Assembly: GCF_000617925.1 (NCBI RefSeq)
Contig: NZ_BAMT01000002.1
Coordinates: forward strand, 372,001 to 436,000
Source of the DNA: Methylobacillus glycogenes JCM 2850
GTDB taxonomy: Bacteria > Pseudomonadota > Gammaproteobacteria > Burkholderiales > Methylophilaceae
Reading direction: 5' to 3'
DNA: 64,000 bases
In this document: one piece after another, positions 1 to 64,000 of the stretch
Layout of the letters: every line of letters begins with the position of its first letter
How positions within the stretch are numbered: position 1 is the first letter of the stretch
The notes under the pieces: model-generated
Told to the model about the DNA's origin: nothing
Databases searched by the model: none
The model's input: the letters and a program-made list of their open reading frames with translations, nothing else
Program-made: the position numbers and the translations under genes

Positions 1-2
1 TG

Positions 3-254
3 GGCGACAAGCGTATTTTTGCGTTAACCACGAAAGCCCAGCAGTATTACCACAACATTCAATATCAGGCCGAGGATGTGCTGCTGTTTGGCTCTGAGAC
101 CTCGGGTTTGCCTGAAGCCGTGCGTGATGAATTGCGCGAGACCCTGATCCGCGTACCCATGATGCCAAATAACCGCAGCATGAACCTCGCCAACACCGTG
201 GCTTTGACCAGTTATGAAGCCTGGAAGCAGCTGGGTTTTGTTGGCGGGTTGTAA
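3..254 (+). CDS. trmL: tRNA (cytidine/uridine-2'-O-)-methyltransferase TrmL, C-terminal part
   Basis: The gene enters from the left edge, so only the last 83 residues are visible. They carry the SPOUT methyltransferase knot motifs: GSETSGLP, then [20 protein letters not shown], then the ending YEAWKQLGF. This ending is characteristic of TrmL, which 2'-O-methylates the wobble base of tRNA-Leu isoacceptors using SAM, rather than of the longer TrmH or RlmB. The Asn/Ser-Met-Asn-Leu stretch forms part of the SAM-binding knot in the family. The gene converges on the GDSL lipoprotein gene. The start, and therefore the full length, lies outside the window. Confidence 0.9.
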
Positions 255-357
255 GTTTGAGGTTTTGAGTGTGAGCTTCTGAGTCTGGGCTTTAGAGCAG
301 GTTTAACAACACCAAGCGTGGTGAGTGCTGTTTTCCATCACAGGTTCAATACAAACT

Positions 358-392
358 CTCCTGCCGCGATTGGGCTCCAATCGAGACAGGAG
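358..392. other. Intergenic hairpin without T-tail
   Basis: Between the convergent trmL and lipoprotein genes lies a strong inverted repeat. CTCCTG (358-363) pairs with CAGGAG (387-392) and CGATTGG (367-373) pairs with CCAATCG (377-383), with a 3-nt internal loop on each side and a 3-nt apical loop. There is no run of T on either strand. It is therefore not a textbook intrinsic terminator, but it may mark or protect the 3' ends of both transcripts. Confidence 0.5.
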
Positions 393-404
393 TGGTCGCT
401 GTCT

Positions 405-1654
405 TTAGTCAGCCTTGAATTGCTTGATTTTCTCCAGCATTTTTTCTGCAAACAATTGATAGATTTTTTCCGAGGGATGCACGCTATCAAAGAACGGATA
501 TTGCTGCTGATCCAGCAATGACTGCGAACAGCCATTGATAAACTTCACGACCAACTCTTCACGCGCCAAGAGCGGGCCTAGTTCGTAATATCCGGCTTCT
601 ATATCGGTCACGCAGGCGCGATTGCGGGTGGCAGGTGTCCACGCTTGCAGCCATTGTGCAAACAGGCTTTGCATGGGTAACCACAGCACCTCCTGCCCTG
701 GGAATGCCTTGCTTAAGCTGACTTCCATCTCGCGTTCCAGTTGCTGGGATAAGGATTGCGCCAAGCTGGCTGAGGAGGTGTTGAATAGCGCAGGGGTGGT
801 GGAAATATCGGGCGGCCCAATCACCAGAATACGCTTGGCACCCAGCGCTTGCACGCGCTTGATGTTGTCAACGAGCAATGCCGGAAGAGAACTGATTTTT
901 ATACGTTTTTTATCCTCCGTCACAAAGTGCTTGTCTGCAAAGACATTGAGTAAATCATTGCCGCCGATAAAGAAAATGAACAAGGTCTGGTCTATCAATG
1001 GTTTGTCTGCGCGTGCCGCGTAAGCATCCACCTGCTTGTCCAAGGCCACCCTGTTGTAAATACTCAAGCGCAGGCCAGAATAGTCGTTGGCAATAGCCGC
1101 GCCTGCCACGGCATAGTTCAGGCCCGAGGGATTAGGGTCGCTGAATTTCTCCGAGATTTTCTGTTCCGCCTTGGCAGCAAACTCCAGCGTAGAAGCTGGT
1201 GTCAGCACGGCTGCCTTGATGACATCAGGCTTGGCAGTGCTGATGGCAGTTGGTGCTAATAAATCCATCATCTTAGGGTTCATTTCCAGGCGTGGTTCAG
1301 ATTCCAAAAGCGTGGAAGGGCGCCAGGCGGGCTGCAAGTGATCGCCCAAAGCTTTAGCCACAAACTCTACAGGCAGTTGGCCGTTGGTAAATGCCATGCT
1401 TGGTGGGAGGTAGGGGGCGAACTCATATGCAGATGATGGAAATGCGTAATTTCACGCGCCAGCATGAACATATTGCCTTGGTCAGAAAGCGAGTCACCAA
1501 ACACCACCAACTTGGATGGCGGGGCTTGCGAAGTCTGGAGTGCATTCTTAGTGACAATCGGCGCCTCTCCGCAACTGCTCAGTAACATGAGGGTTGAGAG
1601 CATCATGCTAAGGAGTCTTATCAATGCAACGTTCATTCTGAATGTTTTGATCAC
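405..1654 (-). CDS. GDSL/SGNH-family hydrolase, probable outer-membrane lipoprotein (frameshifted in this sequence)
   Basis: The protein is about 416 residues once repaired. It begins with a lipoprotein signal peptide whose lipobox LSSC places the lipidated Cys at about residue 28. The GDSL block follows (VVFGDSLSDQGN, nucleophile Ser about 55). Later come the GGND block and, near the C-terminus, DSVHPSEKIYQLF, supplying the Asp/His of the catalytic set. This order fits SGNH esterases/lipases acting on ester substrates in the envelope; the substrate is unknown. The GTG start at 1654 is preceded by AAAGG at good spacing. The reading frame breaks in the five-base C run (minus strand) at about 1413-1417. 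Adding one C joins the halves as HMSSPPYLPPSMAFTNG, a sensible GDSL-family sequence, so a sequencing error is more likely than a pseudogene. Confidence 0.8.
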
Positions 1655-1977
1655 GTCATTAACCTTTCAAATTTATCCCGCTTGCTAGCACCAGAGCACC
1701 TGATTCGGCCCCAGAGACATGAGGGAAGCTTGTATGTTTTTTTGAAGGAGATCGGCTGTTATGGATGCATGTGGCACTGAAAGGCAGCAGTCAGTAACAC
1801 CCCAACCGCAGCCAGATTAATTGCTATTTGTCTTTAATGTAAAGTCAAATATAGCTATTTAATTGTAAATTTGATCGGGGGTTTGCAGCGGGTGTGACAC
1901 GTCACAGCTATAGGTGTGAATAGAAGGATGTTGCTGAGGTTGAGTGTGAATTCGGGCAGTGAAGCCAGACAGTGAAG
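1655..1977. other. Intergenic region upstream of the GDSL gene and downstream of comF
   Basis: These 323 bases hold the 3' flank of comF and the unidentified promoter of the GDSL gene, both read on the minus strand. An AT-rich stretch lies at about 1815-1875. I found no convincing -35/-10 pair, no intrinsic terminator and no small gene. The only ordered element is the inverted repeat at 1893-1906. Confidence 0.6.
1893..1906. promoter_or_regulatory. Inverted repeat TGTGAC-AC-GTCACA, possible CRP/FNR-type operator
   Basis: The 14-bp element has six-base arms that are perfect inverted repeats separated by two bases. The TGTGA/TCACA half-sites equal the CRP consensus half-sites, but the spacing between five-base halves is four (FNR-like) rather than the six used by CRP. 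It lies about 70 nt beyond the 3' end of comF and about 240 nt upstream of the GDSL gene, so which gene it might control is unclear. It may be chance. Confidence 0.25.
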
Positions 1978-2713
1978 TCAGGTCGTAAAGGTACGCGCGA
2001 TCACCCAGCATTCCACATGAGTGGCACCCGCCGCTTTTACACATTGTGCCAAGGCATTGAGCTGGCGCCTGTGGTCATGACATCATCCAGCAGAATGACC
2101 CGCTGGCCTGTCATGGAGGTATTGCAGGCAAATGCGCCACGCATATTTTTCAAACGCTGCCGATAAGGCAAAGTGGCTTGCGGCGGTGTGGCGCGAGTGC
2201 GCACACAAAGATGCGCTTGCAATGGAATGTTTAACTCACGGCAGAGCGTGCGCGCAATTTCAAGTGATTGGTTGAAGCCCCGCTCTTGCAGGCGTTGCCT
2301 GTGTAGCGGCATGGGAATCAGGCAGTCGGCAGGGAGCTGGGGGGTTGCAATAGCGTGCTGTGAGTCCGCTCTGCCATGGGCCCACCAGGTTTTTGCCAGC
2401 ATCTGACCCAGCATGGGGGCTAGGGCTAGATGTTGGGCATATTTATAACGCTGCAACATGGCGGTGAGTGGAAAGGTGTACTGAAACAGGCTGTGGGTGA
2501 CATCAAATGCAGGCGGCTGCTGCAGACAGCGACCACAGCGCTGGCCTGCGATGGTAGGCAGGGCGCACTGGGGGCAAGCCTGGGGGGTGTCACGATGCTG
2601 GTCATGCCAGGGGAGTTCAGCCAGGCAAGGTGCACATAAGCCAGTGTTGTATGGCTAGCGCTGCGGCAGAGCAGGCAGGCTTGAGGAAACAGCCACTGTT
2701 TGAGCCAGTCCAT
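1978..2713 (-). CDS. comF: ComF family phosphoribosyltransferase-like competence protein (two frameshifts)
   Basis: Once repaired the protein is about 245 residues, the usual ComF length. An N-terminal zinc-finger-like region (CLLC, then CAPC, then further CxxC pairs) is followed by a type I phosphoribosyltransferase domain. Its PRPP-binding loop is VILLDDVMTTGAS. ComF is needed for uptake or processing of transforming DNA in competent bacteria. Two single-base deletions interrupt it. One is at about 2636, where repair gives LALCAPCLAEL; the other is at about 2061, where repair gives GASLNALAQCVKAAGATHVE and a stop at 1978. The ATG at 2713 sits five bases after the stop of the upstream GGDEF-EAL gene, so the two are probably co-transcribed. 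Both lesions look like base-calling errors. Confidence 0.8.
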
Positions 2714-2718
2714 GCAGC

Positions 2719-5294
2719 TCAGGTCGCGCTTTGTAGCTGCCCTTGGCGCGATTGCTCCAAATAGCGCTGGAAGGCGGCGGCAGGTACTGGCGGGGAGTAA
2801 AGGTAACCCTGGGCAAAGTCGCACTTGATCTCAAGTAACAGATCACGCTGCAAGGGGGTTTCCACCCCTTCGGCAATGACTTTGAGGCCTAGCTTGTGCG
2901 CCATGACAATAATAGCCTCGCACAAGGCATAACTTTCATTATTGGCCGCGAGTTGGCTGGTGAAGCTTTGATCTATCTTCAGGTAATCAATATCGAAGCG
3001 GTTTAGGTAGGATAAGGAAGAGAAGCCAGTGCCAAAGTCATCAATCGCGACTTGTATCCCTGCATCGCGGAAGTTAAGTAATTTGTCCTCAATGCTGCGT
3101 TCGGGATTGAACAGCAAGCCTTCGGTGATCTCGACTACAATATTTCTGCCAGTCAGCCCCAGGGTATGCAGATAGTTGAGCCAGTCACTATGTTCAAAGG
3201 TGTTGGCCTGGAATTGCACTGGGGATTTATTGATGCTGACGGAAAAGTCTTCGCCAGCGATGGCCTGCCATTTGACGACATTCTCCGCTGCACGGCGGAA
3301 TATCCAGTCGCCCAACTCGACGATGGCGCCAATTTCCTCTGCTACCGGGATAAATACCGATGGGCTGACCAGCCCTTGCACCGGATGATGCCAGCGCAGT
3401 AATGCCTCGGCTTTTTCAACCCGGCCCGTGGCCAGCTCTATGATGGGTTGGTAATAATCGGCCAATTCATTACGTTCTACGGCCAGACGGATATCCCGCG
3501 CCAGTTGCATGCGCTGCATGGCGGAATCCTGCATGGATTGCGTAAAGAACATGCTGCGGTTACGGCCTTTGTTCTTGGCTTCATACATGGCCTGATCGGC
3601 ATTGCGCATGATTTCGCCGCTGTCACTTGCATCATCGGGATAAACACTGATGCCTATGCTGGCAGAGATATAGACTCTTTCTTCGGCCAGTACATAAGGT
3701 CGGGAGAGATTATCCAGCAGGTTATCGGCGATCTGCTGCAACTGGGCTTTGTCGGCAAGCTGGGGCACGATGATGGCGAATTCGTCACCACCTAATCTAG
3801 CGACAGTATCCGACTGCCGCACGCAACCCTGAATACGTCTGCCTGCGGCCACCAGTAAATCATCTCCCTTGCTGTGGCCCAGCGAATCGTTGACTTCCTT
3901 GAATCTATCCAGGTCTATAGATATCAAGGCCAGCTTGCCATGCTCCTGTCTAGCCTGTTTGATGTGCTGCTCAATACGGGCATTGAACAAATGGCGATTG
4001 GGTAATTGCGTCAGGTTATCGAAATTGGCCTGTTGCCAGATTAATTCGTCTGCGGTTTTCTTTTCTGTGATGTCGATATGAGTGCCACGCATCAGCAAGG
4101 GCTGGCCATCCTCGGTGCGAGAAATCAGCCGACCGCGACTGGTTACCCAAATCCAGCGTTCCTGCTTATGGCGCATGCGGTGGTCAGATTCATAATTTTC
4201 TGTCTGCCCCGAAAAGTGTTGTTCAAGCTTTTCTGTGGCCAGCAGCAAGTCATCCGGATGCATGAGTTTTTTCCAGGTGCTGGCTGTCAGCGGTGTCAGT
4301 TCTGCCAGGGAGTAGCCCAGCATGCTGGCCCAGCGATCATTGAACAGGCATTCCCCAGTTTGCACATTCCATTCCCAGGTGCCTGCACGTGCGCCATCGA
4401 TGATGTCTTGCAGCCGCGTGCGCTCAGTTTCTATCTCGCGGGTTTTCTTGTGTACGGCAATTCTTAGCAGCGCAATCCACAATAAGAGAATGATCCCGGC
4501 GACTGAGGCGGCCAAGATGCCGTAGGCGAGTTCGCGCGAGTAGTGAAAGGTTTCTATGGGCTTGCCCATCCATTTTTTCTCTAAGGTCTTGATTTCTTCA
4601 GGGCTGATCGCAGCCATGCCTTTTTCCACCAGCGCCATGGTGGTCTTATTTTCCTTGCGTACCGCGCGATGGAATTCACCTGTGTACAGAGTGAAAGCCT
4701 TGCGGAACTCATGCTGTCTATCCAGACTGTAGAGGTAATAATGGGCGGGAATCTCATCTAGGCAGAACAGCTTGATTTCTTGCGTCAAGGCCGCTTCTAT
4801 CATGGCCGTGTAATTGTCGTATTGGCGCAGCGAATAAATGCCGTGCTCTTCCAGCTTATCTATGCATGCATCGCCTTTTTGTACACCGACGACAAATCCG
4901 GTCAGGGCGCGGGGGCTGGTAATGCCCGTAATACTTTCATGATTGAAAATAGCCACCGTCTGCTTGGCATAGGCTGGGAGAAGGTATAGAGCGCTTCACG
5001 CTTGGGCGTGCGGTAAAGCATTTCAATCACATCGGCATCACCATGCAGGACACGCGCCTGCGCATTAACCCAGGCGGTGGGCACCAGATTGACCTCAACC
5101 CCGGTTTTTTGCTGCCATAAATCCCAGAGATCCACCAGATAGCCCACGGTGTTGCCATCATCGTCCTTGAACAGATAGGGCGGGTAGTTTTCATCTCCCA
5201 CCACGGTCAGTGACTCGGCCTGTGCAGCGCTAAGCCAGGACGTCAAGGCGAATAAGGCGCTGAGCATAACAAGCTGGCACTGCATTTTCAGCAT
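2719..5294 (-). CDS. Periplasmic-binding-domain / PAS / GGDEF / EAL c-di-GMP [17 protein letters not shown] (frameshifted)
   Basis: The repaired protein is about 858 residues. It has a signal peptide, a periplasmic solute-binding domain of the SBP_bac_3 type (VVGDENYPPYLF), one membrane helix, a PAS/PAC domain, a GGDEF domain and an EAL domain. The diguanylate cyclase motif RLGGDEF is intact, and RQSD lies five residues upstream, matching the allosteric I-site. The phosphodiesterase motifs EALLRW, NKS, DDFGTG, KID and EGVET are also present, so both activities are plausible. A one-base deletion at about 4973 splits the binding domain; adding one C restores FSQPYAKQTVAIFNHES. I prefer the ATG at 5294, ten bases after AGAAAGG, over the GTG at 5303, which almost abuts it. 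The ligand is unknown; the fold suggests a small polar molecule. The gene is divergent from the chemoreceptor gene. Confidence 0.85.
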
Positions 5295-5303
5295 ATCGCT
5301 CAC

Positions 5304-5668
5304 GCCTTTCTGTGAAGTCCCGGTTCGGGGTTGATGGTCAGAAGCAAGTCAAAACGCTTAGCTTTCATGCTGACTAGGATACACCTAGCGGCAAACTCCC
5401 GCAGGCTCAGCCGTGATTTGCTAATAACGACTTGTTATCTTTTGGATTATAAATGTTGTGTAAATATTTGAAATATAAATAAAAATAAATTATCTTTTGC
5501 TGATGGCGCGCAGCTTTTATCTCGCTTGCCATAGGTCGGGGATTCCGGCACATCTGAGAAATACCCCGTTCGATTATTGCTATTCCTTGATGATGTTTGC
5601 GTCAGCCGTGGTCGCATTAATGCTACGCATGTGCTGAACGCAAACCGGGGAGTCCGGGAGCGTGAAGC
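5304..5668. other. Divergent promoter region between the GGDEF-EAL gene and the chemoreceptor gene
   Basis: This 365-base region must contain promoters for both flanking genes. It has a markedly AT-rich core at about 5430-5500. I could not assign a sigma-70 or flagellar sigma-28 promoter with confidence. A GGGAG purine block at about 5654-5658 is the probable ribosome-binding site of the chemoreceptor gene. No small gene is evident. Confidence 0.5.
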
Positions 5669-7477
5669 ATGAAATTCGCAGATATAAAAATCGGCATTAG
5701 GCTGGGTCTGGGTTTTGCCACGGTACTCATGCTAATGGTCTCTATGGTGTTGCTGGGCTATATCCAACTGGTGCGTGTAGGCGATGTGGCCAGAAAAATG
5801 ACCGAGGAAGAGTTGATCAAGGAGCGGCTGACGGCAGAGCTGGCCTCCAACGTACGCCAAACCGGTATACGTGCCCTGGCAGCCGTGACGAGTACAGACC
5901 CGGCCATGGTCGAGTTTTTTAAAGATCGTATTCGGGAGACCGAAACAGAGGACGACGAGATCATCAACAAGCTGGAGGCCAGGTTAAGCCAAGCTGAGGG
6001 CAGAGCCAGGCTTGCCGATGCTCAGGAGAAAATTCAGAGTTTGGTGGCGATTCGTGAAGATTTGCTCAGCCAGCGCGCCAAGGGGATGGACCAGGAAACG
6101 ATTAACCGCCTTGTAAGCAGTGAGTTTTTACCCGCGCGACAAGCCTGTTTTGACAGCATAGCGGCGTTTGCCGAGTTTGGACGTGGCGTCATCAATGCCG
6201 CTGGTGAGGATATTCAAAGCAACAAGCGCTTTGGTATTTATATGCTTTTGGCATTGGGCGGATTGGCGATTGCACTCGGTATGTTCATGGCATGGCGGCT
6301 CGCACGCGGGATTACCCAGCCACTGGCGCAGGCACTCACATTGGCAAAATCAGTGGCCGCTGGAGACCTCACTAGCAATATCAATGTCACTGGCCATGAT
6401 GAAATAGCGGAGCTGCTGCAGGCACTCAAGACCATGAACGATAATCTGGCGCAAATTGTGACCGAGGTGCGCAGTGGGGTTGATACTATCGCTACCGCTT
6501 CAGGTGAAATTGCCAGCGGCAATCTTGACCTCTCTGCCCGGACTGAGCAGCAGGCCAGCTCACTGGAGCAAACCGCCTCAGCCATGGAGCAGTTGACCTC
6601 TACCGTCAAGCAGAATACCCAAAGCGCCAACCAGGCCAACCAGCAGGCTGGTTCAGCTTCTGACGTGGCAATCAAGGGTGGCCAGGTGGTAGATCAAGTC
6701 ATCGCCAGCATGGGGGCTATCAATAATGCCTCCAAGCGTATTTCCGAGATCATAGGCGTGATCGATGGCATTGCCTTCCAGACCAATATTCTTGCTCTGA
6801 ATGCAGCCGTCGAGGCCGCCAGGGCTGGTGAGCAGGGACGTGGCTTTGCAGTGGTGGCGACCGAAGTGCGTAGCCTGGCTCAGCGCTCAGCCAATGCCGC
6901 CAAGGAGATCAAGGGCTTGATCACCGACTCGGTAGAGAGTGTTGCGGCAGGTAGCCAGCAGGTTGAGCAGGCGGGTCTTACCATCAAGGAGGTGGTCGAT
7001 AGCGTCAACCGCGTCAGCAGCATTGTGCGTGATATCAGCGTGGCCAGTGATGAACAGGCCACGGGGATAGAGCAGATTAATCAGGCCATCATGCAAATGG
7101 ATGATGTGACTCAGCAAAATGCAGCCTTGGTAGAGCAAGCCGCGGCGGCTTCGCAATCATTGCAACATCAGGCGGAAAATCTGGCTCGCGCGGTCAGTGT
7201 TTTCAAAATCAATGGCCAGCTTGCAACATCAATCTCGCGAGCACTGCCAGTGCAGAGCGCGGCTAAATTTCAATACCTGAGAGCAGCCTCTGGCATCAGC
7301 CCTGTACCTGTTAAGCCTTTAATCACTAGCCCAGTTGTTCCGCGCCCGCAGCAAGTGACGCGTCAGCACCAGGATCAAGAAGCAGGCACTCTGCAAACGC
7401 AGGCTGGGCCCGCTACAACCTCAGGCAAGCCAATGGTTAATGGTGCGGGCGATGCAGAAGAATGGACGGAATTTTAG
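5669..7477 (+). CDS. Methyl-accepting chemotaxis protein
   Basis: This 602-residue transmembrane chemoreceptor has TM1 at about 12-34, a periplasmic four-helix-bundle-type ligand domain, TM2 at about 188-208, a HAMP linker (about 209-262) and a long cytoplasmic coiled-coil [16 protein letters not shown]. The highly conserved hairpin tip is intact (GIAFQTNILALNAAVEAARA, about 365-385), so it should dock CheA and CheW. The C-terminus ends in EEWTEF, resembling the tethering pentapeptide (NWETF-like) that recruits CheR/CheB in major receptors. No che gene is adjacent. The ligand cannot be read from the sequence. The divergent GGDEF-EAL neighbour suggests this locus couples sensing to motile/sessile choices, which is an inference. 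Confidence 0.92.
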   Translation: MKFADIKIGIRLGLGFATVLMLMVSMVLLGYIQLVRVGDVARKMTEEELIKERLTAELASNVRQTGIRALAAVTSTDPAMVEFFKDRIRETETEDDEIINKLEARLSQAEGRARLADAQEKIQSLVAIREDLLSQRAKGMDQETINRLVSSEFLPARQACFDSIAAFAEFGRGVINAAGEDIQSNKRFGIYMLLALGGLAIALGMFMAWRLARGITQPLAQALTLAKSVAAGDLTSNINVTGHDEIAELLQALKTMNDNLAQIVTEVRSGVDTIATASGEIASGNLDLSARTEQQASSLEQTASAMEQLTSTVKQNTQSANQANQQAGSASDVAIKGGQVVDQVIASMGAINNASKRISEIIGVIDGIAFQTNILALNAAVEAARAGEQGRGFAVVATEVRSLAQRSANAAKEIKGLITDSVESVAAGSQQVEQAGLTIKEVVDSVNRVSSIVRDISVASDEQATGIEQINQAIMQMDDVTQQNAALVEQAAAASQSLQHQAENLARAVSVFKINGQLATSISRALPVQSAAKFQYLRAASGISPVPVKPLITSPVVPRPQQVTRQHQDQEAGTLQTQAGPATTSGKPMVNGAGDAEEWTEF

Positions 7478-7633
7478 CGCTGCAAGCCAGGGTATTAGCA
7501 GGATAGGCTTGGTCTCTCAGCCTTAGGTTGAGTGCAGGGGGCAATTCCTACAGCACTTTCCTATTACGCTGATACGCTTTACCCTGCTTGCGCTGCACAG
7601 TGTGCATATTCAAACACTGGAAAAGAGACCATC

Positions 7634-8398
7634 ATGCAGCGATTTACCAACAAGGTTGTTATTGTCACCGGAGCAGGCTCCGGCATAGGCGCTGCCACCG
7701 CGCAACGTTTCTCTAGCGAAGGTGCAAAAGTAGTGCTGGCAGGCAGAACCCTGGAGAAGTTACAGGCTATCTCCCAGCCGCTGGCCCCTGAACGCACAGC
7801 CATCAAGCAAACCGATGTCTCACGCCAGCAAGATGTTAAGGCGCTGATTGCGTTTGCGCTGGAAAAGTTTGGCCAGCTCGATGTGCTGGTCAATAATGCG
7901 GGTATTTATGCTGATGGCGATGTCACTGAAGTGAGTGAGGAAGATTGGGCGCAGGTACAAGCTACCAACGTCAATAGCATTTTCTATGGAGCACGCGAGG
8001 CTATTCCGCACTTGGCTAAAACCGGGGGTTGCATCGTCAATACAGCTTCGGTTTCTGGTCTGGGCGGCGATTGGAAAATGAGCGCCTATAACACTTCCAA
8101 AGGTGCGGTGGTCAATCTCACCCGCGTTTTGGCAATGGATTTTGCGCGCCAGGGCATACGTGTCAATGCGGTCTGTCCCAGTTTTACCTTCACCGATATG
8201 ACCGCAGATATGGCAGAAGATCAGGAGTTGCTGGAGAAATTTTATGAGCGAATTCCTTTGGGGCGAGGTGCCCAACCCGAGGAGATCGCTGCGGCGATTG
8301 CCTTCCTCGCCAGCACCGATGCGTCATTTATTACTGGCGTTAATCTGCCCGTAGATGGTGGCTTGACTGCTTCCAACGGTCAGCCACCCGGGGGCTAA
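7634..8398 (+). CDS. SDR family NAD(P)-dependent oxidoreductase
   Basis: This is a 254-residue classical short-chain dehydrogenase/reductase. It has the cofactor-binding motif TGAGSGIG near the N-terminus, NNAG after the fourth strand, and the catalytic Ser-Tyr-Lys set in NTASVSGLGGDWKMSAYNTSKG. The C-terminal portion ends with the usual FITGVNLPVDGG. An open frame extends upstream to 7532, but the ATG at 7634 matches the family N-terminus and follows a purine-rich GGAAAAGAGA. It is probably monocistronic between the chemoreceptor and csaA. The substrate is unknown; similar proteins include 3-oxoacyl-reductase-like and glucose dehydrogenase-like enzymes. Confidence 0.88.
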   Translation: MQRFTNKVVIVTGAGSGIGAATAQRFSSEGAKVVLAGRTLEKLQAISQPLAPERTAIKQTDVSRQQDVKALIAFALEKFGQLDVLVNNAGIYADGDVTEVSEEDWAQVQATNVNSIFYGAREAIPHLAKTGGCIVNTASVSGLGGDWKMSAYNTSKGAVVNLTRVLAMDFARQGIRVNAVCPSFTFTDMTADMAEDQELLEKFYERIPLGRGAQPEEIAAAIAFLASTDASFITGVNLPVDGGLTASNGQPPGG

Positions 8399-8564
8399 TG
8401 AGTCAAGCCTGGTAATAATTCTCAGTGAAATGGCGGTTGGTGGTACACAGAGATTGGTTTTAGAGATCGTGATGATATTCACCACCGCCGTGCAGTACAC
8501 ACACTCTGTAAGGTTGTATGTAAGTCTGTTGCGAGGCTGCACCTCTCTATGGCTTCAGTCGGCA

Positions 8565-8924
8565 TCAAAGCAATTTGGTGCCGATAGGCACATCCAAATC
8601 CGGCACGCACAAAGCCACTTCTCCTTCCGCATTATGGAATCCTGTCACCAGGCATTCAGACATCATGCTGCCTATCTGTTTTTTCGGGAAATTCACCACC
8701 GCTACCACTAATTTGCCGATCAGGGTTTCAGCTGGGTATAAGGCGGTAATCTGCGCGCTGGATTTTTTGCTGCCTATTTCAGGCCCAAAGTCGATCAGCA
8801 AGGTATAAGCGGGTTTACGCGCGCTGGTATTGAGTTCAGCCTGCACTACCCGGCCTACGCGTAGATCAACCTTGAGAAAGTCTTCCCAGTCGATCAATGG
8901 TTGTGTTTGCTGCACGTGTTGCAT
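8565..8924 (-). CDS. csaA: CsaA-like tRNA-binding-domain protein
   Basis: The 119-residue protein consists of a single EMAP-II/Arc1p-type OB fold. Recognisable stretches are VDLRVGRVVQAE, YTLLIDFGPEIG, SSAQITALY and VAVVNFPKKQIG, the last being a hallmark of CsaA and of the C-terminal domain of MetRS. The family binds tRNA as a dimer and has been reported as a secretion-related chaperone in Bacillus; its role in proteobacteria is unsettled. It converges with the SDR gene and is divergent from the bio-operon membrane protein. Confidence 0.85.
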   Translation of the reverse strand: MQHVQQTQPLIDWEDFLKVDLRVGRVVQAELNTSARKPAYTLLIDFGPEIGSKKSSAQITALYPAETLIGKLVVAVVNFPKKQIGSMMSECLVTGFHNAEGEVALCVPDLDVPIGTKLL

Positions 8925-8992
8925 CCTTATGCGATGAGATTTCTTGATGAAGAGAATTCGAGTTGTTCAATTTTTAATCATATGTAAAGCGT

Positions 8993-9022
8993 TTGTTAAG
9001 GCTATCCTTGACAGGCTATAAT
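8993..9022 (+). promoter_or_regulatory. Putative sigma-70 promoter of the bio operon
   Basis: TTGTTA (8993-8998) and a perfect TATAAT (9017-9022) are separated by 18 bases. The expected start of transcription at about 9029 lies 20 nt before the ATG at 9049. It would drive the small membrane protein and bioB-F-H-C-D. I saw no clear BirA operator, although betaproteobacterial biotin operators are not well known to me. Confidence 0.5.
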
Positions 9023-9048
9023 CCGGCTTTCGTTTCCACTTTCAGATC

Positions 9049-9435
9049 ATGGCTACCAAAATCATCACGCCCAAGCAGCAGATGCGGGCGGCTCAGAGTT
9101 TTGCGTTTTTCTCCAGTGTCGCGATTGTGGTGCCGGTGTTGATTCCATTTTGGATTGCGGCTTCGATTTTTGCCTATGCCTCAACCGCCAATCATCCCTG
9201 TACGCGTGTATGTGAGTATTTGGTGCCCGCAGGTTACCGCTTCTATGGCCTGTTGGGAACCTGGGTAGTGCTGCTGAATTTCAGTTCCAATATGGCAGGC
9301 TGGGTGGGTGGTGCGCTCAATCTGGCGATCATTATCTGGGTGGTCAGTATTCTCGTCATTGTGCCATTGGGCATTAGGGACATCCTGCGGGCTCAGCATG
9401 AGCCATGGCAGAAAATTACTATAGAGACAGAGTAA
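9049..9435 (+). CDS. Small membrane protein of unknown function at the head of the bio operon
   Basis: I do not recognise a named family for this 128-residue protein. Hydrophobic segments lie at about 21-45, 65-85 and 88-110, giving two or three membrane helices. A Cys-containing loop ([14 protein letters not shown]) lies between the first two. The N-terminus is basic and the C-terminus charged. It ends 11 bases before bioB with the promoter-like element upstream of it, so it is very probably co-transcribed with the biotin genes. A role in biotin or precursor transport would be speculation; it may simply share the promoter. Codon usage resembles that of its neighbours, so expression as a real protein is likely. 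Confidence 0.75.
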
Positions 9436-9446
9436 GGAATTTAAAC

Positions 9447-10454
9447 ATGCTTGAATCCGTTATTGATATTCGCGGCCTGGACAATGCCGAGCGCAGCAAG
9501 GTGCAGGCGCGTGCCGAAGCACCGCAACGCTGGACAGTTGATGAAATTGTCGCCTTGTTTGAATTGCCTTTTGCAGACCTGATGCACCAGGCGCAGACCG
9601 TGCACAGAGAGAATTTTGACCCCAATGGTGTGCAAGTCAGCACCTTGCTTTCCATCAAGACGGGTGGCTGTTCCGAGGATTGCGGTTATTGCCCGCAAGC
9701 CGCGCGTTATCACACCGATGTGGAAAAGCAGGATTTGATGCAGCTGGAAGAAGTGCTGGCAGCCGCACGTGCCGCCAAGGAAAACGGCGCTAGCCGCTTC
9801 TGTATGGGTGCTGCCTGGCGTAGCCCCAAGCAGCGTGACCTGGAACCTGTGCTGAAGATGATTCAAGAGGTGAAGGCCATGGGTTTGGAAACCTGCGCCA
9901 CGCTGGGCATGTTGAAAGATGGTCAGGCTGAGCAGCTCAAGGATGCGGGCCTGGACTACTACAACCACAATCTCGACACCGCGCCTGAATACTACGGCGA
10001 TGTGATTACTACGCGTACCTACCAGGACCGTCTGGATACTCTGGATAGAGTGCGTAATGTGGATATCAACGTTTGCTGCGGCGGCATCATAGGCATGGGC
10101 GAATCCCGTCCCCAGCGCGCTGGCCTGCTGGCGCAGTTGGCCAATATGGAACGTCCACCTGAAAGTGTGCCCATCAATCTGCTGACGCAGGTGGAAGGCA
10201 CGCCTATGTATGGTACCGATGAGCTTGATCCGTTTGAATTTGTGCGCACCATTGCGGCTGCGCGTATCACCATGCCGCAAAGCTTTGTGCGTCTTTCAGC
10301 TGGTCGTCAGAGCATGCATGAAGGCATACAGGCTTTATGCTTCCTGGCAGGTGCCAATTCCATCTTCTATGGTGAGAAATTGCTGACTACAGGCAACCCT
10401 GAAGCCGAGGCGGACAAGGCCTTGTTCGGCAAGCTGGGTATACATCCGCTGTAA
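9447..10454 (+). CDS. bioB: Biotin synthase BioB
   Basis: This 335-residue radical-SAM enzyme inserts sulfur into dethiobiotin, the last step of biotin synthesis. The SAM-binding 4Fe-4S cluster motif C75-x3-C79-x2-C82 lies in [14 protein letters not shown]. The conserved blocks [28 protein letters not shown] and RLSAGRQ, the last carrying the Arg ligand of the 2Fe-2S cluster, are all present. The ATG at 9447 is chosen because AAGGAA lies seven bases upstream and it matches the family N-terminus. It is the first recognisable gene of the plus-strand run bioB-F-H-C-D. Confidence 0.97.
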
Positions 10455-10456
10455 GC

Positions 10457-11647
10457 ATGTCCATGCAGATGCAATCCAGCCCGGCTGGGGATATGTTGCA
10501 GGGATTGCACTTGGAACTGGCGCAGCGCGCAGAACAGGGTTTGCTGCGCCAGCGTCGCATGCTGCAAGGCATGCAGGGCGCGCATGTCGTCATTAACGGT
10601 AAGCGCTTGCTCTCTTTTTGCAGCAATGACTATCTAGGCCTGGCCAGCCATCCCGCATTGATCTCCGCGATGTCAGAAGCCGCCCAGCAATATGGTGCGG
10701 GCAGTGGTGCCTCGCATCTGGTCACCGGGCATCAAACTGCCCATGAAGTGCTGGAGCAGCGCTTGCAGCAATTCATGGCTGTGCCTGCGGTGTTGCTGTT
10801 CAGCACGGGTTATATGGCCAATCTGGGCATCATCACCGCCTTGTGTGGTCGTGATGATGAAATCTTTGCTGATAAGCTCAACCACGCTTCGCTTAACGAT
10901 GCCGCGGTACTGTCACGTGCCAGCCTCAAGCGTTATGCGCATAACGACATCACTAGCCTGGAGCGCTTGCTGGCGCAAAGTAGCGCCAGGCGCAAGCTGG
11001 TGGTCGCTGATGCCGTGTTCAGCATGGATGGGGATATTGCCCCCGTACCTGCGCTGCTGGCACTGTGCGAACGTTACGATGCCTACCTGATGCTGGATGA
11101 TGCCCATGGCTTTGGCGTGCTTGGTGCAAAGGGTCGCGGCATTCTCGAACATTTCAATCTCAGTTCGCCACGCATTATCTATATGGCAACCCTGGGCAAG
11201 GCCGCTGGTAGTGCGGGTGCTTTTGTTGCGGCTGAGCAGGTGGTGATTGATTATTTGCTACAGTCAGCCAGGTCGTATATTTACACCACAGCCAGCCCGG
11301 CACCTGTGGCGGCGGCAGCACTGGCTGGTGTAGATATCATTTCTTCCGAGCCGCAGCGGCGTCAAGATTTGCAGCAATTGATCACCTATTTGCAGCAGCA
11401 CTGCCAGCTGCAGCGTTGGCAGCTCTTGCCCTCGAATACTGCAATACAACCCATCATCATAGGCAGCAATGATGAGGCTTTGCGCGTAAGTAAGCACTTG
11501 CAGGAGCACGGTATTCTGGTGGCTGCCATCCGTCCGCCTACCGTGCCCAAGGGCACAGCCAGGTTGCGTATTTCGCTTTCGGCCCAGCATACAGAACAAG
11601 ATGTAGCGCATCTGCTGAATGCTTTACATGAGATAGAGGTCGCATGA
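10457..11647 (+). CDS. bioF: 8-amino-7-oxononanoate synthase BioF
   Basis: This is a 396-residue PLP-dependent alpha-oxoamine synthase that condenses pimeloyl-ACP/CoA with alanine. The signatures are FCSNDYLGLA, the glycine-rich GAGSGASHLVTG, DDAHGFGVLG, and the PLP-binding Lys248 in ATLGKAAGSAG. It starts two bases after the bioB stop and overlaps bioH by four bases (ATGA), consistent with translational coupling. Its length agrees with the family norm of about 385-400. Confidence 0.96.
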   Translation: MSMQMQSSPAGDMLQGLHLELAQRAEQGLLRQRRMLQGMQGAHVVINGKRLLSFCSNDYLGLASHPALISAMSEAAQQYGAGSGASHLVTGHQTAHEVLEQRLQQFMAVPAVLLFSTGYMANLGIITALCGRDDEIFADKLNHASLNDAAVLSRASLKRYAHNDITSLERLLAQSSARRKLVVADAVFSMDGDIAPVPALLALCERYDAYLMLDDAHGFGVLGAKGRGILEHFNLSSPRIIYMATLGKAAGSAGAFVAAEQVVIDYLLQSARSYIYTTASPAPVAAAALAGVDIISSEPQRRQDLQQLITYLQQHCQLQRWQLLPSNTAIQPIIIGSNDEALRVSKHLQEHGILVAAIRPPTVPKGTARLRISLSAQHTEQDVAHLLNALHEIEVA

Positions 11648-12459
11648 GTGCTTTACAGCCAGCAACGCCTTTGCATATAGACATCAAAGGCCAAGGCCCA
11701 GCCCTGGTACTGATTCATGGCTGGGGCATGCATGGTGGCGTCTGGCAGCCTTTGCTCAAGCGCCTGTCTGCGCATTTCACCCTGCATGTGATTGACCTGC
11801 CCGGTATGGGTTTGAGCCAGAGCGCAATTGCGACTGATCTGGACGAAATGGTTGCGGCCATAGTGCCGCAGTTGCCGGAAAAATCTCATCTTCTGGGTTG
11901 GTCACTGGGCGGGCTGGTGGCCATGCGTATTGCCAACCGTTACCCGCAGCGCGTGAACAAGCTAGTGCTGGTGGGCAGTACGCCGCGCTTTATCAACACC
12001 GCAGAGGATGCCGTGCAACCCTGGCAGTTTGGCATGCAGGCCAGCGTGTTTGAAAAATTCGCCCGCCAGGTGGAGGCAGATTATGCGGCCACACTGCTTA
12101 AATTCCTTACCCTGCAATGCATGGGCGCGGATGATGCCAGAAGCACGATCAAGCAACTGCGGGTTGCCATCGCTGCACGCCCAGAACCTTCGTCATTAAC
12201 GCTGCAAGCGGCGCTGGATGTGCTGCTGAATAATGACCTGCGCCCCTTGCTGGCTAGCCTGACTTTACCCGTGTTACTGATTCATGGTGACCGCGATACC
12301 TTGGCTCCGGTACAAGCCGCGCACTGGCTGGCGCAGCATCTGGCGCACGCCCAGCTTAGGGTGATTGCTGGTGCTGGTCACGCACCTTTTCTTTCCCATC
12401 AGCAGGCTTTCACCACCGCCTTGCTGGATTTTCTGCAGACAGCCCCAAACGCTACATGA
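11644..12459 (+). CDS. bioH: Pimeloyl-ACP methyl ester carboxylesterase BioH
   Basis: The 271-residue alpha/beta hydrolase removes the methyl group from pimeloyl-ACP methyl ester and so ends the BioC-BioH stage of pimelate synthesis. The oxyanion region is LIHGWGMHGGVW, and the nucleophile elbow GWSLGG carries Ser87. The probable acid is Asp218 in HGDRDTLAP and the base is His246 in GAGHAPF. It overlaps bioF and bioC by four bases each. Embedding bioH between bioF and bioC is common outside the enterobacteria and confirms its role. Confidence 0.94.
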   Translation: MSALQPATPLHIDIKGQGPALVLIHGWGMHGGVWQPLLKRLSAHFTLHVIDLPGMGLSQSAIATDLDEMVAAIVPQLPEKSHLLGWSLGGLVAMRIANRYPQRVNKLVLVGSTPRFINTAEDAVQPWQFGMQASVFEKFARQVEADYAATLLKFLTLQCMGADDARSTIKQLRVAIAARPEPSSLTLQAALDVLLNNDLRPLLASLTLPVLLIHGDRDTLAPVQAAHWLAQHLAHAQLRVIAGAGHAPFLSHQQAFTTALLDFLQTAPNAT

Positions 12460-13334
12460 GCGATCAATACCATATAGATAAGGCCAGAGTCAGGGCCTCT
12501 TTTCATAGAGCCGCTGGCAGCTATGATGCCGCCGCCATACTGCAACAGGAAATCCGCGCCCGCATGCTGGATAGGCTGCAATTGGTCAAACTGGCACCTA
12601 CACGCATTCTTGATGCAGGCTGTGGCACTGGCCATGCCAGTGTGGCTCTGGGCAAGCGCTATGCGGGCAGTGAAGTGATTTCTCTGGACATTGCCCTGGG
12701 CATGCTGCAACAGACCTTGCGTCATTATCCCTTGCTGAAACGTTTACTCGGTAACAAGGCCCCAGCCGCCATCTGCGCCGATATTGAGCAACTGCCACTA
12801 CAGGCGGGCAGTGTGGATCTGGCCTGGTCCAATGTCGCCATTCAATGGTGTAATGATCTGGATCAGGCGTTTGGCGAATTTCACAGAGTGTTGCGGCCAG
12901 AAGGCCTGCTGATGTTCAGCACCTTTGGCCCGGACACGCTCAAGGAGTTGCGCGCCGCCTCTGGCGATGGCCATGTGCATGTCAGCCGCTTTATTGATAT
13001 GCATGATATAGGCGACGCGCTGGTGCGGGCTGGCTTTGCTGATCCGGTACTGGATGTGGAACGCTTTGTGCTGACCTATGATGACGTCATGGCGGTGATG
13101 CGTGATCTCAAGGCCATAGGCGCGCACAACGCATCGGCAGGCCGTCCGCGCGGTTTGTTAGGCCGAGGCTTCCTCGCACGCCTGGCTGAGGCCTATGAGC
13201 AATTCCGCGATCAAGGCAAACTGCCTGCGACTTATGAAGTCGTTTATGGCCATGCCTGGAAACCCGCGCAGCCGCGTCATGCTCATGCTAGTGATACGGC
13301 CGCAGTGACTTTCCACCCTCGAAAAAAAACCTGA
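12456..13334 (+). CDS. bioC: Malonyl-ACP O-methyltransferase BioC
   Basis: The 292-residue class I SAM methyltransferase has motif I in [12 protein letters not shown], the acidic SLDIALGML after strand 2, and [19 protein letters not shown]. The last stretch is typical of BioC and distinguishes it from UbiE/UbiG. It methylates malonyl-ACP so that the ester can be elongated by the fatty acid machinery. It begins within the bioH stop (ATGA) and is followed after 11 bases by bioD. Confidence 0.94.
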
Positions 13335-13345
13335 GAAGCAATATC

Positions 13346-14014
13346 ATGAAATGCGCTTATTTTGTCACCGGCACCGATACTGGCGTGGGCAAGACCACCA
13401 TCTCCAGTGCACTGGTGCATCAGTTTGCGGCGCTGGGTTTGCGCAGTGTGGGGATGAAGCCTGTGGCTTCTGGCTGTATCTTGCAGGATGACGTGCTGTT
13501 GTCTGAGGATGTGCAACAACTCAAGGCCGCCAGTAATCTGACGCTGCCGCTGAGCGATATCAATCCCTATGCCTTTGAGCCTGCCATTGCTCCGCATATT
13601 GCCGCCAGCCAGGCGGGCGCAGAGATAGAGCTGGGCGTGATACAGGCCGCCTATGCGCGCTTGGAGGCTGCAGCTGATGTGGTGATTGTCGAGGGCGTAG
13701 GCGGGTTCCGCGTGCCGCTGAATGATACTTTAGACACAGCCGATCTAGCCGTGGCGCTAGGCCTGCCTGTGATTCTGGTGGTGGGTTTGCGTCTGGGCTG
13801 TATCAATCATGCCCTGCTCACAGCAGAGGCTATTGCCGCGCGTGGTTTGACCCTGGCAGGCTGGATAGCCAATCGCATAGACTGCCATGAGCATGCAAGA
13901 AGAAAACTTGCAGGCCTTGCGCCTGCGCTTGCAGGCACCTTGTCTGGGTGTGGTGCCTGGGTGGCGGCGGGTGATTTTACGGAGATAGATACTGAGCTTG
14001 TTGCTCAGCTTTAA
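13346..14014 (+). CDS. bioD: Dethiobiotin synthetase BioD
   Basis: The 222-residue P-loop enzyme closes the ureido ring of dethiobiotin using ATP and CO2. It shows the P-loop [10 protein letters not shown], then MKPVASG, and [14 protein letters not shown], as in the family. It is the last gene of the bio cluster. No bioA is present in this window; the aminotransferase step must be encoded elsewhere. The gene converges on nadD with only 46 bases between them. Confidence 0.95.
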
Positions 14015-14025
14015 ATCTGACTTTC

Positions 14026-14050
14026 CTGGCATGCAGGCTCTCTATGCCAG
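14026..14050. terminator. Weak hairpin between convergent bioD and nadD
   Basis: CTGGCAT (14026-14032) and ATGCCAG (14044-14050) form a seven-base-pair stem around an 11-base loop. There is no long T tract. It lies between two convergent genes and may act as a weak terminator. A second short stem, CTGAGC/GCTCAG, lies inside the end of bioD at about 13992-14008. Confidence 0.3.
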
Positions 14051-14060
14051 CATTTCTCCT

Positions 14061-14717
14061 TCAGCTATACAACTGGTGACGCTGGATATAGTCCAGCACC
14101 GTATCAGGCAGTAGATAACGTGGGCTGGTTCCCTGGCTTAGTTGCTCACGGATTTTAGTCGCTGAGATATCCAATGCGGTGATGTGGGCAAAGTAAATGC
14201 AACCAGCCTTACTATTCTGCAATGCGGCTACGTCCTTGACCTCATGCTGCTGAATCAGCGCGGTTAAGTCAGCCGATTCAATAACTTGCTGCGCCCCAGG
14301 GCGACTGGCGACTATGATATGCGCATGTTTGAGCAAGTCCTGCCAGCGGTGCCAGGTGGGCAAGCCAGCAAAAGCATCTTGTCCTAGCAGTAAACACAGC
14401 CCGGCTTCTGCTGCGAGCTCACGTGCGATCTCCTGCAAGCTATCCACAGTATAAGAATAGCCTTCGCGTTTAAGCTCACGAGTATCGAGAGTGAAGCGGG
14501 GATTGTGCTCTATGGCCAGCGCCACCATGTCAGCGCGTTGTGCCGCAGAGCTGCCAGGCTGGGGGCGGTGCGGTGGTATTGCAGCGGGGATAAAGCGTAC
14601 TTCGCTTAAGCCCAGTGTGGTCGCCAGCTCTTCTGCCATACGCAGGTGGGCATGGTGTATGGGGTCGAAAGTGCCGCCCATGAGGCCTATCAGGGGAAAT
14701 GGCACTGATAGGCTCAT
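14061..14717 (-). CDS. nadD: Nicotinate-nucleotide adenylyltransferase NadD
   Basis: The 218-residue enzyme adenylates nicotinate mononucleotide in NAD synthesis. The nucleotidyltransferase signature GGTFDPIHHAHL (HxGH-type) is at the N-terminus and ISATKIREQ (ISSTxxR-type) near the C-terminus. It is the last gene of the minus-strand group leuS-lptE-holA-proA-nadD. In many betaproteobacteria rsfS and rlmH follow nadD; here the bio operon ends instead, so that linkage is broken. Confidence 0.95.
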   Translation of the reverse strand: MSLSVPFPLIGLMGGTFDPIHHAHLRMAEELATTLGLSEVRFIPAAIPPHRPQPGSSAAQRADMVALAIEHNPRFTLDTRELKREGYSYTVDSLQEIARELAAEAGLCLLLGQDAFAGLPTWHRWQDLLKHAHIIVASRPGAQQVIESADLTALIQQHEVKDVAALQNSKAGCIYFAHITALDISATKIREQLSQGTSPRYLLPDTVLDYIQRHQLYS

Positions 14718-14754
14718 AGGGTGATCAATGATGGGCTATTGAGGACAGGCAGGC

Positions 14755-16013
14755 TCAGGCGCGTACCTGGCCGTCACCCAGCACTATGTACTTGAGGCTG
14801 GTCAGGCCATCCAGACCCACAGGGCCGCGGGCATGCAGCTTGTCGGTGGAGATGCCGATTTCAGCACCCAGGCCATATTCAAAGCCATCGGCAAAGCGTG
14901 TAGAAGCGTTGACGATGACGCTGCTGGAATCCACCTCGCGCAAGAACTGCCGCGCGTTGGTGTAGTTCTCGGTGACGATGGCTTCGGTGTGCTGTGAGGA
15001 GTATTTGTTGATATGCTCTATGGCCTCATCGACATCCGCTACTACCTTGACCGAGATAATCGCTGCCAGGTATTCGGTGTAGTAATCCTCTTCGCTCGCA
15101 GGTTTGGCATTGGCAACCAATGCCTGCGTCTCTGCACAGCCGCGAATCTCAATGCCTTTGCTGGTCAGCATGGCAGCCAGAGGTGGCAGGGCAGTGGCCG
15201 CAATACTACGCGCGACCAGCAAGGATTCTGCCGTATTGCAGGTGCCCAGGCGCTGGGTCTTGGAGTTTTCCAGAATGCGCTCGGCCTTGTCCAGATCAGC
15301 GCTTTCATCCACGTAGACATGGCAATTGCCATCCAGATGCTTGATCACAGGAATGCGCGCCTCGTTGGAAATGCGCTCAATCAGGCCTTTACCACCGCGT
15401 GGCACAATCACGTCCACATAGTCTTTCATGGTGATGAGCTCACCCACGGCAGCGCGGTCTGTTGTGGCGACCACTTGCACGGCTGCTTCTGGCAGGCCTG
15501 CGGCGCGCAGGCCTTCATGCACCAGCTCAGCCAGCACACGGTTGCACTCTATGGCCTCTGAGCCACCACGCAGGATGGCGGCATTGCCGGACTTGATGCA
15601 CAAGCCAGCAGCGTCAGCGGTGACGTTAGGCCTGGCTTCATAGATGATGCCAATCACGCCCAGGGGTACGCGCATTTTGCCGATCTGAATACCAGAAGGG
15701 CGATACTTGAAATCCGACATTTCACCAATCGGGTCTGGCAGGCTGGCGATTTGTTCCAGCCTTCGGCCATGGTTTGTATGCCTTTTTCCGAAAGCACCAA
15801 TCTATCCAGCATGGCAGGCTCTAGGCCATTCTTGCGCGCGGCTTCCAGATCGGCAGCATTGGCTTGCAACAGCGCTGAGTGCTCGCGGCGTATCGCGCTG
15901 GCGATGGCACGTAGCGCCTGATTTTTGGTATTGGTGCTGGCCTTGGCCATGGCGCGCGATGCCTGGCGTGCCTGTTCACCAAGTTGTTGCATATAGCGTT
16001 TGATATCGTCCAT
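14755..16013 (-). CDS. proA: Gamma-glutamyl phosphate reductase ProA (frameshifted)
   Basis: Repaired length is about 419 residues, normal for ProA, which reduces glutamyl-5-phosphate with NADPH in proline synthesis. The aldehyde-dehydrogenase fold is evident from [33 protein letters not shown] and the catalytic Cys region [16 protein letters not shown] one-base deletion at about 15759 changes frame after TMAEG; adding one base reads [18 protein letters not shown], exactly the family sequence. Both halves are otherwise well conserved, so I treat it as a sequencing error. Confidence 0.93.
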
Positions 16014-16069
16014 TTCCTGCCTTTAATCTCTAACTTGAGCTTAATTGTGGGCTCTAGTATTACAGCTTG

Positions 16070-17083
16070 CTATCTTTTTCCTATGCGCGCGAGGCCAAAG
16101 CACAGACGGGAAATTTCCAGCCAGGGGTCCTGGTGCAGCAAACCCTTGGCGGCCTTGTCTATTTCGCCCAGTTTTTGCAAGGCGGCTTCCAATTGGCGCA
16201 TGCTGAGTCTGGACAATGCACGGCGCACCTGGTTCTGCCGCTCGCCATAAATTCTGGCTTGTTGCATGGCGCTGCTGACATTGCCACCCTGGGTTTCGGC
16301 AAATTTTACCTTGACCAGGCCACGCAGCACCCAGGCCAGCGCACTCATCACCGCCACTGGCTGCGCACCTTCTTCGCGCAGGCCTTGCAGTATGCGTACC
16401 GTATGTTCGCTATCGCCAGTTAACACCGCATCACCGAGCTGGAAAGCATCGTAACGCGAGACATTGAGCACGGCAGCGCGGACTTCCGCGCCATCCAGCT
16501 GGCCTGCAGGGTAGAGCAAGCCTAGTTTCTGGATTTCCTGATGTGCAGCCAACAGATTACCTTCAACCTGGTGGGCAATAAACTCCAGGGTGTCCTGATC
16601 GGCTTTCTGCTGCTGCCGGGCCAGTCTTTCGGCTATCCATTGCGGCAGGGCGCTAGGTGCCACTTCCAGCAGGGCCAGCGATACCGCCTGGTTTTCCAAC
16701 GCGGCAAACCAGGCGCTGTTTTTGGCTTCACGCTCCAGCTTGGGCAGGATGATGATGGTGACAGTGTCAGGGATGGCTTCTGCCGCCAAGGCCTGCAATA
16801 CCTTGCTGCCATCCACGCCAGGCTTGCCAGTGGGAATGGCGATTTCGAGGATGCGGCGGCTGGCAAACAGAGAAATAGCCTGACCAAAAGCGGTGACTTG
16901 CTGCCAGTTGAAATGGCGCTCGACCACTAGTTGGGTGCGCTCATCATGGCCTGCCGCTCTGGCTGCCAGACGGATAGCATCCAGGCATTCACGCTGGGCC
17001 AGTGGCTCATCCCCCATTAATACATAGAGCGGTGCCAGGCCTTGCTTGAGGTGCCGCTCCAGTTCCTGCGGCTTCAGCCTCAT
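16070..17083 (-). CDS. holA: DNA polymerase III delta subunit HolA
   Basis: The 337-residue delta subunit belongs to the clamp loader and opens the beta clamp. It has the N-terminal PLYVLMGDEPLAQRE stretch, the central AAA+-like domain with LEIAIPTGKPG, and the C-terminal collar region (QNQVRRAL...LLHQDPWLEI). The sequence is divergent, as usual for HolA, but the context leuS-lptE-holA is the standard proteobacterial order. Its ATG overlaps the lptE stop by four bases. Confidence 0.92.
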   Translation of the reverse strand: MRLKPQELERHLKQGLAPLYVLMGDEPLAQRECLDAIRLAARAAGHDERTQLVVERHFNWQQVTAFGQAISLFASRRILEIAIPTGKPGVDGSKVLQALAAEAIPDTVTIIILPKLEREAKNSAWFAALENQAVSLALLEVAPSALPQWIAERLARQQQKADQDTLEFIAHQVEGNLLAAHQEIQKLGLLYPAGQLDGAEVRAAVLNVSRYDAFQLGDAVLTGDSEHTVRILQGLREEGAQPVAVMSALAWVLRGLVKVKFAETQGGNVSSAMQQARIYGERQNQVRRALSRLSMRQLEAALQKLGEIDKAAKGLLHQDPWLEISRLCFGLARIGKR

Positions 17084-17631
17084 TCCAGCGTATCGCCTGC
17101 AGTCTCGTCCAGAGAGCGTAAGTCTGCCGCACGCGGCTTGCTCTTGTCTGGCCTGGCTACCATAAGCCTACGCAGTAATTCGCGTACCGAGTCATCTTTC
17201 ATATCGTTGTATAGGCGTTCCTGCTCCAGTTGCTTCGCCAGCAGTTGCGAGTCATCGTAGGTGATTTCGCGACGGTTTTTAATGGTCTGCACATCACCCC
17301 AGACATCGCTGGAGGGATCACGCAAGCGGAAATTGACCGTGTAGAACAACTCGAACTCACGCACCAGACCACGTCCGCTCAAGGACAGAATGCGTTGTTC
17401 CTGGGTTTCGCTGAGGATTTCCAGCAACAGGTCTGCCTCATCAGCAGCGCTAACCACCTTGACCCCATTCACCGCCAGCGAGCGCTTGAACGGCTTGGAG
17501 ATGGAGATGGTTGGCCCTTTTACATACAGGGTGTGGAATTTCAGATCGGCGATGCCGCGCATCTGAAAGCCGCATGCTGACAGGGTCAGCAGCAAGATTG
17601 GCAATATCCAGCGGGCGGCACGCATGCTCAT
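17080..17631 (-). CDS. lptE: LPS-assembly lipoprotein LptE
   Basis: This 183-residue outer-membrane lipoprotein plugs the LptD barrel and takes part in LPS export. A signal peptide ends in the lipobox LSAC with lipidated Cys20, directly followed by GFQMRG, the usual LptE (RlpB) beginning. The C-terminal tail is charged and probably disordered. It starts three bases after leuS ends and overlaps holA. Its partner LptD is also encoded in this window (24.0-26.5 kb). Confidence 0.92.
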   Translation of the reverse strand: MSMRAARWILPILLLTLSACGFQMRGIADLKFHTLYVKGPTISISKPFKRSLAVNGVKVVSAADEADLLLEILSETQEQRILSLSGRGLVREFELFYTVNFRLRDPSSDVWGDVQTIKNRREITYDDSQLLAKQLEQERLYNDMKDDSVRELLRRLMVARPDKSKPRAADLRSLDETAGDTLE

Positions 17632-17634
17632 GTT

Positions 17635-20124
<2,490 letters not shown>

Positions 20125-20222
20125 TTATACCTGAAGGCCCTGGGTTTCCTTGCATGATGACAGGGAAATCCAGGACAGGTATTGGCAGACCTTAGCCTGC
20201 TAATGGTTATGACTTGGTTTTA

Positions 20223-20921
<699 letters not shown>

Positions 20922-20935
20922 TCAGTGACTAGCGC

Positions 20936-21711
20936 TTAAGATGATGAGGCCGCCAGATGGTTGGCGATGGCAACAAACTGCGCCAGGGCCAGGTTCTCAG
21001 CCCGTAGTTGCGGGTCTATGTCCAGTGCGGCAAAGCGTCATCATCCAGCAAGCCTTTTAGGGTGTTACGCAGCGTCTTGCGGCGCTGGGCAAAGGCACTG
21101 GTCACCACCTTGGCAAACAAGGCCTCATCTTTGGCTGGGTAAGGTAATTCGGCATAAGGCACGGCACGCACAAAGGCGGATTCCACCTTGGGGGCAGGGT
21201 CGAATGCTTCAGGCGGCACGGTCAGCAGGTAATCCATCTGCAGCCTGTACTGCAGCATGACGGACAGCCTGCCATAGGCAGCGCTAGAAGCTCTGCCACC
21301 ATGCGTTCCACCACTTCTTTTTGCAGCATGAAGTGCATGTCAATAATGCTGGGCACATTGTCCAGCAGGTGGAACAGGATGGGCGTGGAGATGTTGTAAG
21401 GCAGGTTGCCCACCACGCGCAGCTTGGGCGCGATGCTGCCAAAATCGAACTTGAGGGCATCGCTGGCATGTATGGTCAGCTTGCCTGGCGGATAAGCGGT
21501 TTGCATCCACTCAATGATGTCTCTATCAATCTCCACCACATGCAAGTGCTGCAATTTATCGACCAGCGGGCGCGTCATGGCGCCCAGGCCTGGGCCTATC
21601 TCCACCATGCAGTCAGTGCTATGCGGGCCTATGGCGCTGATCAGGCTGTGAATGATGGCTTGATCAGTGAGGAAGTTCTGGCCAAAACGTTTTTTTTGCG
21701 ATGTGTTTCAT
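20936..21711 (-). CDS. ksgA: 16S rRNA dimethyladenosine transferase KsgA/RsmA (three frameshifts)
   Basis: KsgA dimethylates two adjacent adenines in the 3' terminal hairpin of 16S rRNA. Repaired length is about 258 residues. Recognisable pieces are MKHIAKK...FGQNFL, the SAM motif [11 protein letters not shown], the catalytic [10 protein letters not shown] and the C-terminal [12 protein letters not shown]. Three single-base lesions are needed to explain the frames. One extra base lies in the run of eight T at 21690-21697 (plus strand); seven restores KKRFGQNFL. One base is missing near 21289, where repair restores [16 protein letters not shown]. One is missing near 21031, where repair restores [15 protein letters not shown]. 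It starts five bases after pdxA ends, the conserved lptD-surA-pdxA-ksgA order. Confidence 0.9.
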
Positions 21712-21716
21712 GCGGC

Positions 21717-22706
21717 TTATGTGCGGTGTGTGGCCAGGTCAATGGCCAGTGTGATGGCGCTTAATAAGCTGCCGATATCAATATTGCCTTTACCTGCAAG
21801 GTCCAGCGCCGTGCCGTGATCGACCGAGGTGCGGATAATCGGCAGGCCCAGGGTAACGTTGACGCCTTGACCAAAGCTGGCGTGCTTGAGCACGGGCAGC
21901 CCTTGGTCGTGGAACATGGCCAATACGCAATCACCCTGGGCCAGATTGTGCTGGGTAAACAGCGTGTCTGCAGGGAGTGGCCCCTTGAGCTGCATGCCCT
22001 CCAGGCGTAATTGCTCAAGTACAGGCGTGATGGTCGTGATTTCTTCCATACCCAGATGACCACCTTCGCCCGCATGTGGGTTGAGCCCGGTCACCAGAAT
22101 GCGCGGTTGCGGTATGCCGAATTTATGCACCAGATCGTGATGCAGGATGCGGATAGTGGTAGTCAGGCTGTCACGGGTGATGGCTTCTGCCACCTTGATC
22201 AGCGGCAAATGCGTGGTCGCCAGCGCCACCCTGAGGCTGCCACCCACCAGCATCATGACCACCTGCGGCGTATTGGTACGCTCGGCGAGGAATTCAGTAT
22301 GACCGCTGAAGGCAATGCCTGCATCGTTGATAATGCCTTTGTGCACTGGCGCTGTGACCATGGCGGCAAACTCCTGCGTCATGCAGCCATCTATCGCACT
22401 GGACAAGGTGTTGAGCACGTAAGCACTGTTACGTTGATCCAGCTTGCCAGCCTGCACTGGCACGGCGCTGGGTTGATGTAACACGGTGAGCTTGCCTGAG
22501 CCATTATGCACGCTGATGTTTGCTGGGTTGTAGGCCTGGGTCAGCAAGGGCAGTTGCAGTTGTTGTGCGCGCTCGGTGAGCACGCGCTCGTCTGCCAGAA
22601 TCACCAGCTCGCAGGCCAGCGGCTGGCTTGCGAGCATCACGCAGAGGTCTATCCCTATGCCAGCAGGTTCACCCGCAGTGACGACGATGCGTGGAATGGC
22701 GTTCAA
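21717..22706 (-). CDS. pdxA: 4-hydroxythreonine-4-phosphate dehydrogenase PdxA
   Basis: PdxA oxidises 4-phosphohydroxy-L-threonine in the DXP-dependent pathway to pyridoxal phosphate. The sequence shows VVTAGEPAGIGIDL at the N-terminus, metal-ligand regions HTEFLAERT and LNPHAGEGGHLG, and MFHDQGLPVLKH, all typical. I propose a TTG start at 22706, just after the surA stop, which gives 329 residues, the same length as the E. coli enzyme. An ATG at 22745 in the same frame would overlap surA by some 30 bases and add a tail unlike the family. It is co-transcribed with surA and ksgA. Confidence 0.92.
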   Translation of the reverse strand: MNAIPRIVVTAGEPAGIGIDLCVMLASQPLACELVILADERVLTERAQQLQLPLLTQAYNPANISVHNGSGKLTVLHQPSAVPVQAGKLDQRNSAYVLNTLSSAIDGCMTQEFAAMVTAPVHKGIINDAGIAFSGHTEFLAERTNTPQVVMMLVGGSLRVALATTHLPLIKVAEAITRDSLTTTIRILHHDLVHKFGIPQPRILVTGLNPHAGEGGHLGMEEITTITPVLEQLRLEGMQLKGPLPADTLFTQHNLAQGDCVLAMFHDQGLPVLKHASFGQGVNVTLGLPIIRTSVDHGTALDLAGKGNIDIGSLLSAITLAIDLATHRT

Positions 22707-22713
22707 GGGTGGC

Positions 22714-24027
22714 TTAGTATTTGTCTTCGAGACGGTATTCCACATAAGCACGGTCCCGCAGTTCGCGTACCCAGTCCTGATAACCATCATCGGATTTACG
22801 GGCGCGGATTTCCTGACGTGCTTTCATGCGTGCGGATTCTCTGGTCATGTCCTGCTTGCGGCGTTCCAGCACCTGTATCAAATGCCAGCCAAATGGTGAG
22901 CGAACTGGCTCGCTGACCACATTAGGCTCCAGCGCATTCATGACTTTCTCGAAAGCAGGTACGGTGTCGCCAGGGTTGGTCCAGCCGAGGTCGCCGCCAT
23001 TGTTGGCCGAGGCATCTTCGGAGAATTGGCGCGCAATTTCGGCAAAATCAGCACCATGGTCCAGACGCTCCTTGATGGAGATAATCTTTTGCTCTGCGTC
23101 TTTTTCCGAGACAACCTCACTAAGCTTGATGAGGATATGGCGCACATGGGTTTGATCCACCACCAGTGGCGAGCTGCCACCGCGACGATTAAGCAACTTG
23201 AGAATATGGTAACCGTTGGGGCTGCGCAGAATGCCAGTCAGCTGCCCAGCTTGCAGCGGTTGCAGTGCTTCGGTAAACAGCGATGGGAGTTGTGAGCTGG
23301 TTTTCCAGCCCAGTACGCCGCCTTCAAGTGCATTGGGGGCATCGGAATAGCCTGCAGACACCTGACCGAAATCAGCACCACCCTGCAATTCCTTCAAAGC
23401 AGTTTCGGCCTTGGCACGCAGCTTCTGCAATTCTTCCGGCGTACCTTCTTCTGGTGCACGCACCAGAATATGGCCCACCTCGAATTCATCCTGTATATCG
23501 GTACGCGAAGACTGGGTAGTGAGGAAGTTATCGATCTCAGACTCGGTGACATTCATGCGATTGTCCACCTCGCGCTCACGCAGGCGGGCCAGGATGATTT
23601 CGTTGCGAATGTCTTCGCGGAACTTGCGATAGGGAATGCCTTCGCTTTCCAGCGCCTTGCGGAACTCGCCACTGCTGAGTTTGTTCTGCTCGGCAATGCG
23701 CTCAATGGTTTTATCGAGTTGCGCATCGTCGACGCGCAAGCCAGTCTGCGCGGCATATTGCAGTTGCAATCTGTCATTGATCAGCCGCTCCAGAATCTGC
23801 TTTTGCAATACCTCACGCGGTGGCAGTTGCGTACCCTGCTTTTCCAGCTGGGCGGTGACTGTCTGGATGCGATCCGAGAGTTCTTTTTCCGTGATCACGC
23901 CTTGATCAACAATCGCGACAATACGGTCTATCTTGGAGATTTCTGCCGCCAGCAGGGGCAGGCTCAGCAAGGAAAGCAGTACAACAAGGCCATGCTTGGC
24001 CAGGAATTTAAACATGTGATTACGCAT
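22714..24027 (-). CDS. surA: Periplasmic chaperone/peptidyl-prolyl isomerase SurA
   Basis: The 437-residue protein has a signal peptide ending at about SLPLLAAE, an N-terminal SurA chaperone domain (KIDRIVAIVDQGVITEKEL), two parvulin-type PPIase domains (starting near VGHILVRAPEE and VRHILIKLSE) and a C-terminal helix. It escorts outer-membrane proteins, notably LptD, through the periplasm, which fits its position six bases after lptD. An alternative ATG 12 bases downstream (MFKFLAKHG) is equally plausible as the start. Confidence 0.95.
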   Translation of the reverse strand: MRNHMFKFLAKHGLVVLLSLLSLPLLAAEISKIDRIVAIVDQGVITEKELSDRIQTVTAQLEKQGTQLPPREVLQKQILERLINDRLQLQYAAQTGLRVDDAQLDKTIERIAEQNKLSSGEFRKALESEGIPYRKFREDIRNEIILARLREREVDNRMNVTESEIDNFLTTQSSRTDIQDEFEVGHILVRAPEEGTPEELQKLRAKAETALKELQGGADFGQVSAGYSDAPNALEGGVLGWKTSSQLPSLFTEALQPLQAGQLTGILRSPNGYHILKLLNRRGGSSPLVVDQTHVRHILIKLSEVVSEKDAEQKIISIKERLDHGADFAEIARQFSEDASANNGGDLGWTNPGDTVPAFEKVMNALEPNVVSEPVRSPFGWHLIQVLERRKQDMTRESARMKARQEIRARKSDDGYQDWVRELRDRAYVEYRLEDKY

Positions 24028-24032
24028 AGGGT

Positions 24033-26465
24033 TTACTGGTAGGAATCCGGGATCAAGCTCGAGCTAGTATAGCCGGGAATAGCTCGGTTAAGAAGTTTGA
24101 GAGGGTTCTGGCCGATGGAGGCCAAGCCGCCCAATTCGAGTTGGAAGTACAAGGCATAGTTGGCGTCCGCAGTCGCCGTAGACACACGTTGCATGACGGT
24201 TCTGGCCTGCCAGCAGCCTGCATCGTATTCCAGGCCAGCAATACCTTCAATCGGCTGGTTTTCACGCAGCGAGTAGTTCCAGCGGCCCAAGCCGTAGAAG
24301 CCCTTGCCCAAAGGCCATTGGCCCGACAGATTGATCTGCTCCAGCCTGTCTTCGGTGTAACGGTAGCCGATGTTGAGGGTTTTGCCAGGCTCAGGGTTGT
24401 AACGTGCGCTGATATTGTTGCGTACATAGACATTGCGGTCAGTGTTGTACTGACCAAAGATGTCGATGTTCCAGTTGTTGAGCAGGCGTGCGGTGATTTC
24501 ACCAATGATGTCTGAGGTATCTCCCGAGCGCGGTGTGCTGCCTGGTAGATAGACTTTTTCATCGGCAAAGTAGTAACGCTGCCCCAGGGTGACCGCCAGG
24601 CGTTGTTCACCCGTGGTCTTGCTGATCAGGCGGCTGGTCAAGGCCATGGTCAATTGATTGGCGTTGTTGATGCGGTCGCTGCCGGTGAACTGGTTTTCCA
24701 GGAACAGCGAGCCCATGTTCAAGTCAGACAAGCTGGAATCGTAGACTGGCAGCAGTGATTGATCGCGGTAGGGGATATATACATAGTACATCCGCGGTTC
24801 CAGTGTCTGTGTGTAACGGTTTTTGACTACGCGTACATCACGGTCAAAATACAGGCCGCTATCAACGCTGAAAATAGGCAGGTTGCGGCTGTCTGACTGA
24901 TACACCCCTGAGCTGGTCTGGCCATTGCTATCGGTGAGCGTGAACTCACCATTGTCGACCTGGTAGCTTGTGTGGTGCAGGCCCAGCTTGGGGGTGATGT
25001 AACCATAGGGCCTGGCCATGGGCAGGCTGATACTGGGGTAGGCCACCAGGCGCTTGCCGGTGACCAGGGTATCCAGTGTGCCACCCCCCAGTGTTGCCTG
25101 GGTACGAAGGGCGTCATTATTGCGGTCAAAGTTGGCCCATTGCGTGAGCAGCTTGACGTCAAAAGGACCCCAGTCATCATTGGCGGTCAATGTCAGTTGT
25201 GGCAGACGTTGCAGGGGATAATTGATGCCATCCAGCGTCTGGAATTTTTGTACCAGCGCGTTGAAGTTCCAAACATCGTCGGTGTAGTTGACGTAGGCCT
25301 GTTGTGGCAGGTTCACCCGGCTGGTGGTGACGATACGGGTCGACATTTCAGAGAAATAGCGGTCGTCCGAAACTTTTTCCAGATTGTAGGCTGCCGTCCA
25401 ACCATTCTGGAAGTTATGCAGGTGGGCAAACTTGGCGTAGTAACGGTTTTCGCCACTGCTGGTATCACTCGGCAGATATTCCACATTGCTGGTGCCTTGG
25501 TAATTCTCGCCCAGATAGCGGAATTCACCTTGGTATTGCATGCCACGCTTACTGAGGTAGCGTGTACCTATGGTGGCGTCCATGTCTGGAGCAATGTTCC
25601 AGTAGAACGGCACGAGGAATTCAAAACCGCTGCGGCTGGTAGTACCCCAGGTGGGGGCCAGGAAGCCGGATTTACGCTGGTTGAGGAAGGAGAAGTTAAT
25701 CCATGGCGTATAGAGTATGGGCACACCCTGGAACTCGACACGGGCGTTACGCGCAGTGCCGGTCTTGGTGTAGTCGTCCAGCTCCAGTTCCTTGGCCTTG
25801 ATGTACCAGTCGTCTTCGCCAACTTCACAAGTGGTATAGCGTGCACTCTTGAGCCGTTTGCGGTCTGGCCCTTCAAACACCACGCCCTTGGCATCGCCGC
25901 GTGATGCACCTTGCTTGCGACTCAGGCCGGGCGCATAACCACTTTCCTCAATATTCTGCTGGGTCAGCGGCGTGGCGTTATTGTTATACAGCATATTGTC
26001 GTTGTCTTGGCGTCGGTTGTTTCCGGTGACGCCAAACTGCGGCATATTGGCAAACTGCGAATCCAGCTCGAAAGTGGGGTGTTTCATCTCGCCCACGCTC
26101 TCGGATGGCTTGAGGTGCAGCTCAGGCCCCATGATGCGTCCACCCTTGGTCACCAGTTTGACATTGCCGAGTACATGCAGCTCTTCGTTTTGTACGTCGA
26201 ACTCCATGGTGTCGCCATAGACTTTTTGTTGATCGGTGATCAACAAGGCATTGCCTATGGATTTGAGTTTGCGGTCCAGATAGACCTGCAACTTGTCGCC
26301 TTCAATGATGATGGCGTCCGGATCGGCAGCCGGGTCTGTCAAGGTGTCGTCGGTAGCCGTATTGGCATCAGGCTCGGCGACTTCAGCGATGGCTTCTTCG
26401 GCATGGGCATGGCCCAGGGTCAGGCAAACAAGCGCGACAAGAAAAGTAATGGGACGGATGTTCAC
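24033..26465 (-). CDS. lptD: LPS-assembly protein LptD
   Basis: This is the outer-membrane beta-barrel that inserts LPS into the outer leaflet together with LptE. About 810 residues follow the proposed GTG start at 26465, giving signal peptide [22 protein letters not shown] longer open frame upstream has no signal peptide. The N-terminal OstA/jellyroll domain ([20 protein letters not shown] to [12 protein letters not shown]) is followed by the barrel. At least two Cys are visible (TTCEVGE and DAGCWQA), compatible with the disulfide linking jellyroll and barrel. It is divergent from amgK, an arrangement also known in pseudomonads. Confidence 0.93.
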
Positions 26466-26661
26466 AATGATTCGGTGATGGAGGCAGTGGATGCTTAAGT
26501 AGACGCGTGTTTGTTTTATGGGTGATAAAATCGCATAATTTGCCGGATTAGGCAATGCATATCTAGCCCGCATGCCATCCTTGTCACTGAATTAAAAAGA
26601 AGTTTTATTTTTTCCCTGGCGCATCTTTACCAGGTTTTATATGTTGATACCTAGAGGTTGA

Positions 26662-27668
26662 TTGTCAGTGTCCCGCCTTGAGCAATTAAATGAGTGGCTA
26701 GCCCAGGTGCTGCCTGGAAAATCCTTGCAGCTTTCCCCCGCATCTGCGGATGCGAGTTTCCGTCGTTATTTCCGTGTTGAATTTGAGGGTAGTCCTAGCC
26801 TGATCGCCATGGATGCACCTCCGCCACAGGAAGACTGTAGGCCTTTTGTGCAAGTGGCCCAGCTGTTCCTGCAAGCCGGACTGCATGTACCCAAGGTATT
26901 GGCCGAGGATCTGCAGCACGGGTTTTTGTTGCTGGATGATCTGGGTAACGATACCTATCTACAGGCGCTAAATGCTGACACCAATGTGGCAGATCCGCTT
27001 TACCGTGATGCCTTCAATGCGCTGATCCAGCTACAGCAGGCCAGCCAGCCTGGCGTGCTGCCGCCTTATGATGAGGCTTTGCTCACGCGCGAGATGCAAT
27101 TATTCCCTGATTGGTATATCGCACGTCATCTGGCTTGAGCCTGAGCGAAAAGCAGCAGCAAGTCATCACGCAAACCATGGACGTACTTAACCGCAATATC
27201 CTGGCGCAGGGCCAGGTCTATGTGCACCGCGACTATCATTCACGCAATCTGATGCTGACAGCGCCCAACCCTGGCGTGCTGGATTTTCAAGATGCAGTAT
27301 ATGGCCCGATTACCTATGACCTGGTTTCCTTGCTCAAGGATGCCTATATCAGCTGGGATGAAGACAAGGTGCTGGATTGGGTAGTGCGCTATTGGCAAGG
27401 CGCACGTGCGGCTGGCTTGCCCGTACCTGGGGATATTGCCGATTTCTACCGTGATTTTGAATGGATGGGCGTGCAGCGCCATCTCAAGGTTTTGGGTATT
27501 TTTGCCCGGCTCTATCACCGTGATGGCAAGGATGGCTATCTCAAGGATATGCCGCTGGTCATGGACTACCTGCGCCGCGCCTGTAACCGTTACCGCGAAT
27601 TGCGGCCTTTGCTGCGTCTGCTGGATGAGATATTGGAGATCAAGCCGCAAGAAGGGCTGACCTTCTGA
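26662..27668 (+). CDS. amgK: Anomeric MurNAc/GlcNAc kinase AmgK (frameshifted)
   Basis: The repaired product is about 335 residues, an aminoglycoside-phosphotransferase-type kinase. The nucleotide loop is SADASFRRYFRVE and the catalytic Brenner-like motif is VYVHRDYHSRNLML, followed by the metal-binding VLDFQDAVYGP. AmgK phosphorylates recycled MurNAc at C1, and its product is the substrate of MurU, encoded next. One missing G at about 27132 breaks the frame; with it the join reads IARHLGLSLSEKQQQ. The start may be TTG at 26662 or GTG at 26668; AGAGG at 26653-26657 fits the latter slightly better. Confidence 0.88.
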
Positions 27669-27690
27669 TGATATTCACCTTGGAGAATAG

Positions 27691-28377
<687 letters not shown>

Positions 28378-28467
28378 TGGCGTGCGTAAAAGTGATTGCA
28401 GGATGCATCAGTCTTATCAACGGCATAATAACCAAGCCCGATTGCCATGCAGGGAGTGCAAGTTTTA

Positions 28468-29774
28468 ATGCAATTTGAAGAATTCAAGCAACGCAGGCAG
28501 GCACTGGCTGCGCAGATGGGGCAAGGTATTGCGCTGATCCCAACTGCGCCTGAAGCCACACGCAATCGCGATAGCCATTATCCCTACCGTTTCGACAGTT
28601 ATTTCTATTACCTCACGGGCTTTGATGAGCCAGAGGCCGTGTTGCTATTGATTGCTGGCGAGCAGACCAAAAGCATTCTGTTTTGCCGCGATAAGCATCT
28701 GGAGCGTGAAATCTGGGATGGTTTCCGCCACGGCCCCGCAGGCGCGCAGGAAAAATTTGGTTTTGATGAAGCTTACAGCATAGATGAATTAGATCAGCGC
28801 ATTGCTGAGTTGCTGGCCAATCAGCCCAGTCTCCACTTCAGCCTGGGTGCAGATGCCGGATGGGATAAGCGTGTTACAGGCTGGCTTAAGGAATTGTCAG
28901 CGCAGGCGCGTAGCGGAATTGCCGCTCCAGCGGCGATACAGGATGTGCGACGGCTGATTGACGAGATGCGGCTAATTAAATCCCCAGCCGAATTGGAGAT
29001 TATGCGCAAAGCCGCGCAGATTACGGTGCAAGCCCATCAACGCGCCATGCGGGCCACCCAGCCCGGCATGATGGAATATGAAATTGAAGCCGAAGTGCTA
29101 CATGAATTCATGCGCCACGGCAGTCGTGCCCCAGCCTATACCTCTATTGTGGCGGGTGGTGCCAATGCCTGTGTGCTGCACTACATCAGTAACCAGGATC
29201 AGCTGAAATCTGGTGATTTGTTGTTGATCGATGCCGGGTGCGAACTGTCCGGTTATGCCGCCGACATTACCCGTACCTTCCGGTCAATGGCAAATTCTCC
29301 GCCGTGCAAAAAGATGTGTATGAATTGGTGCTGGCAGCGCAGGCCGCTGCCATTGCCGAAGTGCGTCCAGGCCAGCACTGGAATGCCGCGCATGAAGCGG
29401 CACTGAATATCCTGGTGCAAGGGTTTATTGATTTTGGCTTATGTCAGGGCAGCCTGGAAGGGGTGCTGGAATCTGGCGATTATCGGCGCTTCTATATGCA
29501 TAGAACCGGCCACTGGCTGGGGCTGGACGTACATGATGCTGGAGAATACAAAAATGCGGCGGAGAATTGGCGTCCCTTAATGCCGGGCATGGTGCTGACA
29601 GTGGAGCCAGGTTGCTATATCCGCCCTGCGGATGATGTGCCCGAGGCGTTCTGGAATATAGGCATACGCATTGAAGACAATGCGGTGGTGACAACGCAGG
29701 GCTGCGATATTTTGACCTCGGGCGCGCCCAAGACCGTGCAGGAAATTGAATCATGGATGGCAGGACATGAGTGA
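28468..29774 (+). CDS. pepP: Xaa-Pro aminopeptidase PepP (frameshifted)
   Basis: The repaired protein has about 435 residues (E. coli PepP 441). It removes N-terminal residues preceding proline. The N-terminal aminopeptidase-P domain includes NRDSHYPYRFDSYFYYLTGF. The pita-bread metallopeptidase domain supplies the metal ligands: Asp in LLIDAGCELSGYAADITRTF, His in HRTGHWLGLDVHD, and Glu in TVEPGCYI and IRIEDN. One C is missing at 29280-29281 in TTCCGG; with it the join reads RTFPVNGKFSAVQKDVYELV. It overlaps ubiH by eight bases, matching the conserved pepP-ubiH order. Confidence 0.94.
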
Positions 29775-30981
29775 GCAGACTGAGGCAAGCCCGATAGTGA
29801 AGACGCCAGCTCAAGCGCCGCAAGACATCATGATAGTCGGCGGCGGCCCAGTAGGCGCTACGCTGGCCTTGGCCTTGCTGCATAAAGGCTATGACGTCAC
29901 CCTGTTGGAAGCCCGCGCCCAAGGCGCTGCCCATCAGGATCAGCGCGCATTGGCTTTATCCTACGGCAGTATTCTTATCCTGGAGCGCCTGGGTTTGTGG
30001 GATGCACTCAAACCCAAGGCAACCGCGATCAATACCATTCATGTATCGCAACGTGGCAGCCTGGGGCGTAGTGTGCTGAAGGCGGAAGAGCATGATCAAC
30101 CAGCCTTGGGATATGTGCTGTCCTATGGGGATTTGACGGCTGCACTGGATACTGCCTTGCAGGACAATGCGAAGATACGCTTGCAGTATGAAGCCGAGGC
30201 CAGCGCCATCATCCCTGGAGCAGACTTGGCGCACGTGGAATACCGTCAGCATGAGATGGCTATGACGGCGTCGGCAAAGGTCGTCGTGCTGGCCGATGGG
30301 GGACGTAGTCTGGGCGAGATACCCGGTTTGCAGCGTGAAACCAAGCACTATGGGCATGATGCCTTGGTCAGCAAGGTTGTGTGCGAACTGCCGCATGACA
30401 ATATTGCTTATGAGCGCTTCACTCCAGCAGGGCCAGTGGCCTTGCTGCCCAACGGTCCACGTGATTTTTCCCTAGTCTGGACCGGGAAAAGCGAGGAAAT
30501 CCAGCCTTTGCTGACCATGGAGGACGAGGCTTTTCTGCAGGCGCTGCACGCGCATTTCGGTGATCGCGTTGGCCGTTTTCTCAAGGTGGGCAAACGCCTG
30601 AGTTTTCCGCTTAAATTGTCGTATCTGCAAACCGTCACGGCACCGCATCTGGTGGTGATAGGCAATGCGGCGCAAACCATGCATCCGGTGGCAGGTCAGG
30701 GTTTTAATGTGGGTATGCGCGATGCCTGGGAGCTGGCGCAAATACTGGCAGAAACGCCGCTAGCGCAATGGGGTAGTGACACCATGCTGCAGGCCTATCA
30801 GGCTGATCGCAAGAACGATACGCGCAAAGGCCTGATGTTCACCGATTTTCTTGTCAACGTCTTTTCCAACGATACAGTGGGCTTAAATAAGATACGAGGA
30901 CTGGGTTTGGGGCTGCTGGATATAGTGCCAATTGCTAAGCGCCGCTTGGTGGACAAAATGAGTTTTGGTCCCAGGGGGTGA
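29767..30981 (+). CDS. ubiH: Ubiquinone biosynthesis hydroxylase UbiH
   Basis: This 404-residue flavoprotein monooxygenase of the UbiH/Coq6 family has FAD-binding GGGPVGATLALALLHKG, the DxR-type motif QDQRALALSYGS and GNAAQTMHPVAGQGFNVGMRD. UbiH-type enzymes hydroxylate the aromatic ring of the ubiquinone precursor at the membrane. The assignment to UbiH rather than its paralogue rests on position immediately after pepP. The ATG at 29767 overlaps the end of pepP. Confidence 0.88.
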   Translation: MSEQTEASPIVKTPAQAPQDIMIVGGGPVGATLALALLHKGYDVTLLEARAQGAAHQDQRALALSYGSILILERLGLWDALKPKATAINTIHVSQRGSLGRSVLKAEEHDQPALGYVLSYGDLTAALDTALQDNAKIRLQYEAEASAIIPGADLAHVEYRQHEMAMTASAKVVVLADGGRSLGEIPGLQRETKHYGHDALVSKVVCELPHDNIAYERFTPAGPVALLPNGPRDFSLVWTGKSEEIQPLLTMEDEAFLQALHAHFGDRVGRFLKVGKRLSFPLKLSYLQTVTAPHLVVIGNAAQTMHPVAGQGFNVGMRDAWELAQILAETPLAQWGSDTMLQAYQADRKNDTRKGLMFTDFLVNVFSNDTVGLNKIRGLGLGLLDIVPIAKRRLVDKMSFGPRG

Positions 30982-31047
30982 GCGCGCGATGATTAATGGC
31001 CTTTTTACAACACAGCGACTATTGTCGCGCGCCATACGCATTCAGTC

Positions 31048-32250
31048 ATGACAGCCCAGACACATGAATATGAAGTGCTGGTGCTAGGCGCAGGCCTGGT
31101 AGGTCTGGCATCTGCGGTGGCGCTGGCACAGCAAGGACTACGGGTAGCTGTGCTTGAGCGGCAATCTCTGGTGGCTAGGCCTGATGAAGAGTGGGACAGC
31201 CGCATCTATGCCATCAGCCCTGGCAATGTTGACTGGCTTGCGGGGCTGGGGGTATGGCCACTGCTGGCGCAAGAACGGCTCTGCGATGTTGATAGTATGC
31301 AGATCTATGGCGACCAAGGGGCTGGCCTGCGCATGGATGCTTATCAGGCCAACCTTGCTAGATTAAGTGTGATTGTGGAAGGCAAGCGGTTGCAGTTTGC
31401 CTTGCAAGAACGTCTGCAAGCGCTGGAAGTGCCCGTGTTTGAGCAATGCGCGCTCAGCCATGCCCAGTGGCGAGCACCGTGCTATACCCTGCACGCTGCA
31501 CAAGACGTGAGCTACAGTGCAGCATTGTTGGTGGCTGCTGATGGTGCGGCTTCATGGTTGCGGCAACAGGCCGATATTGCGGTGCAGCGCCATGATTATG
31601 CGCAGATGGGAGTGGTGGCGAATTTCGCCTGTGAGCATGACCATGGTGGTCGCGCCTTCCAATGGTTCTTCAATGATCATGAATATGGGCAGAGCATTCT
31701 GGCCTGGTTACCTCTGCCGCAACAGCAGATGTCCATGGTCTGGTCCAGCAGTAACCCCCATGCACAAGCCTTGCTAGGCATGGATGCCGAGGCACTGGCA
31801 CAAAAAGTATCCGCAGCAGGTCAACATAGGCTGGGGCATTTGAAGTTGGTCACACCCGCGCAAGCTTTCCCTTTGAGCATGCAAACACCTGAGCGCTTGG
31901 TTAAGCCAGGGCTCGCGCTGGTGGGGGATGCTGCTCACCTGGTGCATCCATTGGCTGGGCAAGGCGTCAATCTGGGTTTGCGCGATGTGAAGCTATTGGT
32001 CGAGACTCTGGCGGGTAAAAACCAGAAGTCTCAGGCGGGCAGGGGGCATGTGGGTGACCTTAGCCTGTTGCGTGGTTATGAGCGGGCGCGCAAAGCAGAT
32101 ATGATGCACATGCGTGTTTTGACACATGGGCTTGCTACATTGTATGCCCGTCCTTCCTCATGGCTGGGTTTGCTGCGTAACGAAGGGCTGGGCTGGCTGG
32201 ATCAACGTCCGGCATTGAAGAAAACACTGATACAACAAGCTGTTATTTGA
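31048..32250 (+). CDS. Second UbiH/UbiF/UbiI-family ubiquinone hydroxylase
   Basis: The 400-residue FAD monooxygenase is paralogous to the upstream UbiH. It has VLGAGLVGLASAVALAQQG, DSRIYAISPGNVDWL and GDAAHLVHPLAGQGVNLGLRD. In enterobacteria pepP-ubiH is followed by ubiI (visC); here the same position suggests a UbiI- or UbiF-type enzyme acting at a different ring carbon. Betaproteobacteria use varying sets of these hydroxylases with different regioselectivity, so I leave the symbol blank. It begins 66 bases after ubiH and is followed by dsbC. Confidence 0.85.
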   Translation: MTAQTHEYEVLVLGAGLVGLASAVALAQQGLRVAVLERQSLVARPDEEWDSRIYAISPGNVDWLAGLGVWPLLAQERLCDVDSMQIYGDQGAGLRMDAYQANLARLSVIVEGKRLQFALQERLQALEVPVFEQCALSHAQWRAPCYTLHAAQDVSYSAALLVAADGAASWLRQQADIAVQRHDYAQMGVVANFACEHDHGGRAFQWFFNDHEYGQSILAWLPLPQQQMSMVWSSSNPHAQALLGMDAEALAQKVSAAGQHRLGHLKLVTPAQAFPLSMQTPERLVKPGLALVGDAAHLVHPLAGQGVNLGLRDVKLLVETLAGKNQKSQAGRGHVGDLSLLRGYERARKADMMHMRVLTHGLATLYARPSSWLGLLRNEGLGWLDQRPALKKTLIQQAVI

Positions 32251-32271
32251 ACTCTGGAAAGATGATTAATT

Positions 32272-32988
32272 ATGTCTAAGAAGTGGATTGCAGTGCTGCT
32301 GGGCTCGCTGATGGCGGCCAACACCTGGGCCGATGAAGCCAGTCTGAAGAAGGCGGTAGAGGCCACCTACCCCAAGGTCAAGGTTGAAAGCGTGACCAAG
32401 ACACCTTATGCCGGGCTTTATGAAGTATTTCTTGATGGCCAGATTATCTACACCGATGAGAAATTCAGCTTTTTGATTGCCGAGGGACGTTTGGTAGAGC
32501 CCAAGAGCAAGCGTGATATTACGGGTGAGCGCATGGATGAGTTGACCAAGGTCGATTTTGCCAGCCTGCCACTGGATCAGGCCATCAAGGTGGTCAAGGG
32601 CAATGGTAGTCGCAAGCTGGTGGTGTTCTCTGACCCGGATTGCCCGTATTGCAAACGTCTGGAGCAAAAAGAGCTGGTCAATATCAATGATGTGACCATC
32701 TACACCTTCTTGTTCCCACTGGAGCAATTGCATCCAGATGCCGCCAATAAATCACGCGCCATCTGGTGCGCACCTGACCGCGCCAAGGCTTGGAATGACT
32801 GGATTTTGAGCGGTCAACTGCCCAAGGCCCAAGGCACTTGCGATACGCCTATAGACAAGGTGACCGAACTGGGCCGCAAGATCAATGTGACCAGCACACC
32901 CACGCTATTCTTCTCTGATGGCAAGCGCATGCTGGGCGCTTATCCTGCCAAGGATATCGAGAAGGCGTTGGGTGCAGCTAAAAAGTAA
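32272..32988 (+). CDS. dsbC: Thiol:disulfide interchange protein DsbC
   Basis: The 238-residue periplasmic disulfide isomerase has a signal peptide cleaved near NTWA-DE. The N-terminal dimerisation domain contains YAGLYEVFLDGQIIYTDE, and a thioredoxin fold carries active site C124-PYC127 in SDPDCPYC and cis-Pro in TSTP. A second cysteine pair (IWCAPDRA and GTCDTP) matches the structural disulfide of DsbC. The dipeptide between the active cysteines is PY rather than the GY of E. coli. A strong bidirectional terminator follows. Confidence 0.93.
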   Translation: MSKKWIAVLLGSLMAANTWADEASLKKAVEATYPKVKVESVTKTPYAGLYEVFLDGQIIYTDEKFSFLIAEGRLVEPKSKRDITGERMDELTKVDFASLPLDQAIKVVKGNGSRKLVVFSDPDCPYCKRLEQKELVNINDVTIYTFLFPLEQLHPDAANKSRAIWCAPDRAKAWNDWILSGQLPKAQGTCDTPIDKVTELGRKINVTSTPTLFFSDGKRMLGAYPAKDIEKALGAAKK

Positions 32989-33008
32989 GCGATAAGATAG
33001 GCACGATT

Positions 33009-33045
33009 AAAAAACAAAGCTTGGCTAAGCCAGGCTTTGTTTTTT
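33009..33045. terminator. Bidirectional intrinsic terminator between dsbC and pilC
   Basis: A perfect 12-bp arm pair (AAAAAACAAAGC with GCTTTGTTTTTT) extends an inner five-pair stem TTGGC/GCCAG around TAA. A run of six T follows on the plus strand and, because of symmetry, also on the minus strand. It therefore serves the convergent dsbC and pilC genes. Confidence 0.85.
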
Positions 33046-33093
33046 GCGAGTGGCAGGGCTTTATCCATGCCGATGGCAAGGCACGTCTGCCGT

Positions 33094-34305
33094 TTAAACC
33101 ACTTGGCCCATCTTGAAGATCGGCAGGTACATAGCAATCACCAGGCCTCCGATCAGGGTGCCAAGCACCACCATAATGATAGGTTCCATCAGGCTGGATA
33201 AGCCTTCTACCGCGTCATCAACTTCACCTTCGTAGAAATCCGCCACCTTGCTCAGCATGGAGTCCAGCGCACCTGACTCCTCACCAATTGCCACCATCTG
33301 CAACACCATATTGGGGAAGACTTCCGTATTTTGCATGGCTACGGTCAGGCTGGCTCCGGTGCTGATCTCACTTTGCACTTGCTTGGTAGCATCAAAATAA
33401 ACCCGGTTGCCCGAGGCGCCTGCGACCGAGTCCAATGCTTCTACCAGCGGCACACCAGCGGCAAACATGGTGGAGAGGGTGCGCGCAAAGCGTGCCACGG
33501 TGGCCTTACGTATCAACTCGCCAAATACGGGGATTTTCAGCAATAACCTATCCATGCTCGACTGCATTTTCTCCGAGCGTTTCCAGGTATAGAAAAAGAA
33601 CCACAGGCTGCCAAAGATTGAGATGAAAATGGCATACCAGTAATCAACAAAGAAATCGGAAATATTCATCACTATGACGGTGGGGGCGGGCAGGTCAGCA
33701 CCAAAGCTGCTGAATAATTCCTTGAACGCCGGGATCACAAAAATCATGATCACTGCAGTAATGATGAAGGCAACGACAATGATGGAGACAGGGTAAAACA
33801 AGGCTGACTTGATCTTGCTCTTGATGGCCTGGATTTTTTCTTTATAGGTAGCGAGTCTATCTAACAGAGCATCGAGAATACCTGCCTGTTCACCTGCGCC
33901 CACCAGGTTGCAGAATAGATTGTCAAAGTAGAGCGGATATTTACGGAATGCCTGGCTCAAGCTGCTGCCAGTTTCCACATCGGCTTTGATATCCGCGAGC
34001 AATTGGCTGACAGCGGGTTTGCTGTGCCCTTTGCCCACAATGTCAAATGCTTGCAATAGCGGCACGCCAGCTTTCATCATAGTGGCAAGCTGGCGCGTGA
34101 ACAAGGTGACATCCTTGTCATTGATCTTGCCGCCCGTCCGTATGCCACTCTGTTTTTTTACCTTGAGGACATTTACGCCTTGGCGGCGCAGAGTGGCTTT
34201 GACAAAGGCCTCGCCACTGGCTTTCATTTCCCCTTTGACGCGCTTGCCTTTTTTGTCCGTGCCTTCCCAGGCAAACGTGACTTCCTTGGTATCCTTGGCC
34301 GCCAT
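33094..34305 (-). CDS. pilC: Type IV pilus inner-membrane platform protein PilC
   Basis: The 403-residue polytopic protein has two repeated T2SF (GspF) domains, each with the characteristic FTRQLATMMKAGVPLLQAF and FARTLSTMFAAGVPLVEAL. Membrane helices lie at about 170-195, 215-245 and 375-400. It forms the inner-membrane platform that couples PilB to pilus assembly. It starts 27 bases after pilB. No pilD gene follows within the window; dsbC converges instead. Confidence 0.95.
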   Translation of the reverse strand: MAAKDTKEVTFAWEGTDKKGKRVKGEMKASGEAFVKATLRRQGVNVLKVKKQSGIRTGGKINDKDVTLFTRQLATMMKAGVPLLQAFDIVGKGHSKPAVSQLLADIKADVETGSSLSQAFRKYPLYFDNLFCNLVGAGEQAGILDALLDRLATYKEKIQAIKSKIKSALFYPVSIIVVAFIITAVIMIFVIPAFKELFSSFGADLPAPTVIVMNISDFFVDYWYAIFISIFGSLWFFFYTWKRSEKMQSSMDRLLLKIPVFGELIRKATVARFARTLSTMFAAGVPLVEALDSVAGASGNRVYFDATKQVQSEISTGASLTVAMQNTEVFPNMVLQMVAIGEESGALDSMLSKVADFYEGEVDDAVEGLSSLMEPIIMVVLGTLIGGLVIAMYLPIFKMGQVV

Positions 34306-34332
34306 GGTGTCCTATTCGTCTTTGTTTATTTG

Positions 34333-36051
34333 TTATTCGTTGGTCACGGCTTCAACTTCATCGAGCGAAGTCAGGCCCTGCTTGACCTTGAGCAGGCCGG
34401 ATTGTCTTAAATCTTTGACACCTTCAAGCTGTGCCTGATCTGCAATATCATGCGCAGTGCCGTTTTGCATAATGATACGACTCATTGCCTCTGAGACTGG
34501 CATGACTTGATATATACCCACCCGGCCTTTGTAGCCACCATTGCAGTGCTCACAGCCGCCCTCCTTGTGGCGGTAGGGGTGCCAAGTGCCGTCCAGTTCA
34601 CTTTCCTTGAAGCCTATGCTCAGCAATGCCTCACGGGGAATATCTGCGGGGACTTTGCAATGAGGGCACAATTTGCGCGCCAAACGTTGTGCTGTAATCA
34701 GAGAAACCGCCGAAGCGATATTGAAGGGCGCAACGCCCATATTCATGAGCCGAGTCAGGGTTGAGGGCGCGTCATTGGTATGCAGGGTTGATAACACCAT
34801 ATGACCTGTGGATGCCGCCTTTATCGCCATATCGGCAGTCTCGAGATCGCGAATTTCACCTATCATGATGATGTCCGGATCCTGACGTAGAAACGCCTTC
34901 AGCGCCGCGGCAAAGGTCAAGCCTTGCTTGTCATTGACATTGACTTGGTTAACGCCTGCCAGAGGGATTTCTGCAGGGTCTTCAGCCGTGGAAATATTAA
35001 CGCCAGGTTCGTTGAGGATGTTGAGGCAGGTATAAAGTGAGACCGTTTTGCCTGAACCCGTAGGTCCAGTCACCAGCACCAAACCATAAGGCCTGGATAC
35101 GGCTTTTAACAGGGCTTCCTTTTGATCAGCCTCATAACCCAGAGCATCAATGCCCAGTTTGGCACTGCTGGGGTCCAGAATCCGCATGACGATTTTCTCG
35201 CCATTGATCATGGGCAGCGTGCTGACGCGGAAGTCGATAGCACGAGTTTTGGACAGCACCAGTTTCATGCGGCCATCCTGCGGGATGCGTTTTTCTGAAA
35301 TGTCCAGATTGGAGATCACCTTGATACGCGAAGCGAGCTTCTCTTTGATGGCGAGTGGCGGCTGGGCGATCTCACGTAGCACGCCATCTATGCGATAGCG
35401 GACACGATAAAACTTTTCATACGGTTCAAAATGTAAATCCGATGCGCCAAGGTTGATGGCATCCAATAGCATTTTCTGCAGGTATTTAACGATAGGCGCA
35501 TCTTCTACCTCAAGCGAGGCTTCGGGTTCGTTCGCTTTGTCGTCCTGCTCAATATCCAGACCAAAATCGTCATCGCTGATCAGTGCACTCATCGTGGTGT
35601 CACCGGCTTCCACCAGCTTGTCTATCCACTTGCTGAGCTTGTCATCCTCAACAATGATGGGGACCAATGCTTTGCCGGTCTGAAACTGTAATTCGTCCAG
35701 CGTATGCAGATTGGTGGGATCAGAAAGCCCTACAAATAAGGTATTGCTACGGCTGTACAATGCAATCGCACGTGCACTTTGCATCAACTGCGGGCTGATG
35801 CTTTTGCTGGGCAGGTCGTCCGGGCTGATGGCGTTAAGGTCCAATAGTGGAAAGCCAAATGCCTGTGATGCCGCATGACTCACCTGTAGGGCACTGAGCT
35901 TGCGCGACTGTAGCAATTGCGTGATGAATGAAACTTTGGCCGCATTGGCTGCGGCTTGCAGGGCAAGCGCCTCATCTTCGCTCAACAGCTTCTGATGAAT
36001 CAGCATGCGGGCCAGTCCGCCCAGCTTGCTAGGAGAGGTGACAGCAGCCAT
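34333..36051 (-). CDS. pilB: Type IV pilus extension ATPase PilB
   Basis: The protein has about 572 residues. An N-terminal GspE/MshEN-type domain contains LLSEDEALALQAAANAAK. The secretion ATPase core follows with Walker A GPTGSGKTVSLY, the Asp box, Walker B DPDIIMIGEIRDLET, the His box STGHMVLSTLHTND, and the zinc tetracysteine CPHCK...CEHCNGG. It powers pilin polymerisation. An in-frame TTG at 36066 is an alternative start; I prefer the ATG at 36051 from family similarity. Together with pilC (27 bases downstream) it forms a two-gene unit separate from pilA at 51 kb. Confidence 0.95.
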   Translation of the reverse strand: MAAVTSPSKLGGLARMLIHQKLLSEDEALALQAAANAAKVSFITQLLQSRKLSALQVSHAASQAFGFPLLDLNAISPDDLPSKSISPQLMQSARAIALYSRSNTLFVGLSDPTNLHTLDELQFQTGKALVPIIVEDDKLSKWIDKLVEAGDTTMSALISDDDFGLDIEQDDKANEPEASLEVEDAPIVKYLQKMLLDAINLGASDLHFEPYEKFYRVRYRIDGVLREIAQPPLAIKEKLASRIKVISNLDISEKRIPQDGRMKLVLSKTRAIDFRVSTLPMINGEKIVMRILDPSSAKLGIDALGYEADQKEALLKAVSRPYGLVLVTGPTGSGKTVSLYTCLNILNEPGVNISTAEDPAEIPLAGVNQVNVNDKQGLTFAAALKAFLRQDPDIIMIGEIRDLETADMAIKAASTGHMVLSTLHTNDAPSTLTRLMNMGVAPFNIASAVSLITAQRLARKLCPHCKVPADIPREALLSIGFKESELDGTWHPYRHKEGGCEHCNGGYKGRVGIYQVMPVSEAMSRIIMQNGTAHDIADQAQLEGVKDLRQSGLLKVKQGLTSLDEVEAVTNE

Positions 36052-36239
36052 GGATCTGAGAGCCAACCTTTATCTGGTGAACGCGATAGTGCATAGGAAA
36101 GATCTCCTAAGAGATCACATTGATGTTCGATGATGCATGTTGGTTTTTTATTTGTAAAGCATCAAGCGCGTGCAGGCGGTTATTACATAGGGCTTTTTAA
36201 AAAAATTCAGTAAAAATGCTAATTAACACGCAAAAGCGC

Positions 36240-36268
36240 TTGACATCTGAGAATAACCCACGTAAAAA
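36240..36268 (+). promoter_or_regulatory. Putative promoter of the cold-shock gene
   Basis: A perfect TTGACA (36240-36245) is followed after 17 bases by TAAAAA (36263-36268, four of six matches to TATAAT). Transcription would begin at about 36276, giving a leader of about 110 nt before the cold-shock ATG. It lies within the 333-base gap between pilB and the cold-shock gene, which is otherwise empty. Confidence 0.5.
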
Positions 36269-36275
36269 CGCGTTC

Positions 36276-36384
36276 AGGCGTTTGGAATTCGAGTGCATTG
36301 TAGCCGGCAACTACCGACTTAAATTCTTGAAGTACAAACTTTTGGGGTCGCCTCCCCTGTTATAAAAAGCAAGGAAGTTTAGAA
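36276..36384 (+). promoter_or_regulatory. Long 5' untranslated leader of the cold-shock gene
   Basis: If the promoter call is right, the mRNA carries a leader of about 109 nt. It includes a short GGGG-TCGCCT-CCCC hairpin about 35 nt before the start and ends with AAGGAAG as ribosome-binding site. Long structured leaders that refold with temperature are known from cspA of E. coli. Similar behaviour here is an inference. Confidence 0.4.
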
Positions 36385-36591
36385 ATGGCAACAGGTACCG
36401 TAAAGTGGTTTAATGACTCCAAAGGTTTTGGTTTCATTACCCCGGACGATGGTGGCGACGATTTGTTCGCTCACTTCTCCGCAATTGTAGAAGCTGGCTA
36501 CAAGAGTCTTAAAGAAGGTCAACGCGTTTCTTTCGACGTGACCGAAGGTCCAAAGGGCAAGCAAGCTTCCAATATCCAGAAAGCTGCTTAA
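36385..36591 (+). CDS. Cold-shock domain protein (CspA family)
   Basis: The 68-residue single cold-shock domain begins [20 protein letters not shown], with RNP1 KGFGFI and RNP2 LFAHF, and ends QASNIQKAA. It binds single-stranded nucleic acids as an RNA chaperone. It is monocistronic, with a strong promoter-like element, a long leader and a terminator, as expected for an abundant small protein. Whether it is cold-induced or constitutive cannot be told from the sequence. Confidence 0.96.
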
Positions 36592-36620
36592 CCCCCGCAG
36601 ATTGCTAGACTAGCTAGTCT

Positions 36621-36663
36621 CAAAGAAAAAGGCCCGATGCATTGCATCGGGCCTTTTTCTTTG
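36621..36663. terminator. Bidirectional intrinsic terminator between the cold-shock gene and icd
   Basis: This is a perfect 20-bp stem with a three-base loop (ATT). It contains GGCCCGATGC/GCATCGGGCC flanked by A-rich and T-rich arms, so each strand has a T-rich tail. It ends both the cold-shock transcript and the convergent icd transcript. Confidence 0.9.
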
Positions 36664-36690
36664 TTGGTTTAAACCGTGTCTCGGCCGTTG

Positions 36691-37929
36691 TTACATGTGC
36701 TTGACGATTTCTGCACCAAATTCCGCACTGCCCACTTGCGTGGCGCTTTCCATCTGGGAGGAGAAGTCATGGGTGACACGTTTTGCGCTGATGGCCTTGG
36801 CCACGCCCTGCAATACCAGGTCTGCGGCTTCTGTCCAACCCAAGTGACGCAGTAGCATTTCGGCTGACAGAATCAGGGAGCTGGGGTTGGCAATATCTTT
36901 GCCCGCAATCTTGGGAGCTGTGCCGTGCGTCGCTTCGAACATGGCCACGGTGTCGGAAATATTGGCACCGGGGGCTATGCCTATGCCGCCGACCTGGGCC
37001 GCCAATGCGTCAGAAATATAGTCACCATTGAGATTCAAGGTGGCGACCACATCGTAATCCGCTGGGTGCAGCAGAATTTCCTGTAGGAAGGCATCCGCAA
37101 TGCAGTCCTTGATGATGATGCCGTTAGGCAGCTTGCACCATGGGCCACCATCAATTTCCACCGCGCCGAATTCTTCCTTGGCAACTTCATAACCCCAGTT
37201 CTTGAAACCACCTTCGGTGAATTTCATGATGTTGCCCTTGTGGGCAATGGTAACTGACTTGCGGTTGTTATCGATAGCGTATTGGATGGCCTTGCGCACC
37301 AGGCGCTTGCTGCCGTCTACCGAAACTGGCTTGATGCCGATGGCCGATGCTTCAGGGAAGCGGATCTTTTTGCGCACACCCATATCGCTCAAGAAATCAA
37401 TCACCTTCTTGACTTCATCGGTACCTGCCGCCCATTCAATACCCGCATAGATATCTTCAGTGTTCTCACGGAAGATCACCATATCGGTTTTCTCTGGATG
37501 CTTGACCGGGCTGGGCACGCCCTGGAAATACTGGATAGGGCGCAGACAGACGTAGAGGTCCAGCTCCTGGCGCAAAGTCACATTGAGGGAGCGTATGCCG
37601 CCACCGACTGGGGTGGTCAGTGGGCCCTTGATGGAGATTACGTATTCCTTGACGGCCTTAAGAGTTTCATCGGGCAGCCATGTATTGTCGCCATAGACCT
37701 TGACTGCTTTTTCACCAGCATAGACTTCCATCCAGGCGATGGCACGCTTGCCACCGTAGGCCTTGGCCACGGCGCTATCGACCACATGACGCATGGGCGG
37801 CGTGATGTCGACGCCGATACCGTCACCTTCAATAAATGGGATAATCGGCTGGTCAGGGACATTGAGGGAGTTGTCCGCATTGACGGTAATTTTCTCGCCA
37901 TTGGCAGGCACATTAATTTTTGTAGACAT
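36691..37929 (-). CDS. icd: Isocitrate dehydrogenase (decarboxylating), possible dual NAD/NADP specificity
   Basis: The 412-residue homodimeric-type ICDH aligns closely with the E. coli enzyme, including the isocitrate/phosphorylation loop [13 protein letters not shown]. The cofactor-specificity residues differ. By E. coli numbering Lys344 is kept, but Tyr345 is Ile (HGTAPKIAG), Val351 is Ala (KDIANP), and near the C-terminus Tyr391 is His and Arg395 is Ser (VTHDFSS). Ile345, Ala351 and Ser395 are the residues of NAD-using relatives. I infer NAD preference or dual use. This fits a methylotroph in which the enzyme mainly supplies 2-oxoglutarate. It is divergent from rluE. Confidence 0.93.
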
Positions 37930-37990
37930 TCAGAACTATCCTATTCAAACGCTATAGAGATATCAGGCGTAATCATTGCAAGAGACCAAG

Positions 37991-38521
37991 ATGCTGATTT
38001 TATTCAACAAGCCCTACGGTGTAATTTGTCAGTTCAGCCCACATGAAAAGCATAAGACGCTGAAGGATTATATTGCCCTGCCCGGGGTCTATGCCGCTGG
38101 ACGGCTGGATACTGACAGTGAAGGTCTGCTCATTTTAACCGATGATGGCAGGCTACAACACCGGATATCGCACCCGCGCTATAAAGAATTCAAAACTTAC
38201 TGGGTGCAAGTCGAGGGCGAACCGGAGGAACAGGCCCTGGCAGCGCTGCGCCGTGGCGTTGATCTGGGTGATTTTATTACTCAACCCGCCGAAGTGCGGC
38301 GCATGGATGAGCCCGCTGGCTTGTGGCCGCGCACGCCACCCATACGCGAACGCAAAGCCATTCCTACCAGCTGGTTAGAGCTCAAGATCAGTGAGGGCAA
38401 AAATCGCCAGGTGCGCAGGATGACCGCCAGTGTTGGTTTGCCCACCTTACGCCTGATCCGCTATGCGGTAGGCCAGCATACGCTGGATGGAATTGCGCCC
38501 GGGGTTTGGCAGCAGCTGTAA
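37991..38521 (+). CDS. rluE: 23S rRNA pseudouridine synthase RluE
   Basis: This 176-residue enzyme of the RsuA/RluE group has no S4 domain. The catalytic Asp is in [22 protein letters not shown], the basic [12 protein letters not shown] and [13 protein letters not shown] also match the family. RluE makes pseudouridine 2457 in E. coli 23S rRNA. The ATG at 37991 fits the family start ([10 protein letters not shown]); an upstream TTG at 37976 is less likely. It lies 61 bases from the divergent icd start. Confidence 0.9.
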
Positions 38522-38632
38522 AGTCCTGGAAACAGACTTCAGGCCTTAGCCGCAGTGCTGGGCGGGTCATGGCTAAAGCCGGATATGCTAAACTTGCGGT
38601 TTGACTGCAAACCCCAGATAAAGAGACAGACC

Positions 38633-39718
38633 ATGTCCGGCAATAGCATAGGCACCTTGTTCACCCTGACTTCTTTTGGCGAATCCCATGGCCCGGCCAT
38701 AGGCGGCGTTGTGGATGGCTGCCCGCCAGGATTGGAGCTGTCTGCAGCAGATATCCAGATTGAACTGGACAGGCGCAAGCCCGGCACTTCACGCCATGTG
38801 ACCCAGCGGCAGGAGCCTGATACGGTAGAAATACTTTCAGGCGTATTCGAAGGCAAGACCACGGGCACGCCCATAGGCTTGCTGATCCGTAACCAGGATC
38901 AACGCAGCCAGGACTACGGCAAGATTGCTGAGACATTCCGCCCTGGACATGCCGATTACACCTATTGGCAGAAATACGGCATTCGCGATTACCGTGGCGG
39001 TGGTCGCTCCAGCGCTAGAGAAACCGCAGTCAGAGTGGCCGCGGGTGCCATCGCCAAGAAATGGCTGAAGCAGCGCTACGGTGTGGTTATTCGTGGCTAT
39101 ATGAGCCAGCTTGGCGAAATCCAGGTGCCTTTCAGCAGCTGGGATGAAGTGCATAACAATCCCTTCTTTGCCGCGGATGCTGCCAGCATTCCCCAACTTG
39201 AAGCTTATCTCGACCAAGTGCGTCATGAGCGTGATTCGGTAGGCGCGCGTATCACCGTTGTCGCTGACAATGTGCCAGTGGGTTGGGGTGAGCCAGTGTA
39301 TGACAGGCTGGATGCCGATATCGCCCATGCGATGATGGGCATCAATGCCGCCAAGGGCGTTGAGATAGGTGATGGTTTTGCCAGCGTGGCGCAGCGTGGC
39401 TCCCTGCATGGGGATGAGTTGACGCCCAATGGTTTCAGCAGCAATCATGCTGGCGGTGTGCTAGGGGGGATTTCCAGCGGCCAGGCAATTGTTGCGCATG
39501 TCGCCTTCAAGCCTACTTCCAGCATTCCACAATTACGCCATTCCATCGATAAACAAGGCCAGGCAATGGAAATGCAGACCACGGGCCGTCATGACCCCTG
39601 CGTTGGTGTGCGCGCTACCCCCATCGTTGAGGCGATGTTAGCCCTGGTGCTGATGGATCATGCCTTGCGTCATCGTGCCCAGAATGCCGATGTCGCAGTC
39701 GATACCATCAAGATTTAG
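38633..39718 (+). CDS. aroC: Chorismate synthase AroC
   Basis: AroC eliminates phosphate from EPSP to form chorismate, using reduced FMN. The 361-residue protein has all three family signatures: [14 protein letters not shown] near the start, [11 protein letters not shown], and the C-terminal [13 protein letters not shown]. The ATG at 38633 is chosen because an N-terminal extension in the same open frame is unlike the family. Downstream, an MFS gene starts after 83 bases. Confidence 0.97.
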
Positions 39719-39801
39719 GGCTTGCAGCTCATGTTCAGGGGCAGCTTGCACCTATGTGAGGACAGCTCGCTGCTAAAGCCATCCCTGAGCTGGGTCTGGG
39801 C

Positions 39802-40947
39802 GTGAGTCAGAATACGCTGCCTTACTGGCGGCTCTCAGGCTTTTACTTCGCCTATTTCGGTTTCGTCGGGGCGTTTACCCCCTTTTGGACTTTGTACCTT
39901 AAGTCCCTCTCCTTTAGCGCCTTTCAAATCGCGATTCTGATGTCGCTGTTCCAGGTGGCACGCAGTTTCTCGCCCAGTCTTTGGGGCTGGGTAGCAGACA
40001 GGCGTGGCCATCGTGTGCCGATTATCCAATGGTTGGCTGGCGCTAGTCTGGTCGCTTACCTAGGTGTGTTTTTTGGTGAAAGTTTTTACTGGCTGTTTGC
40101 GGTGATGCTGACGCTGAGCTTTTTCTGGAGCGCCTCTTTGCCTCTGATAGAGGCAGTAACCTTAGGGCATCTGGGCGATAGGCTGGATCGCTACGGACAT
40201 ATCCGGCTTTGGGGCTCCATAGGATTTGTTGTGGCCGTCATTGGTCTGGGTTACGCCTTGCAGTATGTGGGCATGATGGCGCTGCTGTGGGTGATTTTTG
40301 CCTTGCTGGCAGGCGTGTGGGCCCTGTCCTGGCGCTTGTCCGATCCCTTGGTCTCCTTGCAGCAGGAAGGCGATAGTACCTGGTGGGCCATTCTCAAGCG
40401 CCGTGAAGTAATTGCCTTGATGGCGGCGTGTTTTACCATGTCTGCAGCACACGGCGTTTATTACACTTTCTATTCCATTTATCTGGTTGACCATGGTTAC
40501 AGCAAAGATGCGATAGGCTGGCTGTGGGCGCTGGGTGTGGCCTGTGAAATCATGGTGTTTTTGAATATGCCACGCCTGACGGCGCGCTTTGGCTTACGTC
40601 GCATCATGCTGGCCAGTCTGTTTCTGGCCTTTGTGCGCTTCTTCGTGATTGGCTGGGCGGTCGATGTCTGGTGGCTGATCGTGCTCGCACAAACGCTGCA
40701 TGCCGCCACTTTTGGCTCTTATCATGCGGCAGCCGTGGCGCTGACGCATAGATACTTCAAGGGCAGGCATCAATCCAAGGGTCAGGGGCTATACACCAGC
40801 ATCTCCTACGGCGTCGGTGGCACCTTGGGCGCGGTGGTCAGCGGCTTTGCCTGGGAAAGCCTGGGGCCTAGCTGGACATTTACCGCATCCGCACTCTGCG
40901 CTATGCTCGGTTTTATCTTTTTCATGTTCGTGATGCGGCCCGAATAA
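39802..40947 (+). CDS. MFS transporter, HcaT/nucleoside-symporter-like
   Basis: The 381-residue polytopic membrane protein has about 11-12 hydrophobic segments. It begins with YWRLSGFYFAYFGFVGAFTP, has the MFS loop motif GWVADRRGHRVP between TM2 and TM3, and the mid-protein RYGHIRLWGSIGFV. These features place it in the MFS_1-like/HcaT group (phenylpropionate permease-like), whose substrates in methylotrophs are unknown. The start is GTG at 39802. Nine bases separate it from the protease gene downstream, so they may be co-transcribed. Confidence 0.85.
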   Translation: MSQNTLPYWRLSGFYFAYFGFVGAFTPFWTLYLKSLSFSAFQIAILMSLFQVARSFSPSLWGWVADRRGHRVPIIQWLAGASLVAYLGVFFGESFYWLFAVMLTLSFFWSASLPLIEAVTLGHLGDRLDRYGHIRLWGSIGFVVAVIGLGYALQYVGMMALLWVIFALLAGVWALSWRLSDPLVSLQQEGDSTWWAILKRREVIALMAACFTMSAAHGVYYTFYSIYLVDHGYSKDAIGWLWALGVACEIMVFLNMPRLTARFGLRRIMLASLFLAFVRFFVIGWAVDVWWLIVLAQTLHAATFGSYHAAAVALTHRYFKGRHQSKGQGLYTSISYGVGGTLGAVVSGFAWESLGPSWTFTASALCAMLGFIFFMFVMRPE

Positions 40948-40956
40948 AGGATATTG

Positions 40957-41604
40957 ATGAGAGCTTGTTGGATAGCAGTGTCGTTATTCTTTGCCTCCTT
41001 GGTAGCGCAAGCCGAAACCCAGATCAATATTGTCGGCTTGTTTCATGGTAAGGCGGTAATGGTCATTAATGGTGGCAAGCCGCGCACTTTGTCCGAGAAT
41101 GATATTAGCCCAGAGGGCGTCAAGCTGATCTCCGCCAATAGTGAAAAAGCCGTGGTTGAGGCGGAAGGCCGCAGGCGTGAGCTGGGCATGGGGCAGGCGG
41201 TTTCCATTGCTGGGCCTAATGTCAGCTCGGGGGCTGCTAGTGTCACTCTCTATGCTGATTCCACCGGGCATCATTTCGCTGATGGTCAGATTAATGGCAT
41301 GACCTTGCGTTTTCTCGTGGATACTGGCGCCTCTGCGATTGTGCTCAATAGCGGTGATGCACGTTATGCCAAAATAGATTACAAGCGCGGTACGCCAGTG
41401 TCTGTGCAGACTGCCAATGGGGTTGCCGATGCCTATAGGGTGGTGATCAATAGCGTCAAGCTCAATGGTTTGGTGTTGAGCCAGGTCGATGGTCTGGTGA
41501 TGGAAGGGGGGTCCCCAAGCGTGGTGTTGCTGGGCATGAGCGCGCTTAACCGGGTGGAAATGAAGCGTGATGGCATTGCCCTGACCTTGATCAAGAAATA
41601 TTGA
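40957..41604 (+). CDS. Retropepsin-like clan AA aspartic protease, exported
   Basis: The 215-residue protein has a signal peptide ending LVAQA-ET, a variable domain of about 90 residues, and a retroviral-type aspartic protease domain with the active site FLVDTGASAIVL and the later VVLLGMSALNRVEM flap/closing region. Such proteins would act as homodimers in the periplasm; their substrates are not known to me. The ATG at 40957 follows AAAGGA at ideal spacing. Confidence 0.85.
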   Translation: MRACWIAVSLFFASLVAQAETQINIVGLFHGKAVMVINGGKPRTLSENDISPEGVKLISANSEKAVVEAEGRRRELGMGQAVSIAGPNVSSGAASVTLYADSTGHHFADGQINGMTLRFLVDTGASAIVLNSGDARYAKIDYKRGTPVSVQTANGVADAYRVVINSVKLNGLVLSQVDGLVMEGGSPSVVLLGMSALNRVEMKRDGIALTLIKKY

Positions 41605-41614
41605 TGTATACGCA

Positions 41615-41658
41615 CAGCAATAAAAAACGGCAGCCTGGGCTGCCGTTTTTTATTGCTG
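41615..41658. terminator. Bidirectional intrinsic terminator between the protease gene and folE2
   Basis: This is a perfect 19-bp inverted repeat whose arms contain A6 and T6 (CAGCAATAAAAAACGGCAG pairing with its complement), with a six-base loop CCTGGG. It can terminate the two convergent transcripts. Confidence 0.9.
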
Positions 41659-41684
41659 CTAGTCGGCTAGCGACTCAGAGCTGA

Positions 41685-42482
41685 TTAGCGCTTTTTCTTT
41701 TCAATCAAGGCATAAGCCGAGTGATTGTGGATGGATTCGAAGTTTTCAGATTCCACGGTATAAGCGTCTATCTTCTTTTCAGCGTTAAGCTGGGCAGCCA
41801 CGTCACGCACAATGTCTTCAACAAACTTGGGATTGTCGTAAGCACGTTCGGTGACGTATTTTTCGTCAGGGCGCTTGAGCAGGCCATAGACTTCGCAAGA
41901 GGCTTGATCTTCAACCAGGCGAATAATGTCTTCAACCCAGATGAAGTCATTGATCAAGGCGGTCACAGTTACGTGTGAACGTTGATTGTGTGCGCCGTAA
42001 TCGGAAATCTTCTTGGAGCATGGGCAGAGGCTGGTTACTGGCACCACGACCTTGACCGTAATGTCATATTTGCCCTGATTGATCTCGCCGATGAAGGTGA
42101 CTTCGTAATCAGACAGGCTCTCTACACCAGAAACCGGAGCCGCTTTGTTGACGAAGTAGGGGAAGGTCATTTCCACATGGCCGGACTCAGCGTCCAGGCG
42201 CTCCACCATTGCACGCAGAATACTTTCAAACGAGTCTACGGAGATCTCGCGCTCGTTCATGTTGAGAATCTCAACAAAGCGCGACATGTGCGTACCCTTG
42301 AAGTTGTGCGGCAGGAATACATACATATTGAATGTAGCCACGGTGTGCTGCACACCGCCGGTCTTGTCCTTGACCTTGACCGGATGACGTATGGATTTGA
42401 TCCCTACCTTGTCAATGGCGAGCTGCCGGGTATCCGGGGTGTTCTGCACATCTTCAATGGGTGGAATGGAGGGTTGGTTCAT
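41685..42482 (-). CDS. folE2: GTP cyclohydrolase IB FolE2
   Basis: The 265-residue GTP cyclohydrolase of the T-fold type IB converts GTP to dihydroneopterin triphosphate for folate and related cofactors. The metal-binding Cys lies in [19 protein letters not shown]; other conserved parts are [13 protein letters not shown] and [11 protein letters not shown]. FolE2 can use metals other than zinc and often replaces FolE under zinc limitation. No Zur-type operator was recognised upstream. Folates and pterins are important in methylotrophs for one-carbon transfer. Confidence 0.95.
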
Positions 42483-42560
42483 GGCGTTCCTGAAGAGCTA
42501 TAAGTTAAATGCTTGAAGTTGAATACTTGAGCCAATTGCGCTGGCTAATAGTTGAGTATA

Positions 42561-44405
42561 CTACTTGGTTAATCTTTTCTCAATTGCAGCGACTATGCCT
42601 GCAGCGTTAAGACCGCATTCGGCCAGCATGGTTTCATGCACGCCATGCTCTATGAAAGTATCAGGTAAACCCAGGCATAGCGTGGCTGTGTTCAGTCCCA
42701 ACGCTTGCATGGCTTCCATCACGGCAGCGCCTGCGCCACCCATAATGGTGTTTTCTTCTATGGTGACAATCAACTCATGTTGCTGAGCCAGGGTTTGCAC
42801 CGTGGCGATATCCAGCGGCTTGACGAAGCGCATATTGGCGACAGTGGCATCCAGTGTTTCCGCTGCCTGTAGCGCAGGGCTGAGCATGCTGCCGAAAGCT
42901 AAAATAGCCACGCGGCTACCTGTCCTGCGTATCTCCGCCTTGCCAATGGGTAACGCCTGCATTTGTTTGCTAATGCTGACACCAGTGCCACTGCCGCGCG
43001 GGTAGCGCACTGCGGAGGGGCCCTCATGCTGGTAGGCGGTATACAACATTTGCCTGCATTCGTTTTCATCGCTGGGCGTCATGATGACAATATTGGGGAT
43101 GCAGCGCAGGAAACTCAAATCAAAGCTGCCCGCATGGGTAGGCCCATCCGCGCCCACCAAGCCAGCACGGTCTATGGCAAACACCACTGGCAGGTTTTGC
43201 AGGGCGATATCATGGATGAACTGATCGTAAGCGCGTTGCAGGAAGGTGGAGTAGATGGCCACCACAGGTTTGAGGCCATCACAGGCCATGCCCGCGGCAA
43301 AAGTCAGCGCGTGCTGTTCAGCAATGCCCACATCATAGAAACGTTCAGGGAAACGCTCGGCAAAGGCATTTAGGCCCGAGCCATCGCACATGGCGGGGGT
43401 AATGCCGATCAGGCGTACGTCCTGTTCCGCCATATCCACCAACCAGTCACTGAATACCTGGGTGTAGGTCTTCTTGCCGGAAGATGCAGTGGCGCAACCA
43501 TTGCTGGGGTCAAACTTGCCCACGCCATGATATTTGCCAGGATTATCCTCGGCAGGTTGATAGCCGTGGCCTTTTTGCGTGGCAACATGCAGGAATTGTG
43601 GGCCTTTGAGCTCACGTATGTTTTTCAGCGTGGTGATCAGGACATCAAGGTCATGACCATCAATCGGGCCTATGTAATTGAAACCGAACTCTTCAAACAA
43701 AGTGCCAGGGGTGACCATGCCTTTGACATGCTCTTCGGCACGCTTGGCAAATTCCCGTACTGGAGGCACAACATTCAGGACTTTTTCACCCGAACGACGC
43801 ATGGTGGTATACAGGCGACCAGATAACAGCTTGGCCAGGTAATTGTTCAACGCGCCTACATTGGGCGAAATCGACATATCGTTGTCATTGAGGATGACCA
43901 GAATATTGGTATCCATCGCACCCGCATTGTTCAGCGCTTCAAAAGCCATACCCGCAGTCATGGCGCCATCGCCTATGATGGCGACAGAGCGGCGCTCCAG
44001 CCCGGCTTTTTGCGCGGCAACCGCCATGCCCAGTGCGGCAGAGATGGAGGTGCTGGAGTGCCCCGTGCCAAAGGTGTCATAAGCACTTTCGCTGCGGCGT
44101 GGGAATCCGGCAATGCCTTGTGGCTTGCGCAACTCGCTCATGGCCTCACGGCGGCCAGTCAGTATCTTGTGCGGGTAGGTCTGGTGACCTACATCCCACA
44201 CCAGGCGGTCTTCTGGCGTGTTGAACACATAATGCAGCGCGATGGTGAGTTCAACCACCCCCAGGTTGGAGGAAAGATGACCACCAGTCTGTGACACGCT
44301 GTTGACCAGAAACTCACGCAGTTCGCTTGCCAGTGCATGTAGTTCTTTGCGCTCCAGCTTGCGCAGTTGCTCGGGGCTTTGAATAGTATCCAGCAGTTTG
44401 CTCAT
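42561..44405 (-). CDS. dxs: 1-deoxy-D-xylulose-5-phosphate synthase Dxs
   Basis: The 614-residue thiamine-diphosphate enzyme makes DXP from pyruvate and glyceraldehyde-3-phosphate, the first step of the MEP isoprenoid pathway and a precursor of pyridoxal phosphate. The ThDP motif is [15 protein letters not shown]...NDNDMSIS. The transketolase core ([15 protein letters not shown]) and C-terminal domain are complete. It follows ispA after 11 bases, so xseB-ispA-dxs is one transcription unit, a common arrangement. Confidence 0.97.
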
Positions 44406-44416
44406 GTCAGGCGGGC

Positions 44417-45307
44417 TCAGAAGCTGCGTTGTGTGATGAAAGTGGCCAGCTGTCTCAGTGGCGTGGCAGCGTCACCATACTCCGCCAGGGGCGTGAGGGC
44501 GTTTTCCAGTAATTCTTGCGCCAATTGCTTGGCGCGCTCTATGCCCAAAATGGTGACATAGGTGGGCTTGTCGCTTTGGGCATCCTTGCCTGCGGTTTTA
44601 CCCAGAGTTTCGCTGTCGGCTTCGGCGTCAAGAATATCATCCACCACCTGGAAAGCCAGGCCTATGGATTGGGCATAATGATCTATGGCCTGTAGTTTTT
44701 GCGGGTCTAGTTGCGGCGCACAATGGGCACCCAGCAGGGCCGCAGCGCGAATCAGCGCCCCGGTTTTATGGATGTGCATGTATTCAAGTTCGGACTGATC
44801 CAAAGGCTTGCCTACGCTGGCGAGATCAATGGCCTGACCTCCCGCCATGCCGCGTGAGCCACTGGCGATGGCCAGTAAATTGAGCATTTCAAGTTGCCTA
44901 TGGGCATCAGTACACAAACCTGGCGTAGCCAGAGATTGGAAGGCCAGCGTTTGCAGGGCGTCACCTACCAACAAGGCTGTCGCGTCATCATAACGTTTGT
45001 GACACGAAGGTTTGCCGCGGCGCAGATCATCGTCATCCATACAGGGCATGTCATCATGCACCAGCGAGTAAGCGTGTATCAGCTCCACAGCGGCGGCGGC
45101 AATATCTACCTTGGCAGCATCTGCGCCACACAAGGCGCCGGCAGCATGGGCGAGCAGGGCGCGCACCCGCTTGCCGCCGCCGAGCACGGCATAACGCATG
45201 GCTTCATGCAGGCGGTCAGGGGCAATGTTGGCAGCTGGCAGCACAGTGTCCAGCACATCTTCCATACGTTGTTGTATGTGTAGGGCCCAGCTTTGGAAAT
45301 CGGTCAT
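44417..45307 (-). CDS. ispA: Farnesyl diphosphate synthase IspA
   Basis: The 296-residue short-chain prenyltransferase has first aspartate-rich motif [14 protein letters not shown] and second motif DDILD, with [10 protein letters not shown] near the N-terminus. It makes farnesyl diphosphate for undecaprenol, quinone side chains and other isoprenoids. It overlaps xseB by four bases (ATGA) and precedes dxs. Confidence 0.96.
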
Positions 45308-45561
45308 TTAGTATCGGTATAGGCTTGTAGCTGATTGGACTCATTGAGGATGCGCACTTGCTGCTCGACATCGGCCAGTGATTTCTGGCAATGCAGCAAT
45401 AGCTCTGAGCCGCGCTTGTAAGCGGCCAGCGATTGCTCAAGCGGAAGCTGGCCGGATTCTATCTGCCCGACCAATTGCTCGAGTTCTGTCATGGCATCTT
45501 CAAAGGCCAGGGCCTCAAACATGCTCGCCTGTTGGTCGTCAGCTTTGGTTTTTTTGCTCAT
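45304..45561 (-). CDS. xseB: Exodeoxyribonuclease VII small subunit XseB
   Basis: The 85-residue small protein contains the XseB core ALAFEDAMTELEQLVGQIESG followed by LPLEQSLAAYKRGSELL. It forms exonuclease VII with XseA, which is not encoded here. The ATG at 45561 is preferred; an open frame runs to 45588 but the family starts near this Met. It is coupled to ispA by a four-base overlap. Confidence 0.93.
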   Translation of the reverse strand: MSKKTKADDQQASMFEALAFEDAMTELEQLVGQIESGQLPLEQSLAAYKRGSELLLHCQKSLADVEQQVRILNESNQLQAYTDTK

Positions 45562-45683
45562 GAGTACAACTGGGGCAGGATTGCGCATGTTGGCTTGAAC
45601 CCTGGGCGTAAACCCCTGCCAGTGCGGCCTGCGTTATTGAAAATAGGCACGATTTTACGCTGATCCGCCGCTATAGACCATGA

Positions 45684-46351
45684 TTAAGTTGATGTTATGG
45701 CTAAGCGCGGCTGCAAGAAGGCACGGATATCCTGAATTTCTTCCATGGAAACCGAATGCGGCATGGCATATTCATGCAGGTTTACTTGGTAACCCTGTTG
45801 CTGCAATGCACGTGCAGAGGCATGACAGCGTTCCAGGCTGATGACGTTGTCTGCCGTGCCGTGCGCCATATAAATGGGGATTTGGCGGTTGGCAACGCTG
45901 GCCTCACTCGCCAGGGTGTCTGCCAGCGGCAGGTAAGTCGATAAAGCCAGCACGCTAGCCAAAGGCTGAGGATGGCGCAAAGCCGTATGCAGCGCGATTG
46001 CCCCACCCTGGGAAAAGCCTGCCAGCGTAATGCGCTCGCTGGGGATGCCGCGCTGGATTTCATTGGCGATCAAGGCATTGATGGCGTGTTGCGTTGCTTG
46101 TATGCCGACGGCATCTTGCTTGAAATCAGCGCCAAAGCCATAGATGTCATACCAGGCGGGCATGACATAACCCTGGTTGACTGTGACTGGAATGCTGGGC
46201 GCATGCGGCAGAATAAAGCGCGTGTTGGCTAGCGCCAGCTCCTGCACGATGGGGGCAAAGTCATGACCATCAGCCCTAGTCCGTGTAGCAGGATCACCGT
46301 GTTATGGATGGGTTCTGCAGCAGCAAGTTCTATAAAATCCAGCAAGGCCAT
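45684..46351 (-). CDS. Carboxylesterase/phospholipase-type alpha/beta hydrolase (frameshifted)
   Basis: The repaired protein of about 222 residues belongs to the esterase family typified by Pseudomonas carboxylesterase II (Abhydrolase_2). The oxyanion region is LLHGLGADGHDF, the nucleophile elbow LAGFSQGGAIAL, and the acid and base lie in HGTADNVISL and MPHSVSMEE. One base is missing in the run of three C at 46274-46276 (plus strand); repair gives HGLGADGHDFAPIVQEL. The ATG at 46351 follows a GGAAA at good spacing. The gene is divergent from the cyclase gene. Confidence 0.85.
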
Positions 46352-46488
46352 GAGGTTTCCAGTTGATTGCAAAACCTGCATTTTGCCACGCATAGCAGGT
46401 TCCATGCGCGGCAAGCCTGGGCTGGGTGCCTGTTGGCATGCATTTAGGCTATGCTTAATGCCTTACTATAAGCTCCTTTGCCTGGCAT

Positions 46489-48733
46489 ATGCGACTACCC
46501 AAGCTGATTTCTCACCACACTTTGCGCAGGCTATTGGGCATGCTGGTGCCTATCTTGCTGATGGTGCAGGTTGCAGGCGGCATGGACAGCCAGGTGCTGC
46601 GTAGCCTGGAACGCTTTGCCTATGATGCCAGGCTCAAGCTCACCATGCCGGGTGGCGTGGATGAGCGCATTGTGATTGTCGATATCGATGAGGCCAGTTT
46701 GCAGCAAGAGGGGCATTGGCCCTGGAGCCGTGACAAACTTGCCTTGTTGCTGGATCAGTTGTTTGAGCGTTATGGCGCTGATGTGGTGGCGTTTGACGTG
46801 GTGTTTGCCGAGGCTGATCAAAGTTCAGGCTTGCCAGTGTTGCAACGGTTGCAAAGCCAGCAGTTGCACGACCAGGCGGGTTACAAAGCCGCACTTGCCG
46901 CGCTGGAGCCGGAACTCAACTACGATCAACGTTTTGCCAACAGCATGCAGGGGCGCCGTGTGGTGCTGGGCTATTATTTTCGTCACGATGGTGAGGCCAG
47001 CCACAACATAGGGCTGTTGCCGCCTGCGGCACTGGATGCCAGTGTGCTGCAGGCCATGCCCCATATGGCGGTGATGGCAGCCAATGGTTACGGTGCCAAT
47101 CTACCCCAGTTACAACAGCAAGCCGCTGCGGCTGGACATTTCAATCCTGAACCTGATGATGACGGCATCACCCGCCGCGTGCCTTTGTTGGTGCAGCATG
47201 GCGATGGTTTGTATGAGTCACTGGCGCTGGCCGTGACACGTCTCGCCTTGGGTGAGCCACAACTCACTGCGGGCATAGAGCAATCTGCTGGTTATAACAG
47301 CCTGGAGTGGATAGGGCTGGGCCAGCGCAGGCTGCCTGTGGATGCCAATATCACCGCCTTGATTCCTTATCGCGGACCACAAGGCAGCTTTTCCTATATC
47401 GCCGCCAGCGATGTGCTGCATGGTCGTGCACCTCTATCGGCATTAAAGAGCAAGATAGTGCTGGTGGGCACCAGTGCTCCTGGCCTCATGGATTTGCGCG
47501 CCACGCCAGTACAAAGTGTTTACCCCGGGGTGGAAGTACACGCGAATATGATTGCTGGCATGCTGGATGGCAATTTGCGTCATGCGCCAGATTACAGAAC
47601 GGGTGCAGAAATATTGCTGCTAGTTATCCTGGGGTTAAGCTTGGCTTATTATCTGCCTGCCCTGAGCCCATTGGCGGGCACAGTTTTGAGCCTTGCGGTG
47701 TTGCTTGGCTTGGTAACAGGCAATTTGGTGCTTTGGCGTGCCGGGCTGGATTTACCCTTGGCCTCGCCACTATTGGCGGTTGTGCTGATCTATGTGCTCA
47801 ATGTGAGTTATGGCTACTTCATTGAGTCCCGCAGCAAGCGGCATTTGACCCAATTATTTGGGCAATATGTGCCGCCAGCCTTGGTCAGCGAGATGGCTGC
47901 CCAGCCCGTAAATTTTGGGCTGGAGGGTGAGAATCGTCAGATGACGGTGCTGTTCTGTGATATTCGTGGCTTCACCAGTATTTCCGAGGCGCTGCCACCG
48001 CAGGAACTGGCCAAGCTCATGAACGAGTATCTCAGCGCCATGACCGAGGTGATACACCAGCATCGTGGCACTATAGACAAATACATGGGCGATGCATCAT
48101 GGCCTTTTGGGGGGCGCCGCTGCATGATGAGCAACATGCAAATCATGCAGTAGCGCGGCAATCGGCATGCTGCAGGCGCTGCAAGAGGTCAATACGGCTT
48201 TTTACCAAAAAGGCTGGCCCAGGTTGGAGATAGGCATAGGGCTCAATAGTGGGGAAATGACGGTAGGCAATATGGGTTCGGCCTTTCGCATGGCTTATAC
48301 CGTGCTGGGCGATGCGGTGAATCTGGGCGCCAGACTTGAAAGCTTGTCACCATATTATGCTGAACCACTCATCTTGAGTGAGGCGGTCTGCCTGGCGGCA
48401 ACGCAATACCATTACCGCGAACTTGATCTTGTGCGCGTAAAAGGTAAAGATGCTGCTGTACGTATTTATGCGCCGATTCTGGATAGCGCTGCACAAATAG
48501 TGACAAGCTCTGAGGCCGAGCAGCAATCACTGCACTATGCCCAGGCATTGTTACACTATAGAGAACAACATTGGCAGCAAGCGCGGACAGCATTTCTGGA
48601 TTTACAGTCAAGGTTTGGGGAGCGAAGAATTCATCACATCTATCTAGCACGTATCGCCGAATGCATGAGCCAGCCTCCAGAGCCGCAATGGCAGGGCATT
48701 CATCGCTTCGATAGCAAACAGGGGCCAGCATGA
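46489..48733 (+). CDS. CHASE2-domain adenylate cyclase, class III (two frameshifts)
   Basis: The repaired protein is about 748 residues: an N-terminal membrane anchor, a large extracytoplasmic CHASE2 sensor (IVIVDIDEASLQQEGHWPWS to YPGVEVHANMIAGML), two or three membrane helices at about 365-440 and a cyclase catalytic domain. Metal-binding Asp are D491 (FCDIRGFTS) and D535 (DKYMGDA). The purine-specifying pair is Lys531 and Thr605, the class IIIb adenylate pattern, with Asn612 and Arg616 in place for catalysis. Two one-base deletions break it, at about 48096 (repair: GDAIMAFWGAPLHDEQ) and about 48155 (repair: HAVAAAIGML). Its stop overlaps the start of the next gene by four bases. Confidence 0.88.
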
Positions 48734-49494
48734 AGCTCGAAGTGTTGGGTTGCGGTGGCGGCGTAGGCCAAGGTCAGCGTACGACCTCTTTCTTGATTGA
48801 TGAGCTTATTCTGCTGGATGCAGGTAGCGGCGTGGGCGAACTGAGCATTACGCAACTTGAAGCCATTGATCATGTGTTTCTTACCCATGCCCATCTCGAT
48901 CACACGGCATTTTTGCCCTTCCTGCTCGATACCGTGTTGGGTAGGCGGCAAGCCCCCGTGGTGGTGCATGCTCTGGCGGAAACCATCGCTGTCTTAAAAG
49001 CACATATTTTTAATTGGCAAGTCTGGCCAGACTTCAACCAGATTCCGTCACTGGAACATCCTCTTTTGCAGTATGCGCCGCTAGTGGTGGGCGAAACGGT
49101 GAATGTTGGAAAAACCCGAATTACCGCCTTGCCTGCGCGGCATAGTGTGCCCGCACTCGGTTATTTGATTGAAGGCGAGGGTGGCGGCATTGCTTTCAGC
49201 GGAGATACTACCCACAACGATGCGTTCTGGCATGCGCTCAATCAGGTACAAAATCTACAGCACCTGATTATTGAGACTGCATTCAGCAATGCCGATATTG
49301 AGCTGGCCAAACTCTCTTGCCATCTTTGCCCTTCCTTATTGCTGAAGGGGCTTGATCTGCTGCAGTCTCGCCCTCGGGTGTGGATTACCCACCTCAAGCC
49401 CGGCGAGGCAGACAGCATCATGAACGACATTGAGCAATTACAGCATCCATTAGCGCCACAAGCCCTGCAGCATGGGCAGACCATAACCTTGTGA
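48730..49494 (+). CDS. Metallo-beta-lactamase-fold hydrolase, probable class II-like cyclic-nucleotide phosphodiesterase
   Basis: The 254-residue protein has the metallo-hydrolase metal motif H53-x-H55-x-D57-H58 in FLTHAHLDHTAFLP. The N-terminal LGCGGGVGQGQRTTSFLI, then ARHSVPALGYLIEGEGG, FSGDTTHN and LIIETAFSN follow the order seen in class II 3',5'-cyclic-nucleotide phosphodiesterases and their relatives. Its translationally coupled position between an adenylate cyclase and a cyclic-nucleotide-binding protein strongly supports cAMP hydrolysis, but the activity is inferred. Related folds include RNase Z and arylsulfatases. Confidence 0.75.
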   Translation: MKLEVLGCGGGVGQGQRTTSFLIDELILLDAGSGVGELSITQLEAIDHVFLTHAHLDHTAFLPFLLDTVLGRRQAPVVVHALAETIAVLKAHIFNWQVWPDFNQIPSLEHPLLQYAPLVVGETVNVGKTRITALPARHSVPALGYLIEGEGGGIAFSGDTTHNDAFWHALNQVQNLQHLIIETAFSNADIELAKLSCHLCPSLLLKGLDLLQSRPRVWITHLKPGEADSIMNDIEQLQHPLAPQALQHGQTITL

Positions 49495-49500
49495 GAACCT

Positions 49501-50556
49501 ATGCACATCCTTGAAACCTTTTTGCTGCAACTTGAACCCATACTTTCACTATCGAAAGCTCGTTTGCATGAATTGGCGACACTGAGCTTTATTGAGTACG
49601 TCAATCAGGACATTGATCCCTGGCGTCTGAACGTCAACAAAAACTCCCAAGTGTTATATCTCTTGCAGGGTGAGTTGGCGATTAATCATGTTGATGGCAG
49701 CAGCCGGGTGTTGGTGGGGGGTAGCGAAGAAGCCAAATTTCCTGTGGGCAGTGGTCCACTGCCGGTGAAAGATACTCGTGCCCTGACTGATATCCAGATA
49801 GTGCGTATTGATACCGACTTGCTGGACATTATGATGACCTGGGATCAGCTTGCGGGAGATGAGCTCGAGCTTGAGGCCAGTTTACCGCAAACACCGGAAG
49901 TGCCAGATCAAGCCAAATGGATGCGGCAAACCGAGGTGTTTGGCGTAGCCAAATTACAGAATGGCTTGTTCAGTCGATTACCGGCTGCAAATATTGAAGA
50001 AATGTTCAGGCGTATGGAACTGCTGCCAGTGGTCATAGGGCAGGTCATTATTCGCCAGGGCGAAGAAGGTGATTATTATTACCTGATTGACCAAGGCCAA
50101 GCCTTGGTGAGTCGCAGACCTGCTCCCGGGCAGCCTGATGTCATTCTTGCAGAGCTTGGTCCGGGGTCGGCTTTTGGTGAAGAGGCTTTGGTGAGCAGCA
50201 ATCGCCGCAATGCCACCATCGTTATGAAAACCGGTGGTCTATTGCTCAGGCTGAAAAAGCAGGATTTCCTCGAATTATTGCAGACACCGCTTTTACAGCA
50301 AGTGACGGTTGCGCAAGCTGAGCAAATGGTCAAAGAAGGGGCCAAGTGGCTGGATGTGCGCTTGCCTGCAGAGTATGACTATCAGCATCTTCCTAACGCG
50401 ATCAATACGCCTTTGTATGATTTACGCAAACTACTGAATAATCTGGATAAATCGCAAAGCTATATCACTTACTGTCATACTGGACGACGTAGCTCGGCAG
50501 CTGCAATCATCCTGCTGGGGCATGGATTTGATGTAAGTATTCTGGGCCACGAATAA
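49501..50556 (+). CDS. Cyclic-nucleotide-binding protein with C-terminal rhodanese domain
   Basis: The 351-residue protein appears to hold two cNMP-type beta-barrels and a rhodanese domain. The first barrel (about 1-115) lacks a phosphate-binding cassette and looks degenerate. The second (about 158-265) has a near-canonical cassette FGEEALVSSNRRNATI (about 225-240), including the Glu and Arg that contact the cyclic phosphate. The rhodanese domain (about 268-351) has WLDVRLPAEYDYQHLPNAIN and an active-site loop YCHTGRRSS with Cys325. There is no helix-turn-helix, so it is not a CRP-type regulator. It lies six bases after the phosphodiesterase-like gene, the third member of the cassette. Confidence 0.85.
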   Translation: MHILETFLLQLEPILSLSKARLHELATLSFIEYVNQDIDPWRLNVNKNSQVLYLLQGELAINHVDGSSRVLVGGSEEAKFPVGSGPLPVKDTRALTDIQIVRIDTDLLDIMMTWDQLAGDELELEASLPQTPEVPDQAKWMRQTEVFGVAKLQNGLFSRLPAANIEEMFRRMELLPVVIGQVIIRQGEEGDYYYLIDQGQALVSRRPAPGQPDVILAELGPGSAFGEEALVSSNRRNATIVMKTGGLLLRLKKQDFLELLQTPLLQQVTVAQAEQMVKEGAKWLDVRLPAEYDYQHLPNAINTPLYDLRKLLNNLDKSQSYITYCHTGRRSSAAAIILLGHGFDVSILGHE

Positions 50557-50581
50557 TAAAAAACCCGCTCGTAAGCGGGTT
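50556..50581 (-). terminator. Intrinsic terminator of pilA, shared 3' region with the cNMP cassette
   Basis: AACCCGCT (50562-50569) and AGCGGGTT (50574-50581) form an eight-pair stem with a four-base loop. The A-rich stretch on its left is the T-tail for minus-strand transcripts, so it should end pilA. It may also serve the convergent rhodanese-protein transcript, which lacks a T-tail here. Confidence 0.8.
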
Positions 50582-50605
50582 GTGTTGAGCATCAAGCTTG
50601 TTCTA

Positions 50606-51043
50606 TTAAGAAGCTGCACCTGTGCATACTGCCACTGGGCCGATATGACGTTGCAAGGCTGTCGACGCGCATGTCCATGCACCTGTTGTGGCGTTACGAG
50701 TCAAGGTGATGGTGCGAGTGGCTACAGTGCTTGGGCCATTCACAATCGTCGCAGTCAATGTACCGGATGTGGCGAGAGCAATTGTGGTATTTGCGTTGCT
50801 AGCTTGAACACCTATGTAAGCTGAGCCATCAGGTGGTGGGTTTGTTAAGGTCGGTGTCAAACCTTCATTCAACGCCAGATCAAAACCTGTTTTTCCGGGT
50901 GCCACTTCAGCCAATGCTGCAGCCCATTTAGACTTGGCGGTGTAATCTTGGTAAGACGGAATCGCTACCGCAGCCAGAATACCGATAATCGCAACAACGA
51001 TCATCAGTTCGATCAGAGTAAAACCTTGTTGTACCTTTTTCAT
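50606..51043 (-). CDS. pilA: Type IV major pilin PilA
   Basis: This is a 145-residue class IVa prepilin. The short leader MKKVQQG precedes cleavage before Phe8, giving a mature N-terminus [20 protein letters not shown] with Glu5, the standard assembly residue. The globular domain ends with a disulfide-bounded D-region between Cys in WTCASTALQ and VAVCTGAAS. PilB and PilC are encoded 15 kb away. The ATG at 51043 is fixed by the leader. A sigma-54 promoter lies upstream. Confidence 0.95.
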
Positions 51044-51108
51044 CGCTAACCCCTTTGTTTGGTTTGGTTGACTGTTGCGGTATGCACTACACCGCGTGCT
51101 CAGAGTAT

Positions 51109-51124
51109 TGCAACCTGCGTGCCA
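51109..51124 (-). promoter_or_regulatory. Sigma-54 promoter of pilA
   Basis: On the minus strand TGGCAC (51124-51119) is followed after five bases by TTGCA (51113-51109), a full match to the -24/-12 consensus TGGCAC-N5-TTGCA. Transcription should start near 51097, about 54 nt before the pilA ATG. RpoN with PilS/PilR controls pilA in pseudomonads; the same logic is inferred here. The regulator genes are not in the window. Confidence 0.85.
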
Positions 51125-51180
51125 ACTTTTATAAAAAGATGACTTGTTATTGAAAATAAAGGATATTTTCAATGCGCAAC

Positions 51181-51209
51181 AAAAAGGCGTAACCTTAGTT
51201 ACGCCTTTT
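51181..51209 (-). terminator. Intrinsic terminator of the MxaD-like gene
   Basis: A 12-bp stem, AAAAGGCGTAAC (51182-51193) with GTTACGCCTTTT (51198-51209), encloses CTTA. The T-rich arm lies downstream for minus-strand transcription from the MxaD-like gene. It also insulates the pilA promoter region from read-through. Confidence 0.8.
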
Positions 51210-51267
51210 CAGCTTCAGGCACTGACAAAAATTGTCAGCTAGTGACAAGCTTTAGTAAGTTGCAGAC

Positions 51268-51801
51268 TTACTTGCCTTCAGCAACCTTCTTCAGGTTAGC
51301 CAAACCAGCGTCATAAACGCCGTTCACTGCATCCAGAGCAGACTTGTCATCTTGACCTGGTGGGATAGGTGGGTTGAGCTTGTAAACACGGTAGAAGCGA
51401 CCCATCCACTTGACTTCAGACTTGCCGCCGTCAACTGCCTTTACAGAGATGGTGGAGTAATAGTCAGCAACAGGCAATACACCCTCGATGATGCCGTACT
51501 TCATCTGCTTGCTGCTATCGTCAATGCTCTTGAGGTTTTCCAGAATGGTGCCGCCGCCCTTCAGGGTCAGCAGGCGTGTGGTTTCTTCCTGGCCAGCGTC
51601 ATCCTTGCGCTTGTCGAGCTTGGTGCTTTCAATGGCAGGGTGCCACTTTTGCCAGCCGCCGAAGTCCTTGATCAGGCCCCAGACCTTGTCAGGGCTGGCG
51701 TCGATCACAACGGTTTTTTCTACTTTTTGTGGGGAAGGGCCGTGGGCGGCAGCTGTCAGTGGCAACATGCCAATAGCCAGCAGGGCGAGTATCTTTTTCA
51801 T
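51268..51801 (-). CDS. mxaD: MxaD-like periplasmic SRPBCC protein
   Basis: The 177-residue protein has a signal peptide (ILALLAIGMLPLTAAA-HG) and a START/Bet v1-type SRPBCC fold containing VVIDASPDKVWGLIKDFGGW and YYSTISVKAV. It ends GQDDKSALDAVNGVYDAGLA. This pattern, beginning HGPSPQKVE after the signal peptide, resembles MxaD of methylotrophs. MxaD is a periplasmic protein reported to help electron transfer from methanol dehydrogenase to cytochrome cL. The name is given from recollection of the family and is not certain; no mxa structural gene is adjacent. GGAG upstream of the ATG supports the start at 51801. Confidence 0.65.
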   Translation of the reverse strand: MKKILALLAIGMLPLTAAAHGPSPQKVEKTVVIDASPDKVWGLIKDFGGWQKWHPAIESTKLDKRKDDAGQEETTRLLTLKGGGTILENLKSIDDSSKQMKYGIIEGVLPVADYYSTISVKAVDGGKSEVKWMGRFYRVYKLNPPIPPGQDDKSALDAVNGVYDAGLANLKKVAEGK

Positions 51802-51895
51802 CACTATTTCTCCATGTTTTATAGCTACTTTAAAGTGGGCAGCCAGTGTGCTGTCCTGCAATTGTGTGCGGGACAGCATACTAGAACAGCCCCTA

Positions 51896-52908
51896 TCAAT
51901 GTGACGTCTTGAGAATAAACTGCCCAAAGGCCCGGCTTTGCTTGCCAGTCGGGATGTCCTTCAGGTGTTTATGACTACTGGCGTCTATCACTGAAACTGA
52001 GTTGTCAAACCAGTTGGCAACATAAATCTTTTGGCGCTTAGCATCGTAATTGATGCCTTCGGGGAAGCCGCCTACATGTATCTTGCTGATTTCCTTGCCT
52101 AGCTCTAGGTCTATAACTGAGACCGAATCGGCCTGGGTATTGGTGACATAAGCATAACGATTATCCGGACTGACAATCACGCAGTAAGGATGTTCACCCA
52201 CGGCTATGGTCTGGCTGCTGCCATTGCTCAGGTCAAGGATGGATAAACTATTGGCGTAGACATTGACGCTGAATACTTTTTTGCTATCCGCGCTGGCAGC
52301 GATGCCAAAGGGGTGAGCGCCAGTGGCAATGCGCTGCAATACCTTGAGGCTGGTGGTGTCTATAATGGCAAGGTCATTGCTGTCACGGTTGGCAACCAGC
52401 AGTTTGCTGCCGTCAGGGCTGATCATAATGCCAGCAGGGGCCTTGCCTATGCTGACTTCACGGCGTTCTGCCGTGTTGGCGGTATTGATCGCCAATATAC
52501 GGTTGTCATTCCAGTCGGCCACATACAAGGTGCGGCTGTCGGGTGAAAGGGCAATGCCCACTGGCGAGCTGCAATATCGATAGTGTCGGTCACTTGCAGT
52601 TGCTGGCTATCAATCACCGAGACGGAGTGACTGTCTACATTGCTGATGTAAACCTTACCTAGCTTGGCCGAGGTAGCCACCCCAACTGGCGACTTGCCTA
52701 CGGCTATCGTGGCAGTGACTTGTAATGTGTCCAGATCAATCACAGAAACCGTGTTGTCACCCTGGTTGGTGATATAGGCCTGATCAGCCATGGCAGGCGT
52801 AAAGGCAACCAGTGCCAGCAGGGCCAAGCCTAGCGTAGTGACAATATGTTGCACTTTGGAATAAGCAATGTTGGCGAGATGCGACTTGGAGATATGAGTT
52901 GTTGCCAT
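51896..52908 (-). CDS. YVTN-type beta-propeller repeat protein, exported (frameshifted)
   Basis: Repaired length is about 337 residues. A signal peptide ends at about TPAMA-DQ. Seven or so beta-propeller repeats follow with the signature pattern AYITNQGDNTVSVIDLDT, VYISNVDSHSVSVID, LYVADWNDNRILAIN, AYVTNTQADSVSVIDLE, IYVANWFDNSVSVID. The YncE/YVTN family includes proteins linked to quinoprotein dehydrogenases, fitting the MxaD-like gene 94 bases downstream. One base is missing at about 52568; with it the join reads DIAASPVGIALSPDS. No catalytic residues are evident; a binding or scaffolding role is likely. Confidence 0.82.
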
Positions 52909-53094
52909 TGGAGAATAAACGCGCAGTGCTTGCTACAGGTTGACTTGGCAGTATACGGGCCGGGTGTAAACAGCGTCAAGGCGAGATGTCAGGCAGGTTT
53001 TGCCTATAGCCTAGGCATGTTCAAGTTAGGGGTATTTCTTTCTTTATCGGGCGAAATATGGAAGAATTACGTCAAATTATAGAGGTATGTTGTC

Positions 53095-53613
53095 ATGATA
53101 GATCGCGATGGATATCGCCCGAATGTTGGCATAATTCTGTGCAATGGTCGCAATCAGGTGTTCTGGGGTAAGCGCATCCGCGAACACTCTTGGCAGTTCC
53201 CACAAGGTGGCATCAAACATGGCGAAAGTCCAGAACAAGCCATGTACCGTGAACTGATGGAGGAAGTGGGCTTGCGGCCCGAGCATGTCAAAATTCTGGG
53301 TAGAACCAGGGATTGGCTGCGTTATGACGTGCCAACCAACTGGATAAAACGGGAATGGCGCGGCAGCTACAAGGGACAAAAGCAAATCTGGTTTCTGCTG
53401 AGGCTGGTGGGCCGTGATAGCGATGTCTCCCTGCGTGCCACGGCACACCCAGAGTTTGATGCCTGGCGCTGGAGTGATTACTGGGTGGCGATGGACTCCG
53501 TGATTGAGTTCAAGCGTGATGTTTACCGCCTGGCTTTGAAGGAATTGTCCTCACACTTGGCAGATAGGCGCCGCGCACGTGCGGAAGAGAAGGAAGTCCA
53601 GTTAATACGCTAG
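53095..53613 (+). CDS. rppH: RNA pyrophosphohydrolase RppH
   Basis: The 172-residue Nudix enzyme removes pyrophosphate from 5'-triphosphate mRNA ends and so starts RNA decay. The Nudix box begins [37 protein letters not shown] and the lysine-rich [13 protein letters not shown] match RppH of other proteobacteria. AGAGG nine bases before the ATG supports the start. It is flanked by the divergent YVTN gene and by convergent psd. Confidence 0.95.
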
Positions 53614-53655
53614 AGATCGGGTTCTAGGCAAATTGAAAAACCGTCTTAAACTCGG

Positions 53656-53689
53656 AAAAAAAGCCACGGTGACTACCGTGGCTTTTTTT
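53656..53689. terminator. Bidirectional intrinsic terminator between rppH and psd
   Basis: This is a perfect 15-bp stem (A7 plus GCCACGGT pairing with ACCGTGGC plus T7) with a four-base loop GACT. Both strands end in seven T, so it serves the two convergent genes. Confidence 0.9.
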
Positions 53690-53748
53690 GTGCCTAATAT
53701 TGTGTGAATTCATTTGCCTGGGCCACACCTTGCAAGCGCTTGGCTGAG

Positions 53749-54596
53749 TTATTGTGCTTGCGCCATAGCCTCGCCCAGGCGTACCGCTCCGCGGGGTGCC
53801 CAGTTGCCGGAAAACGCCAATTTGAAAGTAGCCGGGTAGAGCAGGACTACGGTAGAGCCCAGCAAGAAGCGTCCCATCTCATCCCCTTGCTCCAGCACAA
53901 TGTTTTGATCCTCATAATGCCAAGTTTGCACGCGACCAGGGCGCGGCGGATTGACGATGCCATGCCAGATGGTGGCCATGCTGCCGACGATGGTGGCACC
54001 CACCAATACCAGGACGAAATTACCCTCTGAGGTGGCAAACTCGCAGACAACGCGCTCATTGCGCGCAAACAGGCCGGGAATGTTTTCCGCGGTGGCGGGA
54101 TTAACCGAAAACAAGTCGCCGGGCACATAAGTCATGCTCAGCAACTTGCCGCGGCATGGCATATGGATGCGATGGTAATCCCTGGGGCTAAGGTAGATAG
54201 TGGCAAAATGCCCATTATCGTATTGCTTGGCCATCTCGCCATTGCCCGCAAGTAAAGTGCGGGTGGAGTAATCATGGCCCTTGGCTGGAAGATTTGGTCG
54301 TGCTTGATCTCACCAAACTGGCTGATGGCACCATCCACTGGGCAGATTTGGCTGGCCTGCGCCAGGGGGCGTGCGCCTGGCTTTAATGCCCGTGTGAAAA
54401 ACTCATTAAAACTAGCATAGCTTTCAATCGCAGGGTTGGCGGCCTCTGCCATGTTGACTTGATAGCGGCCCACAAACCAGCGTATGACCGCAGTGGTGAG
54501 CTTGCCCGCGCGTAGATGTGCCAGTTTGCCTGCCAGTACGGTCAGGGCGGTCTTGGGAATCAGGTATTGCAGCTTGACGATGCAAGAGGATGCCAT
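53749..54596 (-). CDS. psd: Phosphatidylserine decarboxylase Psd (frameshifted)
   Basis: Psd makes phosphatidylethanolamine from phosphatidylserine on the inner membrane. Repaired length is about 282 residues. The sequence contains FNEFFTRALKPGARPL, CPVDGAISQFGEI, SPRDYHRIHMPC and the self-cleavage site LGST (in GRFLLGSTVVLL), where the pyruvoyl group forms. One base is missing at about 54285; repair joins the halves as QAKGHDYSTRTLLAGNGEMAK. The gene is essential in most Gram-negatives, so the break is probably a sequence error. Confidence 0.94.
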
Positions 54597-54624
54597 GGTG
54601 GCCTCATAGAAAATCGGTGACTGA

Positions 54625-54661
54625 AAAACAAAAGAGGCAGGGCATTTCAGCCCGGCCTCTT
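54625..54661 (-). terminator. Intrinsic terminator of the ilv operon
   Basis: AGAGGC and GGGC (54633-54643, one unpaired A) pair with GCCC and GCCTCT (54650-54660, one unpaired G) around ATTTCA. The A-rich left flank is the T-tail on the minus strand, downstream of ilvC. Confidence 0.75.
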
Positions 54662-54700
54662 GTCCATTTCAAGCGTATCAACGCTTAATACTGGGGCTTT

Positions 54701-55719
<1,019 letters not shown>

Positions 55720-55781
55720 TTACCTTTCAATACAGAGGGTGTGGTGCTGCAGAACGCACAATGCGTTGCAGCGCTAAGCGT

Positions 55782-56273
55782 TTAAAGTTTGAGTATTCTG
55801 TCGCCGCGGCCTATACCGGATGCTCCGGTGCGCACGGTTTCAAGAATGGCGGCCTTGTCCAGCGCTTCCAGGAAGGCATCCAGTTTGGAGCCAGAGCCTG
55901 TCAGCTCTATGGTGTAGCTGCCGTCTGCTACGTCGATGATACGACCGCGGAAAATATCGCACATGCGCTTCATTTCATCGCGGAACGGCCCAGTGGCCTT
56001 TACCTTCACCAACATCAGCTCGCGCTCGATAAAGCGGCCATCGTTGAGGTCCAGTACCTTGACCACATCAATCAGCTTGTTGAGCTGCTTGATGATCTGC
56101 TCAATCACTTCATCCGATCCGGAGGTGACGATGGTCATGCGTGACAAAGTGGCATCCTCGGTGGGTGCCACGGTCAAAGATTCAATATTGTAGGCGCGCG
56201 CGGAAAACAGGCCAGCCACGCGTGAGAGCGCGCCAGCTTCGTTTTCCATCAATATAGAGATGATATGTTTCAT
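55782..56273 (-). CDS. ilvH: Acetolactate synthase small (regulatory) subunit IlvH
   Basis: The 163-residue regulatory subunit has an N-terminal ACT domain (HIISILMENEAGALSRVAGLFSA region) that senses valine and a C-terminal ALS_ss domain (RELMLVKV...FRGRIIDVADGSYTIELTG). It activates and feedback-controls the catalytic subunit, whose gene lies 12 bases upstream. Length is the family norm. Confidence 0.96.
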   Translation of the reverse strand: MKHIISILMENEAGALSRVAGLFSARAYNIESLTVAPTEDATLSRMTIVTSGSDEVIEQIIKQLNKLIDVVKVLDLNDGRFIERELMLVKVKATGPFRDEMKRMCDIFRGRIIDVADGSYTIELTGSGSKLDAFLEALDKAAILETVRTGASGIGRGDRILKL

Positions 56274-56285
56274 GCGTGGTTCTTC

Positions 56286-57992
56286 TTAGAGGTCTTCAGC
56301 CAGGATGATTTCGGACAAGCCTTTGCCGTTAGGCACCATGGGGAACACATTTTCGTTCTGATCGGTGATGAAATTCATGAACACAAAGCGGTCAGTCAGA
56401 TTGAAGGCCTCAGTCAACGCACCTTCAACATCTGCAGGTTTTTCGATATTCATGCCGACATGCCCATAGGACTCAGCCAGCTTGACGAAGTCCGGCAGGC
56501 TGTCCATATAGGATTCAGAGTAGCGATTTTCATAGAAGAACTGCTGCCACTGGCGCACCATGCCCAGATAGCGGTTGTTGAGCAGGATCACCTTGATCGG
56601 CAGATGGAACTGCTTACAGGTGGAAAGCTCCTGAATATTCATCTGAATACTGCCTTCACCCGTAACACAGGCCACCTTGGCGCTAGGGTCAGCAAACTGC
56701 ACGCCCATGGCATAGGGTAGGCCTACACCCATGGTGCCCAGGCCGCCGGAGTTGATCCAGCGACGTGGCTTGTCGAATTTATAGTATTGCGCCGCCCACA
56801 TCTGGTGCTGACCAACGTCAGAGGTCACATAGGCTTCGCCCTTGGTGACTTCCCACAGCTTCTCAATCACGTATTGTGGCTTGATGATGTCGCTATTGCG
56901 GTTGTAGTTCAGACAGTTACGGCTGCGCCATTCCTCAATCTGGGTCCACCAGGCTTTGAGTGCAACCGGGTCTGGGGTGCGGGTTTCCGCATCCAGCAAC
57001 TCATTCATCTCTGCCAGCACAGACTGTACGTGGCCTACGATAGGCACATCGACCTTGACGCGCTTGGAGATAGAGGATGGATCAACATCCACATGAATAA
57101 TGGTGCGGTTCTTGTTGTAGAAGTGCTGTGGGTTGCCAATCACGCGATCATCAAAGCGCGAGCCTATGGCGACCAGCACATCGCACTCTTGCATGGCCAT
57201 ATTGGCTTCCAGCGTGCCGTGCATGCCTGGCATGCCAACAAACTGCTTATCGGTTGCCGGGTAGCCACCCAGGCCCATCAAGGTGTTGGTGATAGGGAAG
57301 CCCAGACGGCGCGCCAGCTTGATCAATTCCTGTGAAGCATCGCCCAGCACCACGCCACCGCCGGTGTAAAGCATGGGGCGTTTGGCATCCAGCATCAGCT
57401 TGATGGCTTTTTTGATCTGACCGGAATGGCCCTTGAGTATAGGCGTGTACGAACGCATCTCTACGCTCTTGGGGTAATCAAATGCACCCAGATGCGCGGT
57501 GATGTCCTTAGGGATATCAACAACCACCGGGCCTGGCCTGCCGGTAGCGGCGATAAAGAAGGCCTTCTTGATGGTAGGCGCAATATCCTTGACGTCCTTG
57601 ACCAGGAAGTTGTGTTTCACGCAAGGGCGTGAAATACCTATCATGTCGACTTCCTGGAAGGCATCTAGACCAATCGCTGGTGTAGGCGCCTGGCCGCTGA
57701 TGACGACCATGGGGATTGAATCCATATGGGCGGTAGCAATACCGGTAATCGCATTGGTGGCACCAGGGCCGGAGGTGACCAAAGCCACACCCACTTCACC
57801 AGTCGCGCGTGAATATGCGTCAGCTGCATGCACGGCAGCTTGCTCATGACGGACCAGGATATGCTTGAACTTATCCTGTTTGAATATTTCATCGTAAATG
57901 TTGAGCACCGCGCCGCCAGGATAGCCAAAAACGTATTTAACGTTTTCTTCCTGAAGACAGCGGATGACGATTTCTGCGCCAGATAATTCCAT
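56286..57992 (-). CDS. ilvI: Acetolactate synthase large (catalytic) subunit
   Basis: The 568-residue ThDP enzyme begins ELSGAEIVIRCLQEENVKYV. The catalytic Glu is in HEQAAVHAADAYSRATG, FAD-linked regions follow, and the ThDP motif is GEGSIQMNIQEL...NNRYLGMV. It condenses pyruvate to acetolactate at the head of valine, leucine and isoleucine synthesis. I use ilvI because its partner is IlvH; ilvB naming is equally possible. The promoter should lie in 57993-58265, where no branched-chain-rich leader peptide is visible. Confidence 0.95.
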   Translation of the reverse strand: MELSGAEIVIRCLQEENVKYVFGYPGGAVLNIYDEIFKQDKFKHILVRHEQAAVHAADAYSRATGEVGVALVTSGPGATNAITGIATAHMDSIPMVVISGQAPTPAIGLDAFQEVDMIGISRPCVKHNFLVKDVKDIAPTIKKAFFIAATGRPGPVVVDIPKDITAHLGAFDYPKSVEMRSYTPILKGHSGQIKKAIKLMLDAKRPMLYTGGGVVLGDASQELIKLARRLGFPITNTLMGLGGYPATDKQFVGMPGMHGTLEANMAMQECDVLVAIGSRFDDRVIGNPQHFYNKNRTIIHVDVDPSSISKRVKVDVPIVGHVQSVLAEMNELLDAETRTPDPVALKAWWTQIEEWRSRNCLNYNRNSDIIKPQYVIEKLWEVTKGEAYVTSDVGQHQMWAAQYYKFDKPRRWINSGGLGTMGVGLPYAMGVQFADPSAKVACVTGEGSIQMNIQELSTCKQFHLPIKVILLNNRYLGMVRQWQQFFYENRYSESYMDSLPDFVKLAESYGHVGMNIEKPADVEGALTEAFNLTDRFVFMNFITDQNENVFPMVPNGKGLSEIILAEDL

Positions 57993-58265
57993 AGATATTG
58001 CTTGCTACGCCGAGAGTTTGGGAAACCTAGAACACTAACGGTTTGCGCTGCTTTGGTCAAGGAAGAATGCGGAAATTACTGCTTTAAGCTGGTGATTTTT
58101 AAGTGGCTTGTCAGGAATGAGGGCTGGTGATGCCCCAGCGCAAACACAGCTATCAAGTACGCCTTCAGGCAGCTAGAGCAGCCCTGAACCTACATTTTTT
58201 AGTTAGCAATCAAACCACATGCGGGCAAGACGTAATTGAACAGGGCAAAAGTATTCGTTTCCTGT

Positions 58266-60049
58266 TTATTCAAATGGTGGCGGGGCTACCTTGAGCAGTT
58301 CTTCTATGGTGGTCAGGCCAGCGGCGACCTTTTCCATGCCGTTGATCAGCAATGGTTGCATGCCTTGCTGGTAGGCAGGCGCTTGATGCTGGTGAGATCG
58401 GCATCGTGAGTGATGAGTTTTTTCATTGCCTGATTGATGGGCAGCATTTCATAAATGCCGCTACGACCACGAAAGCCCGTCATGCGACATTCCAGGCAGC
58501 CATTGGCTTGCTGGATATGCTCAGGCTTGGGTAATTTCCAGGCACCTACCAGCTCATTCCAGCGTTCTTGGCTGATGCTGGTGGGTGTTTTGCAGTGTAC
58601 ACAGAGCGTACGCACCAGACGCTGGGCCATGATGCCGATAAGGGCCGAGTGGATTAAATAAGAGGGAATGCCAAGGTCCAGCAGGCGCGTTACCGCGGAT
58701 GGCGCATCATTGGTATGCAGGGTGGACAGCACCAGATGGCCCGTCAGCGCGGCCTGTATCGCCATTTCACCTGTTTCCAGATCGCGAATTTCCCCCACCA
58801 TAATGATGTCCGGGTCTTGCCGCAGCAAGGTGCGCACACCATCGGCAAAGTTCAGCCCAATATTCTGCTGCACCTGCATTTGATTGAAGGCGGGTTCCAC
58901 CATTTCTATCGGGTCTTCTATGGTGCAGACATTAACCTCTGGGGTCGCCAGTAGTTTGAGCGTGGAGTACAGCGTGGTGGTTTTGCCTGAGCCCGTTGGG
59001 CCAGTGACCAAAACAATGCCATTGGGTGATTGCGTCCATTGCGTCCACTGCGCCGATTGTTTATCGGAAAACCCCAGCGCCAGAAAATCCTTCACCAGAA
59101 TTTCTGGCGTGAAAATCCGCATCACCAATTTTTCGCCAAACGCTGTTGGCATGGTCGAGAGCCGTAACTCTATCTCCTCGCCTTCATCGGTCAGCGTCTT
59201 AATGCGACCATCCTGCGGGCGGCGCTTTTCCACCATATCCATGCGTCCCAACAGTTTGATGCGATTGGTAATCGCATTCATGATGGCGGCTGGCAACTGA
59301 TACACCTGATGCAGCACACCATCGATGCGGAAGCGCAGCATGCCCATATTGCGCCTGGGTTCCAGATGAATATCGCTGGCACGTTGCTCAAACGCATATT
59401 TGAATAGCCAGTCGACGATGTTGACCACATGCTGCTCGTTGGCATCCAGATTCTTGTTCTTGCCCAACTCAACCAATTGCTCCAGATTCTGCACACCTAT
59501 GACCTGGCCAGCCTTGGCGGTGTTGGCAATGTTGATAGAGGTGGCGAGGTTGTAGACCTCGGGCAGATAGCGATTGATTTCCTTGGGGTTAGCGACCACC
59601 AGGCGAATCTTCAGCCTGAGTATGCGCTCAAGATCGGGAATCCAGTCGGTATAGAAGGGGTCGGCGGTGGCGACTACGGCTTCCTGGTTGCTCACTTTGA
59701 CCGGCATGATCTTGAGGCGCTCGGCATAGGCCTTGGTGATCACCTGGGCGATAGCACCAAAATCCAGCTTGAGCGGATCTATATGGTAATGCTCTAGCGC
59801 TGCGCGCTTGGCCAGCCAGGCGGTGAGCGATTCCAGACTGAGTGTCTTGTGCGGTGGCTGTAGGTTTTTCCACTTTTGCTCGCTGATGATGCTGAGCGGG
59901 TGGGTGTCCGAGCTGTCCAGCCGCCTATCTTTGAACAATTGCTCGGCCTGCAATTTATGCACCATGCCGTCATTGACCAGCATGCGCAAAGTTTCTGCAA
60001 GATTAAGGCGTCCGGGCGCGGGGGTATAGGGCGGGGCAGCTTGACTCAT
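58266..60049 (-). CDS. GspE/PilB-family secretion ATPase, orphan (frameshifted at C-terminus)
   Basis: The repaired protein is about 594 residues. It has an N-terminal extension, a GspE N-domain and the ATPase core with Walker A GPTGSGKTTTLY, Walker B DPDIIMVGEIRDLET, His box TGHLVLSTLHTND and zinc tetracysteine CVHCK...CLECRMTG. One base is missing at about 58376. Repair reads RLAYQQGMQPLLINGMEKVA, as in other family members, and ends at 58266. It differs from the PilB encoded at 34.3-36.1 kb. It could be a type II secretion GspE, an MshE or a second pilus motor; no other gsp or msh gene is adjacent. The ATG at 60049 is one of several possible starts. Confidence 0.85.
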
Positions 60050-60156
60050 GATGTTCATACTAAAGCCAAGCCGGTTAAAAGTCGACTTGTCGCCATTTGG
60101 CGGCAAGCAATCTAGGTAGTGTTGGTTTCCTTGGAAGTTCCTAGATCAAAAATGGA

Positions 60157-61043
60157 TCAAAAACTTTGCGACTGGAAGCGCATGGAGAGATCAATGGCCT
60201 GTACATGCTTGGTCAGGCTGCCAATCGAGATGCGGTCCACCCCGGTCTCGGCAATTTCTCTGACGTTGCTGAGATCAATGCCGCCTGAAGCTTCAAGAAT
60301 GGCGCGTCTGGCATTGAGCTTGACTGCCGCTTGTAATAGCGATGTACTGAAATTGTCGAGCAAGATCAGCTTGGCATTGGCCGCAAGTGCTGTCTCCAGT
60401 TGTTGCAGGTTCTCAACTTCAATCTGTATTGGGGCGGCTTCATCCGCATGACGCGCGTTCAAAGCACGCGCATTTTCAAGCGCAGCTTCTATACTGCCTG
60501 CCGCCGCAATATGGTTTTCCTTGATCAATATGCCATCAAACAAGGCCAGGCGCTGATTCAAACCACCGCCTACGCGCACGGCATATTTCTGCGCCAGCCT
60601 CAACCCGGGCAGGGTCTTGCGCGTGTCCAGAATATGCGCCCCAGTGCCAGCGATGGCATCTACATACTGCCGCGTCTGGCTGGCCGTGGCGGACAGGGTC
60701 TGCAGAAAATTCAGTGCGCAGCGTTCAGCGGTGAGCAAGCCGCGTGCAGGCCCGCTAATTTCGCATAGCACAGTGCCGGGGGTGATGCGCTCGCCCTCGG
60801 CCACTTGCCAGTCCAAGATAGTCTCGCGTGATACCTGCTTGAAAGCCTCATTGGCCCAGGGCGTGCCGCAGAGTATGGCAGCTTCACGACTGATGATGGT
60901 CGCTGTGGCCTGCTCGCCCACAGGGACAAGTTGTGCCGTTAAATCACCGCTGCTACATCTTCTTCCAGCGCGCGGGCGACATCACTGGTGACAAGTTGTT
61001 GTAGGGAAAGCGGGAGTTGCTGTGGGTTCAGTGTGGCATTCAT
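60157..61043 (-). CDS. nadC: Quinolinate phosphoribosyltransferase NadC (frameshifted)
   Basis: NadC converts quinolinate and PRPP to nicotinate mononucleotide. Repaired length is about 295 residues (E. coli 297). Conserved parts are LNFLQTLSATASQTR, HILDTRKTLPGLR, KYAVRVGGGLNQR and the C-terminal EASGGIDLSNVREIAETGVD. One G is missing at 60947-60948; repair reads EEDVAAGDLTAQLVPVGE and brings in the start at 61043. Its product is the substrate of NadD, encoded at 14 kb. Confidence 0.94.
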
Positions 61044-61087
61044 GATTTACATTATAATGCAGTCATCCCTTCCTGACCTTGATCACC

Positions 61088-61702
61088 ATGATGAAGCTGC
61101 TCTACTCCAATACCAGTCCCTATGCCCGCAAGGTAAGAATTGTCGCGGCAGAGAAGCGTATCGATGTCACCATGGTGCCCGTGGTGCTTGCCGCTGCGGA
61201 CTGTCCGGTCAATGATCACAACCCGTTGGGCAAAATCCCGGTATTGATTCTGGCAGATGGCGACAGCCTCTATGATTCCCGCGTGATTGTGGAGTATCTG
61301 GATAACCGCACACCATTGGCGCATTTGCTGCCGCAAGATCATAGCGCCAGGGTCTGGGTGCGTCGCTGGGAGGCTTTGGCCGATGGTGTCTGTGATGCGG
61401 CGATTGCCGCCGTTATGGAAGGGCGTCGCCCCGAGGGCATGCAGGATGCGGCAGTGATTGCCAAGCAATTGGGCAAGGTCGAGCGCGGCCTGGAAAAACT
61501 CAATGCCGATCTGGAAAAGAAAAAATGGTGTGTCAACGACACCTTTAGTCTGGCAGATATTGCCCTGGGCTGTGTGCTGGGCTATCTGGAGCTACGCTAT
61601 GCAGAGCTGGACTGGAAGCAACAATACCCCAACCTTGCCAAGCACTATGCCGCCATGATGAAGCGCCCCTCGTTCAAGGAAACCGTGCCACATCCAGCTT
61701 GA
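61088..61702 (+). CDS. Glutathione S-transferase family protein (YibF-like)
   Basis: The 204-residue protein has an N-terminal thioredoxin-like GST domain (LLYSNTSPYARKVRIVAAEK, then NPLGKIPVLIL and DSRVIVEYLD) and a C-terminal helical domain. The start SNTSPYARKV resembles the YibF group, whose substrates are unknown. A palindromic ATTATAAT at 61051-61058 lies between this gene and divergent nadC and could contain -10 elements on both strands. I see no matching -35. Confidence 0.88.
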   Translation: MMKLLYSNTSPYARKVRIVAAEKRIDVTMVPVVLAAADCPVNDHNPLGKIPVLILADGDSLYDSRVIVEYLDNRTPLAHLLPQDHSARVWVRRWEALADGVCDAAIAAVMEGRRPEGMQDAAVIAKQLGKVERGLEKLNADLEKKKWCVNDTFSLADIALGCVLGYLELRYAELDWKQQYPNLAKHYAAMMKRPSFKETVPHPA

Positions 61703-61764
61703 TGCTGGAGATGCCCACAAGGTGAGCAGCCTTAGACGCGTTTTACTCAGCGCTCAGAGTTGAT

Positions 61765-61800
61765 CAGCCCGGCCTATTTTGAATAAATAAGCCGGAGCTG
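61765..61800. terminator. Hairpin between convergent GST and mnmA genes
   Basis: The element is CAGC-CCGGC-TATTT pairing imperfectly with AAATA-GCCGG-GCTG around a short loop. There is no long T tract, so termination would be weak or Rho-assisted. It is the only ordered element in this 117-base gap. Confidence 0.4.
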
Positions 61801-61819
61801 AGGTTTAAGTGATTAAAAC

Positions 61820-62907
<1,088 letters not shown>

Positions 62908-62913
62908 CTACAC

Positions 62914-63363
62914 TTAACTTTGCAAATGGGTAATGGCATGGAGGGGGAAGTGCTGTCCCGCCAGATAATGCTCTATGCAGGTCAGCACCTGCGGGCTTCT
63001 ATGCCTGTCCTGGCTGGCACGGATTTCTTCCACGCTCATCCACACCGCGCGCACTATGCCTTGATCCAGCGCCTGCTCAGGCTGATGGTCATGTACATCG
63101 CCAATAAAGGCAAAACGCAGATAAGTGGCGTCTTTGATCGGGTGACGCCATTGGTATATGCCCAGCAGGCTGGTGGGCTGAAAGCCCCAGGCGGTTTCCT
63201 CACGCGTTTCGCGGATGACAGCTTCAATCAGGCTTTCGTCATTCTCGACGTGCCCGGCAGGCTGATTAAAGCGCAAGCCATCAGGGGTTTGTTCTTCCAC
63301 CAGGAGAAAACGGCCAGCACGCTCTACAATAGCGGCTACCGTGGCATGAGGTTTCCAGATCAT
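62914..63363 (-). CDS. nudJ: Nudix phosphatase NudJ
   Basis: The 149-residue Nudix protein carries the full box GHVENDESLIEAVIRETREE (G-x5-E-x7-REUXEE). The N-terminus WKPHATVAAIVERAGRFLLV and its position just upstream of mnmA match E. coli NudJ (YmfB), a phosphatase acting on HMP-PP and nucleoside di- and triphosphates. No frame break is seen. Confidence 0.9.
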   Translation of the reverse strand: MIWKPHATVAAIVERAGRFLLVEEQTPDGLRFNQPAGHVENDESLIEAVIRETREETAWGFQPTSLLGIYQWRHPIKDATYLRFAFIGDVHDHQPEQALDQGIVRAVWMSVEEIRASQDRHRSPQVLTCIEHYLAGQHFPLHAITHLQS

Positions 63364-63419
63364 GAACAGTGTGGCGCAAGCGCCTTTAAGCTAAACCCAT
63401 AATTTTACAGCGGGATAGC

Positions 63420-64000
63420 TTATGAAGCCAGCGCGGGAAACAGGCCATTTAGACCATGAGCAATAAACTCCACCGCCATCGCCGCCAGGATCAAGCCCAT
63501 CAGCCGCGTCACTACATTAATGCCCAGCGTTCCTAGCCGCTGAGCGATATGCCCAGACAAACGCAAGGCCAGCCAGATACCGAGGCACACTGCCGCAATC
63601 GGCAGTGCCAGGGACAGATGACCCCACCAACTACCAGTCTGCTGCGCGGTAATAATCATGCTACTGATAGCACCAGGTCCGGCCAGCAAGGGAATGCTGA
63701 GCGGCACCACGGCGATGACATCGCGTTCCACAGTCTCAGCCGCTTCCTCGCGCGTCTGGCGTGAGGCACTTTGTTTGCCATGCATCATGGAGATGGCAAT
63801 CATCATCACCAGAATGCCGCCGCCGACCTGAAACGAGGGAATGCTGATGCTGAAGAAATCCAGCACCTGCTCACCCAGCAGTGCTGAAATGGTCAGCACG
63901 ATAAATACCGTCACCGCGACGGTTCGTGCGGTTCTTTGCCTATCCTGGCGCTGCCAGCCATCGGTCGCGCTGATAAAAATTGGGATAACGCCTATCGGGT
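63420..64000 (-). CDS. MarC family integral membrane protein, N-terminus beyond window
   Basis: The frame runs off the right edge. Its visible upstream part reads PIGVIPIFISATD, the typical MarC N-terminal motif. The part shown contains four or five membrane helices, with VPLSIPLLAGPGAISSMI, the family hallmark, in the middle. It ends in a hydrophobic helix. The function of MarC proteins is unclear; the old link to multiple antibiotic resistance was not upheld. The first residues and the start codon lie outside the window. Confidence 0.9.
   Translation of the reverse strand, partial: PIGVIPIFISATDGWQRQDRQRTARTVAVTVFIVLTISALLGEQVLDFFSISIPSFQVGGGILVMMIAISMMHGKQSASRQTREEAAETVERDVIAVVPLSIPLLAGPGAISSMIITAQQTGSWWGHLSLALPIAAVCLGIWLALRLSGHIAQRLGTLGINVVTRLMGLILAAMAVEFIAHGLNGLFPALAS

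Follow-up and report, generated by a model that had tools for sequence, protein, structure and literature searches.

A conserved bacterial family of predicted cAMP receptors that carry a rhodanese domain

The locus and the anatomy of the effector

Three genes follow one another on the same strand of the window (the whole stretch of DNA analysed here, 64,000 nucleotides in length): a CHASE2 cyclase, an MBL-fold putative cNMP phosphodiesterase and, third in the row, the protein at the centre of this study, hereafter the effector (Table 1). The effector is encoded by a single open frame, from ATG to stop, of 351 residues plus the stop codon, and stops interrupt the frame examined on the opposite strand. 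An assembly artefact was ruled out for this ORF, as the frame is open and relatives could be matched up to residue 348. The last three residues are unlike those of relatives and are given no weight, because the C-terminal ends of the two nearest relatives differ likewise. A promoter and terminator scan placed a hairpin at 50562-50581, near the end of the effector gene, and assigned it to the minus strand.

Table 1. Features of the effector locus in window coordinates
Feature	Position	Strand	Basis
CHASE2 + class III cyclase; frame broken at about 48090-48167 (ORFs 46489-48153 and 48167-48733)	46489..48733	+	Pfam
MBL-fold protein; HAHLDH motif; PDEase_II (class II cAMP phosphodiesterase) over cut-off	48730..49494	+	Translation, Pfam
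Effector ORF, 351 aa: degenerate CNB barrel + CNB + rhodanese	49501..50556	+	Translation, Pfam, conservation, model
First barrel, residues 1-125; predicted CNB fold without phosphate-binding cassette; conserved D104, D109, T113, W114	49501..49875	+	Model, fold match, conservation
Second barrel, CNB domain (Pfam residues 180-262 plus helix to 265); cassette E227/R236	50038..50295	+	Pfam, invariance
Rhodanese domain, Pfam residues 270-348	50308..50544	+	Pfam, fold matches
Rhodanese active-site loop CHTGRR, C325 to R330	50473..50490	+	Translation, conservation in relatives

An earlier note, made from the sequence alone, had described the protein as a degenerate barrel followed by an intact cNMP barrel and a rhodanese, a layout borne out by the one open frame, by Pfam and by the fold of the modelled first barrel. 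Pfam recognised cNMP_binding (PF00027; E 6.2e-19, 68.2 bits against a cut-off of 27.5) and Rhodanese (PF00581; E 1.5e-13, 51.4 bits against 22.2), and at E up to 10 it found no other domain in the protein. At the same threshold there was no helix-turn-helix behind the CNB domain, where the rhodanese adjoins directly; a CRP/FNR transcription factor was thereby ruled out, in agreement with the note's suggestion of an effect without transcription. By profile, fold and motif the protein is a member of both domain families, CNB and rhodanese. The phosphate-binding cassette FGEEALVSSNRRNATI occupies residues 225-240. A six-residue active loop of the form C-x4-R marks the sulfurtransferase type of rhodanese, and the CHTGRR loop, six residues long with Cys first, points to that type for the effector.

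An AlphaFold2 model of the full protein, a prediction proposed in the earlier note and built here from 80 aligned sequences, reached a mean pLDDT of 89.2 and a pTM of 0.77. PKG and PKA, with their tandem CNB domains, provide its best matches among solved structures (Foldseek; 4z07, E 1e-17). Helix 253-264 continues straight into the first rhodanese elements (DSSP on the model) and leaves no room for the usual CNB C-helix, the place of which the rhodanese would appear to occupy.

Pfam finds no domain in the first 125 residues of the window protein, and nine of 67 N-terminal barrels of the family match PF00027 at E up to 0.1, the best at 2e-4. Modelled alone, these residues gave a pLDDT of 90 and matched the CNB-B domain of PKG (5l0n) with a Z of 10.8 and 3.0 Å over 107 residues in the VIA fold-match listings, from which the absence of a family does not rule that family out. 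Neither the translation nor the alignment of the window protein revealed a Glu/Arg cassette in this part, as the note had stated; on the strength of the fold matches we therefore read the first barrel as having a CNB fold but no cassette.

Conservation of the family and its association with cyclases

A tblastn search over named genomes, at E up to 1e-3, returned 308 candidate loci, the best 80 of which were used for counts in relatives. The nearest relatives come from Methylobacillus gramineus (L073, 71%) and M. caricis (L059, 68%), and the titles of the best 80 loci name no class other than Betaproteobacteria, some saying only Pseudomonadota. Three alignments were made: one of 19 intact members from 61 genomes (the window's own and 60 relatives), with the window's member included, one of the window protein with 79 of the best 80 loci (L092 omitted), and one of the window protein with 66 of the 80. 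Among the best 80 relatives, E227 and A229 are found in all, R236 in 79 and N237 in 78, while C325, R329 and R330 are each present in 80 of 80; the claims that the second barrel keeps its Glu and Arg, and that Cys325 lies in a catalytic-type rhodanese loop, thus hold well beyond the window. D104, D109, T113 and W114 of the first barrel are likewise found in 80 of 80 each, and by these alignments the first barrel is itself conserved, with a signature of its own.

The three-part module was detected by profile, at E up to 1e-40, in 127 of 274 genomes sampled from the class; the effector represents a family and is no rarity, though the note had called it unusual. In a sample of the phylum, a threshold of E 1e-60 leaves 10 of 249 genomes with a match, each of them labelled as the own genome, the same order or the same class. 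A plasmid-borne effector was considered and rejected, no plasmid record covering 80% of the effector query.

The phosphodiesterase gene lies directly upstream of the effector in 79 of the best 80 loci, and a cyclase belongs to the operon in 55; 24 loci have the phosphodiesterase only, and one has neither. In these counts three loci with upstream sequence too short to judge (L064, L087, L112) stand as having no cyclase, and L106 was scored positive on a partial match (39% identity). For the window's MBL-fold protein, in which HAHLDH represents the HxHxDH motif, PDEase_II (PF02112) scores 47.4 bits against a cut-off of 23.7; Lactamase_B_2 outscores it at 66.2 bits, and the NCBIfam cyclic-nucleotide phosphodiesterase model reaches 38.8, far below its cut-off of 400.

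Both pieces of the broken cyclase pass the Pfam cut-off for PF00211. Among 39 cyclases of relatives that pass two motif patterns, DKY[MI]GD is found in 36 and YT-x-MGD in at least 37, motifs that we take to be of the adenylate type. Two genomes of the same genus carry intact cyclases of 741 and 742 residues at the same site, and ilvC (97% identical to that of a sister species), psd and a beta-propeller gene of the window are also split when compared with sister species; the split of the cyclase is for these reasons probably an assembly error, real decay being the alternative. The frame changes relative to relatives fall at 48090-48167 in the cyclase, 52531-52567 in the beta-propeller gene, 54276-54285 in psd and 54898-54904 in ilvC, and small assembly indels are their likely cause. 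A second class III cyclase of the window's genome (L200 5351-6295) is open for 315-344 residues, against about 416-473 in many relatives; truncation, or a break that arose in the assembly, may explain the difference.

Across the 61 genomes, the effector is present in 22 (intact in 19), every one of which also has a PF00211 cyclase, and in none of the 17 cyclase-free genomes (one-sided Fisher test, 9.5e-5, which ignores kinship). Within the window's family the counts are 18/0/7/12 (2.7e-5, kinship again ignored), and with the 19 intact copies only, the same kinship-blind test gives 4.7e-4 overall and 3.5e-4 in the family. The three incomplete copies are due to frame changes (G015), a contig end (G016) and a separation into two pieces 1.6 kb apart (G027). 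The two pieces in G027 sit on a short contig; in G015 (L052 7405-7839) the broken effector is followed by a second rhodanese-like stretch.

Seven genomes have the phosphodiesterase and the effector with no cyclase in the operon (G002, G005, G009, G012, G015 with its broken effector, G026 and G031), and all seven have another cyclase elsewhere. Two genomes of the window's own genus (G001, G004) carry the cyclase and the phosphodiesterase and no effector, so that the three genes are not an obligate unit; in G030 the effector is also absent, but the contig stops just past the phosphodiesterase. Neither the operon with its cyclase and putative phosphodiesterase nor the co-occurrence with cyclases had been foreseen in the earlier note.

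In two genomes of one genus (G014 and G033; loci L054 6800-7200 and L055 6840-7250) only the first barrel is left, as proteins of 150 and 149 residues that share a new tail and show a dN/dS of about 0.09, with dS near saturation. These genomes have no cyclase match, and neither phosphodiesterase nor CNB nor rhodanese at the effector site. In G011 the first barrel is broken, and the genome has one weaker cyclase match (1e-9). The barrel that the note called degenerate thus keeps a signature of its own and survives alone in two genomes.

Genomic settings and longer relatives

The surroundings of the operon resemble those of the window in 42 of the best 80 loci and are different in 38, among which L067, on a short contig, is counted. 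At those of the 38 loci with room, a GAF-MshEN-T2SSE ATPase gene lies downstream in 32 of 32 and a GAF-HD-GYP gene in 23 of 23; upstream, FHA and PP2C genes are found in 28 of 28 and a Ser/Thr kinase gene in 25 of 28. The corresponding counts for the 42 window-like loci are 0/35 for the ATPase, 0/32 for HD-GYP and 0/34 for the upstream FHA/PP2C/kinase set. Outside Methylophilaceae, then, the operon sits in a fixed cluster that runs from kinase, PP2C and FHA genes to the pilus-type ATPase and HD-GYP genes. The domains of these neighbours were named by Pfam on L103, where the order (3-11361) is kinase, PP2C, FHA, CHASE2 cyclase, phosphodiesterase, effector, GAF/MshEN/T2SSE ATPase and GAF/HD-GYP. 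This row combines Ser/Thr phosphorylation, cAMP and c-di-GMP parts.

In a quick tree of the effector (25 open branches), a single branch divides 44 window-like rows from 37 others with 99% SH-aLRT. Given this one division between the two settings, the module looks chromosomal and vertically inherited, with either a loss of the outer neighbours or one move of the module. The state of the cyclase requires at least 12 changes along the same tree, a count that omits L064, L087 and L112 and includes L099 and L102, which have short upstream sequence.

The cluster suggests that the process controlled in other Betaproteobacteria is a type IV pilus-type machine. A close relative of the cluster ATPase is encoded elsewhere in the genome of some Methylophilaceae; with a threshold of E 1e-100, no such relative was found in the window's genome. 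A type IV pilin gene (Pfam) adjoins the effector on the opposite strand at 50606-51172. For the window's organism, the pilus link is therefore a suggestion.

To describe the surroundings of stand-alone copies in the wider class, 22 loci were taken and 20 were usable (L181 and L190 being without a stand-alone copy). An aroE gene lies downstream in 8 and an amtB-like gene upstream in 7 of these 20; further genes recur at fewer loci, and no one common gene context was found.

The module also occurs in much longer proteins. In 20 loci picked for long frames, 22 of 24 module-bearing ORFs exceed 430 residues, with the module at or near the start of the chain. Two stretches matching PF00027 were seen in 13 of the 18 long proteins scanned, and five of the 18 (L157, L160, L165, L166 and L167; 1322-1984 residues) end in an FGE-sulfatase domain. 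L161 (4793-11664) and L163 (3597-9373) each hold two divergent adjoining genes with the module near the start and long stretches after it, and a Pfam scan of three of these four genes found no further domain.

Ten stand-alone copies and 22 copies longer than 430 residues from the wider class were compared (32 in all, L151 having been dropped as a duplicate of L166). E227 and R236 are present in 32 of 32, and thus in every fused copy. C325 is kept in 10 of 10 stand-alone copies against 20 of 22 fused ones, R329 in 9 of 10 against 4 of 22, and T113 and W114 in 10 of 10 against 8 and 10 of 22. With the residues of the loop and of the first barrel eroded in this way, the cassette is, as judged by alignment, the most constant part of the module, while the rhodanese loop and the signature of the first barrel are tightly conserved in stand-alone copies but loosely so in fused copies. 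Rhodanese chemistry may consequently be dispensable in the longer fused relatives. The argument that an apparently catalytic Cys speaks against a purely structural rhodanese therefore stands for operon-type relatives and is weakened by the two fused copies that lost the Cys and kept the cassette.

At the position of the lost cassette, a QPRQ-like motif occurs in the first barrel of 8 of 10 stand-alone and 15 of 22 fused wider-class copies (for example L157 and L168); by alignment it is absent from the window protein. A first-barrel site remodelled for another ligand is possible in these wider-class members.

Proposed mechanism, rival readings and known systems

The reading that we prefer, and to which we would give about an even chance, is that the effector is a non-transcriptional cAMP receptor with a sulfurtransferase-type rhodanese as its output, the ligand, the gating and the chemistry being what we infer from sequence. 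The CHASE2 cyclase would synthesise cAMP and the MBL-fold phosphodiesterase would degrade it. Bound by the second barrel via E227 and R236, cAMP would shift the cassette together with the helix that follows it. As the rhodanese is attached directly to this helix, without a C-helix in the model, the movement would open or cover the active-site loop bearing C325. Acting on a partner, the rhodanese would then accept sulfane sulfur or hand it on. With its canonical cAMP binding presumably lost, the first barrel could mediate docking or dimerisation and have a function in its own right. The near-universal phosphodiesterase, the cyclase in 55 of the 80 loci, the co-occurrence across genomes and the conservation of E227, R236, C325 and R330 support this reading; that C325 and R330 do not vary in operon-type members favours rhodanese chemistry. 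The 25 loci with no cyclase in the operon count against the reading, although in three of these the upstream sequence is too short to judge.

It is somewhat unlikely, in our estimate, that the rhodanese is instead a non-catalytic surface of a cAMP receptor, the ligand altering which partner is held, be it the pilus-type ATPase, a kinase or another protein. The eroded loop of the fused members would fit such a surface, and the two among them that lost C325 while the cassette persisted in 22 of 22 indicate that the rhodanese is replaceable as an output there. The grafting of the module onto long proteins points the same way, as do the fixed neighbours of the L103 cluster, which include pilus-type proteins and not sulfur enzymes, the ATPase being present at all 32 loci with room. 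Such a surface hardly accounts for C325, R329 and R330, each invariant in the best 80 relatives, or for C325 in all ten stand-alone wider-class copies, a constancy that exceeds the needs of a mere surface.

The nature of the ligand deserves separate consideration. The residue after the cassette Arg is usually Ser, Thr or Ala, and the Asn found there in 78 of the best 80 relatives makes the choice of ligand uncertain. That the ligand is cGMP or a pyrimidine cNMP and not cAMP nonetheless seems unlikely to us: the substrate of the phosphodiesterase is a prediction from its family match, and models of Pycsar cyclases (PycC) match the cyclase domain of a relative with a best E of 3.7e-29, both of which would leave room for such a ligand, but the cyclase motifs, by the rule that we take to apply, are of the adenylate type.

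We see a slimmer chance still that the signal runs in reverse, with the rhodanese Cys sensing sulfane sulfur or redox state and adjusting either the module's output or its affinity for cAMP. The cassette and the C325 site are conserved together, which would suit a coupling in either direction; yet the operon both makes and destroys the nucleotide, which argues for cAMP as a dedicated input, and no sulfur-donor gene was seen among the fixed neighbours, in surveys of neighbours that were aimed at other genes.

Hardly credible is a Pycsar-like anti-phage system, in which an alarm nucleotide from the cyclase would switch on a CNB effector: a class III cyclase and a CNB effector do stand together, the L103 cyclase matches PycC (PADLOC, 3.7e-29) and the effector's CNB region (residues 166-262) weakly matches TIR effectors (PADLOC, best 1.5e-5), but only common domains match, Pfam reveals no TIR or other output, the operon has a phosphodiesterase of its own, inheritance looks vertical with a syntenic site in 42 of 80 loci and no plasmid record covering 80% of the query, and where Pycsar pairs a PycC cyclase with a TIR or membrane CNB effector, the output here is a rhodanese.

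If the preferred reading of a cAMP receptor with sulfurtransferase-type output is correct, it would tie cAMP directly to sulfur chemistry. A bolder extension, which strikes us as improbable, is a class-wide effector family in which persulfide chemistry on a type IV pilus-type motor is under the control of cAMP. Ser/Thr phosphorylation (kinase, PP2C, FHA), cAMP (cyclase, phosphodiesterase, receptor), c-di-GMP (MshEN ATPase, HD-GYP) and sulfane sulfur would then meet in one cluster that forms a single switch of surface behaviour.

Transcription factors make up the majority of the cAMP receptors known from bacteria. The family described here represents a widespread and strongly conserved predicted cAMP-receptor architecture with an enzyme-type output, found alongside its own cyclase and phosphodiesterase and set, in many Betaproteobacteria, within a fixed kinase/pilus-ATPase/c-di-GMP cluster. 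Among the open-access journal papers listed for this subject, none that describes a fusion of CNB and rhodanese domains, or the kinase/pilus-ATPase cluster, was seen.

Several known systems share parts of this design. The tandem CNB domains of PKA and PKG regulatory regions have two barrels in a row like the effector (4z07, Z 16.9, rmsd 11.1 Å over both barrels), whereas the effector is bacterial, has a first barrel without a cassette and carries a rhodanese in place of the kinase. The rhodaneses of PspE (2jtq) and CoAPR (8a56; Z 14.9, 1.1 Å over 84 residues, 38% identity) have the same fold as that of the effector, which by sequence also matches single-domain and CoA-disulfide/persulfide-reductase-linked rhodaneses; unlike the effector, PspE and CoAPR have no CNB domain attached. 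In family 2 encapsulins, both domains are found near sulfur chemistry, as in the effector: family 2B shells have a CNB insert, and family 2A cysteine desulfurase operons have rhodanese accessory genes. The passages of that paper drawn on here place the two domains in separate proteins of different subfamilies and describe no fusion (PMC8346489).

Closer in principle are enzymes that cAMP controls without transcription. The CNB part of mycobacterial Pat (NCBIfam NF058543; 4orf), a non-transcriptional cAMP-bound enzyme, matches the effector (E 2.2e-11, Z 14.6), but the output of Pat is an acyltransferase and the effector lies far below the Pat family cut-off (43 against 460 bits). Bd1971 of Bdellovibrio, the CNB fold of which matches that of the window protein (VIA listing), is a cAMP-sensing EAL c-di-GMP phosphodiesterase in which, according to the sections of its paper used here, the part under CNB control is a fused enzyme and not a DNA-binding domain, as we propose for the effector (PMC6717892). 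The same sections describe Bd1971 as having one barrel, a hinge, a C-helix and an EAL output, against two barrels, a rhodanese and no C-helix in the model of the effector (PMC6717892). Thus cAMP-gated enzymes such as Bd1971 are known, and the CNB/CNB/rhodanese architecture would add a further form to them.
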